Source: Candidatus Dormiibacterota bacterium (GTDB taxonomy: Bacteria; Acidobacteriota; Polarisedimenticolia; Gp22-AA2). From it: DNA of 64,000 bases. The position numbers and the translations under genes were made by a program. The notes beneath the pieces were generated by a model. That model was not told the origin of the DNA, did not search any database, and saw only the letters and a program-made list of their open reading frames with translations. The stretch covers positions 1-64,000 of the forward strand of contig DASQAT010000016.1 of assembly GCA_035635555.1 (NCBI GenBank). The letters are read 5' to 3'. Shown here one piece after another: positions 1 to 64,000 of the stretch. The first letter of the stretch is position 1. Each line of letters starts with the position of its first letter.

Positions 1-276
1 GGGCAAGAGTGGGCCCGGCACTCGGTATGCGGACAGCGGACTGGAACGAACACGGGAGCCTCCACGCGACGCGGGGAGACTCCCTGTAGAAAGAACCGTG
101 CCGGGAGCGAGAAAACTCAGGAAGTCGTCAGCAACGCCTGATCGGACCCCTTGCGGAGCCTCCCGAAGACCGGCGTCCGGTCGGACCTGAACAGGAGTCC
201 ATCCTTCCCGTCTCCATCCGGACGGCCATCCGCACGCTTGTCGGGCATTTTCCAAAAGAGTATAGACTGCGCCCCG
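1..276. other. Intergenic, no gene recognised
   Basis: Upstream part of the window. No frame here continues into a recognisable protein and no RNA gene is apparent. The only signal I support is the promoter of the next gene at its right edge. Confidence 0.5.
238..266 (+). promoter_or_regulatory. Promoter of TMEM175-like gene
   Basis: TTGTCG at 238-243 and TATAGA at 261-266 are separated by exactly 17 nt. The start codon is only 10 nt beyond the -10 box, so the 5' leader would be about 3-4 nt. No Shine-Dalgarno sequence is present. Confidence 0.5.
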
Positions 277-852
277 ATGTCCGGGACCCGCCTCGAAGCG
301 TTCAGCGACGGCGTGATCGCGATCCTGATCACGATCATGGTGCTCGAGCTGAAGGTCCCGCACGGGACCGACGGGCAGGCGCTGCGTCCTCTGATCCCGG
401 TGTTCCTGACCTACGTCCTCAGCTTCATCTTCCTGGGGATCTATTGGAACAACCATCACCACATGCTGCAGGCGACCGGGCGCGTCAACGGCGCCATCCT
501 CTGGGCCAACCTTCACCTCTTGTTCTGGCTGTCGCTGATCCCGTTCGGGACGGGCTGGATGGGAGAGAACCACGCGGCGCCCCTCCCCACCGCGCTCTAC
601 GGTGTCCTGCTTCTGATGGCCGCCATCGCCTACACCATCCTGCAAACGACCATCATCGCCCAGCAGGGCCCGGACTCGAAGCTGCACGAAGCGGTGGGCG
701 GCGACCTCAAGGGGAAGATCTCGATCGTGTTGTACGTGACGGCGATCCCCTTGGCCTTCGTCAAGTCCTGGATCGCCATCGGGCTCTACGTCGTCGTCGT
801 TCTCATGTGGCTCGTGCCGGACCGGCGGATCGAGTCCAGGATCAATCGCTGA
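277..852 (+). CDS. TMEM175/DUF1211 family membrane protein, probable K+ channel
   Basis: A 191-residue polytopic membrane protein. It opens with the family signature RLEAFSDGVIAILITI (about residues 4-19), in which the FSD motif belongs to the pore-lining helix of TMEM175-type potassium channels. This is followed by the conserved YWNNHHHM stretch and further hydrophobic segments up to a short basic tail. Bacterial members of this length carry one six-helix repeat and work as oligomers. I chose ATG 277 because the FSD helix should lie close to the N terminus, and because the upstream in-frame extension is Pro/Arg-rich and overlaps the promoter. It stands alone, convergent with the GGDEF-EAL gene. 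Family assignment is firm; ion selectivity is inferred. Confidence 0.85.
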   Translation: MSGTRLEAFSDGVIAILITIMVLELKVPHGTDGQALRPLIPVFLTYVLSFIFLGIYWNNHHHMLQATGRVNGAILWANLHLLFWLSLIPFGTGWMGENHAAPLPTALYGVLLLMAAIAYTILQTTIIAQQGPDSKLHEAVGGDLKGKISIVLYVTAIPLAFVKSWIAIGLYVVVVLMWLVPDRRIESRINR

Positions 853-853
853 T

Positions 854-3016
854 TCAGCGGGCGCGGCGCGCGCCGGCTTCCCGCCTGGCGGGCTTCGGAA
901 GATCCGGGTAGAAGCGGGCCAGCACCTCCTCCTCCACCGCATCTCCCTCGAGCGCCGGGGAAAAGAGGTGGCCCTGGCCCAGCGTGCAGCGGAGCCTGCG
1001 GAGCTCCTTGAGCTGCCCGTCGGTCTCGATCCCTTCCGCGATGACCTCGTGCCCGAGTGCCTTCGCCAGACCGACGATCGTGGCCACGATCTGGCGCGCC
1101 TTCTCGGTCTCTTCCATCCGGGCGACGAAGACCTGGTCGATCTTCAGCAGATCCACCGGAAGACTCTGGAGCGCGGCCAGCGACGAATAGCCGGTCCCGA
1201 AGTCGTCGATGGCCACCTTGAAGCCGCGCCTCTTCAATCGAAGGAGCATCTTGGTCACCTGGTTGGGGTGCTCGATGAGGGTGTTCTCGGTGATCTCGAA
1301 ATGCAGAAGCGTCGGGTCCAGGCCGGCCTCCTCCACCAGCGTCGCGATCTCCTCCTCGAGATCCGCGCTGTAGATCTGCCGGAGCGACAGGTTCATCGCC
1401 AGAGTCAGGGCCCGGAACCGCGGGTCGAGATCGTGCCAGTGCCGCAGACGCCGGCACGCCTCGGTGAAGATCCAGTTCCCGAGCGGCAGGATGAGACCGG
1501 TCTCCTCGGCCAGGGGGATGAATTTCGTCGGCGGGATCAGCCCTCTCTCGGGATGCCGCCATCGCAGCAGGGCCTCGAATCCCCGCAGCGTGCCGTTCTC
1601 CAGGTCGATGATCGGCTGGTAGACGACGTGGAACTCGTCCCGTTCCAGGGCCTGGTGGAGGTCGGTCTCGAGCCTGAGCTGCTCCTGCGCGCGCGCCAGC
1701 ATCTTCTCGTCGAAGATCTCGCAGCGCGCGCGGCCGTGGGCCTTGGCCCGGTACATCGCCGTATCGGCGTCCCTGAGCAGGTCCTCGGGCCGCTCGTATT
1801 TGCCCGGTCCCAGGACGATTCCCGTGCTCAGCGTCACGTACAGCTCGCGCCCCTCGATCTTCACGGGCTTCCGGAACTCCTCCTCGATCTCCCGCACCGC
1901 CTGCGTCGCCTCGCGCAGCGACTGGATCTCCTGGAGGAGCACGGTGAACTCGTCGCCGCCCATCCGGGCGATCGTCCAGTCCCGGCTGCGGTGGCCGTAC
2001 CGGCCAAGCACCTCCTCTTCGTCGTCTCCCGCGGAGCCGAACACACGCTCGATGCAGGCGCGGAAGCGACCCGCGACCTCCTGCAGGACCCGGTCGCCGA
2101 TCAGGTGGCCCAGGCTGTCGTTGATGTTCTTGAAGCGGTCGATGTCCACGAAGATGATCGCCAGGCTCTCGTCCCTGCGGCGCTTGCGGGCCCGGCCGAA
2201 GGAATGCGCCAGACGATCGAAGAACAGCGTGCGGTTCGGGAGATCCGTCAGAGGATCGTGGAGCGCCAGGTGCATCAGCTGCTCCTCCATCTTCTTCCGT
2301 TCGTCCACGTCGGTCTGCGAGCCCGCGAAGCGGTGAGGCTTCCCGCTCGTCTCGTCGCGGACTGCGATGCCCCGCGACAGCATCCAGCGGTAGGAGCCGT
2401 CGGCGTGGCGGAGCCGGTACTCGGCCGCGAGATGCGCCGTGCCGCCGGCGAGGTGGCTCTTGATCCGCGCCTCGAGGCCGGGGCGATCCTCGGGATGGAC
2501 GCGATCGAGCCACGCCTCGGGAGTGTCCATGACCCCGGCGTCATCGTGGCCGAGTGCCGCCTTCCAGCGCGGGGAGTAGTAGATCGTGTTCGCGACCAGA
2601 TCCCAGTCCCACAGCCCGTCATTCGATCCGCGGGCCGCGAGCTCGTAGCGCTCCTGGCTGCGCCGCAGAGCCTCTGTCCGCGCCGACACAATCTCCTCGA
2701 GATGGTTCGAATGGTACCTGAGCCTGTCGTGCAGGCGGCCCGCCAGCGCCCCAACGGCCGCCAGGATCGGGGCGAACCCGTCGGTGAAGAAGTGGACCGG
2801 CGTGACGCGGTGGAGCCCCTCGACCATCCTGAGTGTGAGCCCATGAGGCAGGTTCTTGTAGAGGGCGTAGTAATCGACCAGGTAGCCGACCACGGTCAGG
2901 CTCAGCCCGAAGGTGAAGCCCAGCCCGCAGTACACGACCATCCTGGAGCGCAGGAAGGGGCCGGTGGACGCCAGCCCGGACCACAAACGCGACTCAGACG
3001 GCCTTGGAGTCGACAT
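854..3016 (-). CDS. Membrane-anchored PAS-GGDEF-EAL protein
   Basis: A 720-residue c-di-GMP enzyme. One transmembrane segment lies at about residues 26-48, followed by a helical linker, a PAS domain (about 130-255), a GGDEF domain with intact GGDEF at 353-357, and an EAL domain with EAL at 481-483 and a later DFGTGYSS loop. Both catalytic signatures are intact, so cyclase, phosphodiesterase or both are possible. The GGDEF domain carries an acidic insertion before its signature, and an RSRD that could be an I-site sits one residue off the usual spacing. The start was set at the ATG inside the last codons of the upstream gene (23-nt overlap), since further extension is Arg-rich and only reads through that gene. 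It is third in a leftward operon with a predicted lipoprotein and an anchored coiled-coil protein, which may supply an envelope input. Confidence 0.9.
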   Translation of the reverse strand: MSTPRPSESRLWSGLASTGPFLRSRMVVYCGLGFTFGLSLTVVGYLVDYYALYKNLPHGLTLRMVEGLHRVTPVHFFTDGFAPILAAVGALAGRLHDRLRYHSNHLEEIVSARTEALRRSQERYELAARGSNDGLWDWDLVANTIYYSPRWKAALGHDDAGVMDTPEAWLDRVHPEDRPGLEARIKSHLAGGTAHLAAEYRLRHADGSYRWMLSRGIAVRDETSGKPHRFAGSQTDVDERKKMEEQLMHLALHDPLTDLPNRTLFFDRLAHSFGRARKRRRDESLAIIFVDIDRFKNINDSLGHLIGDRVLQEVAGRFRACIERVFGSAGDDEEEVLGRYGHRSRDWTIARMGGDEFTVLLQEIQSLREATQAVREIEEEFRKPVKIEGRELYVTLSTGIVLGPGKYERPEDLLRDADTAMYRAKAHGRARCEIFDEKMLARAQEQLRLETDLHQALERDEFHVVYQPIIDLENGTLRGFEALLRWRHPERGLIPPTKFIPLAEETGLILPLGNWIFTEACRRLRHWHDLDPRFRALTLAMNLSLRQIYSADLEEEIATLVEEAGLDPTLLHFEITENTLIEHPNQVTKMLLRLKRRGFKVAIDDFGTGYSSLAALQSLPVDLLKIDQVFVARMEETEKARQIVATIVGLAKALGHEVIAEGIETDGQLKELRRLRCTLGQGHLFSPALEGDAVEEEVLARFYPDLPKPARREAGARRAR

Positions 3017-4169
3017 CCGCCCTGCGGACCTTGGCCGCACGGACCGCGACCGGCCGGCCGCCCGGTCGCGCGAGCGACGCGAGCCGTCGTCCCCGCTCGG
3101 CCGCCAGCCACCCCAGAACTCCCGTCGCGACGACGAGCGCGCCCATGAGCACGAGGGACGCCGGGCCGGCGGCCGAGAGGGGGCCCAGGATCTTTTCCTG
3201 CGCGGGAAGATCGTCGACCGCCTTCGCAAGGGCCTCGATTCTTGCCTTCTGGTCCTGCGCCAGACCGGCGGCGTGCAGGACCTCGTTGTAGCGGTGGTAG
3301 CGTTCGAGGTTCGCGCGCAGCACCTCCCGCTCGGAGGCCGTCGCGTAGCTGCGGCGCCGCAGCGCCTCCATTTCGCCGTCCAGGAACCGAGGGAAGAGAT
3401 CGGCCACGTTCACGGGTCGCTGGGCGGCCGCGTGGGTCTTGGAAGAGGCGTCATCCGTCACCACGGCGGCGAGGACACCCAGAACCGCCTCGTTGTGCTC
3501 GTGCGACTTCTTCACGTCCGCATCGAGCTGGTCCCGCTCCGCCACGATCTGCATGAGGTCGCGCTTCAGCTGACGAAAGCGGACCAGGACCGACTCGAGC
3601 TCGGGGTCCCCGGCGAGAAGACCGAGAATATCGTCGCCGGCCGTGTCGGCCATCCGCTTCAGCACGTCGATCTCGAGGAGCCGCTCGGTCCTTTCGTAGC
3701 TCTCCGTGTGGGTCAGGAACGCCCGCTCCTCCGAATCGGCAAGCAAGGCTCCGATGAGTTGATCCCGTTCCGCGCGCAGACGCTGGATGACCGACGTGGC
3801 CCACTCCGTGTAGTCGCGCACGGTCGAAATGTCCTTCTTGATGTCAGGGGGCTGCAGGTCCTGGAGGGCCTTGACGGTGAAGTCGTCGAGCTTGTGGGTG
3901 ACCGCCTGCAGCCGGCTCAGCCTGGCCTGGAGCGGCGGCAGGAGCTCCTTGGTGAACACCCCCTCGGGATCCCAGTCCGGCCGCTTCTCGATCAGCGTCC
4001 GCAGCCGTGAGACCGCCGAGCCCGCAGCACGCAGCTCGCCGTCCGCCAGGCACCCGCGGGCCCTTTCGTACAGCTCGTGAGGATCCGCCTCGACCTGCGA
4101 CGCGCCCCGCACGCAGGTGACCCCGAGAACGAGCGCGCCCGCGAGAACAGCCGTCCTACGGACAATCAT
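2994..4169 (-). CDS. Secreted or periplasmic coiled-coil protein with C-terminal membrane anchor
   Basis: 391 residues, family not recognised. The N terminus (MIVRRTAVLAGALVLG) looks like a signal peptide. The middle is almost entirely charged helix rich in Glu, Arg and Leu, consistent with coiled coil. A hydrophobic segment near residues 335-357 is followed by a basic tail, so the protein is probably held in the inner membrane with the helical part in the periplasm. ATG 4169 was chosen because it places the signal peptide at the very N terminus. It overlaps the lipoprotein gene by 14 nt and the GGDEF-EAL gene by 23 nt, so the three are cotranscribed and probably act together. Confidence 0.7.
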   Translation of the reverse strand: MIVRRTAVLAGALVLGVTCVRGASQVEADPHELYERARGCLADGELRAAGSAVSRLRTLIEKRPDWDPEGVFTKELLPPLQARLSRLQAVTHKLDDFTVKALQDLQPPDIKKDISTVRDYTEWATSVIQRLRAERDQLIGALLADSEERAFLTHTESYERTERLLEIDVLKRMADTAGDDILGLLAGDPELESVLVRFRQLKRDLMQIVAERDQLDADVKKSHEHNEAVLGVLAAVVTDDASSKTHAAAQRPVNVADLFPRFLDGEMEALRRRSYATASEREVLRANLERYHRYNEVLHAAGLAQDQKARIEALAKAVDDLPAQEKILGPLSAAGPASLVLMGALVVATGVLGWLAAERGRRLASLARPGGRPVAVRAAKVRRADVDSKAV

Positions 4170-4668
4170 CCCGGGCTTCCCCTCTGGACGTGATGAAGAC
4201 CGGGTTCGCACCCGCGCGATCGAGGCGGAGACAGGACGAGCGGGCGGAACCGTACCGGGACAGCCGGACGTCCTTCATCGGTTCCTGACCCGCCTCCCGG
4301 ACCACGGGGATCGGCCGGTACGAGGCCGTGGTCGTGCCGGGCTGCGGGGTGATCTCCCAGAGGGCGCGAAAGGCATCGGCCACGACGTAGAGCCGGCCAT
4401 AGTTCATCATCAGCTGGACGGTCGCGGACGTCCTCGCCCCGGGCAGGACCCCTTCCGCCTTCAGGATCGGCGACAGGTCGATCCGGCCGACCAGGGGCGG
4501 ACGCTCCGCAAGCACAACCGTCCCGTCCGCCTCGAGAGTGAGCGGAATCCGCAGGGAATGCTGCTCGAGCGTGAGGGTCGGCTCGACGGACTGGGTCGCG
4601 CAGGAGGAGCCCGCGGCCGCCAGGAGGAGAAGCAGCGCTGTCTGCGGCACAAATCGCCTGCCACGCAC
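4156..4668 (-). CDS. Small predicted lipoprotein
   Basis: A 170-residue protein of unknown family. With the GTG start at 4668 it begins with Arg residues, a run of leucines and alanines, and then AAGSSC, a plausible lipobox with Cys 23 as the lipid-modified residue. The mature part is beta-rich without a recognised domain. The frame continues upstream to an ATG at 4752, but that extension is Arg/Pro-rich and would bury the signal. It is the first gene of the operon that ends in a c-di-GMP enzyme, and its stop lies inside the next gene. Lipidation is inferred, since the residue at -3 (Gly) is not the usual Leu. Confidence 0.6.
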   Translation of the reverse strand: MRGRRFVPQTALLLLLAAAGSSCATQSVEPTLTLEQHSLRIPLTLEADGTVVLAERPPLVGRIDLSPILKAEGVLPGARTSATVQLMMNYGRLYVVADAFRALWEITPQPGTTTASYRPIPVVREAGQEPMKDVRLSRYGSARSSCLRLDRAGANPVFITSRGEARDDCP

Positions 4669-4845
4669 GGTTCGAATCCTCACGCCTGCGAACAATCGTC
4701 GCCAGGTATCGCCACGAAGCGCCCCCGGCGGCGTCGCCCGCGGGCGGCGCACGGATCCAATCTAGGTAATTGCGGGAGTGTTGCAAGCGCCGGCGGGCGG
4801 ATTACGGATCGGTAACAGGCGCCGGACCACAGGTATGATCCCCTG

Positions 4846-6102
4846 GTGCCCATTGCCATCCACGACGCCATCATCATCGGGGCCGGGGTGTCCGGACTGG
4901 CGGCCGCCCGCCGGCTGCAGAAGGCCGGACGCCGGGTGCTGGTGCTCGAGGGGCGCGATCGGATCGGCGGCCGCGCCTTCACCGACACGACCACCTTTCG
5001 CCGCCCGTTCGACCACGGCTGCCACTGGCTGCACTCACCGGAGGAAAATCCCTTCACGCGGTTCGCCGACGCAAGCGGGTTCGTGTACGCCCGCGAGGCG
5101 GCGCACGGAGGCATCTACGTTGACGGCGCAAGACTGTCGCCGGGCGACGAGCAGGCGGCCGTGGAGTTTCGCGAGCGCACCTTCGCCGCCGTCCGGCGCG
5201 CCGGCCGCGCCGGGGCCGATCCGCCGGTGTCGGAGCATATCGACCGGACTCACCAGGCCGCCGCCTACGCCGCGCACTGCTTCACCGCCAAGATGGGGAT
5301 CGAGCCGCGTCTTGCGTCCACCCGCGACTTCGCCAACTACCGCTGGATCGGGGAGGACCGTCCGGTCCGGGATGGGTTCGGGGCGCTGGTTTACGCCCAG
5401 TTCGCCGATGTGCCGGTGACCCTGGGGGCCCGCGTGCGGCGAATCGACCTGACCGGGGCACGGCCGCGGATCGAGTCCGATGCCGGCCTCTGCGAGGCGT
5501 CCCAGGTTCTCGTCACCGTCTCGACCGGTGTGCTGCGGGCCGAGGCGATCGACTTCACGCCGCGCCTCCCCGACTGGAAGCTGCGGGCGATCGAAGCGCT
5601 CCCGATGGCCCGGGCGCTGAAGATCGGGCTCGAGTTCACGGCCGACGTCACCGGTCTCACCGGCCCGGCGTTCCTGACGTCGATGAGGCGGCACGGCCGC
5701 GACGCCATGGACGTCGAGATCTGGCCGACCGGCTGGGACGGAGTCACCTGCTACCTGGACGGCGACCTGGCGCTCCGCCTCGAGGAAGCCGGGGGCCGCG
5801 CCGCCGAAGACTTCGCCCTCGATACTCTCGCCGGAATTTTCGGCACGTCGATCCGCCGCTCGCTCCGCACCAGCGCCCGCACCGGCTGGAACCAGGACGA
5901 CCTCACGCACGGGACCTACTCTGCGCCGCTCCCCGGCCACGCCGATGCCCGCGGTGCCCTCGGCCGTCCGATCGACGACCGCCTGTTCTTCGCCGGCGAG
6001 GCCATCCCGATCGCCTGGGCCGGAGACGCGCACGGCGCCTGGCAGAGCGGCCTCGACGCCGCCGAGGCTATGCTGGGCCGGTCGCCGGAGGGGAAGGTAT
6101 AA
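4846..6102 (+). CDS. FAD-dependent amine oxidase family protein
   Basis: A 418-residue flavoprotein. The Rossmann dinucleotide motif is at residues 12-17 (GAGVSG), followed by VLVLEGRDRIGGRAFT, the ADP-ribose and GG motif typical of monoamine oxidase and phytoene desaturase relatives. The C-terminal FAD-closing segment reads RLFFAGEAIPIAWAGDAHGAWQSG-like. It should oxidise an amine or related substrate with O2; the substrate cannot be read from sequence. No signal peptide is visible. The start is GTG 4846, supported by the proximity of the FAD motif. TATGAT at 4834-4839 lies 6 nt before the GTG with no ribosome-binding site, so the mRNA may be leaderless. It lies divergent from the lipoprotein operon. 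Confidence 0.85.
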   Translation: MPIAIHDAIIIGAGVSGLAAARRLQKAGRRVLVLEGRDRIGGRAFTDTTTFRRPFDHGCHWLHSPEENPFTRFADASGFVYAREAAHGGIYVDGARLSPGDEQAAVEFRERTFAAVRRAGRAGADPPVSEHIDRTHQAAAYAAHCFTAKMGIEPRLASTRDFANYRWIGEDRPVRDGFGALVYAQFADVPVTLGARVRRIDLTGARPRIESDAGLCEASQVLVTVSTGVLRAEAIDFTPRLPDWKLRAIEALPMARALKIGLEFTADVTGLTGPAFLTSMRRHGRDAMDVEIWPTGWDGVTCYLDGDLALRLEEAGGRAAEDFALDTLAGIFGTSIRRSLRTSARTGWNQDDLTHGTYSAPLPGHADARGALGRPIDDRLFFAGEAIPIAWAGDAHGAWQSGLDAAEAMLGRSPEGKV

Positions 6103-6103
6103 T
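6098..6103 (+). promoter_or_regulatory. Candidate -10 box directly before TerB-like gene
   Basis: A perfect TATAAT overlaps the stop of the amine oxidase gene and ends 7 nt before ATG 6111. No good -35 is visible. The position fits a leaderless transcript for the TerB-like gene. Confidence 0.35.
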
Positions 6104-6110
6104 TCCGTAC

Positions 6111-6659
6111 ATGTCGATCCTGAAATTTCTCGGGTACGATCCGGGCCGGACGGCCGCGGCGCATGAATCGGCCGAGACCGAGACCGTAAGAAAAATCGTC
6201 GCGGCCCTCGACCGCCTCGAGCCCGACCGGGCCCGCCACATCGCCATCTTCGCCTACATCCTCAGCCGCGTGGCCCGAGCCGATCTGGTGATCAGCGAGG
6301 CCGAGACCCGGGCCATGGAATCGATTGTCGAGGAGGCGGGCGAGCTCACCCCCGAGCAGGCCATCCTGGTGGTGCAGATGGCCAAGACGCAGGCGATCCT
6401 GTTCGGCGGCACCGAGAACTACATCGTGACGCGGGAGTTCAACAGGCTGGCCACCCGGGAGGAGAAACTGGCCCTCCTGCGCTGCCTGTTCGCCGTCTCG
6501 GCGTCCGACGATTCGATCTCGGTCATGGAAGACAACGAGATCCGCCGCATCGCCGACGAGCTCCGCCTGACCCACGAGGACTTCATCGAGGTCCGATCGG
6601 AGTTTCGCGACCGCCTCTCGGTGCTCAGGAAGCCGCCGGAGGGCGGCGCCCAGGGTTGA
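6111..6659 (+). CDS. TerB-like tellurite-resistance domain protein
   Basis: A 182-residue soluble helical protein. The central region (about 30-165) matches the TerB fold: two parallel halves in which an acidic helix pair (RADLVISEAETRAMESIV and SASDDSISVMEDNEIRRIA) recurs, as in TerB and DjlA-type domains, which bind divalent metal. The start is ATG 6111, 8 nt after the amine oxidase stop. No other ter genes are nearby, so tellurite resistance should not be assumed. Stand-alone TerB domains are often linked to stress and metal responses. Confidence 0.8.
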   Translation: MSILKFLGYDPGRTAAAHESAETETVRKIVAALDRLEPDRARHIAIFAYILSRVARADLVISEAETRAMESIVEEAGELTPEQAILVVQMAKTQAILFGGTENYIVTREFNRLATREEKLALLRCLFAVSASDDSISVMEDNEIRRIADELRLTHEDFIEVRSEFRDRLSVLRKPPEGGAQG

Positions 6660-6675
6660 GACCTGCGGTACTCCA

Positions 6676-6704
6676 TTGCGTACGTACGCGCCCGCGTATA
6701 TCAT
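6676..6704 (+). promoter_or_regulatory. Promoter with palindromic operator for RHH/PIN operon
   Basis: TTGCGT at 6676-6681 and TATCAT at 6699-6704 are separated by 17 nt. The perfect 12-bp palindrome GCGTACGTACGC (6678-6689) covers the -35 and part of the spacer. The ATG follows the -10 box after only 6 nt (ACGTAC), so the transcript should be leaderless. The palindrome is a natural site for autorepression by the RHH antitoxin. Confidence 0.6.
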
Positions 6705-6710
6705 ACGTAC

Positions 6711-6950
6711 ATGGCGAAATTGACCCTGAACGTTGACGCAGCCGTCGTGGCCCGCGCCAAGCGCTATGCGGCCCGGCAAGGGACCTCCGTGTCACGCCTG
6801 GTCGAAAAGATCCTCTCCCTTGTAGTCATGAGGATCGCAAAGGACGACGAAGAACTTCCCCCGGTTTTGGCTCGTCTTCGGGCCGAATTGAAAGACTCGA
6901 AGCCCGACCCCACCGACTATCGAAGGTACCTGGAGCGGAAATACCGTTGA
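6711..6950 (+). CDS. Ribbon-helix-helix antitoxin (DUF6364-like)
   Basis: 79 residues. The N terminus MAKLTLNVDAAVVARAKRYA, followed by GTSVSRLVEKIL, is a ribbon-helix-helix DNA-binding domain as in DUF6364-type antitoxins. The C terminus is charged and extended (KPDPTDYRRYLERKYR), the part that usually wraps the toxin. Its TGA overlaps the TTG start of the PIN gene, so the pair is translationally coupled. It should neutralise the PIN RNase and repress its own promoter at the palindrome just upstream. Confidence 0.8.
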   Translation: MAKLTLNVDAAVVARAKRYAARQGTSVSRLVEKILSLVVMRIAKDDEELPPVLARLRAELKDSKPDPTDYRRYLERKYR

Positions 6951-7477
6951 AGCGCACCCTCGTGGACGTCAACGTTCTGCTCGATGCCGTCCTCGAGCGG
7001 GCGCCTCATGCGGAAGTCGCGACGAAGATCTGGACGGCCGTCGAAACCCGACAGGTGACGGGTCTCGTGCCCGGCCACGGCGTCACGACTCTCTTCTATC
7101 TGTTTTCGCGCGCCCGGGGGGCCGACTCCGCCCGGCGCGCCGTCGCGCATCTGCTCTCGGTCTTCGGCGTGGCGGCCGTCGGGCAGGCGACCCTTCAGCG
7201 CGCCCTGACGCTCGGCTGGACGGACTTCGAGGACGCAGTCTGCGCAGCCGCCGCCGAGGCAGCCGGCTGCGACTTCATCGTGACCCGCGATCCCGCCCGC
7301 TTCGCGGCCTCGCCGGTTCAGACAGTCGACCCGGCGACGGCCCTCGCCCTGCTCGAGCGGAAGGGCGGGGCGGGCAGACTTTCAGAGCGCCGCGGAGCCC
7401 CTTATGTCAAGGGACCCCGGACACCCTCCGGGCGGTCGCGGCGGAAGCGGCCACGCCGCGCAATCGTGAACGCCTGA
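6947..7477 (+). CDS. PIN-domain ribonuclease toxin (VapC-like)
   Basis: A 176-residue PIN-domain protein. VDVNVLLDAVLER at the N terminus carries the first metal-binding Asp, and DFEDAVCAAAAEAAGCDFIVTRD carries the later acidic pair, so a Mg-dependent active site seems complete. VapC-type toxins cleave RNA. The last 35 or so residues are Arg/Lys/Pro-rich and extend beyond the usual PIN domain; they may bind RNA or be a loosely constrained tail. Translation starts at TTG 6947, which shares TTGA with the antitoxin stop; a weak start would keep toxin below antitoxin. Confidence 0.85.
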   Translation: MKRTLVDVNVLLDAVLERAPHAEVATKIWTAVETRQVTGLVPGHGVTTLFYLFSRARGADSARRAVAHLLSVFGVAAVGQATLQRALTLGWTDFEDAVCAAAAEAAGCDFIVTRDPARFAASPVQTVDPATALALLERKGGAGRLSERRGAPYVKGPRTPSGRSRRKRPRRAIVNA

Positions 7478-7505
7478 TCCTGGAAGATCCTCAGCCGTTT
7501 CGCGT

Positions 7506-9662
7506 CTATCCCGGTGTGGACGTTCCGCCGGTCTGCGCCACCGGCACCGGGAATCCGCGCTTGCGCATCAGGGCCGCGATTCCAGGATCGCGGCCGCGGA
7601 ACTTGCGGTAGTCCTCGGCGGGATCGATGGTGTTCCCCGTCGAGAAGACGTTGTCGAGCAGGCGCTTCGCGACCGTCTTGTCGTACGGTCCGCCGGCCTC
7701 CACGAACGCCTCCCAGGCGTCGGCCGAGAGGGTGTCGGACCAGAGATAGCTGTAGTAGCCGGCGGAATAGCTGTCGCTCGAGAAGATATGGGCGAACTGC
7801 GTCGTCCGATGCCGCATCACGATCTCTTTAGGCATGCCGAGCGCTGCGAGCGTCTCGCGCTCGAAGACCTGCGGATCGATCGTCTTGTCCGCCGTGGCCG
7901 CGAGGTGCAGCTTCATGTCGACGAGGGCGCCGGCGAGGTACTCCACCGTGATGAACCCCTGGTTGAACTTCGAGGCCCGATCGATCTTGTCCACCAGCTC
8001 CTTCGGCATCGGCTTGCCGGTCTGGTAGTTCAGGGCGAAGCGGTTGAGGATCTCGGGGACCGGCACCCAGTGCTCGAGAAGCTGCGACGGGAACTCGACG
8101 TAGTCGCGCGCGACGTTCGTGCCGGCGAGGGACGGGTAGTTCACGGATGACAGGAGCCCGTGCAGCGCGTGCCCGAATTCATGGAACATCGTCAGCGCGT
8201 CGTCCCAGCTGATCAGCACCGGCTCCCCCGGCTTCCCTTTGACGAAGTTCGCGTTGTTCGACACGATCGTCGTCACGACACCGTCGTACTTCGACTGGTT
8301 GCGGTATGCGTTCATCCAGGCCCCCGAATTCTTGCCGGGGCGCGCGTACGGGTCGAAGTACCACAGCCCGACGTGCTTCCCGGCCGCGTCGGTGACTTCC
8401 CACACGCGGATGTCCGGATGCACGACGGGAACGCCCGTGGCCGGTTTGAACTGCAGTCCGAACAGCTGGCCGGCGTTCCAGAAGATCGCCTCGCGCATCT
8501 TCTCGAGCTGCAGGTAGGGCGTGACGGCGTTCTGGTCGAGGTCGTACTTGGCCTTGCGGACCTTCTCGGCGTAGTACCGGTAATCCCACGGCTCGATGGT
8601 GACCTTGGGGCCGCCCTTGGCCGCCTCCGCGTCCGCCACCCCCTGCATGTCGGCGACCTCCTCGTGCACGCGGGCGACGGCCGGCTTCCAGACCGCCTCC
8701 ATCAGCTCCATGGCGCGCTCGGGGGTCTTGGCCATCGTATCCTCGAGCCGCCAGTGGGCGTGCGTCTTGTAGCCGAGGAGATTCGCCCGCTCGGCGCGCA
8801 GCTTCAGGATCTCGGAGATCGTCGCGTTGTTGTCCTTCGCGTCGCCGTTGTTGCATCGGGCGTAGTAGGTGCGCCACACCTTTTCGCGCAGGTCGCGCCG
8901 GTCGGAGTACGTCAGGAACGGCTCCATGCTCGAGCGCGTGTTCAGGATCGCCCACTGTCCCTTGTGCCCGCGCGCCTCGGCGGCTTGCGCGGCCCCCGTG
9001 CGCACCCCGTCCGGCAGCCCCGCGAGGTCCGATTCCTTCTCGAGGTAGAGGACGTAGTCCTTCTCGTCGGCGAGGAGATTCTGGGAGAACTTCGTGAACA
9101 GGCTGGCGAGTCTCTGGTTGATCTCCGCCACGCGCTGCCGGGCGGCGCCTTCGAGGCGCGCGCCGGCGCGGACGAAGGTCGTGTAGTCGAGCCAGACCAG
9201 CCGCTTCTGCTCCGGCGTCAGCCCGCTCGCCTCCCGCGCGTCGTAGACGGCGGCGATGCGCGAGAACAGCTCCTTGTTCTGGACGATCTGATCGTTGAAG
9301 GCCGCGATCTTCGGCGCCATCTCCGTCTCGACCTTCTGGAAGTCGTCCGTGCTCATCGTCGAGCTGAAGACGCGGTAGATCGCCGTGGCCCGGTCGTACG
9401 GCTTTCCCGCCCGCTCGAAGGCGGCGATGGTGTTGTCGAAATCGGGCTTCGCCGGATTCTTCGCGATCGCGTCGATCTCTTTCAGGTTCTCGGCCATCGC
9501 GGTTTCAAGGGCGGGCTTGAAATCCGCGACCTTGGCTTTGTCGAACGGCGGCACGCCGCCGTACGACCCGGTCCATTTCTCGAGCAGCAGGTTCCCGGTT
9601 TTCACGGGAGTGGCGGCAAGCACGATGGCGGCGGCGACCAGAAGCAGACCGGTCCTCGACAT
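7506..9662 (-). CDS. Secreted M3 family zinc peptidase (oligopeptidase A / Dcp-like)
   Basis: 718 residues. A signal peptide (MSRTGLLLVAAAIVLAATPV) is followed by the long helical thimet-oligopeptidase fold. The zinc motif HEFGH is at residues 494-498, within MFHEFGHALHGLLS, and the downstream glutamate region (EFPSQLLEHW) is present, so the enzyme should be active on short peptides in the periplasm or outside. The length matches M3 family members. ATG 9662 was chosen because AAGGAG sits 8 nt upstream of it; the ATG six codons earlier lies before that ribosome-binding site. It is convergent with the PIN toxin gene, with 28 nt between stops. Confidence 0.93.
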   Translation of the reverse strand: MSRTGLLLVAAAIVLAATPVKTGNLLLEKWTGSYGGVPPFDKAKVADFKPALETAMAENLKEIDAIAKNPAKPDFDNTIAAFERAGKPYDRATAIYRVFSSTMSTDDFQKVETEMAPKIAAFNDQIVQNKELFSRIAAVYDAREASGLTPEQKRLVWLDYTTFVRAGARLEGAARQRVAEINQRLASLFTKFSQNLLADEKDYVLYLEKESDLAGLPDGVRTGAAQAAEARGHKGQWAILNTRSSMEPFLTYSDRRDLREKVWRTYYARCNNGDAKDNNATISEILKLRAERANLLGYKTHAHWRLEDTMAKTPERAMELMEAVWKPAVARVHEEVADMQGVADAEAAKGGPKVTIEPWDYRYYAEKVRKAKYDLDQNAVTPYLQLEKMREAIFWNAGQLFGLQFKPATGVPVVHPDIRVWEVTDAAGKHVGLWYFDPYARPGKNSGAWMNAYRNQSKYDGVVTTIVSNNANFVKGKPGEPVLISWDDALTMFHEFGHALHGLLSSVNYPSLAGTNVARDYVEFPSQLLEHWVPVPEILNRFALNYQTGKPMPKELVDKIDRASKFNQGFITVEYLAGALVDMKLHLAATADKTIDPQVFERETLAALGMPKEIVMRHRTTQFAHIFSSDSYSAGYYSYLWSDTLSADAWEAFVEAGGPYDKTVAKRLLDNVFSTGNTIDPAEDYRKFRGRDPGIAALMRKRGFPVPVAQTGGTSTPG

Positions 9663-9927
9663 GGGCGGAGCTCCTTTCAACGAGTGAGGCCAGGGATTTT
9701 ATTACGGATCGGGCTCCGGGTCGCGAGAACTTGACACTCCGGAGGCCCATCCCACGAGCGGCCTCACCGCAGGATGATCACGGAGACGCATCGGATAAAC
9801 CCCGCCCTGGCGATCAGGAGTCTCACCACCTCGATCCAGTGGACTGCCTGATTGCTGCCCTGCGCGTACCGGAGCATTTTGGCGCCGAGCATTCGGGAAA
9901 CGGTTCAATATCAGGAGGAGACTCAGC
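9663..9927. other. Divergent intergenic region
   Basis: Separates the M3 peptidase and subtilase genes, which read away from each other. It should hold both promoters, but I see no convincing -35/-10 pair. AGGAGG just before 9928 is the subtilase ribosome-binding site. No small gene is supported. Confidence 0.4.
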
Positions 9928-11061
9928 ATGAAACGTCCGGCCCTCGTCGTCATCGCGCTGTGCGCTATCGCGGTCGTCGCCCTCCCCATCACCCTGGCCG
10001 ACGTGGCCTCCCCGCAGGGATACATCGTCGTGCTGAAGCCCGGCGCGAATGCCGCCGCGGTCGCCGCCGAGCACGCCGTGCGGCTCGGTCTCCAGGTCGG
10101 CTTCGTCTACACGCAGGCGCTGCAAGGCTACTCCGCCCTCGTGCCCGCGGCCGCCCTCGACGCCCTGCGCAACGACGCGCGCGTGGCCTACGTCGAGCGA
10201 GACCAGCCGGTCCACGCTCTCACCACCCAGACCGGTGCGACCTGGGGTATCGACCGAACCGATCAGCGTGCGCTGCCGCTCTCCGGCACCTACACGTACA
10301 CGGCCACCGGAGCGGGCGTGTCCGCCTACGTGATCGACACTGGGATCCGGAAGACCCACACCGAGTTCGGCGGGCGCGCCGTGCACGGCTTCGACGCGGT
10401 CACCATGGGGCTGAGCTCCGACGACTGCAACGGACACGGCACGCACGTTTCCGGGACGATCGGCGGGGCGACCTACGGAATAGCGAAAGGCGTCCGGCTC
10501 GTCGCCGTGCGCGTGCTGAACTGCGCCGGCATCGGGCTCAACTCGGGCGTGATCGCAGGTATCGACTGGGTCACCGGCGACCACGTCGCGGGCGCGCCCG
10601 CGGTCGCGAACATGAGCCTCGGCGGCGGCCAGTCGGCGGCGCTCGACCAGGCCGTCCGCAACTCGATCGCCGACGGCGTCGTCTACTCCGTCGCCGCCGG
10701 GAACGACAACGCCGACGCCTGCGGGGGCTCCCCGGCCGACGTGGCGGAGGCGATCACCGTGGGCGCGACCGATTCGGCCGACGGCAGGGCGAGCTTCTCG
10801 GACTTCGGCTCGTGCGTCGACTGGTTCGCCCCCGGCGTGAACATCACGTCGGCCTGGTGGCTGACCGACACATCGACGAACACGATCAGCGGCACGTCGA
10901 TGGCAACACCGCATGTCACCGGCGTGGCCGCCCTGTACCTGCAGGGCAACCCGACCGCGACGGCGCAGCAGGTCCGCGACGCGCTCTTCAACCTGACGAC
11001 GAAGAACATCGTCACGAACGGCCAGAGCGCCAATAATCATCTCCTGTTCACGAACTTCTAG
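9928..11061 (+). CDS. Secreted subtilisin-like serine protease (S8, proteinase K type)
   Basis: 377 residues. A signal peptide covers residues 1-24, then an inhibitor I9-type propeptide of about 70 residues (GYIVVLKPGANAAAV... YVERDQPV), then the catalytic domain. The triad is Asp137 (VIDTGI), His173 (NGHGTHVSG) and Ser324 (SGTSMATPHVTG), with oxyanion Asn259 (AAGNDN). The domain ends at residue 377 without extra C-terminal modules, so it should be released as a free protease after autoprocessing. Cys residues near 167, 199, 265 and 296 could form disulfides as in proteinase K relatives. AGGAGG lies 8-10 nt before the ATG. Confidence 0.95.
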   Translation: MKRPALVVIALCAIAVVALPITLADVASPQGYIVVLKPGANAAAVAAEHAVRLGLQVGFVYTQALQGYSALVPAAALDALRNDARVAYVERDQPVHALTTQTGATWGIDRTDQRALPLSGTYTYTATGAGVSAYVIDTGIRKTHTEFGGRAVHGFDAVTMGLSSDDCNGHGTHVSGTIGGATYGIAKGVRLVAVRVLNCAGIGLNSGVIAGIDWVTGDHVAGAPAVANMSLGGGQSAALDQAVRNSIADGVVYSVAAGNDNADACGGSPADVAEAITVGATDSADGRASFSDFGSCVDWFAPGVNITSAWWLTDTSTNTISGTSMATPHVTGVAALYLQGNPTATAQQVRDALFNLTTKNIVTNGQSANNHLLFTNF

Positions 11062-11116
11062 CGAGACCTGACCCCGGTTGTGCGCGGCGCGATGCGAACC
11101 GATCTATCCTTGAACC

Positions 11117-12835
11117 GTGTTCACGGTTCGCCCCCTTCCTCCCCGACGACGCCGGCTGATCGCCGCCGTGGCGGCCGCGCTGGCGCTGGGCCTCGGAGCG
11201 CTGGCGGCCCGGCCGCTGCTCGCCCGCGCCGTCCGCGGGCGGATCGAGGCCGAGGCCGCGCGGCGCGGGCTCGTGGCCCGGATCGACAGCGTGCGCGTCG
11301 GCCTCTGGCCTCCGCTCCTGCTGACCGGCGTCGCTCTCGAGCAGACGGAGCGCTGGCGCCTGAGCGCCGACACGGTCGAGGGCTGGTGGCCCGGGCGGAC
11401 GCGCCTCACCGTGGGTCACGCCGTTCTGCACGGGCCTGCGGGGCTGACGGTCGCCGCGGAGTCGACCACCTGGGACGTCGTCGGCCTCGGTCGTGACGGC
11501 TTGCGTGTCGCGCTGCGGCGGCCGCAGGCCGGGCTGGTCCTGAGCCGGATCGTCGGCCCCGGCGGCAGCACCTGGGCGCTCGAGGCCCGCGACCTGCCGC
11601 TGGGCCGGCTCCTCGACGTGCGACGGTTCGACCAACCCCTGCTCGACGGCGGGACGATCCGCGGTTCGCTGACCTTGAGGACCTCGGCCGGCGTCGAATC
11701 CTTCGACCTGGACATGGCCGCACGCTCCGCCCGCCTGCCCGCGCTCAAGGGGGACGGGTCGGAGCAGCAGGAGCTCGGCGAGCCCACGGAGGTGGCCGTG
11801 CGGGGGACCGGCTCCTGGACACGGGCGGAGGGTTTTCTCGACGTCCCGAGCTGGCGCGCGACGATCGCCGGGGCGGCCGTCTCGGGCACCCTCGCAGTTC
11901 GCGATCTCGACACCGACCCGAGCGTGGACCTGACGCTCGATGTGGAGCGCCTGGACTTCGCGCGCCTGTTGCGCACCTCGGGTCTCGAGGCGCCGCAGAG
12001 GCTCGGCCCCGCGGCCGCCGCCGGGCTCGGCGACGACCTCGGCTCGGCCTCGCTCGCCGTCCGCTCGCAGGGCCGCCTCTCGGACCCGATGTCCTTCGTG
12101 GTGAAGCAGCGGCTCGACTTCACACCGCCGCGGCGGCTGCCTGCCGCGATTGAGCGGCTCCGGGGAGACTTCGTGCTCGAGGCCGGACTGGGCCCGGGCC
12201 CAGTCCATTCGATCGACGTCTCCCCCGCGTCCCCCGACTTCATCCCGCTCGCCGCGGTGCCGCCGCTCTTCCTGCGCACGCTCCTTCTGGGGGAAGATGC
12301 GGGCTTCTACACGCATCCCGGCATCGACTTCAGGGAGGTCCCCGCGGCGCTCCTGACCAACTGGGCCCGCGGCGGCGCCGCGCGCGGCGCTTCGACGATC
12401 ACGCAGCAGCTCGCCAAGAACCTGTTCCTGTCCCCCGAGAAGAGCTTCGGGCGCAAGCTGCAGGAGCTGTCGCTCACGCTGCTTCTCGAGTCGGCCCTCG
12501 GCAAGGACCGCATCCTCGAGGTCTACCTCAACGTCATCGAATGGGGCCCGGGACTCTTCGGTCTGCGGCCCGCCGCCCGCACCTACTTCGGCCGTGAGCC
12601 CCGGGATTTGACGCCGGCCCAGATGGCGTTCCTGGTTTCGCTGATCCCCGGGCCCGTGAAGTACCAGAGCTCCTTCGCCCACGGCACGCCCGGGCCCGGC
12701 CTCCGCCTGCTCGTGGACAACCTGCTCGCGAAGCTCCGCTCCGAGGACGCCCTGGACGAGGAGGAATACCGGCAGGCCCTGGACGAGCCGATCCTCGTCC
12801 TGGGCCGCGAGCCGCGCACTCCGGGCGCCGGATAA
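11117..12835 (+). CDS. AsmA-like N-terminal region fused to GT51 peptidoglycan glycosyltransferase
   Basis: 572 residues. One membrane segment (about 13-33) is followed by a roughly 330-residue region resembling AsmA-type lipid-transport repeats (RIEAEAARRGLVARIDSVRVGLWPPLLLTGVAL), then a GT51 domain from about residue 375. The glycosyltransferase shows catalytic Glu393 in LLGEDAGFYTHPGID, then GASTITQQLAKNLFLSPEKSFGRKLQE and VYLNVIEWGPGLFG with the second Glu. There is no transpeptidase domain, so this is a monofunctional peptidoglycan polymerase (MtgA-like activity) with an unusual N-terminal extension. GTG 11117 follows TATCCT (11105-11110) by 6 nt with no Shine-Dalgarno, so leaderless translation is possible. 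Confidence 0.85.
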   Translation: MFTVRPLPPRRRRLIAAVAAALALGLGALAARPLLARAVRGRIEAEAARRGLVARIDSVRVGLWPPLLLTGVALEQTERWRLSADTVEGWWPGRTRLTVGHAVLHGPAGLTVAAESTTWDVVGLGRDGLRVALRRPQAGLVLSRIVGPGGSTWALEARDLPLGRLLDVRRFDQPLLDGGTIRGSLTLRTSAGVESFDLDMAARSARLPALKGDGSEQQELGEPTEVAVRGTGSWTRAEGFLDVPSWRATIAGAAVSGTLAVRDLDTDPSVDLTLDVERLDFARLLRTSGLEAPQRLGPAAAAGLGDDLGSASLAVRSQGRLSDPMSFVVKQRLDFTPPRRLPAAIERLRGDFVLEAGLGPGPVHSIDVSPASPDFIPLAAVPPLFLRTLLLGEDAGFYTHPGIDFREVPAALLTNWARGGAARGASTITQQLAKNLFLSPEKSFGRKLQELSLTLLLESALGKDRILEVYLNVIEWGPGLFGLRPAARTYFGREPRDLTPAQMAFLVSLIPGPVKYQSSFAHGTPGPGLRLLVDNLLAKLRSEDALDEEEYRQALDEPILVLGREPRTPGAG

Positions 12836-12867
12836 CGCGCTCGGCTTCCGCCAGTCTCAGTTCACCG

Positions 12868-15567
12868 CTACCGCCTGCCCGGAACACTTGCTGTGAATGC
12901 CGTCGGATCCGAGGACCTCGGCAGAGCCGGATCATCGCTCAAGCGGCTGCTCTCGTTCGAGCCGTCCCCGTCGGCATCGAAGGAAACCGTGGCCTGGTTC
13001 GACACCGTCTTCCCGGCCGCCAGACCGACCTTCAGCGCCGCCCGGATCGTGACCGTGATCGACGCCCCGGCGTCGAGCGAGCCGTTCCAGGTCACGGTAT
13101 TCGTCTGCTGCGTCGCGAGGGCAGTCCCCCCCGTCGCGGTCGCCGAGACCAGCTGCAGCTCCGCCGGGAGCACGTCGGTGAGCTCCGCGCCCGGATTGTC
13201 GGGCTGCTGTGCCGTGCCGGTATTCATCACGAGGATGGTGTAGGTGACGAGACCTCCGACGCGCGCCGGTGGCGTGACCGACTTCGTCGCCGAGAGCGAC
13301 GCGGCCGGGACGGCCGCGTTGAGCACGTTCACCGACTCGAAGTTCGCATGCTGGATCGGTCGGGATCCCGCGATCTCGATCGTTCCCGATCCGGTGGTCA
13401 CGACGGCCCCTTGCGCGTCCACCGTCAAGGTGTCGGCGGTCGCCTGGTTGCCGCCGTCGAGCGACTGCGTCGTCGACGGAAGGCCGACGGTATCGACGTG
13501 GTCGTCCCCCCCCAACATCAGGAGATGCAACGTCTCGACCGCATCGACCGGCGTGGAGATCGCCGCAATGTCGCGCGTCAGGAGGAAGCCGGCCGGCGTG
13601 CCGGAGATGCCGAATCTTTCGTTCACGTTCGAGCCGTTGAACAGCAGCGTGTCGTCTCCGCCGCCACCGTCGATCGTGTCGCTGCCATCCCCTGGGTTCC
13701 AGTCGAAGGTGTCGTCCCCTCCCGATCCGTTCATCACGTCGCTTCCGCGGCCGCCGTGGATGACGTCCGGCCCCGCCCCGCCGGTGAGAACATCGTCGCC
13801 GAACTCGCCGTTGATGGTCATGGCGACCCCCGGGTTCAGCTGGGCGGAGGCGTCGACGGTATCGTTCTCGTTCCCGAGGGTGATCGCGAGACCGGTGAGA
13901 TCCGCCACCCCGGTGAGGTCCTCTACGACGACGTTGTCCGTTCCGGCCAGGGTGTCCAGGGTGACGGTCTCGAGTCCGGCGAGGTCCATGACGATGGCGG
14001 CGACGTCGCGCAGCATCCGCACCCGGGGACCGTTCCCCTCGAACGTGATCTTCTCGTTCGCCCCCGATCCGTTGAACACGAGATTGTCGAGTCCGGCGCC
14101 CCCTTCGATCGTGTCGTTGCCGTCCCCGGGATTCCACGTGAACGTGTCGTTTCCGCCCGAGCCGGCGAGCACGTCGTCACCGCGCCGGCCGAAGATGATG
14201 TCCGGCCCCGCCCCTCCGGTGATCCGGTCGGCGGCGAATCCGCCATGGATCGTCAGACCGATCGCGGGGTTGGCCTGCGTCGAGGCGTCGACCGTGTCGC
14301 CGGTGTTACCCAGCTGGATCGTGACTCCCGTGAGATCCGCCACCCCGGTGAGGTCCTCGACCGTGAGGTTGTTCAGGCCGTCGTGCGTGTCGAGCGCGAT
14401 GGTCTCGATGGTGCCGATATCCATCGTGATGGCGGCGACGTCGCGCTGCAGCACGACGCGCGTGCCGCTCGCACCCAGAGTGAAGTTCTCGTTCGCGTTC
14501 GACCCGTTGAACAGCAGGGCGTCCGTGCCCGGCCCCCCTTCGATCGTGTCGCTGCCGTCGCCCGGATTCCAAATCAACGCATCGTCGCCGTCCGAGCCGG
14601 CGACCACGTCGTGGCCCGGCCCGCCGGCGAGGGTGTCGTTGCCACCGCCGCCATCGATCGTGTCGTCGCCGCCGAGACCGTTGAGCGTGTCGTCGCCCTC
14701 ACCGCCGAGGATCGTGTCCCCTTGGGGGCTGCCCTTAAGCACGTCGTTTCCTGCGCCACCGTCGAACGCCAGCACGACGGCGGGATTCAGCTGCGTCGAA
14801 GCGTCGGCTGTGTCATCCCCGTCGCCGAGCGACACACCGATCACCGCAAGGTCGGTGACGCCTGTGAGATCCGTGATCGTCACGTCATCGACCCCCCCGA
14901 GGCTGCTGATGCCGATCCGCTCGGTGGTGCCGAGATCCATCGTGATGGCGGCGACGTCACGGAAGAGGCGGACGCGCGTGCCGTTCGCATCGACCGTGAT
15001 GTGCTCCGAAACGTTCGAGCCGTTGAACGTCAGCGTGTCGATGCCCGCCCCGCCTTCGAACACATCGCTGCCGTCCCCGGGATTCCAGGTCAGGACATCG
15101 TCGCCGTCGGACCCGAACACGATGTCATTCCCCCGGCCCGCGCTGATCGTATCGTCGCCGTCGCCGCCGACGATCGTGTCCTCGAGCGGAGTCCCGATCA
15201 GCACGTCGTTGCCCGCGCCGCCGTCGATCACCTGGGACGCGATCGCCGTGAAATTCAGGCTGCTGACTTCACGCAGATCGATCGTGTTGTCGAACGGTCC
15301 CGTGGCGGACACGGAGAGGCTCGTCACCGAATTGCAGGGAGTCGCCGTCGTGGTCGGCACGCTGTCGACCACGACCACGACGTTGCCGGACGAACAACCG
15401 ACCGATACGGCTTCGCCGGCCGTGATCGACACCTGAAAATCAGGCGCTTCAGTGATCGTGACCGCCGCGTGCGACGACGCGACCGTGGCCGCGAACGCAA
15501 GGACCGACACCACCACGGCAATGCTGTATCGGGCAGAGCCCCGCCCTCGACCGGAATACGCCGTCAT
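12868..15567 (-). CDS. Secreted Ca-binding repeat (RTX-like) protein with C-terminal DUF11 domain
   Basis: 899 residues, with a signal peptide at about residues 1-35. The body has four tandem units of roughly 145 residues. Each contains hemolysin-type GGxGxDxLxGG nonapeptides that bind calcium, then a conserved beta block with LxFNGSNxxE, RDVAAITMD and DLTGVxDL. The fourth unit is degenerate (RDIAAISTP, no DLTGV). A DUF11-type Ig-like domain follows (SATKSVTPPARVGGLVTYTILVMNTG onwards) and the protein ends soon after, without an obvious sorting signal. The start is ATG 15567, with GGAAGG about 8 nt upstream. It probably forms a Ca-stabilised surface or extracellular structure; no enzymatic domain is visible. 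Confidence 0.8.
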   Translation of the reverse strand: MTAYSGRGRGSARYSIAVVVSVLAFAATVASSHAAVTITEAPDFQVSITAGEAVSVGCSSGNVVVVVDSVPTTTATPCNSVTSLSVSATGPFDNTIDLREVSSLNFTAIASQVIDGGAGNDVLIGTPLEDTIVGGDGDDTISAGRGNDIVFGSDGDDVLTWNPGDGSDVFEGGAGIDTLTFNGSNVSEHITVDANGTRVRLFRDVAAITMDLGTTERIGISSLGGVDDVTITDLTGVTDLAVIGVSLGDGDDTADASTQLNPAVVLAFDGGAGNDVLKGSPQGDTILGGEGDDTLNGLGGDDTIDGGGGNDTLAGGPGHDVVAGSDGDDALIWNPGDGSDTIEGGPGTDALLFNGSNANENFTLGASGTRVVLQRDVAAITMDIGTIETIALDTHDGLNNLTVEDLTGVADLTGVTIQLGNTGDTVDASTQANPAIGLTIHGGFAADRITGGAGPDIIFGRRGDDVLAGSGGNDTFTWNPGDGNDTIEGGAGLDNLVFNGSGANEKITFEGNGPRVRMLRDVAAIVMDLAGLETVTLDTLAGTDNVVVEDLTGVADLTGLAITLGNENDTVDASAQLNPGVAMTINGEFGDDVLTGGAGPDVIHGGRGSDVMNGSGGDDTFDWNPGDGSDTIDGGGGDDTLLFNGSNVNERFGISGTPAGFLLTRDIAAISTPVDAVETLHLLMLGGDDHVDTVGLPSTTQSLDGGNQATADTLTVDAQGAVVTTGSGTIEIAGSRPIQHANFESVNVLNAAVPAASLSATKSVTPPARVGGLVTYTILVMNTGTAQQPDNPGAELTDVLPAELQLVSATATGGTALATQQTNTVTWNGSLDAGASITVTIRAALKVGLAAGKTVSNQATVSFDADGDGSNESSRLSDDPALPRSSDPTAFTASVPGRR

Positions 15568-15640
15568 CGGATCATCCTTCCATAAGCCGCGCGCACGCGG
15601 GTCAACGTAACGTCCTGGAATGTAGAGTGGCCTTGGGCTT

Positions 15641-17008
15641 TCAGGGGGTAACCCCAGGAGTCCCACAGTCGCCGGCCGCGGGGAGACGCGGCAGACCGTC
15701 GCTCGATTGACCGTAGTCGAGCGCGCCGGCGGGACGGGTCAGGATCGCGATCGCTTTTCCAGGGGCCGGCTCCGGCGTGTCGATCGTCGTGAACGCGACA
15801 TCACCGCCGACGATGAGACACTCCACCTCGCCGAGATTGACGCGGTCCGCCTCCAGCCTCACGCCGGCCGGGTCGAAGGCGATCGCGTCGCCCGGGATCA
15901 CCGGCCACTGCGCGCCGACGGGAGAGCAGACCCCGGGCCACAGGAGCAGCTCCTCGAACCCGCCCCGGGTGTCGAGGCAGGCCGGGAGCCCTCCACCGTA
16001 GTGGCGCCAGACCCCGTCGTCGGTGGCGGCGTAGACCACGCCGAGGCGCGCGTCGTCGGCCTCCACCCGGTAGACGGTCCGCGGCGCGAGGAGCGTCCCG
16101 GTGATCTCCTGCCAGGTCGCGCCGAAGTCGCGGCTGACGAAGGCGTACGCCGTGCCGCCGTTCGGCGAGCCGGCGGCGTAGGCGCGGGACGGGTTGGCGG
16201 CGTCCCAATCCAGGAAGAAGCGGGCCGGGGCGGCGAGCACCTCGCTGAAAGAGTCGCCGTTGTCGGTCGTGCGCAGGACGAACCCCTCGTGCCCGGTGAT
16301 CGCCAGGCCATGCACGAGCGGGTGGGCCGAGACGTCCGACGTCTGGTTGTCGCCGATCAGCCCCGAGTCCCACACGGTCTTCCAGGTCGCCCCACCGTCG
16401 CGGGACTGCAGCGTGAAGCCGCTGAAGAACGCCGTCTCGCCTCCCGACCAGACTGTGCGCAGGTCGGTCGGGGCGATCTCCAGGCAGTCGTCGCCCTCGT
16501 CGGCGGGGAGGAGTCTCCACGTCATTCCGAGATCGTCGGACTTCCAGATGCCGCCGCCCGCTGCGAATACGGCGGGGCCCCCCGGGACACCCTGGACGGC
16601 ATAGACGTACGGCGGGAATCCACCCGGGAACCCGCCGTCGATCGGCGTCCAGGTGGCCCCGCCGTTGAGGTTCTGATACAGCCTGTGGAAGCCGCCGGAT
16701 CCGTCGCAGGCGGCGAAGCGCACCTGCGGCCGCCGCGGATCGATCCAGATCCAGGTGACCGTGGCGCCGTCGAGCCCCGCCGGCCGCCAGCCGTTGCCGG
16801 TCGCGGACAGATCCAGGCAGAAGATCCCGCGCCCCTGGGTCCCCGCGCACAGAACGGATGGCGCGGCCGCCAGCGAGCGCACCAGCACGCCGTGCAGGCC
16901 GAACGGCTTCCATTCCCAGGTGAACGTGGCGGGCGCCTGCGCGCGCGCGGCGCCGGCCGCGCAGCCTACCGCGAAGAGGACTGAGGCTACCCGCATTGCT
17001 TGCCGCAT
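15641..17008 (-). CDS. Secreted BNR/YCF48-like beta-propeller protein
   Basis: 455 residues. A signal peptide (VLFAVGCAAGAARA) is followed by repeated Asp-box-like strands (NLNGGATWTPI, SDDLGMTWRLL, RDGGATWKTV, TTDNGDSFSEV, RDFGATWQEI), the pattern of sialidase-type propellers and YCF48-like proteins. The catalytic Arg triad of sialidases is not apparent, so an enzymatic role is not supported. The start could be residue 1 or the Met at position 5. It lies 73 nt upstream of the RTX-like gene on the same strand, and both are secreted, so they may share a transcript. Confidence 0.75.
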   Translation of the reverse strand: MRQAMRVASVLFAVGCAAGAARAQAPATFTWEWKPFGLHGVLVRSLAAAPSVLCAGTQGRGIFCLDLSATGNGWRPAGLDGATVTWIWIDPRRPQVRFAACDGSGGFHRLYQNLNGGATWTPIDGGFPGGFPPYVYAVQGVPGGPAVFAAGGGIWKSDDLGMTWRLLPADEGDDCLEIAPTDLRTVWSGGETAFFSGFTLQSRDGGATWKTVWDSGLIGDNQTSDVSAHPLVHGLAITGHEGFVLRTTDNGDSFSEVLAAPARFFLDWDAANPSRAYAAGSPNGGTAYAFVSRDFGATWQEITGTLLAPRTVYRVEADDARLGVVYAATDDGVWRHYGGGLPACLDTRGGFEELLLWPGVCSPVGAQWPVIPGDAIAFDPAGVRLEADRVNLGEVECLIVGGDVAFTTIDTPEPAPGKAIAILTRPAGALDYGQSSDGLPRLPAAGDCGTPGVTP

Positions 17009-17017
17009 GTCGCGTCC

Positions 17018-18514
17018 CTATTTCTTCGGCGGCCTCATCGCCGCGCGCAGCTTGTCGGCGAGCGAGCCGAAACTTCCGGGCTGCGCCTGCTCCTGCTGCT
17101 CGGCGTACTCGCGGACCTCGCGCTTCTCTCCCGCCTCGAGGACCGCCTTGCGACTGAGCTGGATCCGCCGCCCGGCCGGGTCCACCTCGAGCACGATCAC
17201 CTCGACGTCGCTCCCCAGAGGAAAGGCCTTCTTGATGTCGCCCCCCCTGTCAACCCCGGTCTCCGAGACGTGGATGAGACCGGTCCGCCCGGGCGCCAGG
17301 AAAACGAACACGCCGTAAGTCTCGAGCCGCTCCACCTTACCCGTGAGGCGGGCCCCGGCCACGATCTCCACCCGGGCCTGGGGCTGCGGGGCCTCGGATC
17401 CCGCCGCGGCACTCCCCGTCGCGCCCTCGGCCCTCACGGTACCGGCCTCCAGCACCGCGACGCCGATCCTCTTCTTTTCCAGATCGATGTTCAGGATCTC
17501 GATCGCCACGGCGGCGCCGGGCGTAGCGGCGGCCTTCCATCCGTCCCTCTTCCCCGTGGGCGCGAACGCCGACACGTGGGCCAGGGCCTCGATCCCCGGC
17601 TCCAGCTCCACGAAGGCGCCGAAGTCGGCGACCCGGGTGACCTTCGCCATCAGCGCCTGGCCCACTCTGTACTTCTCGGCCACCGTCGACCAGGGATCGG
17701 CCTGCAGCTGCTTCAGACCGAGCGAGATTTTTCCGTCGCCGTCCCCCACGCGCAGGACTTTGACCGTGATCGTGTCGCCAGGTTGGACCACGTCCAGTGG
17801 ATTCCCCACCCGCGACCAGCCCATCTCCGACACATGCAGGAGCCCCTGGACCCCGCCGCCGAGGTCGACGAACGCGCCATATGCCATCACCGACGCGACG
17901 CGGCCGGACAGGACCGCTCCGGGGACCACAGCCTTGCGGACCTCCTCGGCCTTCTCGGCCTCCTCTTCCTGCAGGAAGGCGCGCCGGGAGACGACCAGCT
18001 CCTTGCCATCCTCTTTGCATTCGATGATCCGGAACGTGTAGCCCTGCCCGACGTGGACCGAAGGATCGGCGGTGAACCGGGTGTCGATCTGCGAGATCGG
18101 ACAGAAGGCGCGCTGCCCGCCGACCCGGACCTCGTATCCCCCCTTGATCGCCTTCTCGACGCGCCCCTCCACCGGGATCCCGGCCCGGAAGGCCTCGCTC
18201 AGGCGCTGCCGCGTGACGGCTCCCCGGGCGAGCTTGTGGGAGAGCTTCAGCCCGCCGACCGTCGAGACGACGACGGCCTGGACCTTGTCCCCGACCTTCA
18301 CCTGGACGTCGCTGTCCGGATCCGCCAGCTCCGCGAGGTCGATGGTCGCCTCCCCCTTCCCGCCGACGTCGACGAACGCGACCTCCCCTCCGATCGCCAC
18401 GATGGTCCCCTCGACCGTCTCCCCCTCCCGGTGGAACTTCGGCGCGGACGCCTCCTCCAGCATCCGTGCGAAATCCTCCTGTTCCTCGGAATCGGAGCGC
18501 GGGCGGTCGGCCAT
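17018..18514 (-). CDS. S1 RNA-binding domain protein (ribosomal protein S1-like)
   Basis: 498 residues with five recognisable S1 (OB-fold) motifs at about residues 20-95, 105-180, 190-265, 275-350 and 385-460. The third and fifth are the most canonical (AYGAFVDLGGGVQGLLHVSEM, TYGVFVFLAPGRTGLIHVSET). The tail is Glu/Gln-rich and then basic. ATG 18514 was chosen for its AGAGGA ribosome-binding site 8 nt upstream. Multi-S1 proteins bind mRNA during initiation. This could be the housekeeping S1 or a paralogue: it has five motifs, not six, and lacks typical neighbours such as cmk, so I favour a paralogue. Confidence 0.8.
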   Translation of the reverse strand: MADRPRSDSEEQEDFARMLEEASAPKFHREGETVEGTIVAIGGEVAFVDVGGKGEATIDLAELADPDSDVQVKVGDKVQAVVVSTVGGLKLSHKLARGAVTRQRLSEAFRAGIPVEGRVEKAIKGGYEVRVGGQRAFCPISQIDTRFTADPSVHVGQGYTFRIIECKEDGKELVVSRRAFLQEEEAEKAEEVRKAVVPGAVLSGRVASVMAYGAFVDLGGGVQGLLHVSEMGWSRVGNPLDVVQPGDTITVKVLRVGDGDGKISLGLKQLQADPWSTVAEKYRVGQALMAKVTRVADFGAFVELEPGIEALAHVSAFAPTGKRDGWKAAATPGAAVAIEILNIDLEKKRIGVAVLEAGTVRAEGATGSAAAGSEAPQPQARVEIVAGARLTGKVERLETYGVFVFLAPGRTGLIHVSETGVDRGGDIKKAFPLGSDVEVIVLEVDPAGRRIQLSRKAVLEAGEKREVREYAEQQEQAQPGSFGSLADKLRAAMRPPKK

Positions 18515-18608
18515 CTGCAATCCTCTTCTGATAGTGTGCATCTTATCAGCCCGACGCCCAGGGGGGCCAGGAAGGGCGTGCCGGTTGAACGCGGCGTTGT
18601 GGAGCAAT

Positions 18609-19436
18609 TCAGCGCGACTTCCCTTCGGTCTCCTGGCGTTCCAGCTTGATCCTCGAGCACTGGGTCGCGACCGCGGCCCTGATCAAGGCACCAAGGTCGT
18701 CCTTTCGCCCATATTTTGGCGCGTGCATGCTGATGACCCTCGAGGGAATCAAGAATTCGACCAGCGCTCTTTTCGCTTTCCCCTCGTCACCGGGATTGAA
18801 ACCTCCGAAGGTCGTCCCGCCGAAATACTTGACCAATGAGAAGCAGGGGATATCCGTGAGTCCATCTCCGACGTAGATCAAGTTCTTGAATGGCACTCGC
18901 CGCTTGGATTGCGGAACGTCCCGGTTGACGAGGTAAGGATTCCTCCTGGTCCTGCTCGGGGCGAGTCCTTTGTTGATCTCGAACTTGAGGACACCGCTCT
19001 CTTCATCGCCGGCCAGCTCACACCCGTAGACTCCGGAGAATTCCCGGCGAATGAAGCGGTGCCCCTGAATGATTTCCCGCAATCCTCCCGAGATCACGAA
19101 GAATTCAATCTCGATGTTCTTGACCTTCTTGACGCTCGCGCGCAGATCAGAGAGAAGGTCGGGCAGCCCGGGGTACAGGGTAAGAGTTGCCCCGAACGCC
19201 CGGAGGTCGGCATTGGTAAGAGCGCCCAGCGGCCGGCCGGGCCCGATGTTATTGAGCAGCAGCTTCAGGTAGGCCAGGGCGGGGTCGTAGCCTTGGGCGA
19301 TCAGGGCCTTCGTGTCTTTCTTCCAGAATTTGCGGGTGTTGACGCCATGCCTCTCCAGGAGGGCGGTCGTGGAGTCGGGGGTGAGGGTGTCGTCGAAGTC
19401 GAAGACAAGCGCCAACGTCGAGGCAAAGCCGTTCAA
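18609..19436 (-). CDS. HAD-superfamily phosphatase
   Basis: 275 residues. Motif I is VFDFDDTLTP near residue 11 (nucleophile and acid Asp), motif II is FFVISGG, and motif IV is VGDGLTDIPCF, so the phosphatase site is complete. The helical cap between motifs I and II places it with subfamily I relatives such as phosphoserine-phosphatase-like enzymes. The substrate is unknown. The start codon appears to be TTG 19436. It follows a small gene and a BrnA-like antitoxin on the same strand and may be the distal gene of that transcript. Confidence 0.8.
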   Translation of the reverse strand: MNGFASTLALVFDFDDTLTPDSTTALLERHGVNTRKFWKKDTKALIAQGYDPALAYLKLLLNNIGPGRPLGALTNADLRAFGATLTLYPGLPDLLSDLRASVKKVKNIEIEFFVISGGLREIIQGHRFIRREFSGVYGCELAGDEESGVLKFEINKGLAPSRTRRNPYLVNRDVPQSKRRVPFKNLIYVGDGLTDIPCFSLVKYFGGTTFGGFNPGDEGKAKRALVEFLIPSRVISMHAPKYGRKDDLGALIRAAVATQCSRIKLERQETEGKSR

Positions 19437-19507
19437 TGGCGGCCCCAGGAAACAGCCTCGAGTCAGAGCTGCCGGGCATCAGGGCCCGGAGAAGCGAGGC
19501 CGAGGGT

Positions 19508-19678
19508 TCAGCGATCCCTGTCGACGCGGGAGCCAGGCTCCTTCGAGCCGTTCCGCGGCACTTCTCTGCGCACCTCGTCAGATTTCACAACGAGGTCAAG
19601 AAGAGACTTGGTGACGGATTCCCACTGGCGCGGAGTCAGGGGCTTCGGATCTCTGGCAAGGTGCTGTGCGGACTTCAA
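19508..19678 (-). CDS. Small unknown protein downstream of orphan antitoxin
   Basis: A 56-residue reading frame starting at TTG 19678, with AGGAGG about 8 nt upstream and ending in TGA. It begins LKSAQHLARDPKPLTPRQWE and is charged and probably helical. I do not recognise it. It lies 50 nt after the BrnA-like antitoxin and 71 nt before the HAD gene on the same strand. The strong ribosome-binding site is the main support; the weak start codon and short length are the main doubt. Confidence 0.4.
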   Translation of the reverse strand: MKSAQHLARDPKPLTPRQWESVTKSLLDLVVKSDEVRREVPRNGSKEPGSRVDRDR

Positions 19679-19728
19679 GTCTGACCCTCCTCAAGTTGCC
19701 GGTATACTCCTCGACCGTCATCAACGTG

Positions 19729-20031
19729 TCAAGCCTTGCGGCGGCTCCCGTGCGACTCTTCACGCAGCCTCCGCTTCACACGGTAGGCAGGCATTTCCTC
19801 CCGCAGCACGCGACGCAACGTGTCCTCTAGAGGGTTGTATTCGGAGCTCACGTGCGCCCTGAGTGTCCGATTGATGAGAGTCTGGTAATTCCCGCCGCCG
19901 GCCTTGTGGACCTGGGATTTGAACCACGCCAGAACGTCATCGTCCAGTCGGATGGTGATCCGGGTCTTGCCCGCCGGGGCCTTGACTACCGGAGCGCGCC
20001 GTCCCCGACTGAAGTCGTATGACTTTCGCAT
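19729..20031 (-). CDS. BrnA-like ribbon-helix-helix antitoxin, no toxin partner seen
   Basis: 100 residues. MRKSYDFSRGRRAPVVKAPAGK followed by TRITIRLDDDVLAWFKSQV and YQTLINRTLRAHV matches the BrnA antitoxin family: a YDFS..R N-terminal motif and an RHH DNA-binding domain. In BrnTA systems the BrnT RNase gene lies directly upstream and overlaps brnA; here the upstream 80 nt to the promoter is too short for it, and downstream lies a 56-residue unknown frame. So this is an orphan or paired with an unfamiliar partner. GGGAGG lies 5-6 nt before ATG 20031. Expression should be autoregulated through the palindrome at 20121-20138. Confidence 0.75.
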   Translation of the reverse strand: MRKSYDFSRGRRAPVVKAPAGKTRITIRLDDDVLAWFKSQVHKAGGGNYQTLINRTLRAHVSSEYNPLEDTLRRVLREEMPAYRVKRRLREESHGSRRKA

Positions 20032-20116
20032 CGTCCTCCCCTCATTTTGCCGCCCCGCTCGGGTCGCCCCGCGAGCGCGAGCCCTTCGGATTCTGACGTC
20101 CCGTCGTGTTCAGGTA

Positions 20117-20145
20117 ATGATATGCACAAATGTACATATAGTCAA
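20117..20145 (-). promoter_or_regulatory. Promoter and palindromic operator of BrnA-like gene
   Basis: On the minus strand TTGACT (20145-20140) and TATCAT (20122-20117) are 17 nt apart. The spacer is filled by the dyad TATGnACAnnTGTnCATA (20121-20138). Repressor bound there would block RNA polymerase. The start codon is about 80 nt downstream of the expected transcription start, so this gene has a leader, unlike other toxin-antitoxin operons in the window. Confidence 0.7.
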
Positions 20146-20207
20146 CCCGAGCACTTCATCGACTCTGCCGAGCGCATCCTCTGCTCGAAGGCCGTGAGGG
20201 GTCCTCT

Positions 20208-20546
20208 TCAGCAACTCTTAACAAGCCGATCCCTATTAAATCTTCGGTGGTTCGTTTGAATAAGGGTTCTCGCCCATAAGGAGGAGATCCCTACCCCGCC
20301 CCGATCCCATGTTATGATTTCTACGTTATTTGCTCCCCGCTCGACACGCCGAAAGGCCTCGCTCGGGGTTATTTTTTTGGGGCAGGTCCTCTGCCCTCTG
20401 AACCCGCCCACCCGCGCGCCGTTGTGTTCATCGGCGGAGTTGAAGCCGTCCACGAAGGCAGCGACACGAATAGCGGCCAAGAGGTTCCTAGTGGGGGCGA
20501 GAACGTGGGCGGGGTGAAGCCTGGGGCCCGGCCGCGACAGAGGCAT
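20208..20546 (-). CDS. Possible small protein of unknown family
   Basis: A 112-residue frame starting at ATG 20546 with AGGAGG about 6 nt upstream, which is its best support. The sequence has no recognised domain. Its N-terminal half is built partly from dispersed repeat copy A (HVLAPTRNLLAAIRVA), and a hairpin/T-run crosses its middle on the other strand. It may be a remnant or a spurious frame. Confidence 0.25.
   Translation of the reverse strand: MPLSRPGPRLHPAHVLAPTRNLLAAIRVAAFVDGFNSADEHNGARVGGFRGQRTCPKKITPSEAFRRVERGANNVEIITWDRGGVGISSLWARTLIQTNHRRFNRDRLVKSC
20335..20378 (+). terminator. Hairpin with T-run, possible intrinsic terminator
   Basis: CCCCG (20335-20339) can pair with CGGGG (20364-20368), enclosing GCC-GAAA-GGC, and is followed by TTATTTTTTT. 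No gene on the plus strand ends here, so it would have to terminate an unannotated RNA or an ancient gene. Confidence 0.3.
20461..20518 (+). repeat. Dispersed repeat, copy A
   Basis: 58 bp that align without gaps to 31993-32050, 45 of 58 positions identical by hand count. The shared core is CACGAATAGnGGCCAA, then TTCCT and GGGGGCG. Both copies have the same orientation. Function unknown. Confidence 0.55.
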
Positions 20547-20775
20547 GGACACCTCCTCTGCGGCGAAATTCACGGATTGGATGGAAATGTACGACCGGAC
20601 TTTGCGTCCGGTCAACCGGAAATTTTCAGGGATCCGCGGAGAATGGGGCCCCGGTCTCATCCGGCGCAACCGCACCGCCGACGCCACGCGTCGACAGCGT
20701 ACGTGGCGTATCTTGACGTATCCTGCACCCCCAGGTTCTCACACGAACAGCCGCCGCGAGCGGCAGGAGGGTCTC

Positions 20776-22158
20776 ATGACGAGCCGCTGGCACCTCTGTT
20801 ACTTCATATTGATACTGATCCTCCTTTCTCAGGTGCCCTCGCGCGGCGCCACGCCGCCTGTCGTCGGAGGAACCGATCCGATCGCTGCGCGCACCGCGGT
20901 CGCGGACGGGGTGAAGCTGCGGTATCTCACGGCCGGGCACGGTCCCGCCGTCCTGCTGCTGCACGGCTACGCCGAAACCTCGCACATGTGGCGGCCGTTG
21001 ATCCCGCGGCTCGCGGCGGGCTTCACCATCATCGCCCCCGACCTGCCGGGCATCGGCGGCTCCGACATCCCCGCGGACGGTCTCGACATGACGCGCGCGG
21101 CGGCCCGCGTGCACGCGCTCGTCAAAGGCCTGGGCGTCGACAAGGCGGTCGTGGTGGGGCACGACATCGGGCTGATGGTCGCCTACGCCTACGCCGCCCA
21201 GTTCCCGGCTGAGGTGGAGAGACTCGTGCTGATGGACGCGTTCCTGCCCGGTGTCGAGGGCTGGGAAGCCATTTACAACAATCCGGCCATCTGGCATTTC
21301 CGGTTCAACGGGCCGACGCCCGAGGCGCTCGTCAAGGGGCGCGAGCGGATCTACTTCGAGCATTTCTGGAACGACTTCGCGGCCGACAAGTCGCGGTCCA
21401 TCCCCGAGGCCGATCGCCAGGAATACGCCACCGCCTACGGCCGCCCGGGGCGGATGCGGGCGGGGTGGGCGTATTTCGTCTCCTTTCAGCAGGCCGCACG
21501 GGACTTCGCGCAATTCTCGCGGACGAAGCTGACTATGCCGGTCCTTTCGATCGGCGGAGACAAGGCGAACGGCGACGCCCTGGCCCAGCAAGTGAAGCTC
21601 GTCGCGACGGATGCGTCGTCCGTGGTCCTGGCCAACACCGGACACTGGGTCATGGAAGAAAATCCGCGAGAGACCACCGACGCGCTGCTGCGCTTCCTTG
21701 GCTCGGCGCCGGCATCGACGGCGGCGTCCCAGGCCCTGCCGCAGATGCGGCTGACGCCCGACGAAGTCCGCGCGAACCAGACCGGCCCGGGCCAGATCGG
21801 CAGCTCGTTTCTCCCGGGCGTCAGCACCAAGGTCCTCTCCGGCGATCCGTCGCGGCCCGGCTTCTACACGATCGTCCTGTCCGTGCCCGCCCACACGACG
21901 ATCCCGGCGCATTCGCATCGTGACGATCGGGTGGCGACAGTCGTGTCAGGCACCTGGCAGTTTGGATACGGCGACCGTTTCGCTGAGCAGGCGCTGAAGA
22001 GTCTGCCGCCCGGCAGCGTCTACTCGGAGCCGGGCGGCGCGAATCATTTCGCCCGGACCGGGACCGAGCCGGTCCTGGTCGAGATCTCCGGCGTGGGCCC
22101 GACCGACACACACTATGTCGATCCCGCGGATGCTCCGAAGCCGCCGGGAGGCCGATGA
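20776..22158 (+). CDS. Secreted alpha/beta hydrolase (epoxide hydrolase-like) fused to a cupin domain
   Basis: 460 residues. A signal peptide at about 1-24 is followed by an alpha/beta-hydrolase domain (about 40-320). The nucleophile elbow reads VVVGHDIGLM, with Asp as nucleophile, as in epoxide hydrolases and haloalkane dehalogenases. HGYA forms the oxyanion region and NTGHWVMEE carries the catalytic His. From about residue 345 a small cupin_2-type barrel follows, with metal-ligand-like HSHRDD and a later H in GGANHFARTG. ATG 20776 was chosen because AGGAGG lies 7 nt upstream and the signal peptide starts there. Hydrolase and cupin are usually separate proteins; here they may act on one substrate. 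Substrate unknown. Confidence 0.8.
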   Translation: MTSRWHLCYFILILILLSQVPSRGATPPVVGGTDPIAARTAVADGVKLRYLTAGHGPAVLLLHGYAETSHMWRPLIPRLAAGFTIIAPDLPGIGGSDIPADGLDMTRAAARVHALVKGLGVDKAVVVGHDIGLMVAYAYAAQFPAEVERLVLMDAFLPGVEGWEAIYNNPAIWHFRFNGPTPEALVKGRERIYFEHFWNDFAADKSRSIPEADRQEYATAYGRPGRMRAGWAYFVSFQQAARDFAQFSRTKLTMPVLSIGGDKANGDALAQQVKLVATDASSVVLANTGHWVMEENPRETTDALLRFLGSAPASTAASQALPQMRLTPDEVRANQTGPGQIGSSFLPGVSTKVLSGDPSRPGFYTIVLSVPAHTTIPAHSHRDDRVATVVSGTWQFGYGDRFAEQALKSLPPGSVYSEPGGANHFARTGTEPVLVEISGVGPTDTHYVDPADAPKPPGGR

Positions 22159-22274
22159 TCCAGTGATCGCGCCTAATCCATCCGCAATCGCCGACCAAGC
22201 TACCACAAAGGACTTCCCTCGACCGGTCTTCGGGTATCCTCTACGTACAACTCAACCAAGGGTGCTCGTTTCAC

Positions 22275-23714
22275 ATGCTCCTGACCCTGACGACCACGCA
22301 TCGGCCGGCGACCGATCTCGGTTATCTGCTGGCCAAGAATCCGGCGCGCTGCCAGACGTTCGAGATGGCGTTCGGGGAGGCGCACGTCTTCTATCCGGCG
22401 GCCGAGGCCGATCGCTGCACGGCGGCACTGCTGCTCGATCTCGATCCGGTCGGACTGGTCCGCGGGAGAGCGCGCGGCCCGGGCGGCGAGGCTGGAGCGC
22501 TCGCGCAGTACGTCAACGATCGCCCCTACGTCGCGTCGTCCTTTCTGAGCGTCGCCATCGCGCGCATCCTCGGGTCGGCACTGCGCGGAGAGAGCAAGGG
22601 ACGGCAGGATCTCGCCGACACGCCCATCCCGCTCGAGGCCGCGCTGTCGGCTGTCCCCTGCCGCGGCGGCGAGGCGCTCCTGACGCGGCTGTTCGAGCCG
22701 CTCGGCTACGCCATCGACGCGCGGCGCCTGGCTCTCGACGTGCGCTTCCCCGAATGGGGTGAGAGCCCGTACTTCGCGCTGCGCATCGCGGCGACGACCC
22801 GTCTGCGCGATCTGCTGACGCACCTGTACGTCATGCTCCCCGTGCTCGACGACGAGAAGCACTACTGGGTGGGAGACGACGAGGTCGACAAGCTGCTGAA
22901 ACGCGGCGAGGAGTGGCTGCCGCGTCATCCCGAGCGCGAGCTGATCGTCCGGCGATATCTCAGGCATCAGCGGCGTCTGGTGCGGGACACGCTCGCACGC
23001 CTGGTCTCCGACGAGGACCCCGACCCGCAGCGCACCGAGGAGGAGCGCGGCCGCGATGAGGCCGCGCTCGAGGCGCCGCTCAACCTGAACGATCAGCGCA
23101 TAGGCGCCGTCGTGGCCGCCCTGCGCCAGGCCGGAGCGCGGCGCGTCATCGACGTTGGCTGCGGCGAGGGGCGTCTCGTCCAGGAGCTGCTGCGCGATCG
23201 CGCCTTCGAGAAGATCGCAGGGATGGACGTCTCGTGGCGCGCCCTCGAGATGGCGCGCGATCGGCTCGACCTCGATCGCCTGCCCCCCGCCGTGCACGAG
23301 CGGGTCGAGCTCTTCCAGGGTGCCCTCACCTACCGCGATCGGCGCCTCGCCGGCTACGACGCGGCCTGCGTCGTCGAGGTCATCGAGCACCTCGACCCCG
23401 CCCGTCTGCCCCCCTTCGAGCGTTCGGTGTTCGAGTTCGCGCGCCCGGGCACTGTCGTCGTCACGACCCCGAACGCGGAATACAACGTACGCTTCGCGAA
23501 CCTCGCCGCCGGCAAGTTCCGCCACCGCGATCACCGCTTCGAGTGGACGCGCGCCGAGCTCCAGGCGTGGGCGCAGGCGGTCGCCGCCCGCTTCCGCTAC
23601 ACCGTCCGCTTCCTCCCGGTCGGGCCGGACGATGCGGAGGTCGGCTCCCCGACGCAGATGGCCCTTTTCACGGTGGCCTCGTCGGGCGCCGCTCCCCGGA
23701 GCGCCCCAGCATGA
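22275..23714 (+). CDS. hen1: 3'-terminal RNA ribose 2'-O-methyltransferase Hen1
   Basis: 479 residues, the usual length for bacterial Hen1. The N-terminal half carries the bacterial Hen1 domain (MLLTLTTTHRPATDLGYLLAKNP... AEADRCTAALLLDLDPVGLVRG). The C-terminal half is the methyltransferase: an SAM motif VIDVGCGEGRL beginning near residue 291, then the EVIEHLD metal-binding motif near residue 367 and HRDHRFEWTRAEL, the Mg-dependent signature of Hen1. It methylates the 2'-OH at the 3' end of cleaved RNA before ligation, protecting repaired tRNA or other RNA from renewed cleavage. The stop overlaps the start of pnkp by ATGA, so the two are translationally coupled. Confidence 0.95.
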   Translation: MLLTLTTTHRPATDLGYLLAKNPARCQTFEMAFGEAHVFYPAAEADRCTAALLLDLDPVGLVRGRARGPGGEAGALAQYVNDRPYVASSFLSVAIARILGSALRGESKGRQDLADTPIPLEAALSAVPCRGGEALLTRLFEPLGYAIDARRLALDVRFPEWGESPYFALRIAATTRLRDLLTHLYVMLPVLDDEKHYWVGDDEVDKLLKRGEEWLPRHPERELIVRRYLRHQRRLVRDTLARLVSDEDPDPQRTEEERGRDEAALEAPLNLNDQRIGAVVAALRQAGARRVIDVGCGEGRLVQELLRDRAFEKIAGMDVSWRALEMARDRLDLDRLPPAVHERVELFQGALTYRDRRLAGYDAACVVEVIEHLDPARLPPFERSVFEFARPGTVVVTTPNAEYNVRFANLAAGKFRHRDHRFEWTRAELQAWAQAVAARFRYTVRFLPVGPDDAEVGSPTQMALFTVASSGAAPRSAPA

Positions 23715-26302
23715 AGCTCGAGCTCCCTGCGCTGTCCCTCGTCGCTCTCGTCGGCCCCTCGGGCTGCGGTAAGTCGACGTTCGCCGCGCGGCACTTCAAG
23801 CCGACCGAGGTCCTGTCGTCCGACTTCTGCCGCGGCCTGGCCTCCGACGACGAGAACGACCAGGCCGCGACCAAGGATGCCTTCGAGATTCTCTACTTCA
23901 TCGCCCGCAAGCGTCTCGCCGCGGGCCGCCTAGTCGTCGTGGACGCCACGAACGTGAGGGCCGAAGACCGCAAGCGCCTCATCGACCTGGCGCGCGAGTA
24001 CCACGTCGTGCCGGTCGCCATCGTCTTCGACGTGCCCGAGGCCGTCTGCCACGAGCGCAACGCCACGCGTCCCAACCGTGACTTCGGCCGCCACGTCGTC
24101 CGCCAGCAGGCCCAGAGCCTCCGCCGCTCGCTGCGCAACCTCGGGCGCGAGGGGTTCCGCCGCGTGACGATCCTGAAGACGCAGGAGGAGATCGACGCGC
24201 TGACCATCGAGCGCGTGCCGTTGTGGGTCGACCGCCGTAGCGACAGCGGTCCGTTCGACATCATCGGGGACGTGCACGGCTGCCACGACGAGCTCGTCGA
24301 TCTGCTGACGCGGCTCGGCTACGTCATCGAGGAGGGCGGTCAGGTCGCGCGTCATCCCGAAGGGCGCAAGGCGGTCTTCCTCGGCGACCTGGTCGACCGA
24401 GGCCCCGGCGTCCCCTCGGTGCTGCGTCTGGCAATGGGAAGCGTGGGTGCGGGGACGGCCCTGTGCGTGCCGGGGAACCACGACATCAAGCTGATGCGCA
24501 AGCTGCGCGGCCGCGACGTCCGCATCACGCATGGTCTCGCCGAGTCGCTCGAGCAGCTCGAGCGCGAGCCGCAGGAGTTCCGCGGCCAGGTCGCCGAGTT
24601 CCTCGACGGCCTCATCAGCCACTACGTCCTCGACGGCGGCCGTCTGGTCGTCGCCCACGCCGGCCTCAAGGAAGACCTGCAGGGGCGCGCCTCCGGCAAG
24701 GTCCGCGACTTCGCGCTGTTCGGCGAGACCAGCGGCGAGACCGACGAGTTCGGCCTCCCCGTGCGCTACAACTGGGCGGCGGACTACCGCGGCGCCGCGA
24801 CAGTCGTGTACGGCCACACTCCCGTCCCCGAGCCGGTCTGGCTCAACCGCACGATCTGCATCGACACCGGCTGCGTCTACGGCGGCCGCCTCACCGCGCT
24901 GCGCTGGCCGGAGAAGGAGCTGGTGCACGTCGAGGCGCGCCGGATGTACTACGAGCCCTCGAAACCGATCGTGCCGATGGGCACCGGGATGGTGCAGGGC
25001 GCGCCGGCCGGCGAGGCGGCTTCTGCCGAACGGCGCCCCTACGACGACCTCCTCGACATCGACGACGTGACCGGCAAGCGCGTCGTCACGACGCGCATCC
25101 AGCACACCGTCACCATCCGCGAGGAGAACGCCATCGCGGCGCTCGAGGTGATGAGCCGCTTCGCGATCGATCCGCACTGGCTCATCTACCTGCCACCCAC
25201 CATGGCGCCGCCCGACACCTGCAAGACCGGCGACCTCCTCGAGCACCCGCGCGAGGTCTTCTCGTGGTTCCGCCACCAGGGCGTGCCGCGCGTCATCTGC
25301 GAGGAGAAGCACATGGGCTCGCGCGCGGTCCTCGTCGTCTGCCGCGACGCCGCGACCGCCCGGCGTCGCTTCGGCGTGGCCTCCGGCGACGGCGCCATCT
25401 ACACGCGCACCGGCCGCCCCTTCTTCCCCGACCCCGCGCAGGAGGGCGAGGTCCTCGACCGAGTGCGCGCCGCGATGCAGAAAGCCGATCTCTGGACCCG
25501 TCTCGCGACCGACTGGATCTGCCTCGACGCCGAGATCATGCCGTGGTCCGCCAAGGCGCAGGAGCTCCTGCGCCGCCAGTACGCCCCCGCCGGCGCCTCC
25601 GCCCGCGCCTCGCTGCGCGACGCCTTCGAGGCGCTGCGGACGACCGCCGCTCGCCCAGTCGACGCCGACGCCGCCCCCGTCCGAGACCTGCTCGCCCGCT
25701 ACGAGACCCGCCGCGAGGCCGTAGAGCGCTACATCGAAGCCTACGGCCGCTATTGCTGGCCCGTCACGCGCGTCGCCGATCTCAAGATAGCCCCCTTCCA
25801 CGTCCTGGCGGGCGAGCGCCGCGTCTACACCGACCAGGACCACCCCTGGCACCTGGAGACCCTCTCCGACCTGTGCCGCGCCGACGAGGGCGGTCTGCTC
25901 CAGCCCACCGCGCAGCTCGTCGTCGACCTGACCGACACCGCGAGCGAGCAGGCAGGCACGACCTGGTGGGAAGAGATGACTGCGCGCGGCGGCGAAGGGA
26001 TGGTCGTCAAGCCGCTCACGTGGCTCACGCGCGGCCGCCGCGGCCTCGTCCAGCCCGCCATCAAATGCCGCGGCCCCGAGTACCTGCGCATCATCTATGG
26101 ACCCGAGTACACGCTCCCCGAGCACCTCGAGCGCCTCCGCGCCCGCGGCCTGTCGCACAAGCGCTCACTCGCGCTGCGCGAGTTCGCGCTCGGGCTCGAG
26201 GCGCTGAATCGGTTCGCCGAGGGTGAGCCGCTGTACCGCGTTCATGAGTGCGTGTTCGGCGTGCTGGCGCTGGAGAGCGAGCCGGTGGATCCGAGGCTGT
26301 AG
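23711..26302 (+). CDS. pnkp: Polynucleotide kinase-phosphatase/ligase Pnkp (RNA repair)
   Basis: 863 residues, close to the characterised clostridial Pnkp. The N-terminal 5'-kinase has a P-loop at residues 15-22 (GPSGCGKS). The central metallophosphatase has GDVHGCHDE, FLGDLVDRGPG, GNHD, VVAHAGL and VVYGHTP. The C-terminal ligase-like adenylyltransferase has the nucleotidyl lysine in EEKHMGSRA. Together these heal 5'-OH and 2',3'-cyclic phosphate ends and, in complex with Hen1, seal RNA broken by ribotoxins. I chose ATG 23711, which forms the ATGA overlap with hen1. The window contains several RNase toxins whose damage such a system could repair. Confidence 0.95.
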   Translation: MKLELPALSLVALVGPSGCGKSTFAARHFKPTEVLSSDFCRGLASDDENDQAATKDAFEILYFIARKRLAAGRLVVVDATNVRAEDRKRLIDLAREYHVVPVAIVFDVPEAVCHERNATRPNRDFGRHVVRQQAQSLRRSLRNLGREGFRRVTILKTQEEIDALTIERVPLWVDRRSDSGPFDIIGDVHGCHDELVDLLTRLGYVIEEGGQVARHPEGRKAVFLGDLVDRGPGVPSVLRLAMGSVGAGTALCVPGNHDIKLMRKLRGRDVRITHGLAESLEQLEREPQEFRGQVAEFLDGLISHYVLDGGRLVVAHAGLKEDLQGRASGKVRDFALFGETSGETDEFGLPVRYNWAADYRGAATVVYGHTPVPEPVWLNRTICIDTGCVYGGRLTALRWPEKELVHVEARRMYYEPSKPIVPMGTGMVQGAPAGEAASAERRPYDDLLDIDDVTGKRVVTTRIQHTVTIREENAIAALEVMSRFAIDPHWLIYLPPTMAPPDTCKTGDLLEHPREVFSWFRHQGVPRVICEEKHMGSRAVLVVCRDAATARRRFGVASGDGAIYTRTGRPFFPDPAQEGEVLDRVRAAMQKADLWTRLATDWICLDAEIMPWSAKAQELLRRQYAPAGASARASLRDAFEALRTTAARPVDADAAPVRDLLARYETRREAVERYIEAYGRYCWPVTRVADLKIAPFHVLAGERRVYTDQDHPWHLETLSDLCRADEGGLLQPTAQLVVDLTDTASEQAGTTWWEEMTARGGEGMVVKPLTWLTRGRRGLVQPAIKCRGPEYLRIIYGPEYTLPEHLERLRARGLSHKRSLALREFALGLEALNRFAEGEPLYRVHECVFGVLALESEPVDPRL

Positions 26303-26370
26303 AAGGAGGATCAGAGCGGCTCGGTCATTCCGCGACCCCCCGATCCGGCCTATACTTACCACTCAATCCC

Positions 26371-29300
26371 ATGTCCGCGAATCTTCTGTGGCTGTGCATC
26401 CTCGTCGTCATGGCGGGCGCTTTGCTGTTGCGCCGGCGCTACCTGTCTGCCCGCACAGCCCCCGGCCCCGCCGCCAAGGACGCCGCGCCCCCCGACCGGC
26501 CGTCCGCCGCCGGCCCGCGGCCGCCGCTGTCGGTGTCGCTGCACAGGCTGGCCTCTGAGCTGACGAGTTTCTACGACGATTCCGCCCAGCCGACCGATCT
26601 GCTCACCAACCCCGACTTCGCCCGCGGGGTCGCGCTGTTCACCCGGGAAGAGGCGCCGGTGGACCTGGTGCTGTCCTACGTGACCGGCGACAACTCGGTG
26701 ATCTCCTGCATGGCGTCGGCGGCACTGAGCGAGAGACACGAAGCGGGGGATGTCGCGGATCGAATCGTCGACGCTGTCGGCGGCATCGGAGGATGGCCGC
26801 TCTACTTCGCGCTCCGGTATCTCGAAGGGGCCGTCCCCGCGGGCGAGCCGCTGGTGGGGCGCGTCCTCTCCAAGGCGGGCGAGAGCTGGAACCACCGCGT
26901 CGCGCAGCAGATCCTGAAGGACTTCGTGGCACGCCGGACGGCCGCGGGGGAAAGAGCCGCGTTCGGCGCCCACCTGCAAGGGCTGTCGCGCGGGTCCCTC
27001 AAGGCGCTGGAGGAGATCCTGAAAAGGCTAGGGCCGGAGGCCGCCCCGCTGCGCGTCGAGTACGAAGACTTCCGGAAGGAGTGGATCGACGTCGACTACC
27101 TGGCGGCCGTCGGGACGCTGTGGAGCGCCGACGCCGCCGAGCGCGCTTCGATCATCGAGCACGACGCGCTGCAGGCGGCGGTCGCCCTCCTCGAAGCGTC
27201 CTATCTCGCCGAGCGCCCGCGCTCGACCCTCCTGGTCGGCGAGCCGGGTGTCGGCAAGACCGCCATCGCGCGCGCCCTCGCGGCCCGTCTGGGGCGCACC
27301 GGCTGGATCGTCTTCCAGGCCGGCGCGGCCGAGCTGCTCGCGGGGCAGATCTACATCGGCGAGTTCGAGAAGCGCATGCAGGAGGTCCTGCGCCACCTGT
27401 CCCGGCCGCGGCGCGTGCTGTGGGTCATCCCCGACTTCCCCGCCCTGGCGCTCGCCGGCCGCCACAGTTACAGCCAGGTGGGGGCGCTCGATCTCGTCCT
27501 GCCGCTGATCGAGCGCGGGGAGATCACAGTCCTCGGCGAGTGCGAGCCGGCCGCGTACGATCGGCTGGTGCGCGAGAAGCCGCGCTGCACGACCGCCCTG
27601 ACCGCCCTGCGCATCCAGCCGACATCGCAAGCCGAAACGCTCAGGCTGGCGCGCCGGTGGATGCACAAGCACGCGGGCGCCGGCGACGCGGACGAGGCGG
27701 CCGCCCGCGACACCGAAGCGGTCATCCAGGAGGCGGCGCAGCTCGCGCTGCAGTTCCTCGGACACAAGGGGATGCCCGGCAGCCTCCTCGAACTGCTGCG
27801 GGTCACGCACGAGCGGCTGACGGCGGGCGCTCCCGCCGGAACCGGTGCTGCGGCCGGCCCCCACGCCCCGATCGCCGTCGACGATCTGATCGTCACGCTG
27901 TCCCAGATGACCGGCCTCCCGGTACACATGCTGGACGACCGCGAGGCGCTCGATCTGACCGCGCTGCGGGCGCTATTCGCGGAGCGGGTCAAGGGACAGC
28001 CGGAGGCGGTCGACTGCCTGGTGGATCGGGTCGCGATGATCAAGGCGGGGGTGACTGATCCGACGCGCCCCTCGGGTGTGTTCCTGTTCGCCGGCCCGAC
28101 CGGCACCGGCAAGACCGAGATCGCCAAGACGCTCGCCGAGTTCCTGTTCGGATCCCCCGAGCGGATGATCCGCCTGGACATGAGCGAATTCCAGGCGATC
28201 GACAGCCTCGATCGTATCCTCGGCACCATGGAGGAGGGGCGGGGGGATTCGCTCGCCGACCAGGTGCGCCGCCAGCCGTTCTCCGTCGTGCTGCTGGACG
28301 AGTTCGAGAAGGCGCACGAGCGCGTCTGGGACATCTTCCTGCAGGTGTTCGACGACGGCCGCCTCACCGACCGGCGCGGCCGGACCGCGGACGTGCGGCA
28401 CGCCATCATCATCCTGACCTCGAACCTCGGCGGCGCCATCCCGAGCGGCCTCAGCCTCGGATTCTCGGAAGAGCACGGAGGGTTCCGCGCCGGAGTCGTC
28501 ACCCGCACAATCGCGAAATCCTTCCGCAAGGAGTTCCTCAACCGCATCGACCGCGTGGTCGTCTTTCGGCCGCTCAGCCGCGAGGTGATGCGGCAGATCC
28601 TGCAGCGCGAGATGTCGGCCGCCCTGCAGCGCCGCGGCCTGCGCTCGCGCGCCTGGGCGGTGGAGTGGGACGAGAGCACCATCGAATTCCTGCTGACGAA
28701 GGGATTCACGGAGGACCTGGGCGCCCGCCCGCTGAAGCGGGCGATCGAGCGCTATCTGCTGGCGCCCCTGGCGACCTCCATCGTGAACCGCGAGGTCCCC
28801 GCCGGCGACCAGTTCCTGCTCCTCACCGGCCGCGACGATCGTCTCGACCTCGAATTCATCGACCCCGACGCGCCGCAGGCGGCCGGCGACGTGGTCGTCC
28901 CCCTGCCGGCGATCGCGTCCGATGCGCCCGCGCCGCCCGGCTCCGCCCGGACCGGCGCCGATCTCGGAGGGATCGCCCTGCAGCCCGGCGGCCGCCCCGA
29001 GGAGGCGGATTTCCTCCGGACGCGGCTCGCCCTCCTCTGCGCCCGCGTCGAGAGCGACGGCTGGAAGCAGGACAAGGCGAAGGCACTCGAAGAGACCGGC
29101 CGGCCCGACTTCTGGTCCTCGCCCGGACGATTCGAGATCCTCGGACGCTACGAATACCGCGACCGCATCGAGTCCGGCGTGCAGCGGGCCGGCTCCCTCC
29201 TCGGCCGGCTCGCCGGACGCCCCGGCGATCCGCGCAGCCGCTATCCGCGCCACCTGGTCGGCGCCCTGGCCCACAGCCTCTATCTTCTTGAGACCGCCTG

Positions 29301-29874
29301 CGCCGACGTCGAAGGACAGCGCCCGCGCGAGGCGTTCCTCCTCGTCGAGGCGAAGACCAGCCGCGGCGCTCCCCACCCCGAGACGGACCGCTTCGCCTCG
29401 GAGCTCGCGGCGATGTACCGCTCCTGGGCCGCCAAGCGCCGGATGCGCGTGCAGGTGCTCGAGGAGAGGGCCCCCGACGGCCAGCCCTATCGATTCCTCA
29501 TGGCGGTCAGCGGCTTCGGCGCCTTCTCGATCCTCGCCCCGGAGGACGGCCTGCACGTCCTCGAGCAGCCCGAGGACCGCCCGCATCAGTTCGAGCGCTG
29601 CCGCGTCCAGGTCAGCGTCGTCCCCCAGCCGCTCGAACCCGCAGGCGACGCCCCCCGCGCGCTCCGCTCCCAGGCCGAGCGGTCCCTCGAGCAGCACGCC
29701 ACCCGCAACCTGCGCGTCGTCCGCAGCTACCGCCGTGACCCATCTCCGCTGGTGCGCGACGGCATCCGCCACTACCGCACTGGGCGGATCGATCTCGTGC
29801 TGGGCGGGGACTTCGACCTGCTGGGTGGTCGGGCGGGGGCGGAGGAGATGAGCGAGACTACCCTGCCTTCCTGA
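26371..29874 (+). CDS. Membrane-anchored double AAA+ Clp-like ATPase
   Basis: 1167 residues. An N-terminal membrane helix (about 5-20) is followed by a helical region, then two AAA+ modules. Module 1 has Walker A at 290-297 (GEPGVGKT), but the Walker B position reads VLWVIPDF with no Asp-Glu pair. Module 2 has Walker A at 575-582 (GPTGTGKT), a good Walker B (VVLLDEFEKAH) and the ClpB/ClpC-like IFLQVFDDGRLTDRRG and LTSNLGG segments. After the Clp C-terminal domain come about 300 residues of unknown type. It starts 68 nt after pnkp on the same strand, so it is probably cotranscribed with the RNA repair pair. Classical ClpB is soluble and lacks this anchor and tail. Confidence 0.8.
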   Translation: MSANLLWLCILVVMAGALLLRRRYLSARTAPGPAAKDAAPPDRPSAAGPRPPLSVSLHRLASELTSFYDDSAQPTDLLTNPDFARGVALFTREEAPVDLVLSYVTGDNSVISCMASAALSERHEAGDVADRIVDAVGGIGGWPLYFALRYLEGAVPAGEPLVGRVLSKAGESWNHRVAQQILKDFVARRTAAGERAAFGAHLQGLSRGSLKALEEILKRLGPEAAPLRVEYEDFRKEWIDVDYLAAVGTLWSADAAERASIIEHDALQAAVALLEASYLAERPRSTLLVGEPGVGKTAIARALAARLGRTGWIVFQAGAAELLAGQIYIGEFEKRMQEVLRHLSRPRRVLWVIPDFPALALAGRHSYSQVGALDLVLPLIERGEITVLGECEPAAYDRLVREKPRCTTALTALRIQPTSQAETLRLARRWMHKHAGAGDADEAAARDTEAVIQEAAQLALQFLGHKGMPGSLLELLRVTHERLTAGAPAGTGAAAGPHAPIAVDDLIVTLSQMTGLPVHMLDDREALDLTALRALFAERVKGQPEAVDCLVDRVAMIKAGVTDPTRPSGVFLFAGPTGTGKTEIAKTLAEFLFGSPERMIRLDMSEFQAIDSLDRILGTMEEGRGDSLADQVRRQPFSVVLLDEFEKAHERVWDIFLQVFDDGRLTDRRGRTADVRHAIIILTSNLGGAIPSGLSLGFSEEHGGFRAGVVTRTIAKSFRKEFLNRIDRVVVFRPLSREVMRQILQREMSAALQRRGLRSRAWAVEWDESTIEFLLTKGFTEDLGARPLKRAIERYLLAPLATSIVNREVPAGDQFLLLTGRDDRLDLEFIDPDAPQAAGDVVVPLPAIASDAPAPPGSARTGADLGGIALQPGGRPEEADFLRTRLALLCARVESDGWKQDKAKALEETGRPDFWSSPGRFEILGRYEYRDRIESGVQRAGSLLGRLAGRPGDPRSRYPRHLVGALAHSLYLLETACADVEGQRPREAFLLVEAKTSRGAPHPETDRFASELAAMYRSWAAKRRMRVQVLEERAPDGQPYRFLMAVSGFGAFSILAPEDGLHVLEQPEDRPHQFERCRVQVSVVPQPLEPAGDAPRALRSQAERSLEQHATRNLRVVRSYRRDPSPLVRDGIRHYRTGRIDLVLGGDFDLLGGRAGAEEMSETTLPS

Positions 29875-30150
29875 ACACCCCGTAGCGCACCGCGTGCTGA
29901 TGACCACGCTGCAGATTCTGGCGGCGGAGACTGCTGGGGTGGAGCGTCTCGTTTTCCACACCGGCGGACCAGGAGGCGAGGAAGATTTGAAAGCCGCCAT
30001 AGACCTGGTCAACGGCAGGCTGGCGACCTCGCGCGCCATCGAAACGCGCAGGCTGATCGGCCAGATCGCCGGGCTGGGCCTGACATGGGGGGTCAGCGAC
30101 GGAAACTGACCGTCCTCCGAATCGGCGAAAGCCCAGCGCTCTGGAACTCC

Positions 30151-31117
30151 CTAATCAACGTCACCTGCCGGGCGATTCCTATGGATCTGAACGTTTTGCA
30201 TCTTCCATTGAATCGCGGGATGGGCGGCAATCCTCGCGGCCTGCTCCGGATTGGCGGGAAAGAGAATCTCGGGTCGCAGCTCTCCCCGCTGGATGGCCTC
30301 GACATAATCCCTTTCGCTCGCTTCGAGACTCAGAAGAGGCCCGACGACGGCCCAAACCCTCTCGACGAGTTCGTGGGCGGACGGGACCGCGACAGCGACC
30401 AATGGGCGGAGCGACCGTGCGATCTGTGATACGCCCCTCGATCCTCTCGCGGCCGTAGAGCGTCAGCGAACGTTCGAGAACCGCCGAAAGGGCGATGAAC
30501 AACGCCCGGAACTCCGGCGTCCGCGTGGTCTCAGCCACTCCGCCCGGCAAGTACGCCACGTCCCATAGATCCCGGGGCGCGAAGCGGTCCAGAAGAGCGA
30601 GCACCTTGCCGACGACGAGCTCCGTCTGCCCGACGACACGAGCATGCGGTCGATCCAATTCCCCGGGCTGCCAGACAGAGCGGGTCTCCGTGACGGCCAG
30701 CGGAAGCCTGAACAGATAATTCATATCCAGCTCGATCCTGTCGTCCTGGCCGAGAACGGATCGGTACGTCAGAAAAAACTTCCTGCCGGCGAAGGAGTCC
30801 GCCGACTGCTGTACGCGGTACCCGAGACGCCGCGCGAGATCGGCTGCAGCGCGCTCCACCCGCGGTCGATCCGCGAGCATTCGCTCCCGCTCCAAGTGCG
30901 CGATGTAGTTGAAGTCGAGATCGACGGACAGCCTCTGCGGCGGACCAAAGCAGAGGTTCAGGGCGGTACCCCCCTTGAGGGCAAGCGCCTCTCCCAGGAG
31001 GGGGTGGCGAGATACGTCGGCGGCCACTTCCCCGAGCCGGACGACCTTCTCGAGCGGGATGATCTGGAATCCGGTCTCGGCGGCGCAGCGCTCCAGATAC
31101 TCGAGGCTAGGGTTCAT
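30151..31117 (-). pseudogene. abiEii: abiEii nucleotidyltransferase toxin gene, frameshifted near its end
   Basis: AbiEii/AbiGii-type nucleotidyltransferase. The N-terminal two thirds show the family motifs: LKGGTALNL and, 14 residues on, LSVDLDFNY (GG-T and DxD of the polymerase-beta fold), then KVLALLDRFAPRDLWDVAYL. Near 30434-30437 (a run of four C on the plus strand) a one-base difference moves the frame. The continuation in the other frame (GVSQIARSLRPLV... HELVERVWAVVG... HPAIQWKMQNV) is clearly the proper C terminus, ending at 30151. The in-frame product instead gains an Arg-rich tail to 30179. This is either a real inactivating or phase-varying indel, or a sequencing error. It overlaps the AbiEi gene by 11 nt. 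Confidence 0.8.
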
Positions 31118-31904
31118 CGGCCTCGCCCGGCCGATCAAGAATCGCCGGCAGGATGAGGTTCCACCGCGGCGCCAGCCTGCCCCCTCGACGGCCCCGCTCC
31201 AGGTATTGCGGGGAACGTGGACGGTGCCGCTCGATGCGCTCGAGCACGCGATCGGGCACGTGGAAGGATTTTCGGAAGCGCTCCAGGAACCAACCACTCG
31301 CTGACCAAAGATTCGCCAGTTTGTAGCGGCGCAGGACCTCCTCGAGCAGATCGAGATCGAGCGTCGGGAAGGCGCTTGCGGAACGCACCAGCTCCTCGAG
31401 TCCCCCGGCCAGGGCCGGCCGCCGGAACCCTTCGACCAGCGTCCGCTCCGGACCGGTGGTCACGAGCAGGCGACCCCGCCGCTCGACCCTGCGCGTCGCC
31501 AGGTGACGGCCATCCCCGGCCCTCAAGAGCTCGGGGTCATCGAGGAAGCGGATCGTGCTTCCGCCCAGTACCAGCGAACGGCGACGTTTGCGCGTGTAGA
31601 GCGTGCACTCCCTCCATGCCGAGTGCGCGACGCCCACGAGCTCGAGGGCGCTATGGTGCGAGAAGACAGCGTCCGACCGGGCGGCCGCCGCCACCATGAA
31701 GGGGTCGGGCATAAACCGCCCGGCACGCGTCCCTGAGGGCACGACCGCGTACAGACCGCGGGCCACGAGTTTGACGTGCCCGGATTCGAGGTGGTGCTTC
31801 AGCCGCTGCACGGCTCCCGACCGTCCGCGCGGAGGCGCGAGGGCGCTGGCGGCCTCGTCGAGGGAGAAGACCGGGTGGGTGGCAAAGAAGTCGTGGGTTT
31901 TCAC
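31107..31904 (-). CDS. abiEi: AbiEi antitoxin/transcriptional repressor
   Basis: 265 residues from GTG 31904, which has GGAG 6 nt upstream. The N terminus (THDFFATHPVFSLDEAASAL followed by GAVQRLKHHLESGHVKLVARGLYAV) is the AbiEi winged-helix DNA-binding domain. The C-terminal domain, which blocks the toxin, contains GPERTLVEGFRRP and a short RRYKLANLWSASGW segment. AbiEi binds inverted repeats in its own promoter and counteracts AbiEii in type IV toxin-antitoxin/abortive infection. An open frame continues upstream to 32012 but has no ribosome-binding site there. Confidence 0.85.
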   Translation of the reverse strand: MKTHDFFATHPVFSLDEAASALAPPRGRSGAVQRLKHHLESGHVKLVARGLYAVVPSGTRAGRFMPDPFMVAAAARSDAVFSHHSALELVGVAHSAWRECTLYTRKRRRSLVLGGSTIRFLDDPELLRAGDGRHLATRRVERRGRLLVTTGPERTLVEGFRRPALAGGLEELVRSASAFPTLDLDLLEEVLRRYKLANLWSASGWFLERFRKSFHVPDRVLERIERHRPRSPQYLERGRRGGRLAPRWNLILPAILDRPGEADEP

Positions 31905-31945
31905 TTTGCGCTCCGTGTGTCGCCGGGGGACAATCTTCCCCATAT

Positions 31946-31976
31946 CGACTCGGAACGTCAAGTCGTCTTCGACTCG
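31946..31976 (-). promoter_or_regulatory. Candidate AbiEi operator
   Basis: CGACTCG occurs at 31946-31952 and again at 31970-31976, with the inverse AGTCG between them (31961-31965) and a minus-strand TTGACG at 31961-31956. The repeats lie about 40-70 nt before the AbiEi start, where AbiEi usually binds. No clear -10 is seen. Confidence 0.3.
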
Positions 31977-31992
31977 AGACCAATGGATGTCG

Positions 31993-32050
31993 GCCACACG
32001 AATAGAGGCCAAAGGATTCCTTGCGGGGGCGGCAAAGGGGGCAGGATGAA
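31993..32050 (+). repeat. Dispersed repeat, copy B
   Basis: Ungapped match to 20461-20518 at 45 of 58 positions, same orientation. It lies upstream of abiEi, between it and the DUF2075 pseudogene, at the outer edge of the defence island. Confidence 0.55.
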
Positions 32051-32174
32051 CAGAGAAGGATCTACGTCAGGATACGCGCGCGAAGCAAGGGGTTCTTGGG
32101 GCTGTCGACAGATAGCGCACAACTCCGCAAGCCGAACGGCAGTATGATTTCGCCCAACCACACCAAGAGGACCC

Positions 32175-32958
32175 GTGCGCGAAGACGCCCCTCCGCCCGA
32201 TAAGTCAGCCGAAGCCGGCTACGGCTGGCAGTCAGACCTGCCCACGTTCTACGGCGAGCAGTCACGGGTCGTCCGTGGGCGGCTGAAGGACTTCATCCCC
32301 GACGCCGGCACCGAGCAGATCCGCGCCTGGGACGCGTCGATCCCCTGGCTGCAGCGCGAGTGCCGCGAGCTCGTCGACGCCTACGCCCCGGCCAACACCT
32401 ACACCGCGATCCTCGAATACGAGCTGCCGCGCGAGTCGCGCCGGCCGGACGTCATCATCCTGGAGAACGGCGTCGTGGTCGTCCTCGAGCTGAAGGGGAA
32501 GGACACCCCGTCGCAGGCGGACATCGACCAGGTCTTCTGCTATGCCCGCGACCTGCGCAGCTATCACGCCGAATGCGCCGACCGCCCCGTGCACGCCGTC
32601 CTCGTGCCGACCCGCGCCGACCGCACTCCCCGCACGCTCGACGGTGTACACGTCGTCGGCCCGGAGGGAGTCGACCGCCTCCCTCCTCGAATGCACCAAG
32701 GTTCCGGCCTCGAGTCCCCTCACGCCCGAAGCGTTCCTCCGCCGGGATGCCTACGCTCCCCTCCCCAGCCTGGTGCGCGCGGCGCGCGACCTGTTCGCCC
32801 GGGAGCCCCTGCCGAGAATCAAGCGGGCGCGCGCGGCGACCGAGCCTGCCGTCGACCGGGTCACCGAGATTGCGCACCGGGCGGCGGCCACGTCAACGCG
32901 GCACCTGGTGCTGCTGACCGGCGTCCCCGGAGCTGGCAAGACCCTCGTCAGTCTCTAG
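32175..32958 (+). pseudogene. N-terminal fragment of a DUF2075-family ATPase/helicase
   Basis: The first frame (32175 to about 32680) encodes a nuclease-like or DUF2075 N-terminal region with PDVIILENGVVVVLELKGKDTPSQADIDQV, whose E-x-K pattern resembles a PD-(D/E)XK core. Near 32679-32683, in a C-rich run, the frame shifts by one, and the sequence continues in the next frame (LLECTKVPASSPLTPEAFLRRDAY... LVLLTGVPGAGKTLVSL) and stops at 32958, right after the Walker A motif. The helicase body of several hundred residues is missing. The gene is therefore frameshifted and truncated. GTG 32175 has AAGAGGA upstream. It is adjacent to AbiE, as expected for a decaying defence island. Confidence 0.7.
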
Positions 32959-33068
32959 CACATAATCGAGGGCGATTCCCGCTTGTTTTCCTTTGCCTGG
33001 GGAGCGCAGACTTGGGGTCACGCTCGCATGAGGATGCGGCACAGTTGCCCCAGCACAGAAAGGCAGCG

Positions 33069-34355
33069 ATGAAGCAACGCGCGCTCGGAATGGCCCTGAT
33101 CATTACTTGGTGCATGACCTTGCCGCTCCGTGCCGACAGCGTCACGGAGAGGAGCCTGACGCTGCAATTTGTACCTCAGGAAAGCACCGGCTCCAGCGCG
33201 CCGACGCTTGCGGGCGGCATGGCAAACCGCGCCGTCGCCGTGACGTTCGAGGACGTACGCCCACCGTCCGAGGCCGCGGCGGTCGGAGAGGGAACCGATG
33301 ATCACGACCATCTGTTCCCGTGGCATTCCACGAACTCGGTGATGGAATTCGCGACCGAAGTGTTCCATCGCACCTCTGTCGCCTGGGGTATTCAGGAAAG
33401 CGCAGGAGCAGACCTGACCCTCGCGTTACGGATCACGCGTTTCTTCGTGACGGAGAAAGACCAGGCGGTTGGCTCGACCTACGCGGCGGAGGTTCGGATT
33501 GGGTTCGCGCTGAAAGACCGCGCTGGGGCTGTGCTGGCCGATGGTGCCAGCGCAGGCAGCGCCCGGCGGTATGGGCGAAAGCGCAGCGGCGAGAATTGCA
33601 ACGAAGTGCTAAGTGATGCCATCAAAGAAGCGTACGCCAACCTGTTCGACAATCCGAATCTCCAGGCCGCGTGGTCTGGCAAGCGCCCGACGTCGACGAG
33701 TCGATCGAACGACGCGGCGCCACCGGCCGCCGGCACGGCATGGTTCGTCGGTCATCGCTGGCTCGTGACGGCCAATCACGTGGTCGAGGGGCACAGCTCG
33801 TTGTCGATTGTCCTCGAGGGTGGGACGCAGTTGCCGGTGCGCGCGATCACACGGGATGCCGCGAACGACGTCGCGATCCTCGAGCTTGACGCCGATCCAC
33901 CGACGACCACCGGGTGCCTCGTGCTTTCTTCCGGGGGACTGATGATGGGGCAGTCAGTCTTCACGGTCGGCTTTCCCCATCCGGACATCATGGGCACGGG
34001 GCCAAAGCTCACCACCGGGGAGATCAGCGCGGAACAGGGGCTCATGGACGATCCGCGCCTTTACCAGATCTCTGTTCCGGTGCAGATGGGGAATAGCGGC
34101 GGCCCCCTTCTGGGCACGCGTGGCGATGTGGCTGGATTGATTGTCGGCAAGCTGAGTCCACTCGTCATGTTGCGTACGACCGGCGACCTGCCCGAGAATG
34201 TCAACTATGCCCTGAAAGCCGACTATATCCGGCCGCTGCTTCGAGGTCTGTCGTTGTGCCAGTCCCCTCGACCCCAACCAGCGCAAGGCGAGACCGATCT
34301 GAGCGCAGTCGCCGGCCGCGTCCGTCACGCCGTGGTGATCGTCATTGCGAACTAG
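33069..34355 (+). CDS. Secreted trypsin-like serine protease
   Basis: 428 residues. A signal peptide (ALGMALIITWCMTLPLRA) is followed by a roughly 200-residue N-terminal region of unknown fold and a trypsin-like domain with a full triad: His237 (VTANHVVEG), Asp267 (AANDVAILELD) and Ser343 (QMGNSGGPLLG). GNSGGP and the overall pattern fit S1C/DegP-like enzymes, but no PDZ domain follows. The N-terminal region has a lipoprotein-like secondary layout but no lipobox. ATG 33069 has AAAGG upstream. It sits between decayed defence genes, and its lower GC suggests it came with the island. No defence role is implied by sequence. Confidence 0.85.
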   Translation: MKQRALGMALIITWCMTLPLRADSVTERSLTLQFVPQESTGSSAPTLAGGMANRAVAVTFEDVRPPSEAAAVGEGTDDHDHLFPWHSTNSVMEFATEVFHRTSVAWGIQESAGADLTLALRITRFFVTEKDQAVGSTYAAEVRIGFALKDRAGAVLADGASAGSARRYGRKRSGENCNEVLSDAIKEAYANLFDNPNLQAAWSGKRPTSTSRSNDAAPPAAGTAWFVGHRWLVTANHVVEGHSSLSIVLEGGTQLPVRAITRDAANDVAILELDADPPTTTGCLVLSSGGLMMGQSVFTVGFPHPDIMGTGPKLTTGEISAEQGLMDDPRLYQISVPVQMGNSGGPLLGTRGDVAGLIVGKLSPLVMLRTTGDLPENVNYALKADYIRPLLRGLSLCQSPRPQPAQGETDLSAVAGRVRHAVVIVIAN

Positions 34356-34409
34356 AAGACTCCGGGGCCTCCTCTCCGAATTTTCGCGACCGTATCACAC
34401 CGGCGGGCG

Positions 34410-34700
34410 TTAGCCGGCCCTCCTGAACATCCCGTGCCTCTCTTCGACGAACTCGAGGTTCGGTCACATCGCGGGGTCGCGTGGCCGCAGAAGGCGCGCG
34501 TCGTGAAACCCTTACAGGCCGTACTTGAGCATAGGCCCATCCGGCTCCGGGAGAACGTCTAGACGCAGCCCCACGGTCGGGTCCGGCCGCACGCCGAGGA
34601 TGTGGCGGTCGAACGCCGCGTGGTGCAGCTTGGACAGCGCCAGTCCGTTCGGCACAACCGGCCGTCTTCGGGGGTATCATAGGCGGCAATCCACGCCCTA
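34410..34700 (-). pseudogene. Decayed HNH endonuclease C-terminal remnant
   Basis: On the minus strand, after AAYDTPEDG, a one-base shift leads into VVPNGLALSKLHHAAFDRH, the HNH signature seen at the C terminus of restriction-type nucleases. It continues to DGPMLKYGL, where a TAA replaces a likely CAA, runs on as GFHDARLLRPRDPAM to a TGA in place of a likely CGA, and ends EERHGMFRRAG at a TAA (34410-34412). At least one frameshift and two stops make it nonfunctional. No N-terminal part was recognised nearby. Confidence 0.65.
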
Positions 34701-34767
34701 TCCGGATTTTCGTAGCCGGACCGTGACCAGGGCGGTTGAGCCCGTGAGCCACATCTTCAGCAGGCCT

Positions 34768-34796
34768 TTCGGACTTAGCAATTGGGTGTTTATCAT
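34768..34796 (+). promoter_or_regulatory. Candidate promoter of the eight-gene defence operon
   Basis: TTCGGA (34768-34773) and TATCAT (34791-34796) with a 17-nt spacer, about 22 nt before the chosen GTG of the helicase gene. The surrounding sequence is AT-richer than its flanks. No operator dyad was noted. Confidence 0.4.
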
Positions 34797-34817
34797 GCTC
34801 GCCGCAGAAGCAGCAAG

Positions 34818-37800
34818 GTGACCGCCGCCACCAGGATCAGCCCAGGGCAGGTCCTCACCGGCCCGCTCTTCAATGAGCCGATGCGGGTGGAGACCGTCCA
34901 GGGCAATGGTCCAGAAAGCTGGGTGGTCGGGCTGGTTGGTGCGCAGTCGGAGCGCTACCGGAAGGTGACGCTGACCACCGCTGAACTCGCGCGCCTCACG
35001 ATTCTCGACCCTCGTCACTCCTTCAACGGCGATGGGCGCCTTCTCCGTCTCGGTCTCCAGGCCTACGCCCTCGGCATTGCCTACGAGTTCGATCCGTACT
35101 TTGGGCTCTCGATTTCCCGCGTGGATCCCCTCCCCCACCAGCTCGAGGCGGTTTACGACTACCTACTCAAACTCGCGCGGGTGCGGTTTCTCCTGGCCGA
35201 CGACGCCGGAGCGGGCAAGACGATCATGGCGGGCCTGCTCATCCGCGAGCTCGAGCTGCGGGGCCTCGCCGAACGCGTTCTGATCGTCTGCCCGGCCAAC
35301 CTCGCATTCCAGTGGCAGCGCGAGCTGAAAGAGAAATTTGATACCAAGTTTCTCGTGACCAAAGGACAAGATATCCGCGAGCAGTTCGGGGTCAATCAAT
35401 GGCTGGAGCGGAACCGGGTCATCACTTCGCTCGATCTGGCGAAGCGCCAGGACATCCTGCCCGGGCTGCGCCAAGTGCACTGGGATCTCGTCATCGTGGA
35501 TGAGGCGCACCGGATGTCAGCGGCGGACGAAACGCACAAGAGCCTTCGATACAAGCTGGGGGAGCTCTTGCGGGACACCTCGGACCATATGCTTTTGCTC
35601 ACGGCAACCCCACACAAGGGTGACCCGCTGAACTTCAGCCTGTTTCTGCAGCTCCTCGATGCCGACGCATACGCCGACGTGAAGTCGATCCGCGCGGCTA
35701 TGGACCGGCGTCGGGCGCCCTTCTACCTGCGACGCACCAAGGAGGCGATGGTCTACTTCCCGGAGCGCCGACCAGACGGCACCTGGGCCGCCGAGAAGAT
35801 CTTCACCAAGCGCATCCCGCACACGGTGGACTTCCACATCGACGGGGCGGAGTTCGAGCTCTACCGCGAAGTGACGCGGTTTGTGAAGCGCGAGAGCGCG
35901 CGCGCCGCGGCCGAGGGTGAAGACCCGCGCGCCCGCGCGATCGGCTTCCTGATGTCCCTCTACCAGCGACGCCTCGCATCTAGCACGTACGCCATGCGGC
36001 GTTCGCTGGAGAAACGGGCCCTGCGCCTCCAGGAGGGGCTCAAGCGCGCCCAGGACCTGGCCCGGCTGGCGCCGCCTGACATTCCCGGTCCGGAAGAGAT
36101 CGAAGAAATGGAGGAGAGCGAGCGCGAGCGGCTCGAGACTTTGCTCGAAGCCATCACGCTGGCGGGAAGCGCCGAACTGGTGCGAGACGAGGTGGAGGAA
36201 CTGCGGCGCCTGGCGACCCAGGCCCAGGCCGTCGAGAACGCAGGAGCCGAGGCCAAGCTCTCGGAGCTCAAGGGTCTCCTTCGGAAGGAAGGGTTCTTCG
36301 ACCATCCGGACCAGCGCCTGCTCCTCTTCACCGAGTTCAAGGACACGCTGGACTACCTCGTGACGCGGCTCAAGTCATGGGGCTTCCGCGTCGGCTTCAT
36401 CCACGGCGGCATGAAGTCGGGCTCCCGCGATGATCCGGGCACGCGCCTCCATGCCGAGCAGCAGTTCCGGGAAGGCGAGATCCAGGTCCTGGTCGCCACC
36501 GAGGCCGCGGGCGAAGGGATCAACCTCCAGGTTTGCAACATCCTCTTCAACTACGACATCCCCTGGAACCCGAACCGCCTCGAACAGCGGATGGGCCGCA
36601 TCCACCGCTACGGCCAGCGCAAGGACTGCCTGATCTTCAACTTCGTGGCCACCAACACGATCGAGGGGCGCGTCTTGCAGCGGCTGCTGGAGAAGCTCCA
36701 GGAGATCCGAGACGCCTTGGAAGACGATGCCGTCTTCAACGTCGTGGGGGAGGTCCTGCCGGCGGCTCATGTCGAGCGCGTGCTGCGCGACTACTACGCC
36801 GGGCTGCTCGGAGACGCCGACCTCGAGGAGCGCCTTCTCCATAACGTCGACGAGGGACAGTTCCGCGCCATCTGCCAGAACGCCCTGGAAGGGCTGGCGA
36901 GCAAGAAGCTCAACCTCGAGATGCTGATCGAGCGGCGCGCGCGGGCGCAGGAGCGCCGCGTCGTTCCGGAGACCATCGCGCGCTTCCTCCGCGAGGCAGC
37001 CGAGTTCGTGCCGCTCACCCTCAAGACCATCCCAAGCCTGTCGCACACCTTTGAGCCGGCGCGCACGCCTTCGGTCCTTCGTCGCTACGAGAAGGACCCG
37101 GACTGGAAGCTCCCGGCTCTCGCGGACCGCTATCCGCGCTGCTCCACCGACAGGGAGACGGCGGAAACGGAGAAACTGGAATGGGTCACACCCGGCCATC
37201 CGTTGTTCGAATCGATCCGGCGGCATACCCACGCCCAGGCGCTCGATGTCCTCGGCAAGGGCGCGACCTTCCACTCCCTCCAGCACGAGCACCCGGCGCG
37301 CATCGACTTCTACCGGGCGCGAGTGGTGGATGGACTCGGGCAGGTCATCCACGAGCGACTCTTCGCCGTGGAGATCTCCGAGGATGGCGAGCCTCGACTT
37401 CAGGAGCCTGGCCTGCTCGGCAACTTCGCGCCTGCGGATCCGCCGGCCGAGATGCCCGCGGTCGCAGCTCTTCCGGAGCCAACGGCGTGGCTCCACGAGA
37501 ACGCGCTCGCCCCGTTCCTCGAAGAGACTCGCAAGGATCGCCTGGCCGAGGTCGAGCGGGTCAGCTCGCACGTGGAGCTCTCGCTCACCGAGCTGCTTCA
37601 GCGAGCGGACGAGGAGATCGGGCGCGCGGCGGCCGACGTGGAGCAGAAACTCGCCGGCGCAGAGGGACGGCTCGCGCAGGCGGAGACGCGCCACGCGGAG
37701 CTGCTCGCCCGCCGCGAGCGCCGCAGGACCGACCTCGACCGCCAGCGGGCGCTCACGCTCCAGGCGGTGGAGCGGCTCGCGAGCGTCCTCGCGCTGCCGC

Positions 37801-38252
37801 ACCCCGAGCGCGAGGCGCCAGAGGTGCGGCGTCTCAAACCGAACTTCGAGACCGAAGCCGTCGCTATGCGCGTGGTGATGGAGCACGAGCGGGCGCAGGG
37901 TAGGCAGGTCTACGACGTCTCAGAGAAGAACCTGGGCTATGACGTCACGAGCCTCGACCTTGCCTCTGGCGAGCTGCGGCTGATCGAAGTGAAGGGGCTC
38001 GGCGCTGCGAGCGGCACGATCCTGCTCACCCCCAACGAGCGCCGCGTCGCAGAGGATCGGCCCGACTGCTACTGGCTTTACGTCGTCACCAACTGCGACG
38101 ATGCACCGCGGCTCCAGGAGCCGATCCGCGACCCCGCGAGACTCGACTGGCACGAGGTGACGAAGGTCGCGCACTACTACCTGAGCGTGGACGCAATGAA
38201 GAGGCCGATGCTGGTGCGCGAAAGCACACCACCCTATGGTGGCACCTCGTGA
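34818..38252 (+). CDS. SNF2-family helicase with C-terminal DUF3883 domain (DISARM DrmD-like)
   Basis: 1144 residues from GTG 34818. RecA-like domain 1 has Walker A at 128-135 (DDAGAGKT) and DEAH at 228-231, then LLTATPHKGD. Domain 2 has LLFTEFKDTLDYL, LVATEAAGEGINLQVCNILFNYDIPWNPNRLEQRMGRIHRYGQ (motifs V and VI). A long coiled-coil region follows at about residues 900-1000. The C-terminal DUF3883 domain (NLGYDVTSLDLASGELRLIEVKGL) has the D, E-x-K arrangement of a PD-(D/E)XK-like fold. Such helicases translocate on duplex DNA and occur in DISARM class 1 and in helicase-methylase-ATPase cassettes. The start could also be TTG 34782. First gene of the operon. Confidence 0.88.
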   Translation: MTAATRISPGQVLTGPLFNEPMRVETVQGNGPESWVVGLVGAQSERYRKVTLTTAELARLTILDPRHSFNGDGRLLRLGLQAYALGIAYEFDPYFGLSISRVDPLPHQLEAVYDYLLKLARVRFLLADDAGAGKTIMAGLLIRELELRGLAERVLIVCPANLAFQWQRELKEKFDTKFLVTKGQDIREQFGVNQWLERNRVITSLDLAKRQDILPGLRQVHWDLVIVDEAHRMSAADETHKSLRYKLGELLRDTSDHMLLLTATPHKGDPLNFSLFLQLLDADAYADVKSIRAAMDRRRAPFYLRRTKEAMVYFPERRPDGTWAAEKIFTKRIPHTVDFHIDGAEFELYREVTRFVKRESARAAAEGEDPRARAIGFLMSLYQRRLASSTYAMRRSLEKRALRLQEGLKRAQDLARLAPPDIPGPEEIEEMEESERERLETLLEAITLAGSAELVRDEVEELRRLATQAQAVENAGAEAKLSELKGLLRKEGFFDHPDQRLLLFTEFKDTLDYLVTRLKSWGFRVGFIHGGMKSGSRDDPGTRLHAEQQFREGEIQVLVATEAAGEGINLQVCNILFNYDIPWNPNRLEQRMGRIHRYGQRKDCLIFNFVATNTIEGRVLQRLLEKLQEIRDALEDDAVFNVVGEVLPAAHVERVLRDYYAGLLGDADLEERLLHNVDEGQFRAICQNALEGLASKKLNLEMLIERRARAQERRVVPETIARFLREAAEFVPLTLKTIPSLSHTFEPARTPSVLRRYEKDPDWKLPALADRYPRCSTDRETAETEKLEWVTPGHPLFESIRRHTHAQALDVLGKGATFHSLQHEHPARIDFYRARVVDGLGQVIHERLFAVEISEDGEPRLQEPGLLGNFAPADPPAEMPAVAALPEPTAWLHENALAPFLEETRKDRLAEVERVSSHVELSLTELLQRADEEIGRAAADVEQKLAGAEGRLAQAETRHAELLARRERRRTDLDRQRALTLQAVERLASVLALPHPEREAPEVRRLKPNFETEAVAMRVVMEHERAQGRQVYDVSEKNLGYDVTSLDLASGELRLIEVKGLGAASGTILLTPNERRVAEDRPDCYWLYVVTNCDDAPRLQEPIRDPARLDWHEVTKVAHYYLSVDAMKRPMLVRESTPPYGGTS

Positions 38253-38290
38253 CCCGCGAGCACTCTTCCGACCTCATCGTTGGCGGCTAG
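38249..38290 (+). other. Short frame coupled to helicase stop, possible gene remnant
   Basis: GTG 38249 overlaps the helicase stop (GTGA) and reads VTREHSSDLIVGG before TAG; in-frame sequence after the TAG continues NLDVYLAGRR. GTGA overlaps usually couple real genes, so this may be the start of a gene once adjacent to the helicase, cut off when the OLD/UvrD pair inserted. It could equally be chance. Confidence 0.25.
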
Positions 38291-38336
38291 AACCTCGACG
38301 TCTACCTCGCGGGACGCAGAGTTAGGAGCGCCGCAG

Positions 38337-40157
38337 ATGCGCATATCTCAGATTGAGATACGAAACTTCAGGGGCATCCGGCACGGGCGTATTACGTTGC
38401 CCGCTCATGCCGTCCTCCTGGGCGCGAACAACTCGGGCAAGACCACAATCGTCGAATCGCTCGCCCTCCTCTTCGGCCGGGAACGCATGGTCCGGCCGGT
38501 GTCCGACTGGGACTTCTATGGCGGGGCACCTAAACCGGACTCGCGGTTTCATATCATCGCAACCATAACCGGCTTCCCATCTGACGATGCCAAGATGTTA
38601 CCGGGGTGGTTCGTTGGGGAACACGCTGCCCGGCCAGTATGGTGGCACGATGATATGGAAGCTGTTTCCTTTGAGTCAGACCCTCCCGACGGCGCGCGAC
38701 TCGCCGCTCAGGTGGCTCTGACCGGGCGGTATGACGACGAGACGTGCGAGTTCGAGCTGGCCAGGTATTTCTATGACGGGGAGTGCGATCCGTTCACCGA
38801 TGGCTACAATCCAGTATCCGCCCAGGTCGTGCGAGACGTCGGCTTGTTTCTTCTCTCCAGCAACCGGGAATGGGACAGGCTCCTGTCCTTCGGTTCCTCC
38901 ACGTTGCTGAAGGTTCTCCGAGAATACGACGCGCTCCCTGGTAAGGCCCTGGAGGAATTGAAGGCGCAACTCCGAACAGGTGTCGTGAAGATCGAGGAGG
39001 CGTCACCGCTTTGTGACATTCTTGATGCCTCCGCACGGGAACTTCAGTCGTTCCTTCTCATCCAGCCAACCGGCAAGCTGGTCTACAGGCCGACGTCTTT
39101 GGATGCCGTTTCGGTCCTACAAAGCCTCGTGGCCCACGTGTCGGAATCGGACGACCTGCTCGTGCCTGTTTCGCGGCAAGGCGCAGGCATGATCTCACTC
39201 CAGGCGTTTCTCTTGCTTCTGGCTTTTGCGGAACAGCGAAGGACGAAAGACAGGAACTTCATCCTCGCAGCGGAGGAGCCGGAGCTTCACCTGCATCCGT
39301 CTTTACACCAACGGTTGGTGCATCGAATTCGGGCCTCCAGCGTTCAGTCCATCGTTACCACGCAGTCCCCGCATGTTGCGGCAGGCTATCAGCCCTCCGA
39401 GGTCATCTTCGTTAAGAACCTGCGCGGTGAATTGACGGCCGCGCCGGTCAGGAAGGAAGCGATACGGGATATTGGCAGCAAAAGCGTAAGGAAGCTCTAC
39501 CTGGCCCACCGCGGCGCCTTCTATGAAGCACTAATGGGCGGGGTGATCCTCGTACCCGAGGGGATGTACGACTTTGAATGGCTCAGCCTTTGGCAGCGGC
39601 TTGCCCAGTCCTCGCCGGATTCTGCGATGTTCTTCCGCCTCAGGCCTATCACGATCCTGCCGACTAGCGACGCTGCACTTGTGGAGAGCTTCAAGGAGCT
39701 CAGCAAGTTCAGGCTAGATGCGATCCCGGTTGTTGACGGGGATACAGCCGGTACCGGATATCTGAACCAGTTGATCTCCGCGACCCCTTCGCCGTTAAAG
39801 CTCGTTCGTTACGGCGACGGCGCAGCCACGGAGTGTCTCGCGGCTTGGATTCTTGAACCAGCGCTCGCTGCACCAGGAAGCGCCCTGGGCACACTCCTGC
39901 CCAGTCCCGCCAACCGGACCTTGCGCGGTTTGCAGGACGCCCTTGTCGACGCCACTACCAAAAAGGACCGCGAGCTTCGGGAGAATCTGGTGTGGGAATC
40001 GCTTCCCACTCTGGGATGCTGCAACAGGGCGGGCGAGTTCTTCCATGATCTTGCCGCGATAGCCTTCGGAGAACAGCCGAAGAACTCCGGGTGGACCATT
40101 GATACAAAGCCGAGCGGGACCAAGGTCTTCGCCGCCAGCCATATCAGGAGGGCCTGA
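38337..40157 (+). CDS. OLD-family ATPase-TOPRIM nuclease (Gabija GajA-like)
   Basis: 606 residues. The N-terminal ABC-type ATPase has Walker A at 29-36 (GANNSGKT) and a Walker B with EE at 313-314 (ILAAEEPELHLHP). The C-terminal TOPRIM has Glu408 in VILVPEG and Asp467/Asp469 in VVDGDTAG, so the nuclease centre is complete. Length and order match class 2 OLD proteins, including GajA, which nicks DNA when nucleotides are depleted during phage infection. ATG 38337 has GGAG 9 nt upstream. A UvrD-like helicase follows after one base, the arrangement of Gabija. GC is lower than in the flanking helicase and methylase genes. Confidence 0.85.
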   Translation: MRISQIEIRNFRGIRHGRITLPAHAVLLGANNSGKTTIVESLALLFGRERMVRPVSDWDFYGGAPKPDSRFHIIATITGFPSDDAKMLPGWFVGEHAARPVWWHDDMEAVSFESDPPDGARLAAQVALTGRYDDETCEFELARYFYDGECDPFTDGYNPVSAQVVRDVGLFLLSSNREWDRLLSFGSSTLLKVLREYDALPGKALEELKAQLRTGVVKIEEASPLCDILDASARELQSFLLIQPTGKLVYRPTSLDAVSVLQSLVAHVSESDDLLVPVSRQGAGMISLQAFLLLLAFAEQRRTKDRNFILAAEEPELHLHPSLHQRLVHRIRASSVQSIVTTQSPHVAAGYQPSEVIFVKNLRGELTAAPVRKEAIRDIGSKSVRKLYLAHRGAFYEALMGGVILVPEGMYDFEWLSLWQRLAQSSPDSAMFFRLRPITILPTSDAALVESFKELSKFRLDAIPVVDGDTAGTGYLNQLISATPSPLKLVRYGDGAATECLAAWILEPALAAPGSALGTLLPSPANRTLRGLQDALVDATTKKDRELRENLVWESLPTLGCCNRAGEFFHDLAAIAFGEQPKNSGWTIDTKPSGTKVFAASHIRRA

Positions 40158-40158
40158 C

Positions 40159-41562
40159 ATGGGGCAAGTGGCGGTCGTTATCGGCCAGGCGGGGACGGGG
40201 AAGACCACATGGCTCATGGGCAGGGCCAAGGAGTTGGCGCCAGGGCTTGTCGCTGCTGAGCACCAGCGAATGCTCGTCATTACTTACATGCACGGTGCCA
40301 GGCGCAGGCTGGAGCACAAGCTCAAGGACGCCGGCCGGACGATCCCCTACTCAATTGCAACCATTGACGGGTTCGCGTTGTCCATCGTCAACCGCTGGCG
40401 AACTGCCCTGGGACACACGACACCAGTCGCAGCGGTGCCGGGGGATGTGGACTTCGCCGACGGTGTGCTCGGCATCGAGGCCGATTTCGGAAGAGTTGTC
40501 GGCAGCGCGGCTCGGCTGCTTCAGAGCCAGACCGTCGGCGGGATCATCGGCGCAACCTACCCCCTTATCCTCATAGACGAGTTCCAGGACTGCCACGGAC
40601 CACGACTGGAGTTCGTCGCCGCCTTGTCAAAGCAAGGCTCTGTTCTGCTCGCTGCGGACGAGTTCCAACTCCTTGACTCCACGGTTCCGGGCTGCCCGGC
40701 GGTCGAATGGGCAAGGACGCAGACAGCCACCGGGGTGGGGACCATCGAGGAACTCACGACCTGCCATCGGACCTCGGTTACGGGCATCTTGGCCGCCGCG
40801 CGATGCCTTCGGGACAACACCCCCGCAACCGGACGGACTATTCCCGTCGTGTGTTGTCTCAATCATGGACCTGCGGCGTGGAAGATCATCGAGCGGTTGG
40901 TGTGTTGCGCACCCTCTGACCGGTGGACGGGAACGTGCGCATTGATCTGTCCGAGCCACGATCCCGTGTTGGAAAAGGTCCTGGAATCCTGCACAACCCA
41001 GCTTCGGAAGAAGAACCTCGCCCCGATCCGGTGGCAAGTAGAGCGCTCCGCTGAGGAAGAGCAAGGTCGTACTGCCACCAGTCTCGGACTGGCGACGGCC
41101 ACGCCTGACTCGGATGGCAGTTGGCAAACGCCTTCTGGGCCGCTTGATGGGGTTGCCACGAACGTCCTGAATCGCGTTCAGCGTTTTGCGCGGCTCCGAG
41201 GCATCGACGTCATCCCGCACAGGCTCGTGGCTCGGCACGTGGATATGACCGTTCACCAGCAACGGGCCTACTGGTCGCCCTCATCGAGCAGAACGGTGAC
41301 CACGGTACATGGCGCAAAGAACCGGGAGTTCGACAACGTCTTCGTCTTGTGGCCCTACAAGGTTCCCTCGGACGTCGCTCAGCGAAGACGTCTGCTCTAC
41401 AATGCGGTCACTCGCAGTAGACGAAATTGCATGGTGTTGGTCCATGGCGACGAGAATAGGGCCCGCACTGACCCCGTGCTGGCTCTGCTCGGGCTACCTG
41501 AACCTGCCTTCAAGCCAAATCGCACGTTGAGGGAACGAACGACGATGAGGACTGGAAGATAG
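40159..41562 (+). CDS. UvrD/PcrA-like helicase (Gabija GajB-like)
   Basis: 467 residues, short for UvrD and similar to GajB. Walker A is at 9-16 (GQAGTGKT), Walker B at 138-144 (LIDEFQD), motif III reads LAADEFQLLD, and the C terminus carries TVTTVHGAKNREFDNVFV and LLYNAVTRSRRNCMVLV (motifs V and VI). The 2B/1B insertions of full UvrD are reduced. The start ATG 40159 has AGGAGG upstream within the end of the OLD gene. GajB senses DNA ends and activates GajA in known Gabija; I infer the same pairing here. It abuts the DUF1156 gene directly (TAG then ATG). Confidence 0.85.
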   Translation: MGQVAVVIGQAGTGKTTWLMGRAKELAPGLVAAEHQRMLVITYMHGARRRLEHKLKDAGRTIPYSIATIDGFALSIVNRWRTALGHTTPVAAVPGDVDFADGVLGIEADFGRVVGSAARLLQSQTVGGIIGATYPLILIDEFQDCHGPRLEFVAALSKQGSVLLAADEFQLLDSTVPGCPAVEWARTQTATGVGTIEELTTCHRTSVTGILAAARCLRDNTPATGRTIPVVCCLNHGPAAWKIIERLVCCAPSDRWTGTCALICPSHDPVLEKVLESCTTQLRKKNLAPIRWQVERSAEEEQGRTATSLGLATATPDSDGSWQTPSGPLDGVATNVLNRVQRFARLRGIDVIPHRLVARHVDMTVHQQRAYWSPSSSRTVTTVHGAKNREFDNVFVLWPYKVPSDVAQRRRLLYNAVTRSRRNCMVLVHGDENRARTDPVLALLGLPEPAFKPNRTLRERTTMRTGR

Positions 41563-44500
41563 ATGATCGCCAAGGACTGCAAGCGCCTGGCGGAGGTGGA
41601 CTTCCCGATCGCCGAGGTGTCGCGGCACGCAGCGCGGGAGAAGTCGATCCGGCACGGGCATCCGAGCACGCTGCACCTGTGGTGGGCGCGGCGGCCGCTC
41701 GCATCGAGCCGGGCTGTGCTGCTCGCGCTACTGTGGCCGGACCCGTGTGATCCGCTGTGCCCGACGGAGTTCAAGGCGAAGGCGCGGAAGCTCTTGCCAC
41801 AGGTGGGCGGCTGCAATCCGGGCACCACGGACCAGGATCTGCGCAAGGCGCTGCTCAAGTTCATCGCAGACTTCGCGAACTGGGATAACGCGGCGCAACG
41901 CACCTATCTCGAGGTGAGCCGGGCGCTGGTGAAGGCGGCGCACGGCGAGGAGCCGCCGCTGGTCGTGGACCCATTCGCGGGGGGCGGCTCGATCCCGCTC
42001 GAGGCGCTGCGGCTCGGGTGCGAGGCGTTCGCGAGCGACCTGAACCCCGTCGCCTGCCTGATCCTCAAGGTGATGCTCGAGGACATCCCGCGCCACGGCC
42101 CGAAGCTCGCGGAGGATCTGCGCCGCTCCGGGGCGGAGATCAAGCGGCAGGCGGAGAAGGATCTGGCCGACCTCTATCCGAAGGACCCGGACAGCGCGAC
42201 GCCGATCGCCTACCTTTGGGCGCGGACCGTGCGCTGCGAGTCGCCGCACTGCGGTGCGGAGATCCCACTCGCGCGTTCGCTCTGGCTCTGCAAGAAGGCG
42301 AATCGCAGGCGGGCGCTCAAGCATCGCGTCGTTCGGCCCGCGGGCGAGCCGCCGCGCGTCGAGTTCGAGGTCTTCGAGCCGAAGGCGGAGAAAGACGTGC
42401 TCGGCGGCACGGTGACGCGGGCGAAGGCCACTTGCCTTGCCTGCGGTGCGGTGCTCCCGCCCGAGCGCGTGAGGGCGCAGCTCGCGGCGGAGCGTGGCGG
42501 CGCCGATGTAATCTTCGACGCGAAGAGCCGGCGTACGGGCGGGGCGCGGATGCTGACTGTCGTCACGCTCAAGGCCGACGAGCAGGGCCGGCACTACCGT
42601 CTGCCCGCCGAGCGCGACTACGGGGCCGTCCGGAAGGCGCAAGAGCGCCTCGCGGCGATCCTTGGTGAGTGGGAGCGTGGTGGGAAGGAGGGCCTCTGTC
42701 CGGTGCCGAATGAGCCGCTGCCGCCGATCGGGACGTTGGGCTTTCGCGTGCAGCGGTACGGCATGCTCCAGTGGGGGGATCTTTTCACGGCGCGGCAGAA
42801 GGTGGCGCTCGTGACGCTGGCGCTGCGGATGGCCCGAGAGGACGGAGACGTTGTTGAGGCAATGGCGTCTTCTCTTTCGAGACTTGCGGACAAGAACGCA
42901 TCGCTCGCCGTGTGGAATCGGATCGGCGAGAAGATTGAGCACGTCTTCGGGCGTCAGGCGCTCCCAATCGTCTGGGACTTCGCAGAGGTGCCGATATTCT
43001 CGAGCTCCACCGGTAATTTCGGCAGCGGTGTCGATCTAGTCCGAAAGGTGTTAGAGGTTTGGCCTGGCTCTCTTGCGGGGCAAGTTCAACTCGCTGACGC
43101 TACCGATCACCCACTCCCCGACCAGACCGCAACCGTCTGGTTCACCGACCCGCCCTATTACGATGCGGTCCCGTACGCCGACCTCTCGGACTTCTTCCTC
43201 GTCTGGCTGAAGCGCGCGCTACCGGGACGAGCAGTCTTGCGGGATCCGTTCGATCCGGCGAACCCACTTTCGCCCAAACGGCGCGAGGCCGTGCAGGACG
43301 AGACGAAACGAGACAACGGTCGGCCGAAGGACCGCGCGTGGTTCGAGGAGACGATGGCCCGTGCCTTCGCCGAGGGCCGACGGGTACTGCGAGAGGACGG
43401 CGTGGGCTCCGTGGTTTTTGCCCACAAGACGACAGAAGGCTGGGAAGCTCTCCTCTCCGGGATGATTCGGGGCGGCTGGACGATTACCGGCTCGTGGCCC
43501 ATCGCCACGGAGCGCCCCGGGCGACTGCGCGCACAGGAGTCTGCCGCCCTCGCCACCAGCGTCCACCTCATCTGCCGCCCCCGCCCCGTGGATGCCGGCG
43601 TCGGTGACTGGGCCGACGTGCTGCGCAAACTGCCGACCCGCGTCGCCGACTGGATGGAACGCCTTCAGGGCGAAGGGGTCCGCGGCGCCGACCTCGTCTT
43701 CGCCTGCATCGGGCCGGCGCTCGAGATCTTCAGCCGCTATACGAGGGTCGAGACCGCCGACGGTCGCGAGGTGGCACTCGCCGAGTACCTGGAGAAGGTC
43801 TGGGAGGTCGTTGGCCGTAGCGCCCTCGCACAAGTGCTCGGCACCGCCGAGGCCAAGACCCGCAACGGCGCCGCCGGAGCCGTCGAGGAGGACGCGCGGC
43901 TCACGGCGCTCTTCCTGTGGACGCTCCAGAGCACGGATGGCGAGACGGCGGACGACGCAAACGACGAGGGCGAGGACGAGGAACCGTCCGACGAACACGA
44001 CGAAGAAGAGGGCTCCTCCGGCGGCAAGGCCAAGGGCTTCACGCTTGTCTTCGACGTCGTGCGCCGCTTCGCGCAGCCACTCGGCATCGAGCTCCCCAAG
44101 TGGGAAGGCCGGGTTATCGAGACGAAGAAGGGCGTCGTGCGCCTGCTGCCGATCGCCGAGCGGGCGAAGCAGCTCTTCGGCGAGGACGGCGCGCAGGCCG
44201 TTGCTGCGCGGCTCGAGCAAGAGTCGACGACGCCCAACCCGCTCCAGGGGATGCTGTTCCCTGACATCCAGGCCGGTGCGGCTCCCACGATCCGCGGGCG
44301 TGGCCGAGGCCGCGGGAAGGGAGCTGGCGTCGACGTGTCGGACGAGAGCCTGGCCGCCGCCCGCGAGGCCACGACCCTCGACCGTGTCCATGCAGCGATG
44401 CTCCTCCAGGCCGGCGGCCGCACCAACGCACTGCGCGCCTTGCTCAAGGCCGAGCAGGAGCGCGGTCCCGATTTCCTACGCCTGGCGAACGCGCTCTCGG

Positions 44501-44568
44501 CTCTCTACCCGAAGGGCAGCGAAGAGAAGCGTTTGCTCGATGCTATGCTGCTGGTGGTGCCGAGGTGA
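41563..44568 (+). CDS. DUF1156-containing adenine-specific DNA methyltransferase
   Basis: 1001 residues. The N-terminal DUF1156 signature (FPIAEVSRHAAREKSIRHGHPSTLHLWWARRPLA) is followed by SAM motif I at 136-143 (DPFAGGGS). A zinc-ribbon-like Cys pattern lies in the insertion (residues 226-300), and catalytic motif IV DPPY is at 529-532 within FTDPPYYDAVPYADLSDFF. The C-terminal third includes an acidic linker and a helical domain. The DPPY motif and order indicate N6-adenine or N4-cytosine methylation, adenine being likely for this family. In defence cassettes it marks self DNA or acts in recognition. The next gene starts directly after its stop. Confidence 0.9.
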   Translation: MIAKDCKRLAEVDFPIAEVSRHAAREKSIRHGHPSTLHLWWARRPLASSRAVLLALLWPDPCDPLCPTEFKAKARKLLPQVGGCNPGTTDQDLRKALLKFIADFANWDNAAQRTYLEVSRALVKAAHGEEPPLVVDPFAGGGSIPLEALRLGCEAFASDLNPVACLILKVMLEDIPRHGPKLAEDLRRSGAEIKRQAEKDLADLYPKDPDSATPIAYLWARTVRCESPHCGAEIPLARSLWLCKKANRRRALKHRVVRPAGEPPRVEFEVFEPKAEKDVLGGTVTRAKATCLACGAVLPPERVRAQLAAERGGADVIFDAKSRRTGGARMLTVVTLKADEQGRHYRLPAERDYGAVRKAQERLAAILGEWERGGKEGLCPVPNEPLPPIGTLGFRVQRYGMLQWGDLFTARQKVALVTLALRMAREDGDVVEAMASSLSRLADKNASLAVWNRIGEKIEHVFGRQALPIVWDFAEVPIFSSSTGNFGSGVDLVRKVLEVWPGSLAGQVQLADATDHPLPDQTATVWFTDPPYYDAVPYADLSDFFLVWLKRALPGRAVLRDPFDPANPLSPKRREAVQDETKRDNGRPKDRAWFEETMARAFAEGRRVLREDGVGSVVFAHKTTEGWEALLSGMIRGGWTITGSWPIATERPGRLRAQESAALATSVHLICRPRPVDAGVGDWADVLRKLPTRVADWMERLQGEGVRGADLVFACIGPALEIFSRYTRVETADGREVALAEYLEKVWEVVGRSALAQVLGTAEAKTRNGAAGAVEEDARLTALFLWTLQSTDGETADDANDEGEDEEPSDEHDEEEGSSGGKAKGFTLVFDVVRRFAQPLGIELPKWEGRVIETKKGVVRLLPIAERAKQLFGEDGAQAVAARLEQESTTPNPLQGMLFPDIQAGAAPTIRGRGRGRGKGAGVDVSDESLAAAREATTLDRVHAAMLLQAGGRTNALRALLKAEQERGPDFLRLANALSALYPKGSEEKRLLDAMLLVVPR

Positions 44569-45819
44569 ATGATGAACACGACCATCAAGACTCTGATCGT
44601 TAAACGATTCCGCAGCCTCCCCTCGGCCCGGATCGATCTCGACAACCCGACCTTTCTGGTCGGGAGGAACGGCTCGGGCAAGAGCAATCTTGTGGATGTG
44701 TTCGCCTTTCTCTCCGAGGCTATGTCCCTCCCTTTGCGGGCGGTCTTCGATCGGCGCGGCGGCATCGCCGCCGTCCGGAACAAGACCTCTGGCAAGAGCT
44801 TTCCGCCAAATCTCGGGCTGGCGGTGGTTTTCGGGGCGCTCGATGGAACTGCCACAACGGGACGGTACGCGTTCGAAGTCAAGGCTCTTCCGGATTATGG
44901 GTTCGAGGTAGACCGCGAGCAGTGCCTGATCCACTCTCGAGATGGGGGGCGGGAGTGGTTCGAGCGTCAGGGCAAGAAGTTCTCGTCGAGCGCGGAGGGA
45001 CTTCGCCCTCGCATAGACCCGTCAGCCCTTGCTCTACCGGTCGTCGGGGGTCACGCTGGTTTTGCCCCCGTCCTGCGAGCCTTGAGCGCGCTCCGCGTCT
45101 ATTCCATCGAGCCGCAGAAGCTGCGGGAGATGCAGGACCCTGACAGCGGGGTGACTTTGAAGCCCGATGGAAGCAATGCCGGCAGCGTGCTGAAGGAGAT
45201 CGAGCGACAGTCGCCGGAGGACGCGGCCCGGATCTGCGAGATTCTGGCATTAATCGTTCCGAACACGAAAAGCGTGCACGCCAAGAAGCACGGCAACAAG
45301 CTGTCTCTCGAGTTCACGCAGGAGTGGGAACAAGGCTCGCACTCGAGAAGAAACATTAGTGTTGGAGAGCCCAAGACGGGAAGCCAGACGAAGATGCTCC
45401 GCTTCGAGGCTTTCAATATGTCCGATGGAACTCTGCGAGCCCTGGGGCTTCTTGCCGCAGTCTTTCAGAGGCCCTCCCCCGCGCTTCTAGCGATCGAGGA
45501 ACCCGAAGCGACAATTCATCCCGGCGCGCTCGGAGCCGTGCTCGATCTCTTGAAGGGGGCAACGAGGCGAATGCAAGTTGTTATCACGACGCACAGCCCC
45601 GATGTTCTGGACCAAAAGTGGATCCGCGACAGCCAGATCCGGGTGGTCGACTGGAGCGAGGGAGCCACTCGTGTTGCCGCCCTCTCCGATGCTTCCCGCC
45701 GGGCCATCCAGGAACATCTGATGGGCGCCGGAGAGCTTCTTCGCTCGAACGCACTGGATCCCCAGCCCTTGTTCGACGAAGCGATCTCGCAGCAAGAGTT
45801 GTTCGAGAGAGTTGAATGA
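44569..45819 (+). CDS. AAA/ABC-type ATPase, partner of DUF4276 protein
   Basis: 416 residues. Walker A is at 32-39 (GRNGSGKS), an ABC signature-like segment precedes ALLAIEEPEATIHPG (Walker B with catalytic Glu pair), and VVITTHSPDVLD is the H-loop region. This matches AAA_21/RecF-like ATPases of two-gene defence pairs such as PARIS (AriA) and AbiL. It overlaps the following DUF4276 gene by ATGA and starts right at the end of the DUF1156 gene; the second ATG (44572) is an equal choice. In such pairs the ATPase holds an effector nuclease until it senses a phage trigger. Confidence 0.82.
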   Translation: MMNTTIKTLIVKRFRSLPSARIDLDNPTFLVGRNGSGKSNLVDVFAFLSEAMSLPLRAVFDRRGGIAAVRNKTSGKSFPPNLGLAVVFGALDGTATTGRYAFEVKALPDYGFEVDREQCLIHSRDGGREWFERQGKKFSSSAEGLRPRIDPSALALPVVGGHAGFAPVLRALSALRVYSIEPQKLREMQDPDSGVTLKPDGSNAGSVLKEIERQSPEDAARICEILALIVPNTKSVHAKKHGNKLSLEFTQEWEQGSHSRRNISVGEPKTGSQTKMLRFEAFNMSDGTLRALGLLAAVFQRPSPALLAIEEPEATIHPGALGAVLDLLKGATRRMQVVITTHSPDVLDQKWIRDSQIRVVDWSEGATRVAALSDASRRAIQEHLMGAGELLRSNALDPQPLFDEAISQQELFERVE

Positions 45820-46454
45820 CCATTCAACCGATCGTGGAGGGCGATGGTGAGATGGAGGCGGTGCCGGCACTTCTCCGGCGCTTGCTTGCTGAAGGAGCAG
45901 TGACAGGAGTACAAGTTGGCAAACCGATCAAGCGGCCGAGAAACCAGCTCGTCAGAGAGGAAGTGCTGACGAGGATGGTCCGGTTCGCTCTGCTCAGGCC
46001 CGAATGCGGTGCTGTTCTGATCATCCTCGACGGGAACTCTGACTGTCCCAAGACACTTGGTCCCGTTTTGCAGGGCTGGGCAGAGGCCGCCGCAGGGAGA
46101 GTCCCCTGTGCAGTGGTCCTGGCGCACCGGGAGTACGAGGCTTGGTTTCTTGCTTCTCTGGAGTCATTGCGCGGCATCCGGGGTATTCGGCGCGAGGCAG
46201 AGGCACATCCCGATCCAGAAGAGCCCAGGGACGCTAAGGGAGAACTCGAAATATGCATGGAACCCAGTAGAGCCTACCATCCGACCGTTGACCAACCAGC
46301 GTTGACCGCGTTGTTTGACATGGCGCAAGCGTACAGTCGGTCGAGGAGCTTTCGTCGAATGGTTCGGGCCGTCGAGCTCCTCCTGAGAGCGGCAAGTATC
46401 CCAATACCCATATGGCCACCGCCGGGCTGGCTGCCTCATGTAGAGGGCATCTAA
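45816..46454 (+). CDS. DUF4276 TOPRIM-like effector
   Basis: 212 residues. The N terminus PIVEGDGEMEAVPALLRRLL carries the TOPRIM-like Glu8, and VLIILDGNSDC carries Asp72 and Asp76, with HREYEAWFLAS downstream. This spacing fits a small TOPRIM fold, and DUF4276 proteins are recurrent partners of AAA_21 ATPases. A nuclease role is inferred. Its ATG overlaps the stop of the ATPase and its TAA overlaps the ATG of the DUF499 gene (TAATG), so three genes are tightly coupled. Confidence 0.78.
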   Translation: MTIQPIVEGDGEMEAVPALLRRLLAEGAVTGVQVGKPIKRPRNQLVREEVLTRMVRFALLRPECGAVLIILDGNSDCPKTLGPVLQGWAEAAAGRVPCAVVLAHREYEAWFLASLESLRGIRGIRREAEAHPDPEEPRDAKGELEICMEPSRAYHPTVDQPALTALFDMAQAYSRSRSFRRMVRAVELLLRAASIPIPIWPPPGWLPHVEGI

Positions 46455-49216
46455 TGGAACCCTGGTACAAGGTTGCCACCCCTCGCAAGGAAGTCCGCGA
46501 AGGCCGCTCGTTCAACCCGGACGAGTTCGCCATCGCCCTCGAGCAGATCGTGGCCGGGACGGCGCCGGTGGACTATCGCGATCCCGAGCAATTCTTTGCC
46601 CGCACCTGCTTCACGCGGGCGCTGCGCGAGCATGCCGGCATGGTGTTGCGCCGGCTCTCGGGCAAGACCGAGAACACCGCACCGGTCCTCACGCTCATCA
46701 CCCAGTTCGGCGGCGGCAAGACGCACACGCTCACCGCTCTCTACCATCTCGCCAAGAATGGGAAGAAGGCAGGCGGGTTCACTGGCGTCGCTGCCCTGTT
46801 GCGGGAGGCCGCGCTCTCCTCGGTCCCGGAGGCACGGGTCGCCGTCTTCGTGGGCAATGCCTGGGACCCGCAGCCTGGCCGCGAGACGCCGTGGATCGAC
46901 ATCGCCCGCCAGCTCTCGGGTGACAAGGGCGTCGAGGCGCTCGGCCCGGCGGCACGGACCACACCACCCGGAACCGAGGCGATCGCACGAGTCTTCCAAG
47001 CGGCCGGCGCGCCGGTGCTCCTGCTCTTCGACGAGGTGCTCAACTTCCTGAACCGCCACCGGGCAAGCGCCGATTCGTTCCACGCCTTCATCCAGAACCT
47101 GACTGTCGCCACGACCGGCACCACGCACGGCGCGACGGTGATCAGCCTCCCCCGCAGCCAGGTCGAGATGACCGACTGGGACATGGAGTGGCAGGACCGG
47201 ATCTCCAAAGTCGTGCGGCGCGTCGCCAAGGATCTGATCGCAAACGACGAGACCGAGATCAGCGAGGTCGTCCGGCGCCGTCTTTTCGAGGACCTGGGGA
47301 GAGAGAAGATCCGCAAAAGCGTCGCGTGGGCCTTCGGCGACTGGTGTTTCGAGCGGCGCGCCCAGCTCCCACCGGAGTGGACCGCGGTGGACTCCGCCGC
47401 GACCGAGGCCAAGGCGCGCGAGTATCTGCGCGGCCGTTTCGAGGCCTGCTACCCGTTTCATCCGGCGACGCTATCGGTCTTCCAGCGCAAGTGGCAGGCG
47501 CTGCCGCAGTACCAGCAAACGCGCGGCACGCTGGCGATGCTGGCCCAGTGGATCTCGATCGCCGCTCAGGACGCCTTCCGCAAGGCGCGCACCGAACCGC
47601 TCCTCACGCTCGGGTCGGCGCCGCTCTCCGAACCCGGGTTCCGAAGTGTGGTGCTGGGCCAGCTCGGTGAGTCGCGGCTTGTCGCGGCGATCGACACCGA
47701 CATCGCCGGTGAGCAGGCGCACAGCAAGGCGCTCGACGCTGACACCAAAGGACCGCTGCGAGAGATCCACCGGCGCGTCGGCACCGCGATCCTCTTCGAG
47801 TCGTCGGGCGGGCAGACCGACAAGGTCGCGCACCTTCCCGAGCTGCGCTTTGCCCTCGGCGAGCCCGAGCTCGACACAACATCCATCGATAATGCCGCCC
47901 TCGCACTGGAGGGCCGGTCTTATTTCATCCGCAAGGCAGGCTCGGACGGCTTCCGCATGGGCTACCAGCCCACGATGAAGAAGGTGGTGAGCGACCGGCG
48001 CGCGTCGCTCGACGAGGAGACCGAAGTCAAGCCCACCCTACGCAAGCTCGTCGAGGACGAGTTCCGGCGCGGGGCGAGCATCCCCGTCGTGCCCTTCCCG
48101 CACGATGGGGCCGAGATCCCGGACACGCCGAGACTCACGCTGGTGGTGGCCGATCCCGAGGTGGAGTGGTCCGGCGGCGGCTCGCAGCGCGCGCAGATCG
48201 CCGAGTGGACCCGCCAGCGTGGCAAGTCCCCGCGGCTCTACCCGGGCGCGCTCGTCTGGTGCCTAAAGAAGCCGGGCCGCGACCTGCGCGAGAAAGTCGA
48301 GATCTGTCTTGCATGGAGGCGGGTGGCGCGGGAGGTCGCCGAGGGGACGCTCGGCGGTGAGTTCGACAAGAGCGATCGGGCAGAGCTCCAGTCCAGGGTG
48401 AAGGAGTCCGAGGAGGCCGCCAAAGATGGAGTCTGGGGCGATTATCGCTACGCAGTCCTCGCGGACGGTCACGAGGATGAGGGACTAAAAGTGATCGACC
48501 TTGGCGCAGGCCACTCTTCAAGCGGTGAAACCCTATGTGGTCGTGTCATTCTCGCCCTTAAGTCTGGAGCGCTCCTCAATGAGTCCGTCGGCGCCAGCTA
48601 CATCGAGCGCAACTGGCCGCCTGCCTTGAAGGATTCCGGGGCGTGGCCACTCGCGAGCCTGCGGCAGAGCTTCCTCAATGGCTCGCTCACGAGGCTGGTC
48701 GATCCGGATGCGGTCCTAAAAACCAAGGTCGTCGAGTTCGTCATCCGGGGTGACTTCGGACTCGCGTCGGGTCCGAAACCCACCGGGACTTACGAGAGGA
48801 TGTGGTTCCAGGAGATGGTATCGCCCGACGAGGTTGCCTTCGAGTCCGACGTATACTTGCTGAGAAAGGCCTCGGCGGAGGCGCTCGTATCGGGTGCTCC
48901 ACCCCAGCCCGTGTCAGGACCGAGTCCCCAGCCTGGTCCCGAACCGATTCCCGTGCCCCTGCGCGGCCCGACGACGGGACCAGACACAGGGCCCGTCGTG
49001 CAGACCAGGACACTTCGACTTGTGGGCACCGTTCCTTCAGAGATATGGAACCGCCTCGGAACGAAGATCCTCCCGAAACTGCGCTCCGGGTCAGATCTCA
49101 AGATCGGTTTGGACTTTTCAGTGACAGTGAAGGCAGACGGAGCAGGGAGCCTCGCAGCAGAGCTCCGGCAGATACTTCAGGAACTCGGGCTTTCTGAAGT
49201 CGTACGGGTAGAATGA
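46454..49216 (+). CDS. DUF499-family ATPase of defence cassette
   Basis: 920 residues from ATG 46454. The N terminus is typical of DUF499 (WYKVATPRKEVREGRSFNPDEFAIALEQI). A P-loop lies at about 83-91 (ITQFGGGKT) and Walker B is LLLFDEVLNFL with Asp193-Glu194. Downstream come AAA-like helical regions (YPFHPATLSVF) and, from about residue 600, further domains. A Pro-rich linker (about residues 815-850) precedes a small C-terminal domain. DUF499 and DUF1156 genes recur together with helicases in defence islands. Here they are separated by the ATPase/TOPRIM pair. Molecular role unknown; ATP-dependent recognition or remodelling is likely. Confidence 0.85.
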   Translation: MEPWYKVATPRKEVREGRSFNPDEFAIALEQIVAGTAPVDYRDPEQFFARTCFTRALREHAGMVLRRLSGKTENTAPVLTLITQFGGGKTHTLTALYHLAKNGKKAGGFTGVAALLREAALSSVPEARVAVFVGNAWDPQPGRETPWIDIARQLSGDKGVEALGPAARTTPPGTEAIARVFQAAGAPVLLLFDEVLNFLNRHRASADSFHAFIQNLTVATTGTTHGATVISLPRSQVEMTDWDMEWQDRISKVVRRVAKDLIANDETEISEVVRRRLFEDLGREKIRKSVAWAFGDWCFERRAQLPPEWTAVDSAATEAKAREYLRGRFEACYPFHPATLSVFQRKWQALPQYQQTRGTLAMLAQWISIAAQDAFRKARTEPLLTLGSAPLSEPGFRSVVLGQLGESRLVAAIDTDIAGEQAHSKALDADTKGPLREIHRRVGTAILFESSGGQTDKVAHLPELRFALGEPELDTTSIDNAALALEGRSYFIRKAGSDGFRMGYQPTMKKVVSDRRASLDEETEVKPTLRKLVEDEFRRGASIPVVPFPHDGAEIPDTPRLTLVVADPEVEWSGGGSQRAQIAEWTRQRGKSPRLYPGALVWCLKKPGRDLREKVEICLAWRRVAREVAEGTLGGEFDKSDRAELQSRVKESEEAAKDGVWGDYRYAVLADGHEDEGLKVIDLGAGHSSSGETLCGRVILALKSGALLNESVGASYIERNWPPALKDSGAWPLASLRQSFLNGSLTRLVDPDAVLKTKVVEFVIRGDFGLASGPKPTGTYERMWFQEMVSPDEVAFESDVYLLRKASAEALVSGAPPQPVSGPSPQPGPEPIPVPLRGPTTGPDTGPVVQTRTLRLVGTVPSEIWNRLGTKILPKLRSGSDLKIGLDFSVTVKADGAGSLAAELRQILQELGLSEVVRVE

Positions 49217-49256
49217 AGCCCAACTATAAGCCGGATAGCCAGGAGGTGCGTTTTCT

Positions 49257-50558
49257 ATGAGTCTTGTACCAACATTCGGCGAGCACACCATTAACGAGCT
49301 TACCCTAATGTTTCGGAGCCGCCAGATCAACCTGGAGCCAGGTTTCCAGCGTCGATCCGTCTGGACGCTGACCGATAGAAGACGACTGATCGAATCGATC
49401 GTCGGCGGTTACCCAGTGCCGAGCGTTTTCCTTTATCGTCGCGACCGCAACGGAGGTCCCGTTTACGACGTGATTGACGGGAAGCAACGGCTCGAGACCA
49501 TATTCATGTTTACCAAAGTCGGACGGTTCAAACGCGACTGGTTCGAGGTGAAACTCGATCTCGGGAACGGACGTGACTGGTACGACTGGTCCACACTCAA
49601 GCGATCGTTCAGCGAACAACAAGCTGCCTTGGTGTCCTACAAGCTCCAGACGGTCGAAGTCACGGGCGAGCTAAACCAAATCATCGACCTTTTCGTTAAG
49701 ATCAACTCCACGGGGAAGCGATTGACGTCCGGAGAGAGGCGACACGCCAAGTATTACACGAGTCCCTTTCTTCGGGAGGCTGATCGATTGGTAATACGCT
49801 TCCGCCGTTACTTAGAGGACACCCGAATTCTTTCAGCAGCCCAGATCGACCGAATGAAGGGAACCGAGCTCTTTGCCGAGCTCCTCATGTCGATCAACAA
49901 CGGCGGCCCAATCAACAAGAAGACGTCGCTTGACCGCGCAATTGGTAACGACACCGTTAATGCCCATACGCTAGGGAAGCTGTCCAGAGAATTCACGCGC
50001 AGCATGAACCTCGTTCGGCGGATGTTCCCAAACCTCAAGCAAGTCCGCTTCAGGAACAGCGCTGAATTCTACTCGCTTATCCTTCTTATTTGGGAGATGG
50101 AGCAAGCCGGTTTTATCTTGACAGAACGTCGGCGCAATCGTATTGCCTTCGAGTTGCTCAAGCGACTCTCAACAGGAGTGGACGAGCTGCGCGATCAACT
50201 TCGAAGGGCCAAGCCGGCCCGCACCGGCCAGCGGATTTTTTCCGACTATCTCCTTACCGTCCAAGGCGACACGGACAGCAGTGCCAATCGCGAACGGCGA
50301 AGGGAAATTCTTAAGGGCCTTCTTTGGACTCTCTTCGAGCGCAAAGACGCCAACAGGACTTTCTCTCCCGAGCAACGGCGCATTATCTGGCACAACGACG
50401 AGAAGAAGAAGTGTGTTCGATGCGGCAAGTACCTGACATGGCGTGAGTTCACCGTAGACCACGTCAAGGCGTGGGCCAGGGGTGGGCAGACCAGTCTAAG
50501 GAACGCAAATCCCATGCACCGCGGGTGCAATAGCAGCAAGGGTGCCAGAGCAGCGTAG
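49257..50558 (+). CDS. DUF262-HNH nuclease (GmrSD/type IV restriction-like)
   Basis: 433 residues. The N-terminal DUF262 domain has PGFQRRSVWT and YDVIDGKQRLETI (IDGKQR at 73-78), the ParB/GmrS-type NTP-binding loop. The C terminus (about 385-428) is a zinc-finger-like HNH nuclease: CVRCGKYLTWREFTVDHVKAWARGG and CNSSKG. DUF262 with HNH is the layout of GmrSD-like and BrxU-like enzymes that cut modified DNA. AGGAGG is about 10 nt upstream of ATG 49257. The gene follows the DUF499 gene by 40 nt and has clearly lower GC than its neighbours, so it may be a separate acquisition at the end of the operon. Confidence 0.85.
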   Translation: MSLVPTFGEHTINELTLMFRSRQINLEPGFQRRSVWTLTDRRRLIESIVGGYPVPSVFLYRRDRNGGPVYDVIDGKQRLETIFMFTKVGRFKRDWFEVKLDLGNGRDWYDWSTLKRSFSEQQAALVSYKLQTVEVTGELNQIIDLFVKINSTGKRLTSGERRHAKYYTSPFLREADRLVIRFRRYLEDTRILSAAQIDRMKGTELFAELLMSINNGGPINKKTSLDRAIGNDTVNAHTLGKLSREFTRSMNLVRRMFPNLKQVRFRNSAEFYSLILLIWEMEQAGFILTERRRNRIAFELLKRLSTGVDELRDQLRRAKPARTGQRIFSDYLLTVQGDTDSSANRERRREILKGLLWTLFERKDANRTFSPEQRRIIWHNDEKKKCVRCGKYLTWREFTVDHVKAWARGGQTSLRNANPMHRGCNSSKGARAA

Positions 50559-51456
50559 TCGGTTCGCGCCGATCCGGGCGGAGCGCCATGGGGACGAGGC
50601 GGTGGCCATCGGCGCTTCGCAGGACTTCGACCCGGTCGGTGGGATCTCGCGCGGCGTCTACTGGGTGATCCGCTCGCACGACGGCGGCCGGACGTGGGGC
50701 ACGCCGATCTACACGGGGCTGCGCATCCAGTCCCCCTACGTGGTAAGGCGTCTGTCGAACGCTCCCCTCCTGGCCGACGACCATCTTCAAGTCGAGGTGA
50801 AGGTCGAGGAGCTGGACGCGTCCTCCATCACCTTCCCGCCCATCGGCCTGCGTGCGAAGCGCGTGCAGGACGGGCTGCTGCTGCAGATTCCCTTCGCGGA
50901 GCTCGAGCGCGACAGCGACGCCGACGGCCTGACCGACCTCGCCGAAGAGAGGCTCGTCACCGACCCGCTGAATCCCGACACCGACGCGGACGGCCTGCTC
51001 GACGGGAACGATTCGCTCCCTCAAGTGATCTGGACCGCGGTGATGGACGACCGCGCCAGGGCGCTCGGCGCCGTCCTCAACCGGATCTCCGGCATGAAGT
51101 CGATGGCCATCATCCACGAGATCCCGGCGCCCGGAGACACGCTGGACGACCTCATGGCCCGCGCGCGGCGGGCCACGCTGACCGACGAGCGGACGACCTT
51201 CCTGGTCGCCGACCGGCGGGACTTCCGCTCGCTCGTCACCTCGATGCGCGCGGTCGTCCTGATCGCCGACGAGCTCGCCCTGGCCGAGAAGAAGTTCGGC
51301 CCGATCTTCGCCTGCCGCCTTCCCCTGTTCGTCCTCGACCACGAGCAGCGCCGCGGCTTCGTCGTCTGGGACGCCTCCTGGGTCGGCGGCTCGCTGCGGC
51401 TGCGCCGCACGGGCTCGGAGTGGGAGCTCGAGACGGTGGGCGACTGGATCACCTAG
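50542..51456 (+). CDS. Thrombospondin-type-3-like repeat protein, probably 5'-truncated
   Basis: 304 residues from a GTG that overlaps the end of the HNH gene; the true N terminus is probably lost. An Asp-box-like SHDGGRTWGTP is followed by a beta-rich part and DSDADGLTDLAEERLVTDPLNPDTDADGLLDGND, a Ca-binding thrombospondin type 3-like repeat. The C-terminal about 140 residues are unknown. Such repeats belong to secreted proteins, yet no signal peptide is present here. The sharp change from low-GC HNH gene to GC-rich sequence with chromosome-like content suggests that the island inserted into this gene and removed its 5' part. Confidence 0.5.
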   Translation: MPEQRSRFAPIRAERHGDEAVAIGASQDFDPVGGISRGVYWVIRSHDGGRTWGTPIYTGLRIQSPYVVRRLSNAPLLADDHLQVEVKVEELDASSITFPPIGLRAKRVQDGLLLQIPFAELERDSDADGLTDLAEERLVTDPLNPDTDADGLLDGNDSLPQVIWTAVMDDRARALGAVLNRISGMKSMAIIHEIPAPGDTLDDLMARARRATLTDERTTFLVADRRDFRSLVTSMRAVVLIADELALAEKKFGPIFACRLPLFVLDHEQRRGFVVWDASWVGGSLRLRRTGSEWELETVGDWIT

Positions 51457-51584
51457 AGACAGCCGCCCTCATTCGCGGCGCTGCGCCAGGTGAGTCGATT
51501 CCGCTCCTTGAGCGACCGTCGTGTGGAGTAAGCCATCGCTTCGAGGTGCCCGGCCGCACGGGCGTCGCGAAGCGGCCAAGTCTA

Positions 51585-51620
51585 GTTCCTTTCACTCCCT
51601 CTGTTCCTTTCACTCCCTCT
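51585..51620 (+). repeat. Tandem 18-bp repeat, two perfect copies
   Basis: GTTCCTTTCACTCCCTCT occurs at 51585-51602 and 51603-51620, just before the -35 box of the Phd/PIN operon. A short match to the dispersed repeat core (AGCGGCCAAG then GTTCCT) begins about 15 bp upstream. Confidence 0.6.
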
Positions 51621-51655
51621 TGACCTCGTGACCAGATGTGACTATCTTGTGGTCA
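51620..51655 (+). promoter_or_regulatory. Promoter and operator of Phd/PIN operon
   Basis: TTGACC (51620-51625) and TATCTT (51643-51648), 17-nt spacer. The ATG at 51655 is 6 nt past the -10 box with no ribosome-binding site, so the transcript should be leaderless. TGACCA (51629-51634) and TGGTCA (51650-51655) form an inverted repeat flanking the -10, a natural antitoxin operator. Confidence 0.6.
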
Positions 51656-51918
51656 TGAAGAAGGTCAAGATTGCCGCCCTCAAGGCGCGCCTGAGCGAGC
51701 ACTTGCGCCAAGTCCGGCGCGGCGAGACCTACACGGTAATGGATCGCGAGACTCCCGTCGCGCGACTGCTGCCCTACGGCGCCGAGTCCGAGCCGCTGAG
51801 GGTCCGCAAGCCCTTGCGGCATGTTCCCACGCTTCAGGACGTCCGGCTGCCTCCCCCGCTGAAGCTCGACGTCGACGCCGTTGCTCTCCTCCTCGAGGAA
51901 AGACAGGTCGATCGTTGA
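51655..51918 (+). CDS. Phd/YefM-family antitoxin
   Basis: 87 residues. MKKVKIAALKARLSEHLRQVRRGETYTVMDRETPVARLLPY is the Phd/YefM DNA-binding domain, and the C-terminal part (VPTLQDVRLPPPLKLDVDAVALLLEERQ) is the toxin-neutralising tail. The chosen ATG 51655 fits the domain start and the leaderless promoter. Its TGA overlaps the TTG start of the PIN gene, the same TTGA junction seen in the pair at 6.7-7.5 kb. Confidence 0.85.
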   Translation: MKKVKIAALKARLSEHLRQVRRGETYTVMDRETPVARLLPYGAESEPLRVRKPLRHVPTLQDVRLPPPLKLDVDAVALLLEERQVDR

Positions 51919-52331
51919 TCGCCTACCTCGACTCGTCCGTGCTCCTGCGGGTCGTGCTGGGGCAGAAGGGCAAGTTCAAGGAATGGCGTGGCATCCGCGA
52001 AGGTGTCGCCAGCGCCCTCGTGGAGGTCGAGTGTCTGCGGACTCTCGATCGTCTCCGTCTGCGCGGTGCGATCTCCGACCACGAGCTGTCGAGGCGTCGC
52101 GAGGCGGTGTACCGGCTGCTCGAGGAGATCGAGGTCGTCGAGGCCACGCGCCCCATCCTGGCGCGGGCTTCATTACCCCTCCCCACGCCGATCGGGACGC
52201 TCGACGCCATCCACCTCGCCACGGCGATGCTGTGGCGTGAATCCTCCACCTCCGACCTGACGTTCGCAACGCATGACTCCGCGCTCGGCATCGCGGCGCG
52301 CGCCAGCGTCTTCAGAGTCGTGGGCACCTGA
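51915..52331 (+). CDS. PIN-domain toxin (VapC-like)
   Basis: 138 residues, starting at TTG 51915. AYLDSSVLLRVVLG holds the first Asp, VEVECLRTLDRLRLRG the Glu, and GTLDAIHLATAMLWR with FATHDSALGIAA the later Asp residues, so the four-acid PIN site looks complete. It should be a Mg-dependent RNase held by the Phd-type antitoxin. The TTG start within the antitoxin stop should lower toxin synthesis relative to antitoxin. Confidence 0.87.
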   Translation: MIAYLDSSVLLRVVLGQKGKFKEWRGIREGVASALVEVECLRTLDRLRLRGAISDHELSRRREAVYRLLEEIEVVEATRPILARASLPLPTPIGTLDAIHLATAMLWRESSTSDLTFATHDSALGIAARASVFRVVGT

Positions 52332-52348
52332 ACGGAGCCCGCGCGACC

Positions 52349-55231
52349 GTGAGAGCAGGAATCCCTCTACTCAAGGGCGTCGCGACGTTCGTTCTGATGC
52401 TGTTCCTGGCGTACGGGACGGCCGAGCCGACGTGGATCGAGCAGGCGCAGGACGAGATGACGTGCACGATCGTTGCCACGGATGCGGAGCGTGCCGAGTT
52501 GGGGGCCGCGCTCATCCCGCGCCGGGCCGCGAGTGCTGTGGTGGCCTCCTACTTCCGCAACCCTCCAAAGGACGCGCACCAGGCGAAACTCCGGTACCTG
52601 ACTTCGCTTGCGGCTCTGGCCTGGTCCGCCGACCGGACGAACGACCAGGCCCTTCGCACCCAGCTCTACCTGACGATCGGCATCTCGGCGCAGTCCGACC
52701 CGGATGCGCAGGGGCGTCTCCTCAGGCAGATCAGTCTGTGCGCGCGCACGTGGCTCATCAGCTCGGCGATCGAGAGCGGTGACCCGGCGGATGCCGTTCG
52801 TCTTGCCGATGACCTCGCTGCTCGTTATCGCGCCTCGCCAGCCGAAGCGTCGGTGGAAGACTGGCCTGTTATTCTTGCGATGCGCGAGCTGTCTCACGGT
52901 CCAGACACGGCTGCGGGGATCGACCATCTCATCGCCGTCGTCGCCGAGCGGGCGAAGGCGCTGGAGCCGGTCGACGGCGATCGGGCCAGCCGGCTCTACA
53001 GCGCGGCGGCCCGGGGGCTCCTCGTGCTCGGTAAGCCGGACCAGGCGAACGGTGCCGGAGCGCTTTCCATAAAGATCGCCGGCCCCGACGCAAAGCGTGA
53101 GGCGGCGTGGCGGGTCTATCCGGCCCTGTACGACGGTCTGGAGAAGCTGAGCGGTCGATCCGAGGCGGCCTCTCTGACCAAGGCCTTCCTCGAGCTCTAC
53201 CCCCTGCCCTCGACGTTCATCGATACCGAAAACGAGTTTGCGGTGCGGCTGAGGCTCGCCTTTCGCGCGACGGGCGAGGGCCATCACGACGAGGCGACGC
53301 GACAATCGATCGCCGCGCGGGCTGCGGCGCTCGACGAGAAGCCGGTCCGGCACTCTATCCCGTTTCTGCGCCAGGCACTGGTGGAGTTCGACCGGCAGGA
53401 TGACGATATCCCGGATCCGGTGAGTGGAAAGACGGGGACGCAGAGCTTCGATATCGTCGTTGCGAAGAGCCCCGCTATCGCGAAACGCTGGTACACGGGC
53501 ACCTACCGCGGGCTCTACGACGAGGTGCTCGCGCAGGCGCAGAACATGTTCGTGTCCGACGCGCGTGAGCAGATCGTCGCGGCCGACAAGATCGACGGGC
53601 TGCTGGCCAATTACGCGCGTCTCTACCAGGCACTGCCCGAGTTCCGAGGCGAGATCCAGGATCGCAGCTTCCGGTTGACGCAGCTGCGGTCATACGGTCG
53701 CCTGACCCTGGCGACCGTCTCGGCCGCGCTGCAGACGGCGGCGATCGATCCCAAGCAACGCTTCGACGTGGAGAGGTTCTTCACGATGTCGACGCAGAAC
53801 TCGGTCTGGCTCCGAAACATCTGGAACCAGCATCTGGCGGTGGCGCCCGGATCTCTGCCCAAGAACGAGGATATCTGGCACGCCTTCTTTGCCATGGATG
53901 TGTTCTTCAACGAGACGACTCAGGCCTTCGGTCAGTACGTGGCCTTCGTGCGTCGCGAAGCGCCCGCGCTCGACCTGTTGATCACCCCGCGGCCCATGGC
54001 GCTTCGAGAGTTTCAACAGCTGCTGCGTCCAGGAGAGGCGCTGATCGCGACATTGGTGGCGAAGGATGGTCTCTACGTCTGGGGACTGACTCGGAACACG
54101 TCGGCGATGAAGCGACAGCCGATCCGACCCGCCGAGGTGCGGCACCTCGTTCACGATCTGCGCCAGAGTCTCGTCGGGCAAGGCTCAGGCGGTCAGATCA
54201 AGGTCCCTCCGTTCGACGCCGCGGCCGCTTACGAGCTGTACAGGCTCACCTTCGGGTCGATGCCGGAGGTCCTCAAAGGCGCCACCCACGTCCTGTGGTA
54301 CGGTCATGACTCGCTCGCCTCCGTCCCGCCGGCCATACTCGTGACGGAGAAGCCGAGTCTCGCGCGCATGACGACCGCCCGCCAATTCACCCAGACGCGA
54401 TTTGTCGCGGATCTCTTCCCTGTCTCAGTTCTCGCGGACTTGTCCCTCTTGCGTCTGCATCGGCAAGCGCGGCCGCAGGGAATTCAATCGAAGGCATTCC
54501 TCGGGCTGGGGGCCCCGATGTTGTCGAAGGACGAGGAGCGGGAGGCCGCCGGCGGGCGCGTGTTCGATTTCTCCGGAGGGAATAACGGTAAGTCGCTGGC
54601 CGATCTGTCGACTCTCCCGGATGCGGCCGATGAGCTGCGCTCTCTGGCCACGACGCTGGGGGAAAGCCGCTCCACGATCTGGCTCGGGGCGGAGGCCAGC
54701 TTTCAGCATCTGAGGGACGCACGACCCTCGGACTACCAGATCATCGCGTTCGCGACGCACGGGTTCACCTCGACCGAGGTCCAGGGTGTCGACGAACCGA
54801 CCCTGTTGCTCGCCCCACCGCCCGGGGCGAAGGACCCGCGCGAGGGACTCTTGACATCGCGACAGATCGCGGCCATGAAGCTCGACGCGGACCTCGTCAT
54901 CCTGTCGGCGTGCAATTCGGCGACCAGCGACGGCCGCCCGAGCGCCGAGGCGTTCACGGGTCTCTCGCAGGCCTTCTTCACCGCCGGAGCGCGTGCGCTG
55001 ATGGTGAGTCACTGGCCAGTGGCAACCGGCGCGGCCGCGGACCTGAGCGTAGGCCTGGCCCAGGGCCTCAAGCAGGATCGTCTTCCGCTCGCCCTGAGTC
55101 TGCAACGGGCCATCGCGAAGGTGAGGCAGCAGGGGCAGGACGACGATCTGCAGGCGCACCCGTTCTACTGGGGCCCCTTCGTCATCGTTGGCGACGGCGC
55201 TGTCGGTGTGTCGCTGCTCGACAACAAATAA
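52349..55231 (+). CDS. CHAT-domain caspase-like protease with helical (TPR-like) N-terminal region
   Basis: 960 residues from GTG 52349. A hydrophobic N-terminal segment (about 7-20) may be a signal peptide or anchor. About 550 residues of TPR-like helices follow, then the CHAT domain from about residue 650. Catalytic His804 lies in AFATHGFTS and Cys855 in VILSACNS, with AFFTAGARALMVSHWPV and HPFYWGPFVIVG at the end, all typical. CHAT proteases cleave partner proteins after activation, as in gasdermin and Craspase systems. No gasdermin or type III-E component is near; the convergent FecR-like and CHASE2 genes are the likely partners. Confidence 0.87.
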   Translation: MRAGIPLLKGVATFVLMLFLAYGTAEPTWIEQAQDEMTCTIVATDAERAELGAALIPRRAASAVVASYFRNPPKDAHQAKLRYLTSLAALAWSADRTNDQALRTQLYLTIGISAQSDPDAQGRLLRQISLCARTWLISSAIESGDPADAVRLADDLAARYRASPAEASVEDWPVILAMRELSHGPDTAAGIDHLIAVVAERAKALEPVDGDRASRLYSAAARGLLVLGKPDQANGAGALSIKIAGPDAKREAAWRVYPALYDGLEKLSGRSEAASLTKAFLELYPLPSTFIDTENEFAVRLRLAFRATGEGHHDEATRQSIAARAAALDEKPVRHSIPFLRQALVEFDRQDDDIPDPVSGKTGTQSFDIVVAKSPAIAKRWYTGTYRGLYDEVLAQAQNMFVSDAREQIVAADKIDGLLANYARLYQALPEFRGEIQDRSFRLTQLRSYGRLTLATVSAALQTAAIDPKQRFDVERFFTMSTQNSVWLRNIWNQHLAVAPGSLPKNEDIWHAFFAMDVFFNETTQAFGQYVAFVRREAPALDLLITPRPMALREFQQLLRPGEALIATLVAKDGLYVWGLTRNTSAMKRQPIRPAEVRHLVHDLRQSLVGQGSGGQIKVPPFDAAAAYELYRLTFGSMPEVLKGATHVLWYGHDSLASVPPAILVTEKPSLARMTTARQFTQTRFVADLFPVSVLADLSLLRLHRQARPQGIQSKAFLGLGAPMLSKDEEREAAGGRVFDFSGGNNGKSLADLSTLPDAADELRSLATTLGESRSTIWLGAEASFQHLRDARPSDYQIIAFATHGFTSTEVQGVDEPTLLLAPPPGAKDPREGLLTSRQIAAMKLDADLVILSACNSATSDGRPSAEAFTGLSQAFFTAGARALMVSHWPVATGAAADLSVGLAQGLKQDRLPLALSLQRAIAKVRQQGQDDDLQAHPFYWGPFVIVGDGAVGVSLLDNK

Positions 55232-56088
55232 TCGGCGAGCCGGGCGGCGATTTTGTCCTTCCTGGCGAAGAGCGGGCGCAGGGTTTTTACGCTCTCGAGC
55301 CGCCACGCGCCCCCCTCTAGTTCCGACAGCCACACCGACCGGGCGATCACGTCCGCCGAGGTCCGGTCGGCCGCCAGCTCGCCCGGCACGGTCGGGCCGG
55401 CGGCGACGACCTCGAGGGCGTATGTCGCGCTGGTCCCGAAGCCATCCTGGATGCGCAGCGTGTAGGCGCCCGGCTCGAGGTTCAGCTCCCTGAACGTCTG
55501 CTGCCGTTTCGTCAAGCCTTCGGCGTGGCCGGCGACCGCCGCCCCGGACGAAAGCGAAACGGAGTAGGGGGGACACCCACCGAACCAACCGATCGCCAGA
55601 GTCTGGGTCCCTGCGCTGACTCGCGAATGCTCCCGCAGGATCGGAACCCGGATCGGTGCGCTCGCCTGCTTTGAATCGCAGTCTTCCGGCCCCCGCGAGA
55701 CGGCGCTCGCCGCGATGTCGGCCTGTTTTCCGAGCAGTCCCGCGAGGCTGTGCAGGTAGAGCACTATGGCCCCCGGTCGTTGGCCCTCCGGCACGCGCCA
55801 CTCCCCCGGCCCTTCGATTTCCTTTTGCGTCCCGTCCCACAGCTGAATCGTCACATGGCCGGCGACGCGCAGCTTCAGGAGGTCGTTCGCCTGCACGACC
55901 GTGCCCAGCCGGATCGGCGTCTCCGTGGTCGAACCCCGGTGGATGATCACGTGCGACGCGCGCGATGGCGCGTAGTCGACCACCAGACCGGCATCGGATC
56001 CTGCCGGGGCGGCGGCGGTCGAGGTCGGGACGCTGCAGACGATCGCCGCGGTGACGATGGACGAGAAGATGCTCTGGATGACGTTCAT
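55165..56088 (-). CDS. Secreted FecR-like/beta-rich protein
   Basis: 307 residues from ATG 56088. The signal peptide is MNVIQSIFSSIVTAAIVCSVPTSTAA. A beta-rich stretch (LGTVVQANDLLKLRVAGHVTIQLWDGTQKEIEGPGEW) resembles the FecR-type domain, which is common next to CHASE2 and CHAT proteins. A later segment (LEPGAYTLRIQDGFGTSATYALEV) looks Ig-like. It overlaps the CHASE2 gene by 4 nt (ATGA) and its 3' end overlaps the convergent CHAT gene by 67 nt, which could allow antisense effects. Family assignment is tentative. Confidence 0.6.
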   Translation of the reverse strand: MNVIQSIFSSIVTAAIVCSVPTSTAAAPAGSDAGLVVDYAPSRASHVIIHRGSTTETPIRLGTVVQANDLLKLRVAGHVTIQLWDGTQKEIEGPGEWRVPEGQRPGAIVLYLHSLAGLLGKQADIAASAVSRGPEDCDSKQASAPIRVPILREHSRVSAGTQTLAIGWFGGCPPYSVSLSSGAAVAGHAEGLTKRQQTFRELNLEPGAYTLRIQDGFGTSATYALEVVAAGPTVPGELAADRTSADVIARSVWLSELEGGAWRLESVKTLRPLFARKDKIAARLADYLLSSSDTPTAPSPTMTKGPQ

Positions 56089-57473
56089 CGGCCCCGTTCC
56101 ATTGCCTTCTTGCAGCACGCGCGCAGATGATCCGACAGAAATATCACGCATGACCAGTGTTTCCCCTCATCGTCACCGGCGGCGCACAGGACGCGCGTGA
56201 TGACGATCACCGGCTCGTACATGACGAACAGCCAGATCGCGGACTCGATCGATCCGAACACCTCGTATCGGCCATATCCGCCGACCATGATCAGGATCCA
56301 TCCAACGATCGTGAGCAAGGCCAGCAGGAAGGCCCAGAAAGAACGGAAGGTGTGGAATAGGAGCACGAATCCCCAGAACACCAGGAACACAAAAAGGCGG
56401 TGCACCCATTCGCCCGTCTCCGCCTGGGTCAACAGTATCGGCGCGAACCGCGCAGTATGCGCGAGGAGCTCCATGCCAGGCAGGTATCCCAGGGCTGTCC
56501 GCCAATAGTCGCCCGATCCGGAATGTGAGGCGCCGATTATGACGACTTGACCCTCGAGCGCGAAATATCCCCCTCCCTCCACGGCGTAGGAGGAGTTGAG
56601 AATTTGTCGAGCCGGGATGACCCGCGGCGTGCCGGTATCGGATATCACGCGCGCCTGGCCGATGATTCTTGGGCCGAGCACGACGAGGTGTTCAGGGGAG
56701 GATTGCGTCTCCAGCCCGCAGTCGCCACGGTGCGCAAGCAACCGAGGCCGTTGGGCTGCGCCGGGAGTTTGTGGCAGCATCGCGAGAATCCGCAAGGGTA
56801 CGGCGGGGATCGTCACCGTGCCGGAGCCTGTGCACGCCTCCCACGATTCCCGCCAGCGGCGCACGGTACCGTCCTCGTCCGTCAGGTAGAGCGCGTGCCC
56901 CCACGAAATGCGCGGGTTGGCCGCGACGGCATCGTCGTACGGCGTGGGATCCATCTTGACCCGCAAGCGGACGGCATCGCCGGGGTCGGGTTCGACGTGC
57001 ATCCCACGGACCAGGATGAGCGGCGCCGTCCCGCGATAGCTCTTGAGATACGCCTCGAGGCCCCGGTCGCTGCCCATACAGCTCAGGTCGATGTCGACGA
57101 CGATGGCGGCGGGATGGCGTGCGGCGACGGACTGCACCAGGTCTCGGAGACGATCGCGCGGTGTGATGCAGGGCCGCCCCCAGGACGCGTAAAGAGCCTC
57201 GTCGATGTCAACGAGGGTCAGCGGCACGTCGCCGCCGTGACGCGGTATGATCCGGAGCGCGCTGCTGCCGCTCGCAAGTACCGCGTCCAGCGACACCGGC
57301 ACCTCCGCCCGCAGTAATTCAAGGACACGCCGCAGGACGAGGAAGGAGTCCCCAAAGATAATGTAAAGGATCGAAAACACCGCGGCGATCAGGAGGGGCC
57401 TGTTGAGCGTCTTCGCGAGCGCCGACAATCGCCCCTTCCAAGTCCGGTGGAATGCTTGGCCCGCCCCGCTCAT
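56085..57473 (-). CDS. CHASE2-domain membrane sensor
   Basis: 462 residues. One N-terminal membrane helix (about 25-45) is followed by a large extracytoplasmic CHASE2 domain (VPLTLVDIDEALYASWGRP, AAIVVDIDLSC, FALEGQVVIIGASHSGSGDYWRTALGYLPGMELLAHTA) and three further helices (about 350-430). It ends with a short Cys-containing cytosolic tail and no kinase or cyclase output domain. CHASE2 senses unknown extracellular signals. With CHAT and FecR-like neighbours this looks like a sensory-proteolytic module. It overlaps the FecR-like gene by ATGA. Confidence 0.85.
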   Translation of the reverse strand: MSGAGQAFHRTWKGRLSALAKTLNRPLLIAAVFSILYIIFGDSFLVLRRVLELLRAEVPVSLDAVLASGSSALRIIPRHGGDVPLTLVDIDEALYASWGRPCITPRDRLRDLVQSVAARHPAAIVVDIDLSCMGSDRGLEAYLKSYRGTAPLILVRGMHVEPDPGDAVRLRVKMDPTPYDDAVAANPRISWGHALYLTDEDGTVRRWRESWEACTGSGTVTIPAVPLRILAMLPQTPGAAQRPRLLAHRGDCGLETQSSPEHLVVLGPRIIGQARVISDTGTPRVIPARQILNSSYAVEGGGYFALEGQVVIIGASHSGSGDYWRTALGYLPGMELLAHTARFAPILLTQAETGEWVHRLFVFLVFWGFVLLFHTFRSFWAFLLALLTIVGWILIMVGGYGRYEVFGSIESAIWLFVMYEPVIVITRVLCAAGDDEGKHWSCVIFLSDHLRACCKKAMERGR

Positions 57474-57485
57474 CGGTCTGGCAGC

Positions 57486-58718
57486 CTACTCTCCAACCGG
57501 AACATCCCGGAACACGAAGTTGAGCTGCCGCCCCCGGTAGCCTTGATCGGCAACAAGGTTCACCGTGCCGTGGTTGACCACCTTCGGCACTTTAGTAAAC
57601 ACGATCTGCCATTCCAGAGGAGAGCCCGGGCGGATATCCATGTTGCTCGCCGAACTCAGGGCTTTCGCCCCATGAGTCACGGCCGTGTACTGAGCGCCGG
57701 CAGAATCCGAAAACGACGACACCCGTCCGCCCCGGGAATACAGCGGATTCATCAAGATCGGTTCCACCGCACCGGTGCGGTTTTCCACGCGAAGCGCGCA
57801 CTCGATCGGGCCTTCACCCGAGCGAAGACACTTTTTCAGCACGATGTGGAACGGCCCATCCTCAGCCACGAGGCGCAACGCGGTTTCCGACCCATCCAAT
57901 TCACGCGTCTCGACCTGGTTGACCGCAGGCTCGGTTTGGCCCTCGAGAAAATGTGCGGCGATGGGCTCGTTGGCTGCAATCGGTGGCGGCGACGGCGCAC
58001 GGCCGCTCTGAGGTCGGACGTCATGACCTCGGGCGGCTCGAGACAAGAGCTCTTTCACCAATTCTCGATCAACCGGCCGTAGAGCCTCCTCCATCTGTGG
58101 GTGAAATCCCGGTCTGTCGAAGAAGTCGATGTCGCCGTTCGGCCATCGGTAGTACCACACCCGGGGCAGGCTGTTGCGCGGATCGAAGAATGTGTAATGC
58201 AGCGGATCCTTGATCCGGATCAGGTGCGGCACCGCGATCCTCGACCTGGACGACTGAATCCAGAGAACTTGTTCACGGCTGCACTTCGTGGCCTTCGTTC
58301 CGTAGGTCGGATCGACCATGGGTTCGTCGAAGACTTTGATCCCTTCCGGCGTGTTCACACAGTACTTGTCCGTCAAGTTATAGCGAGACGCCCACTCCAT
58401 CACACCAAAGTACGCAGCGACAGAAAGGACGATCGTTATCCCGGGCCAGCGCTTGTACAGGCCCAATGTCGGATAGAGGCCGCCGCGTAGCCAGAATTCC
58501 CATCCGAGACGGCCGACCGCCCAGAAAAATGGGATGGACCCGACGATGATGAGGGATGTTACGAGGTTTCGGCTCCACCCTGAGGCGTGAACGATATTGT
58601 CGACCACCTGCGTGATCGTGCTCACCACAAATCTCTCGCTCATGTGAGCTCGCCACGCCACGAACAAGACGATGGCCACAACGCACGCCGCAACGAGATA
58701 GGCTATCGATCTTTTCAT
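57486..58718 (-). CDS. Membrane protein of unknown function
   Basis: 410 residues from ATG 58718 (GGGAGGGAAC upstream). Hydrophobic helices lie at about 5-23, 45-70 and 85-107, followed by a soluble, mostly beta C-terminal part of about 280 residues with Cys residues. I do not recognise the family. The stop lies 12 nt before the CHASE2 start on the same strand, so it heads a three-gene leftward operon with the CHASE2 and FecR-like genes. A role in the same sensing module is likely. Confidence 0.6.
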   Translation of the reverse strand: MKRSIAYLVAACVVAIVLFVAWRAHMSERFVVSTITQVVDNIVHASGWSRNLVTSLIIVGSIPFFWAVGRLGWEFWLRGGLYPTLGLYKRWPGITIVLSVAAYFGVMEWASRYNLTDKYCVNTPEGIKVFDEPMVDPTYGTKATKCSREQVLWIQSSRSRIAVPHLIRIKDPLHYTFFDPRNSLPRVWYYRWPNGDIDFFDRPGFHPQMEEALRPVDRELVKELLSRAARGHDVRPQSGRAPSPPPIAANEPIAAHFLEGQTEPAVNQVETRELDGSETALRLVAEDGPFHIVLKKCLRSGEGPIECALRVENRTGAVEPILMNPLYSRGGRVSSFSDSAGAQYTAVTHGAKALSSASNMDIRPGSPLEWQIVFTKVPKVVNHGTVNLVADQGYRGRQLNFVFRDVPVGE

Positions 58719-58920
58719 TGTTCCCTCCCCCCCCACGCGGGAACGGCCGAGCTTGGAAACCTGCTGTGCTCACAGCGCTCTTCTTCGCCACCACGCATGC
58801 CGCGAGAATGCGCGCTGGGAGACGTCCGCCACTGTGTTTCCTGACAGGTGAAGAAGTGGCTGCATTCTACCAGGGACCGCGGACTCGCACAAGACTCGAG
58901 GAACGCCGAGGCGGCGTGGT

Positions 58921-61440
58921 TCACCTGCACCGCGCGGCCACCAGCGTAATGTCGTCCTCCTGCTCGCCGGCGCTGAATTTCCGGACCGCCTCGAGGATCG
59001 CCGTCACGAGCGCCGGTGCCTCCGCCTGGCGATGGCTGCGCAGCGTCTCCAGGATGCGCGCCTCGCCGAACTCGACGTCCTGGTCGCTCCGCGCCTCGGT
59101 GATGCCGTCGCTGTACAGCAGCAACGCGTCCCCGGGCGCCAGTATTGTCTCCGCCACCGCGCAGTCCCACGCGTCGAACGCTCCCAGGATGGTGGCCGTG
59201 GCCGCCAGGCGCTCCACGCCGCCGTCGGCGCGCATCAGAATGGGCGGATTGTGCCCGCAGTTCGTGTAGCGCAGTCGGCGCGTTGCGTCGTCGTAGCAGC
59301 CGAAGAAGAGCGTGGCGTAGCGGCTGTCGGCGATCGAGTCGCACATCGCCTGGTTCAGCCTGCACATCATCCCCCGCAGGTCCTCGCGCGCCAGCCCGGA
59401 CTGGCTGCGCAGGTTCGCCTGCAGGTTGGCCATCATCAGCGCCCCGGCGATCCCCTTCCCCGCGATGTCGGCCAGCACCAGACCGACCTGTCCGCCGCCC
59501 AGCTCGAGGAAGTCGTAGTAGTCGCCCCCGACGGCGCGTGCCTGCAGGCAGTGGCCGGCGCAGTCGAGTGTCTGCAGCCGCGGGACGCGGCGTGGCAGGA
59601 GTTTCAACTGCACCTCCTTCGCCAGCTCCAGCTCGACCGTGGCGCGTCGCTCGGCTTCCAGGCGCACGGCGATCTGCCCGGCGAGTCGGATGTTCTCCAG
59701 CGCCAGCGCCGCCTGGCTCGCCACCGACGACAGCAGGCGCCAGTCCTCCTTCGAGTACGGCTCCTCGGAGAGACGCTCTCCCAGGAGGATGACGCCGGCC
59801 TGGCGCCCGTCCCGTCCGAACAGCGGTACGCGGCGTCCGCCCTCCGTCACACGGTCCTGCGACGAACCTGTGGGCACGATCCGCTCCGGGCTCCCCGCCG
59901 GCGCGCCCTGCACCGCCACGAGCGAGCCGCTGCCGTCTTCCAGGTAGATCGCCAGCGAGCTGGGATGAAGCGCCTGCCGGATGTGGCCGGCCAGGAACGC
60001 CCCCAGCTCCTCGCGGGTGGTGGCGGCGGAGGTCTTCTCGGCCAGCGCCTGCATGATCTGCCGGGCGTCGTAGGCGCTGCGGAAGAAGGCGCGATCGATC
60101 CTCTGCGTCACGCTCGTCCGCAACAGCGTCCCCGTCCACACCAGAGCGATGCCGAATCCGGCGCCGAGGGTGGTGCCGGCGGCCGCGCCGAGATCCAGGC
60201 GGGCCTGCAGGACTCCCGCGGACCAGCGGGCGAAGAGAACCGTCACGGCGGAGCCCGCGACGATGAGCAGCAGCGTGAATCCGCGCTGCACCAGCAGGTA
60301 GCGCGCCCCCCGCTTCAGAAGCAGCGGGATCTCCAGGACCCGGTGCTTGATGATGGCGTAGGCGAACGACAGCGGGAGCAGCAGGACCGCCAGCACGGTC
60401 GGTGCCCACACCCAGAACGGGTAGCCGTAAGGGGACCGCTTGGCGGCGACCGCCACCATGTTCAGCACCATGAACGGCAGGACCCCCACCACCGTCCCCC
60501 AGACGATCACCCGGGTCCGCCGTCGCGCCTCTGAAGTCGGCGCGCGCAGTCCGTTCCACACCAGCGACGCGAGGGAGAGCGCCGTGGCTCCGAAGTAGTA
60601 AATCGAAAGAGTCGCGCCGGTGACCGTCGGGCCGACACGATCGGCCACGCGCATGACGGGGGCGAAGCCGCCGGCCACGTACGCCGCGATCCCCAGCGGC
60701 ACGACCAGGGCCGCGGCCGCCGCCATGAGCGACGTCTTCAACCAGGGCAGTCGCCTGTCGATCGGAGAAGGGACAGGGAAAACGGCGCAGAAGTAATAGG
60801 AGAAGGCCCCGAACAGCCCCTGGAAGATGACTTTGTAGCCGGCGGCGAAGCCGCGCAGAGGCGGGAGGATGAGCCCCTCCAGCGCCTGGATCGGCGCGAC
60901 GGCGATGAAGCTCGTGAACAGAAGCGCCAGCAGCCAGGCGTTGCGATCCTGGAGGCGCATGAACAGGACGAAGAACCCGACGACGAGGAACATCACCGGG
61001 AAGGAGCCGACGGCCTGGGTGGCGATGGCCCGCGCCGGCGTCCGCTCGCCGCCCTCGCCGGCAGGCGGGCCGAGCACCACCGGCACGACCAGGGGAATCG
61101 GCTCGCCGGTCCGCTCGATCGTCAGGCGCACCACGTCCCCCGGCTGGCCGCGGGTCACCGTATCCGGAAGGGGGACGTAGGCCTCGAGGGGCCGGCCGTC
61201 GACCGCGCTGATGAGGTCTCCCGGCCGCAGTCCGGCCGCCTCGGCGCCGCTGCCTGCGATGACGCGGGTCACTCTCAGGGAGTCCTGGCCGCGCGGATTG
61301 TCGTACTCGATGCCGATCACCACCCGCGGCTGCACGCGGATGTAGTACATCCACAGGCCGCTGTAGAGGACGGTCGCCGCGGCGAGCAGGATCGCCGCAA
61401 GCCTCAGAACAGGCCGGGGCAGAGACGTGAGTCCGCTCAT
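58921..61440 (-). CDS. PDZ - membrane - GAF - PP2C (SpoIIE/RsbU-type) phosphatase
   Basis: 839 residues. One N-terminal helix (about 10-28) is followed by an external PDZ domain (about 35-115: VTRVIAGSGAEAAGLRPGDLISAVDG), a block of about seven hydrophobic helices (about 140-375), a GAF domain (about 430-570) and a C-terminal PP2C domain with GGDYYDFLEL and VLADIAGKGIAGALMMANLQ. Such proteins dephosphorylate anti-sigma-factor antagonists in partner-switching stress pathways. No anti-sigma or antagonist gene is adjacent. ATG 61440 was chosen over upstream Met codons because TATAAT (minus strand 61456-61451) lies 10 nt before it. Confidence 0.85.
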   Translation of the reverse strand: MSGLTSLPRPVLRLAAILLAAATVLYSGLWMYYIRVQPRVVIGIEYDNPRGQDSLRVTRVIAGSGAEAAGLRPGDLISAVDGRPLEAYVPLPDTVTRGQPGDVVRLTIERTGEPIPLVVPVVLGPPAGEGGERTPARAIATQAVGSFPVMFLVVGFFVLFMRLQDRNAWLLALLFTSFIAVAPIQALEGLILPPLRGFAAGYKVIFQGLFGAFSYYFCAVFPVPSPIDRRLPWLKTSLMAAAAALVVPLGIAAYVAGGFAPVMRVADRVGPTVTGATLSIYYFGATALSLASLVWNGLRAPTSEARRRTRVIVWGTVVGVLPFMVLNMVAVAAKRSPYGYPFWVWAPTVLAVLLLPLSFAYAIIKHRVLEIPLLLKRGARYLLVQRGFTLLLIVAGSAVTVLFARWSAGVLQARLDLGAAAGTTLGAGFGIALVWTGTLLRTSVTQRIDRAFFRSAYDARQIMQALAEKTSAATTREELGAFLAGHIRQALHPSSLAIYLEDGSGSLVAVQGAPAGSPERIVPTGSSQDRVTEGGRRVPLFGRDGRQAGVILLGERLSEEPYSKEDWRLLSSVASQAALALENIRLAGQIAVRLEAERRATVELELAKEVQLKLLPRRVPRLQTLDCAGHCLQARAVGGDYYDFLELGGGQVGLVLADIAGKGIAGALMMANLQANLRSQSGLAREDLRGMMCRLNQAMCDSIADSRYATLFFGCYDDATRRLRYTNCGHNPPILMRADGGVERLAATATILGAFDAWDCAVAETILAPGDALLLYSDGITEARSDQDVEFGEARILETLRSHRQAEAPALVTAILEAVRKFSAGEQEDDITLVAARCR

Positions 61441-61526
61441 GTGTGGGCGGATTATATCCTCAGCGAGGTGTCTCCCCTCGCGGCTCCCTCTTTCGGACGC
61501 GCCCCCCCGGCGGGCTGACAAACCGT

Positions 61527-61555
61527 TTGACATACACATCATAGGTGTGTACCAT
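61527..61555 (+). promoter_or_regulatory. Promoter and operator of RHH/MazF operon
   Basis: TTGACA (61527-61532) and TACCAT (61550-61555), 17-nt spacer. TACACA and TGTGTA, 7 nt apart within 61533-61551, form an inverted repeat between the boxes. GTG 61563 follows the -10 box after 7 nt with no ribosome-binding site, so the mRNA should be leaderless. Confidence 0.65.
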
Positions 61556-61562
61556 CAGTTCC

Positions 61563-61808
61563 GTGCATCGACGCATCAACATCACCTTGCCGGAAGAGAC
61601 GATTCGGCTGATTGACCGGGTCGCGAAGAAGGGAGACCGGAGCTTCCTCATCTCCGAGGCCGTGCATCGCTACGTGGCGTCGGTCGGGAAGGCAAGACTC
61701 CGCCGCCTTCTCAAGGAGGGGGCGCTCCGCCATGCCGAGCGCGACCTGAAGCTCGCGGAAGAATGGTGCAGCCTGGACGAGTCCGCGTGGCACGACGAGC
61801 AGGAGTAG
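61563..61808 (+). CDS. Ribbon-helix-helix antitoxin of MazF-type toxin
   Basis: 81 residues from GTG 61563. [37 protein letters not shown] is an RHH DNA-binding domain; the C-terminal helix ([23 protein letters not shown]) should bind the toxin. An upstream GTG at 61545 overlaps the operator and is less likely. The stop lies within the toxin gene. RHH antitoxins paired with MazF are common outside the classic MazE. Confidence 0.82.
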
Positions 61809-62158
61809 CCCCTCCCAGGAGAGGCGAGGTCTACCTGGTCTCATTCGATCCCACCGTGGGCGCCGAGATCAAGAAGACCCGACCCGCGCTGATCATCCAG
61901 AATGACCTGGGCAATCGCTGGAGCCCGGTCACCATCGTGGCGGCGATCACTTCGCGATCCGACACGCCTGCCTATCCCGTTGATGTGCGCGTCGATCCGC
62001 CGGAGGGCAACCTGAACGTTCCCTCCGTGGTCCTCCTGAACCAGGTCCGGACCATCGATAGACGGCGCCTGGTGAAGCGACTCGGCAGGCTGCGTCCCGA
62101 CACCATGAAGCTCGTGGATCGGGCGCTCCAGATCAGCCTGGGCCTCGTGGGACTATGA
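61787..62158 (+). CDS. MazF/PemK-family endoribonuclease toxin
   Basis: 123 residues from GTG 61787 (22-nt overlap with antitoxin). [30 protein letters not shown] and VTIVAAITS are the MazF core motifs including the conserved Arg-Pro, and [15 protein letters not shown] closes the fold. It cleaves mRNA at short motifs. Its TGA overlaps the ATG of the next gene, so toxin translation is coupled to a transporter gene. Confidence 0.88.
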
Positions 62159-62577
62159 GGCGACAACAGGATCTCAAGACCCTCGTCGTCCTGGCCCTCG
62201 CGATCCTGGCCAACGGGGCGGGAAATCTCAGTCTGAGCTACGGAATGAAGTCGGTGGGCCCCCCTGGAGCCTGGACGCTGCCCGGTCTCTGGGCCGTTGT
62301 CGGCACCGCGCTGTCAAGCCTGCCGGTCATCGCGGGAGGGCTTCTGCTCCTGATTTTCTTCGCGCTGTTCCTGGCGCTCCTCTCGTGGGCCGATCTCAGC
62401 TACGTCCTGCCGATGATCTCGTCCTGCTTCGTCGTGAGCGCACTCCTGGGGCACTTCGTGCTCGGCGAACAGATCTCTCTCGTCCGCTGGGCGGGCATAG
62501 CACTCGTGTCGATCGGTGTGCTGCTCGTCGGCCGGACCGGCCCTTCGAGCCACGCTTCGAGGGCGCCGGCCTCGTGA
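62155..62577 (+). CDS. Half-size DMT/SMR-like membrane transporter subunit 1
   Basis: 140 residues with four predicted helices, ending LVRWAGIALVSIGVLLVGR. The pattern of an EamA/SMR half-protein (ALAILANGAGNLSLSYGMKSVG; SWADLSYVLPMISSCFVV) is clear. Its stop and the GTG of the next gene overlap by GTGA. Such pairs often form heterodimers that export small molecules or lipids; the substrate is unknown. Confidence 0.75.
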   Translation: MRRQQDLKTLVVLALAILANGAGNLSLSYGMKSVGPPGAWTLPGLWAVVGTALSSLPVIAGGLLLLIFFALFLALLSWADLSYVLPMISSCFVVSALLGHFVLGEQISLVRWAGIALVSIGVLLVGRTGPSSHASRAPAS

Positions 62578-62942
62578 TCACGGTTCTGCTGGTCGGCGTC
62601 ATCGTCCTCTGCTTCTCGTTCGGGGACATCGCGCTCACGCGCGGGATGAAGCAGGCGGGCGAGGTGTCCTCCCTCCGCCTGGCCGTCCTCAACGAGGTCG
62701 GCGGCCGCGCCATCCGATCCCCCCTCGTCCTGCTCGGCGGAGCGCTGCAGATCGTGGCCTTCGTCACGTATCTCGTGGCCCTGTCGCAGCGCGACTTGAG
62801 CTACGTGTTCCCCCTGACCGCCACGAGCGACATCGTCACGACGCTCGCCGCCCGTTACCTGCTGCACGAGCGGGTGTCGCCCACGCGCTGGGCCGGGGTC
62901 GTTATCGTCTCCGTCGGCATCGCCCTGATCTCCGCCTCCTGA
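62574..62942 (+). CDS. Half-size DMT/SMR-like membrane transporter subunit 2
   Basis: 122 residues from GTG 62574, four predicted helices (SFGDIALTRGMKQAG; RDLSYVFPLTATSDIVTTLAARYLLHERVSPTRWAGVVIVSVGIALI). It is homologous in layout to subunit 1, which suggests duplication and heterodimer formation in opposite membrane orientation. It is the last gene of the four-gene coupled operon that begins with the RHH antitoxin. Confidence 0.75.
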   Translation: MITVLLVGVIVLCFSFGDIALTRGMKQAGEVSSLRLAVLNEVGGRAIRSPLVLLGGALQIVAFVTYLVALSQRDLSYVFPLTATSDIVTTLAARYLLHERVSPTRWAGVVIVSVGIALISAS

Positions 62943-63055
62943 CACATCCTTGACAGCCGGAAGCGCCCGAGGGTATACACGGCTCACTGACATCCTCGAT
63001 CCGCTGACCCGGCCGCCGACAGGAGGCGACCATCGTCAAAGGTGGCCCGCGCACC

Positions 63056-64000
63056 GTGCCCGCATTCGTCCCGTTCGCCCTGGCCGCCATGGCCATCCTG
63101 GGCGTCGCGGGAGACTTCGCCGAAGCCGCGTCGACCCTCGCCGACTGCTCCCTTCCCGACGATACGTGCAACGGGATCGACGACGACTGCAACGGTGTGG
63201 TCGACGACGACGGAGTCGGCTACGACCTGGACGACGACGGTGTTCCGAACGCCTGCGACAATTGCCGCTACACCGTGAATCCTCTCCAGCAGGACCTGGA
63301 CGGGGACGGCGAGGGGGACGACTGCGACCTCGACGACGACCTGATCCTCGTCACCCTCCCCGACCAGAACCTCGTCTTCTGGCAGCAGGAGCGGCCGTTC
63401 ACCCGGTTCAACCTCTACCGCGGCAACCTTTCGGCGCTCGCCGACGCCGACGGGAACGGTGCGGCCGACGACTACGGCCCCTGTCTCGACCCGGACGATG
63501 CGAGCGGCGGATTCTTCGATTCCAACAATCCTCCGCCCGGTGAAGGATTCCTCTATCTGGTCACCGGCATCGATTCCACCGGGGAGAGCTCGATGGGCCA
63601 GGCGAGCAGCGGGGCCGTGCGCCCCAACCTGCACCCGTGCGAGCCGCGCATCTTCGGCCACCCGCCGGTGATCCAGAGCGTCACGTTCCTGGTGAATCAG
63701 CAGGAGTTCGTCCAGTGCGATTTCACGACCGTCCTGGAGGACTGGTTCTGCGTGAACGGGATACCCGGGACTCACGCCGACCCCGGGATCTTCCTCGAGG
63801 GGATCTACAACCGGCTGCAGTTCCAGGTGCGCGCGACCGACCCCGACTCGACGCCCGAGCAGGAGAACATCCTGCTGGTGAGCGCCAGTTTCCCCGATCC
63901 GAACGGCCTCGGGGAGATCTCGCTCGTGCTGTTCGACGATGCCTCCCAGAATCTCTTTCGGGTCAATCAGGTTGCCAACTTTCCCGAGGAGTGCTCGGAG
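63056..64000 (+). CDS. Secreted protein with MopE-type metal-binding motif, 3' end outside window
   Basis: Partial, at least 315 residues from GTG 63056. The N terminus is hydrophobic (PAFVPFALAAMAILGVAG) and fits a signal peptide. It is followed by CNGIDDDCNGVVDDDGVG, the acidic motif of MopE-type Cu/metal-binding proteins, and DLDDDGVPNACDNC with DLDGDGEGDDCD, thrombospondin type 3-like Ca-binding repeats. The rest is beta-rich. The reading frame extends upstream to ATC 63032, which lies 5 nt after AGGAGG and would add KGGPRT, a good signal-peptide n-region; ATC may thus be the real start. The gene has no ATG start. Confidence 0.7.
   Translation, partial: MPAFVPFALAAMAILGVAGDFAEAASTLADCSLPDDTCNGIDDDCNGVVDDDGVGYDLDDDGVPNACDNCRYTVNPLQQDLDGDGEGDDCDLDDDLILVTLPDQNLVFWQQERPFTRFNLYRGNLSALADADGNGAADDYGPCLDPDDASGGFFDSNNPPPGEGFLYLVTGIDSTGESSMGQASSGAVRPNLHPCEPRIFGHPPVIQSVTFLVNQQEFVQCDFTTVLEDWFCVNGIPGTHADPGIFLEGIYNRLQFQVRATDPDSTPEQENILLVSASFPDPNGLGEISLVLFDDASQNLFRVNQVANFPEECSE

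Follow-up and report, generated by a model that had tools for sequence, protein, structure and literature searches.

We consider it very likely that the window analysed here (the whole 64,000-nt stretch of DNA) holds an Hma defence cassette with a cargo slot between HmaA and HmaB, filled in this case by a portable two-gene Gabija-type module. The cassette is a complete Hma system (DUF499-centred, BREX-related, Type-1), and the reading of the pair as portable cargo is drawn from two sets of observations: the same pair stands alone elsewhere, and the corresponding junction is closed or differently filled in related cassettes. Extra defence genes occupy both inner slots as well as the 3' flank; the Hma core itself is ordinary.

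An Hma cassette with embedded defence genes

Genes for the helicase, the DUF1156-type methylase and the DUF499 ATPase lie on one strand in the Hma order, and all three matched their PADLOC models. The features of the cassette and its 3' flank are as follows.

34782–38252, plus strand: HmaA, SNF2-type helicase with a C-terminal NOV_C (nuclease-like) domain, core gene (PADLOC HmaA, 3.7e-170)
38253–38336, no strand assigned: 84-nt putative leader between HmaA and the GajA-like gene, containing most of a 13-codon GTGA...TAG frame
38337–40157, plus strand: GajA-like protein of 606 aa, OLD-family ABC ATPase with a TOPRIM tail (PADLOC GajA, 8.2e-54)
40159–41562, plus strand: GajB-like UvrD/SF1 helicase of 467 aa (best PADLOC match GajB, 3.5e-20)
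41563–44568, plus strand: HmaB, DUF1156 DNA adenine methylase, core gene (PADLOC HmaB, 1.6e-116; Pfam DUF1156, 1.3e-21)
44569–45819, plus strand: HEC-01A ('Hma-embedded candidate'), OLD/AAA_21-type ATPase, cargo of the second slot (PADLOC HEC-01A, 1.7e-110)
45816–46454, plus strand: HEC-01B, DUF4276 protein, partner of HEC-01A (PADLOC HEC-01B, 1.7e-64; Pfam DUF4276, 1.5e-13)
46454–49216, plus strand: HmaC, DUF499 ATPase, core gene (PADLOC HmaC, 1.8e-91; Pfam DUF499)
49257–50558, plus strand: GmrSD_N and HNH nuclease, directly 3' of HmaC (Pfam GmrSD_N, 1.5e-22; HNH, 1.2e-8)

HmaA carries the Pfam domains SNF2, Helicase_C and NOV_C, the last of which (residues 1025–1111; 2.4e-22) is nuclease-like by domain match only. 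Its 3' end is intact, with the stop TGA at 38250–38252, and its exact start codon is uncertain; for HmaC, the Met at 46454, where relatives align, was taken as the start in place of 46412. The cassette is absent from the four same-genus genomes searched. An attempt to place the edge of the island by synteny in same-genus genomes was given up because the left-flank query matched only paralogous AAA genes.

The second slot, between HmaB and HmaC, is occupied by HEC-01, orthologues of which (about 50–60% identity; 53–60% for HEC-01A) sit in the same slot of four relatives (L028, L040, L084 and L092), so that HEC-01 seems to have persisted longer as cargo than the Gabija pair. The GmrSD_N/HNH gene has the lowest GC content of the cassette (54.8%) and is probably a third cargo item. 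Other genes of possible interest lie outside the cassette. An AbiEii-type nucleotidyltransferase is encoded on the minus strand at 30179–32012 (Pfam, 3.4e-22), and the gene upstream of it, which overlaps it, reads like an AbiEi partner without giving a Pfam match. Just 5' of the cassette (32175–32958), two overlapping frames form a putative single broken gene with a P-loop-like GVPGAGKT end, again without a Pfam match, and a Phd-type antitoxin is paired with a PIN-domain toxin downstream of the cassette (51628–52331).

The Gabija-type pair

The preliminary description had recognized an OLD/UvrD pair of Gabija type inside the cassette, and its coordinates hold. The GajA-like gene starts with ATG, and an AGGAG can be read directly 8 nt 5' of it. 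Its product has a Walker A motif (GANNSGKTT), EEPE, PEG at E408 and DGD at D467/D469, all of which are kept in an alignment of eight sequences (that of the window and seven stand-alone relatives). GajA was the best PADLOC model, its match spanning only the first 432 residues, and the next-best family was AriA (4e-25); a GajA-family profile matched solved GajA chains (3e-11), among other OLD proteins. The GajB-like protein contains GQAGTGKTT, DEFQD and LLYNAVTR, and the profile of its family matched UvrD/PcrA/Rep as well as solved GajB chains (6e-8). Sequence identity of both proteins to known Gabija proteins is low. The C-terminal tail of the GajB-like protein runs some 15–20 residues past the end of its stand-alone relatives and reaches exactly to the HmaB start (41500–41562); this tail may be read-through of the joining sequence.

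The closest relatives of the two genes are stand-alone pairs in the same gene order, on plasmids as well as chromosomes. The same two-gene unit, at 31–36% identity and with neither HmaA nor HmaB nearby, was found on plasmids of Rhizobium, Robbsia, Pseudomonas and Ruegeria, and it also occurs in three genomes of the window's own phylum, likewise away from HmaA and HmaB. No near-identical copy of the pair was found. A single-sequence scan of viral contigs found no GajA relatives, and a profile scan returned weak OLD-type matches only.

The HmaA–HmaB junction across phyla

A comparison with 66 further Hma cassettes, drawn from many phyla, shows that the HmaA–HmaB junction is a cargo slot holding changing defence genes. 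The distance between the two core genes ranges from -4 to 7562 bp; eight junctions are closed and 58 are occupied (two of these, L057 and L058, being near-copies). In L024, L040 and L041 the HmaA stop and the HmaB start overlap by 4 nt, which represents the site without cargo. Among the 96 slot proteins scanned are OLD/AAA ATPases, Schlafen-type proteins, UvrD helicases, DUF1016/YhcG nucleases, NYN, GmrSD and Fic proteins, and others. L031 and L075 have nearly the same cassette (HmaA identity 98.4%) and different slot contents, with identity resuming at the HmaB start codon.

None of the 58 occupied slots combines a GajA-like with a GajB-like gene, so that, with the other eight closed, the OLD/UvrD pair is absent from the junctions of all 66 relatives, and the comparison bears out the preliminary description on this point. 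Thus a full defence unit lies between core genes of the window's cassette and is variable among relatives. One alternative is that the pair, rather than being exchangeable cargo, belongs permanently to the working machinery of an Hma subtype that has GajAB-like subunits of its own. Its operon fit is indeed perfect, on the same strand, with 1 nt between its genes and 0 nt between GajB and HmaB (the GajB TAG abuts the HmaB ATG at 41563), but so tight a right edge is normal for any cargo: whatever its identity, the last cargo gene ends within 10 nt of HmaB in 33 of the 58 occupied relatives. Furthermore, the pair is found in no other relative, the five cassettes closest in both core genes (L019, L020, L021, L030 and L054) lack it and have no cargo cluster in common with the window, and it exists on its own elsewhere. 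We regard a fixed subunit role as unlikely.

A second alternative, that GajA and GajB were recruited to the slot separately and became neighbours here, draws on the finding that relatives carry one or the other gene by itself: an OLD-type gene alone in L019, L020, L025, L048, L056 and others, and a GajB-like UvrD gene alone in L026, L035, L050, L057 and L065, typically directly 5' of HmaB. These single slot genes scored at most 56 and 51 bits against the GajA and GajB profiles, respectively, compared with 821 and 555 bits for the window genes, which were themselves included in the profiles along with the stand-alone pairs. As the two window genes also share their relatives, with the gene order unchanged, separate recruitment is highly improbable. 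The portable-module reading would instead have the Gabija unit arrive as a whole, either in place of earlier cargo or by opening the slot, with both core genes left undamaged.

Base composition and the gap upstream of GajA

The pair had been described as lower in GC than its neighbours, and this is correct: GC content is 66.1% in HmaA, 65.5% in the gap, 59.5% in GajA, 61.9% in GajB and 68.6% in HmaB, which places the pair about 7 points below the mean of its neighbours. The dip is not special to the pair, however. Slot GC is below mean core GC in all 58 occupied relatives, which are not fully independent loci though they span many phyla (median difference -5.5 points), and 20 of them dip more than the window does. 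Since every occupied slot is GC-poorer than its core, the dip marks cargo in general, and we discarded it as a sign of recent insertion of the pair.

The 84-nt gap and its short GTGA-coupled frame ending in TAG are present as described. The frame, VTREHSSDLIVGG, opens with a GTG at 38249–38251 that overlaps the HmaA TGA and closes with a TAG at 38288–38290. The preliminary description saw here a possible insertion scar, and in the frame the start of a gene that once followed the helicase, a suggestion it tied to the frame having a homologue. Neither proposal stood, because neither the frame nor the sequence after the TAG has a homologue in the 66 relatives, 396 phylum genomes or 72,556 plasmids (all hits were at chance level; the best foreign match of the short frame among the phylum genomes, at E 0.03, was on a contig other than that bearing the genome's Hma) and because the gap resembles neither the HmaA 3' end nor the HmaB 5' end, the sequences of which genuine scars at this site consist in relatives.

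It is therefore very unlikely that the gap is the truncated start of a gene into which the Gabija pair was inserted. The GTGA overlap at the HmaA stop would suit such a history, as would the gap's GC content, which is nearer to the core than to the cargo, as judged from 84 nt only. Coupled genes are also common at this junction: 36 occupied relatives have an NTGA frame starting at the HmaA stop, and in 18 of these it runs for at least 100 codons. Another 14 of the 36, however, have a frame that is dead within 30 codons, and the gene boundaries of the pair show neither a target-site duplication nor an inverted repeat. A frame opening at the HmaA TGA requires merely A, G or T before it. Of the window's NTGA sites, 14.7% close within 13 codons, and dead frames of this kind occur in 14 of the 58 occupied relatives, so the short frame is no more than expected by chance. 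Gaps of at least 50 nt before the first called ORF occur in 26 of the 58 occupied relatives, and the most plausible role for the gap in the window is that of a leader to the GajA-like gene. As a possible edge mark we considered a direct repeat of 13 nt (38376 in GajA, 41647 in HmaB); both copies are inside coding sequences, and we treat it as chance.

Core-end fossils in related cassettes

In 11 of 65 cassettes the HmaA–HmaB slot contains truncated copies of core-gene ends (the 3' end of HmaA or the 5' end of HmaB). Ten loci are listed below, with positions in the respective locus; L079 is a weaker case, of 28 nt.

L084, 6964–7126: last 163 nt of HmaA, 94% identical
L048, 3886–3959: last 74 nt of HmaA, 97% identical; this locus also has an HmaB 5'-end copy
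L050, 7936–8002: HmaA 3' end
L021, 8982–9058: HmaA 3' end
L038, 6958–7001: HmaA 3' end
L042, 1813–1927: HmaB nt 2–116, 95% identical
L087, 6794–7168: HmaB nt 19–396, 87% identical
L071, 5763–5888: HmaB 5' end
L061, 7583–7668: HmaB 5' end
L027, 7835–7896: HmaB 5' end

At the DNA level, core-end matches number 13 in 164 kb of HmaA–HmaB slot sequence (79 per Mb), against one in 516 kb outside the cassettes (2 per Mb). Twelve of the 13 have the orientation of the core genes, the remaining one being short, on the reverse strand and similar to the HmaB end, and reversed slots used as a control in profile searches gave nothing comparable. Nearly all of the loci bearing these fossils are draft metagenome assemblies; divergence from the intact genes is 3–28%, and duplication during assembly is therefore an unlikely source. 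The old junction is preserved in L042 and L027, where a 4-nt overlap between the upstream cargo gene and the start of the fossil HmaB persists. Such fossils are fossil junctions between stacked cargo modules.

Several related arrangements were seen. In L071 (5750–5998) and L061 (7583–7814) an HmaB 5' fragment lies immediately 5' of an HmaA fragment (marginal in L071, iE 0.2), as if two tandem cassettes had fused and lost the middle. The slot of L075 contains a 306-bp internal HmaB fragment (4243–4548; HmaB nt 839–1144, 95% identical), up to which its cassette is close to that of L031. HmaB 3'-end copies occur in the HmaB–HmaC slot of L038 (15529–15660, 78%) and L049 (15090–15142, 76%), which suggests that the second slot behaves like the first.

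From these sequences we infer that core-gene ends may be the sites of recombination through which cargo is exchanged. An incoming segment consisting of an HmaA 3' end, cargo and an HmaB 5' end would recombine with a resident Hma cassette; an imperfect exchange would leave truncated core ends between stacked cargo genes, and a clean double exchange would leave none. The slot of the window contains no core-end fossil at the DNA level. A weak HmaB-start profile match in the window's GajA (iE 0.028) was put down to chance, as it falls within the GajA gene itself and nothing corresponds to it at the DNA level. We hold it to be an even proposition that Hma cassettes are capture platforms, their cargo swapped or stacked by core-end recombination, with the window's Gabija module a product of clean exchange.

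A possible second layer of defence

In Hma systems, HmaB methylates self DNA and HmaA and HmaC act on unmodified DNA; in Gabija, the TOPRIM nuclease GajA is under ATP control and GajB is a helicase. Spacing and strand suggest that the pair is transcribed together with the cassette. HmaB would methylate self DNA, leaving unmodified phage DNA open to attack by HmaA and HmaC, and if this first layer failed or nucleotide pools fell, the GajA TOPRIM nuclease and the GajB helicase would cut DNA and stop the infection. OLD/TOPRIM modules have been proposed to be backup effectors of BREX-related systems (PMC12839542), and the embedded pair is therefore most likely a second, partly independent defence layer behind a restriction-like Hma core.

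Relation to known systems

The window shares with Hma its NOV_C helicase, DUF1156 methylase and DUF499 ATPase, in the same order on one strand, and differs in the extra defence genes of its two inner slots and 3' flank. Its pair resembles Gabija in joining an OLD-family ATPase with TOPRIM residues to a UvrD-like helicase directly 3', but is distant in sequence, has a short GajB (467 aa) with an extra tail, and sits inside another system. Defences embedded in Hma, and Gabija- or PARIS-type modules at BREX-related loci, are already known from the published record. Embedding in Hma, the HEC genes and the term 'guilt-by-embedding' go back to the preprint of Payne et al. (2024), as cited in PMC12988326, and 'Septu in Hma systems' appears in PMC12255303. 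Like the HEC genes, the window pair lies between hma core genes, and the second slot contains HEC-01A/B itself; the pair differs in being of a known system type (Gabija) rather than a new candidate. PMC12839542 terms this kind of cassette a DUF499-centred BREX-related system and places OLD-ABC-linked nucleases, most prominently TOPRIM-linked ones, at BREX/BR loci of at least 1242 taxa, naming PARIS and Gabija. We found no description of core-end fossils in the literature covered, which did not include the Payne 2024 preprint itself.

The window is thus a clear added case of one known defence system inside another. Gene-order surveys do not settle how nested defences are assembled and swapped, and to this question the core-end fossils of its relatives offer a concrete, testable clue.
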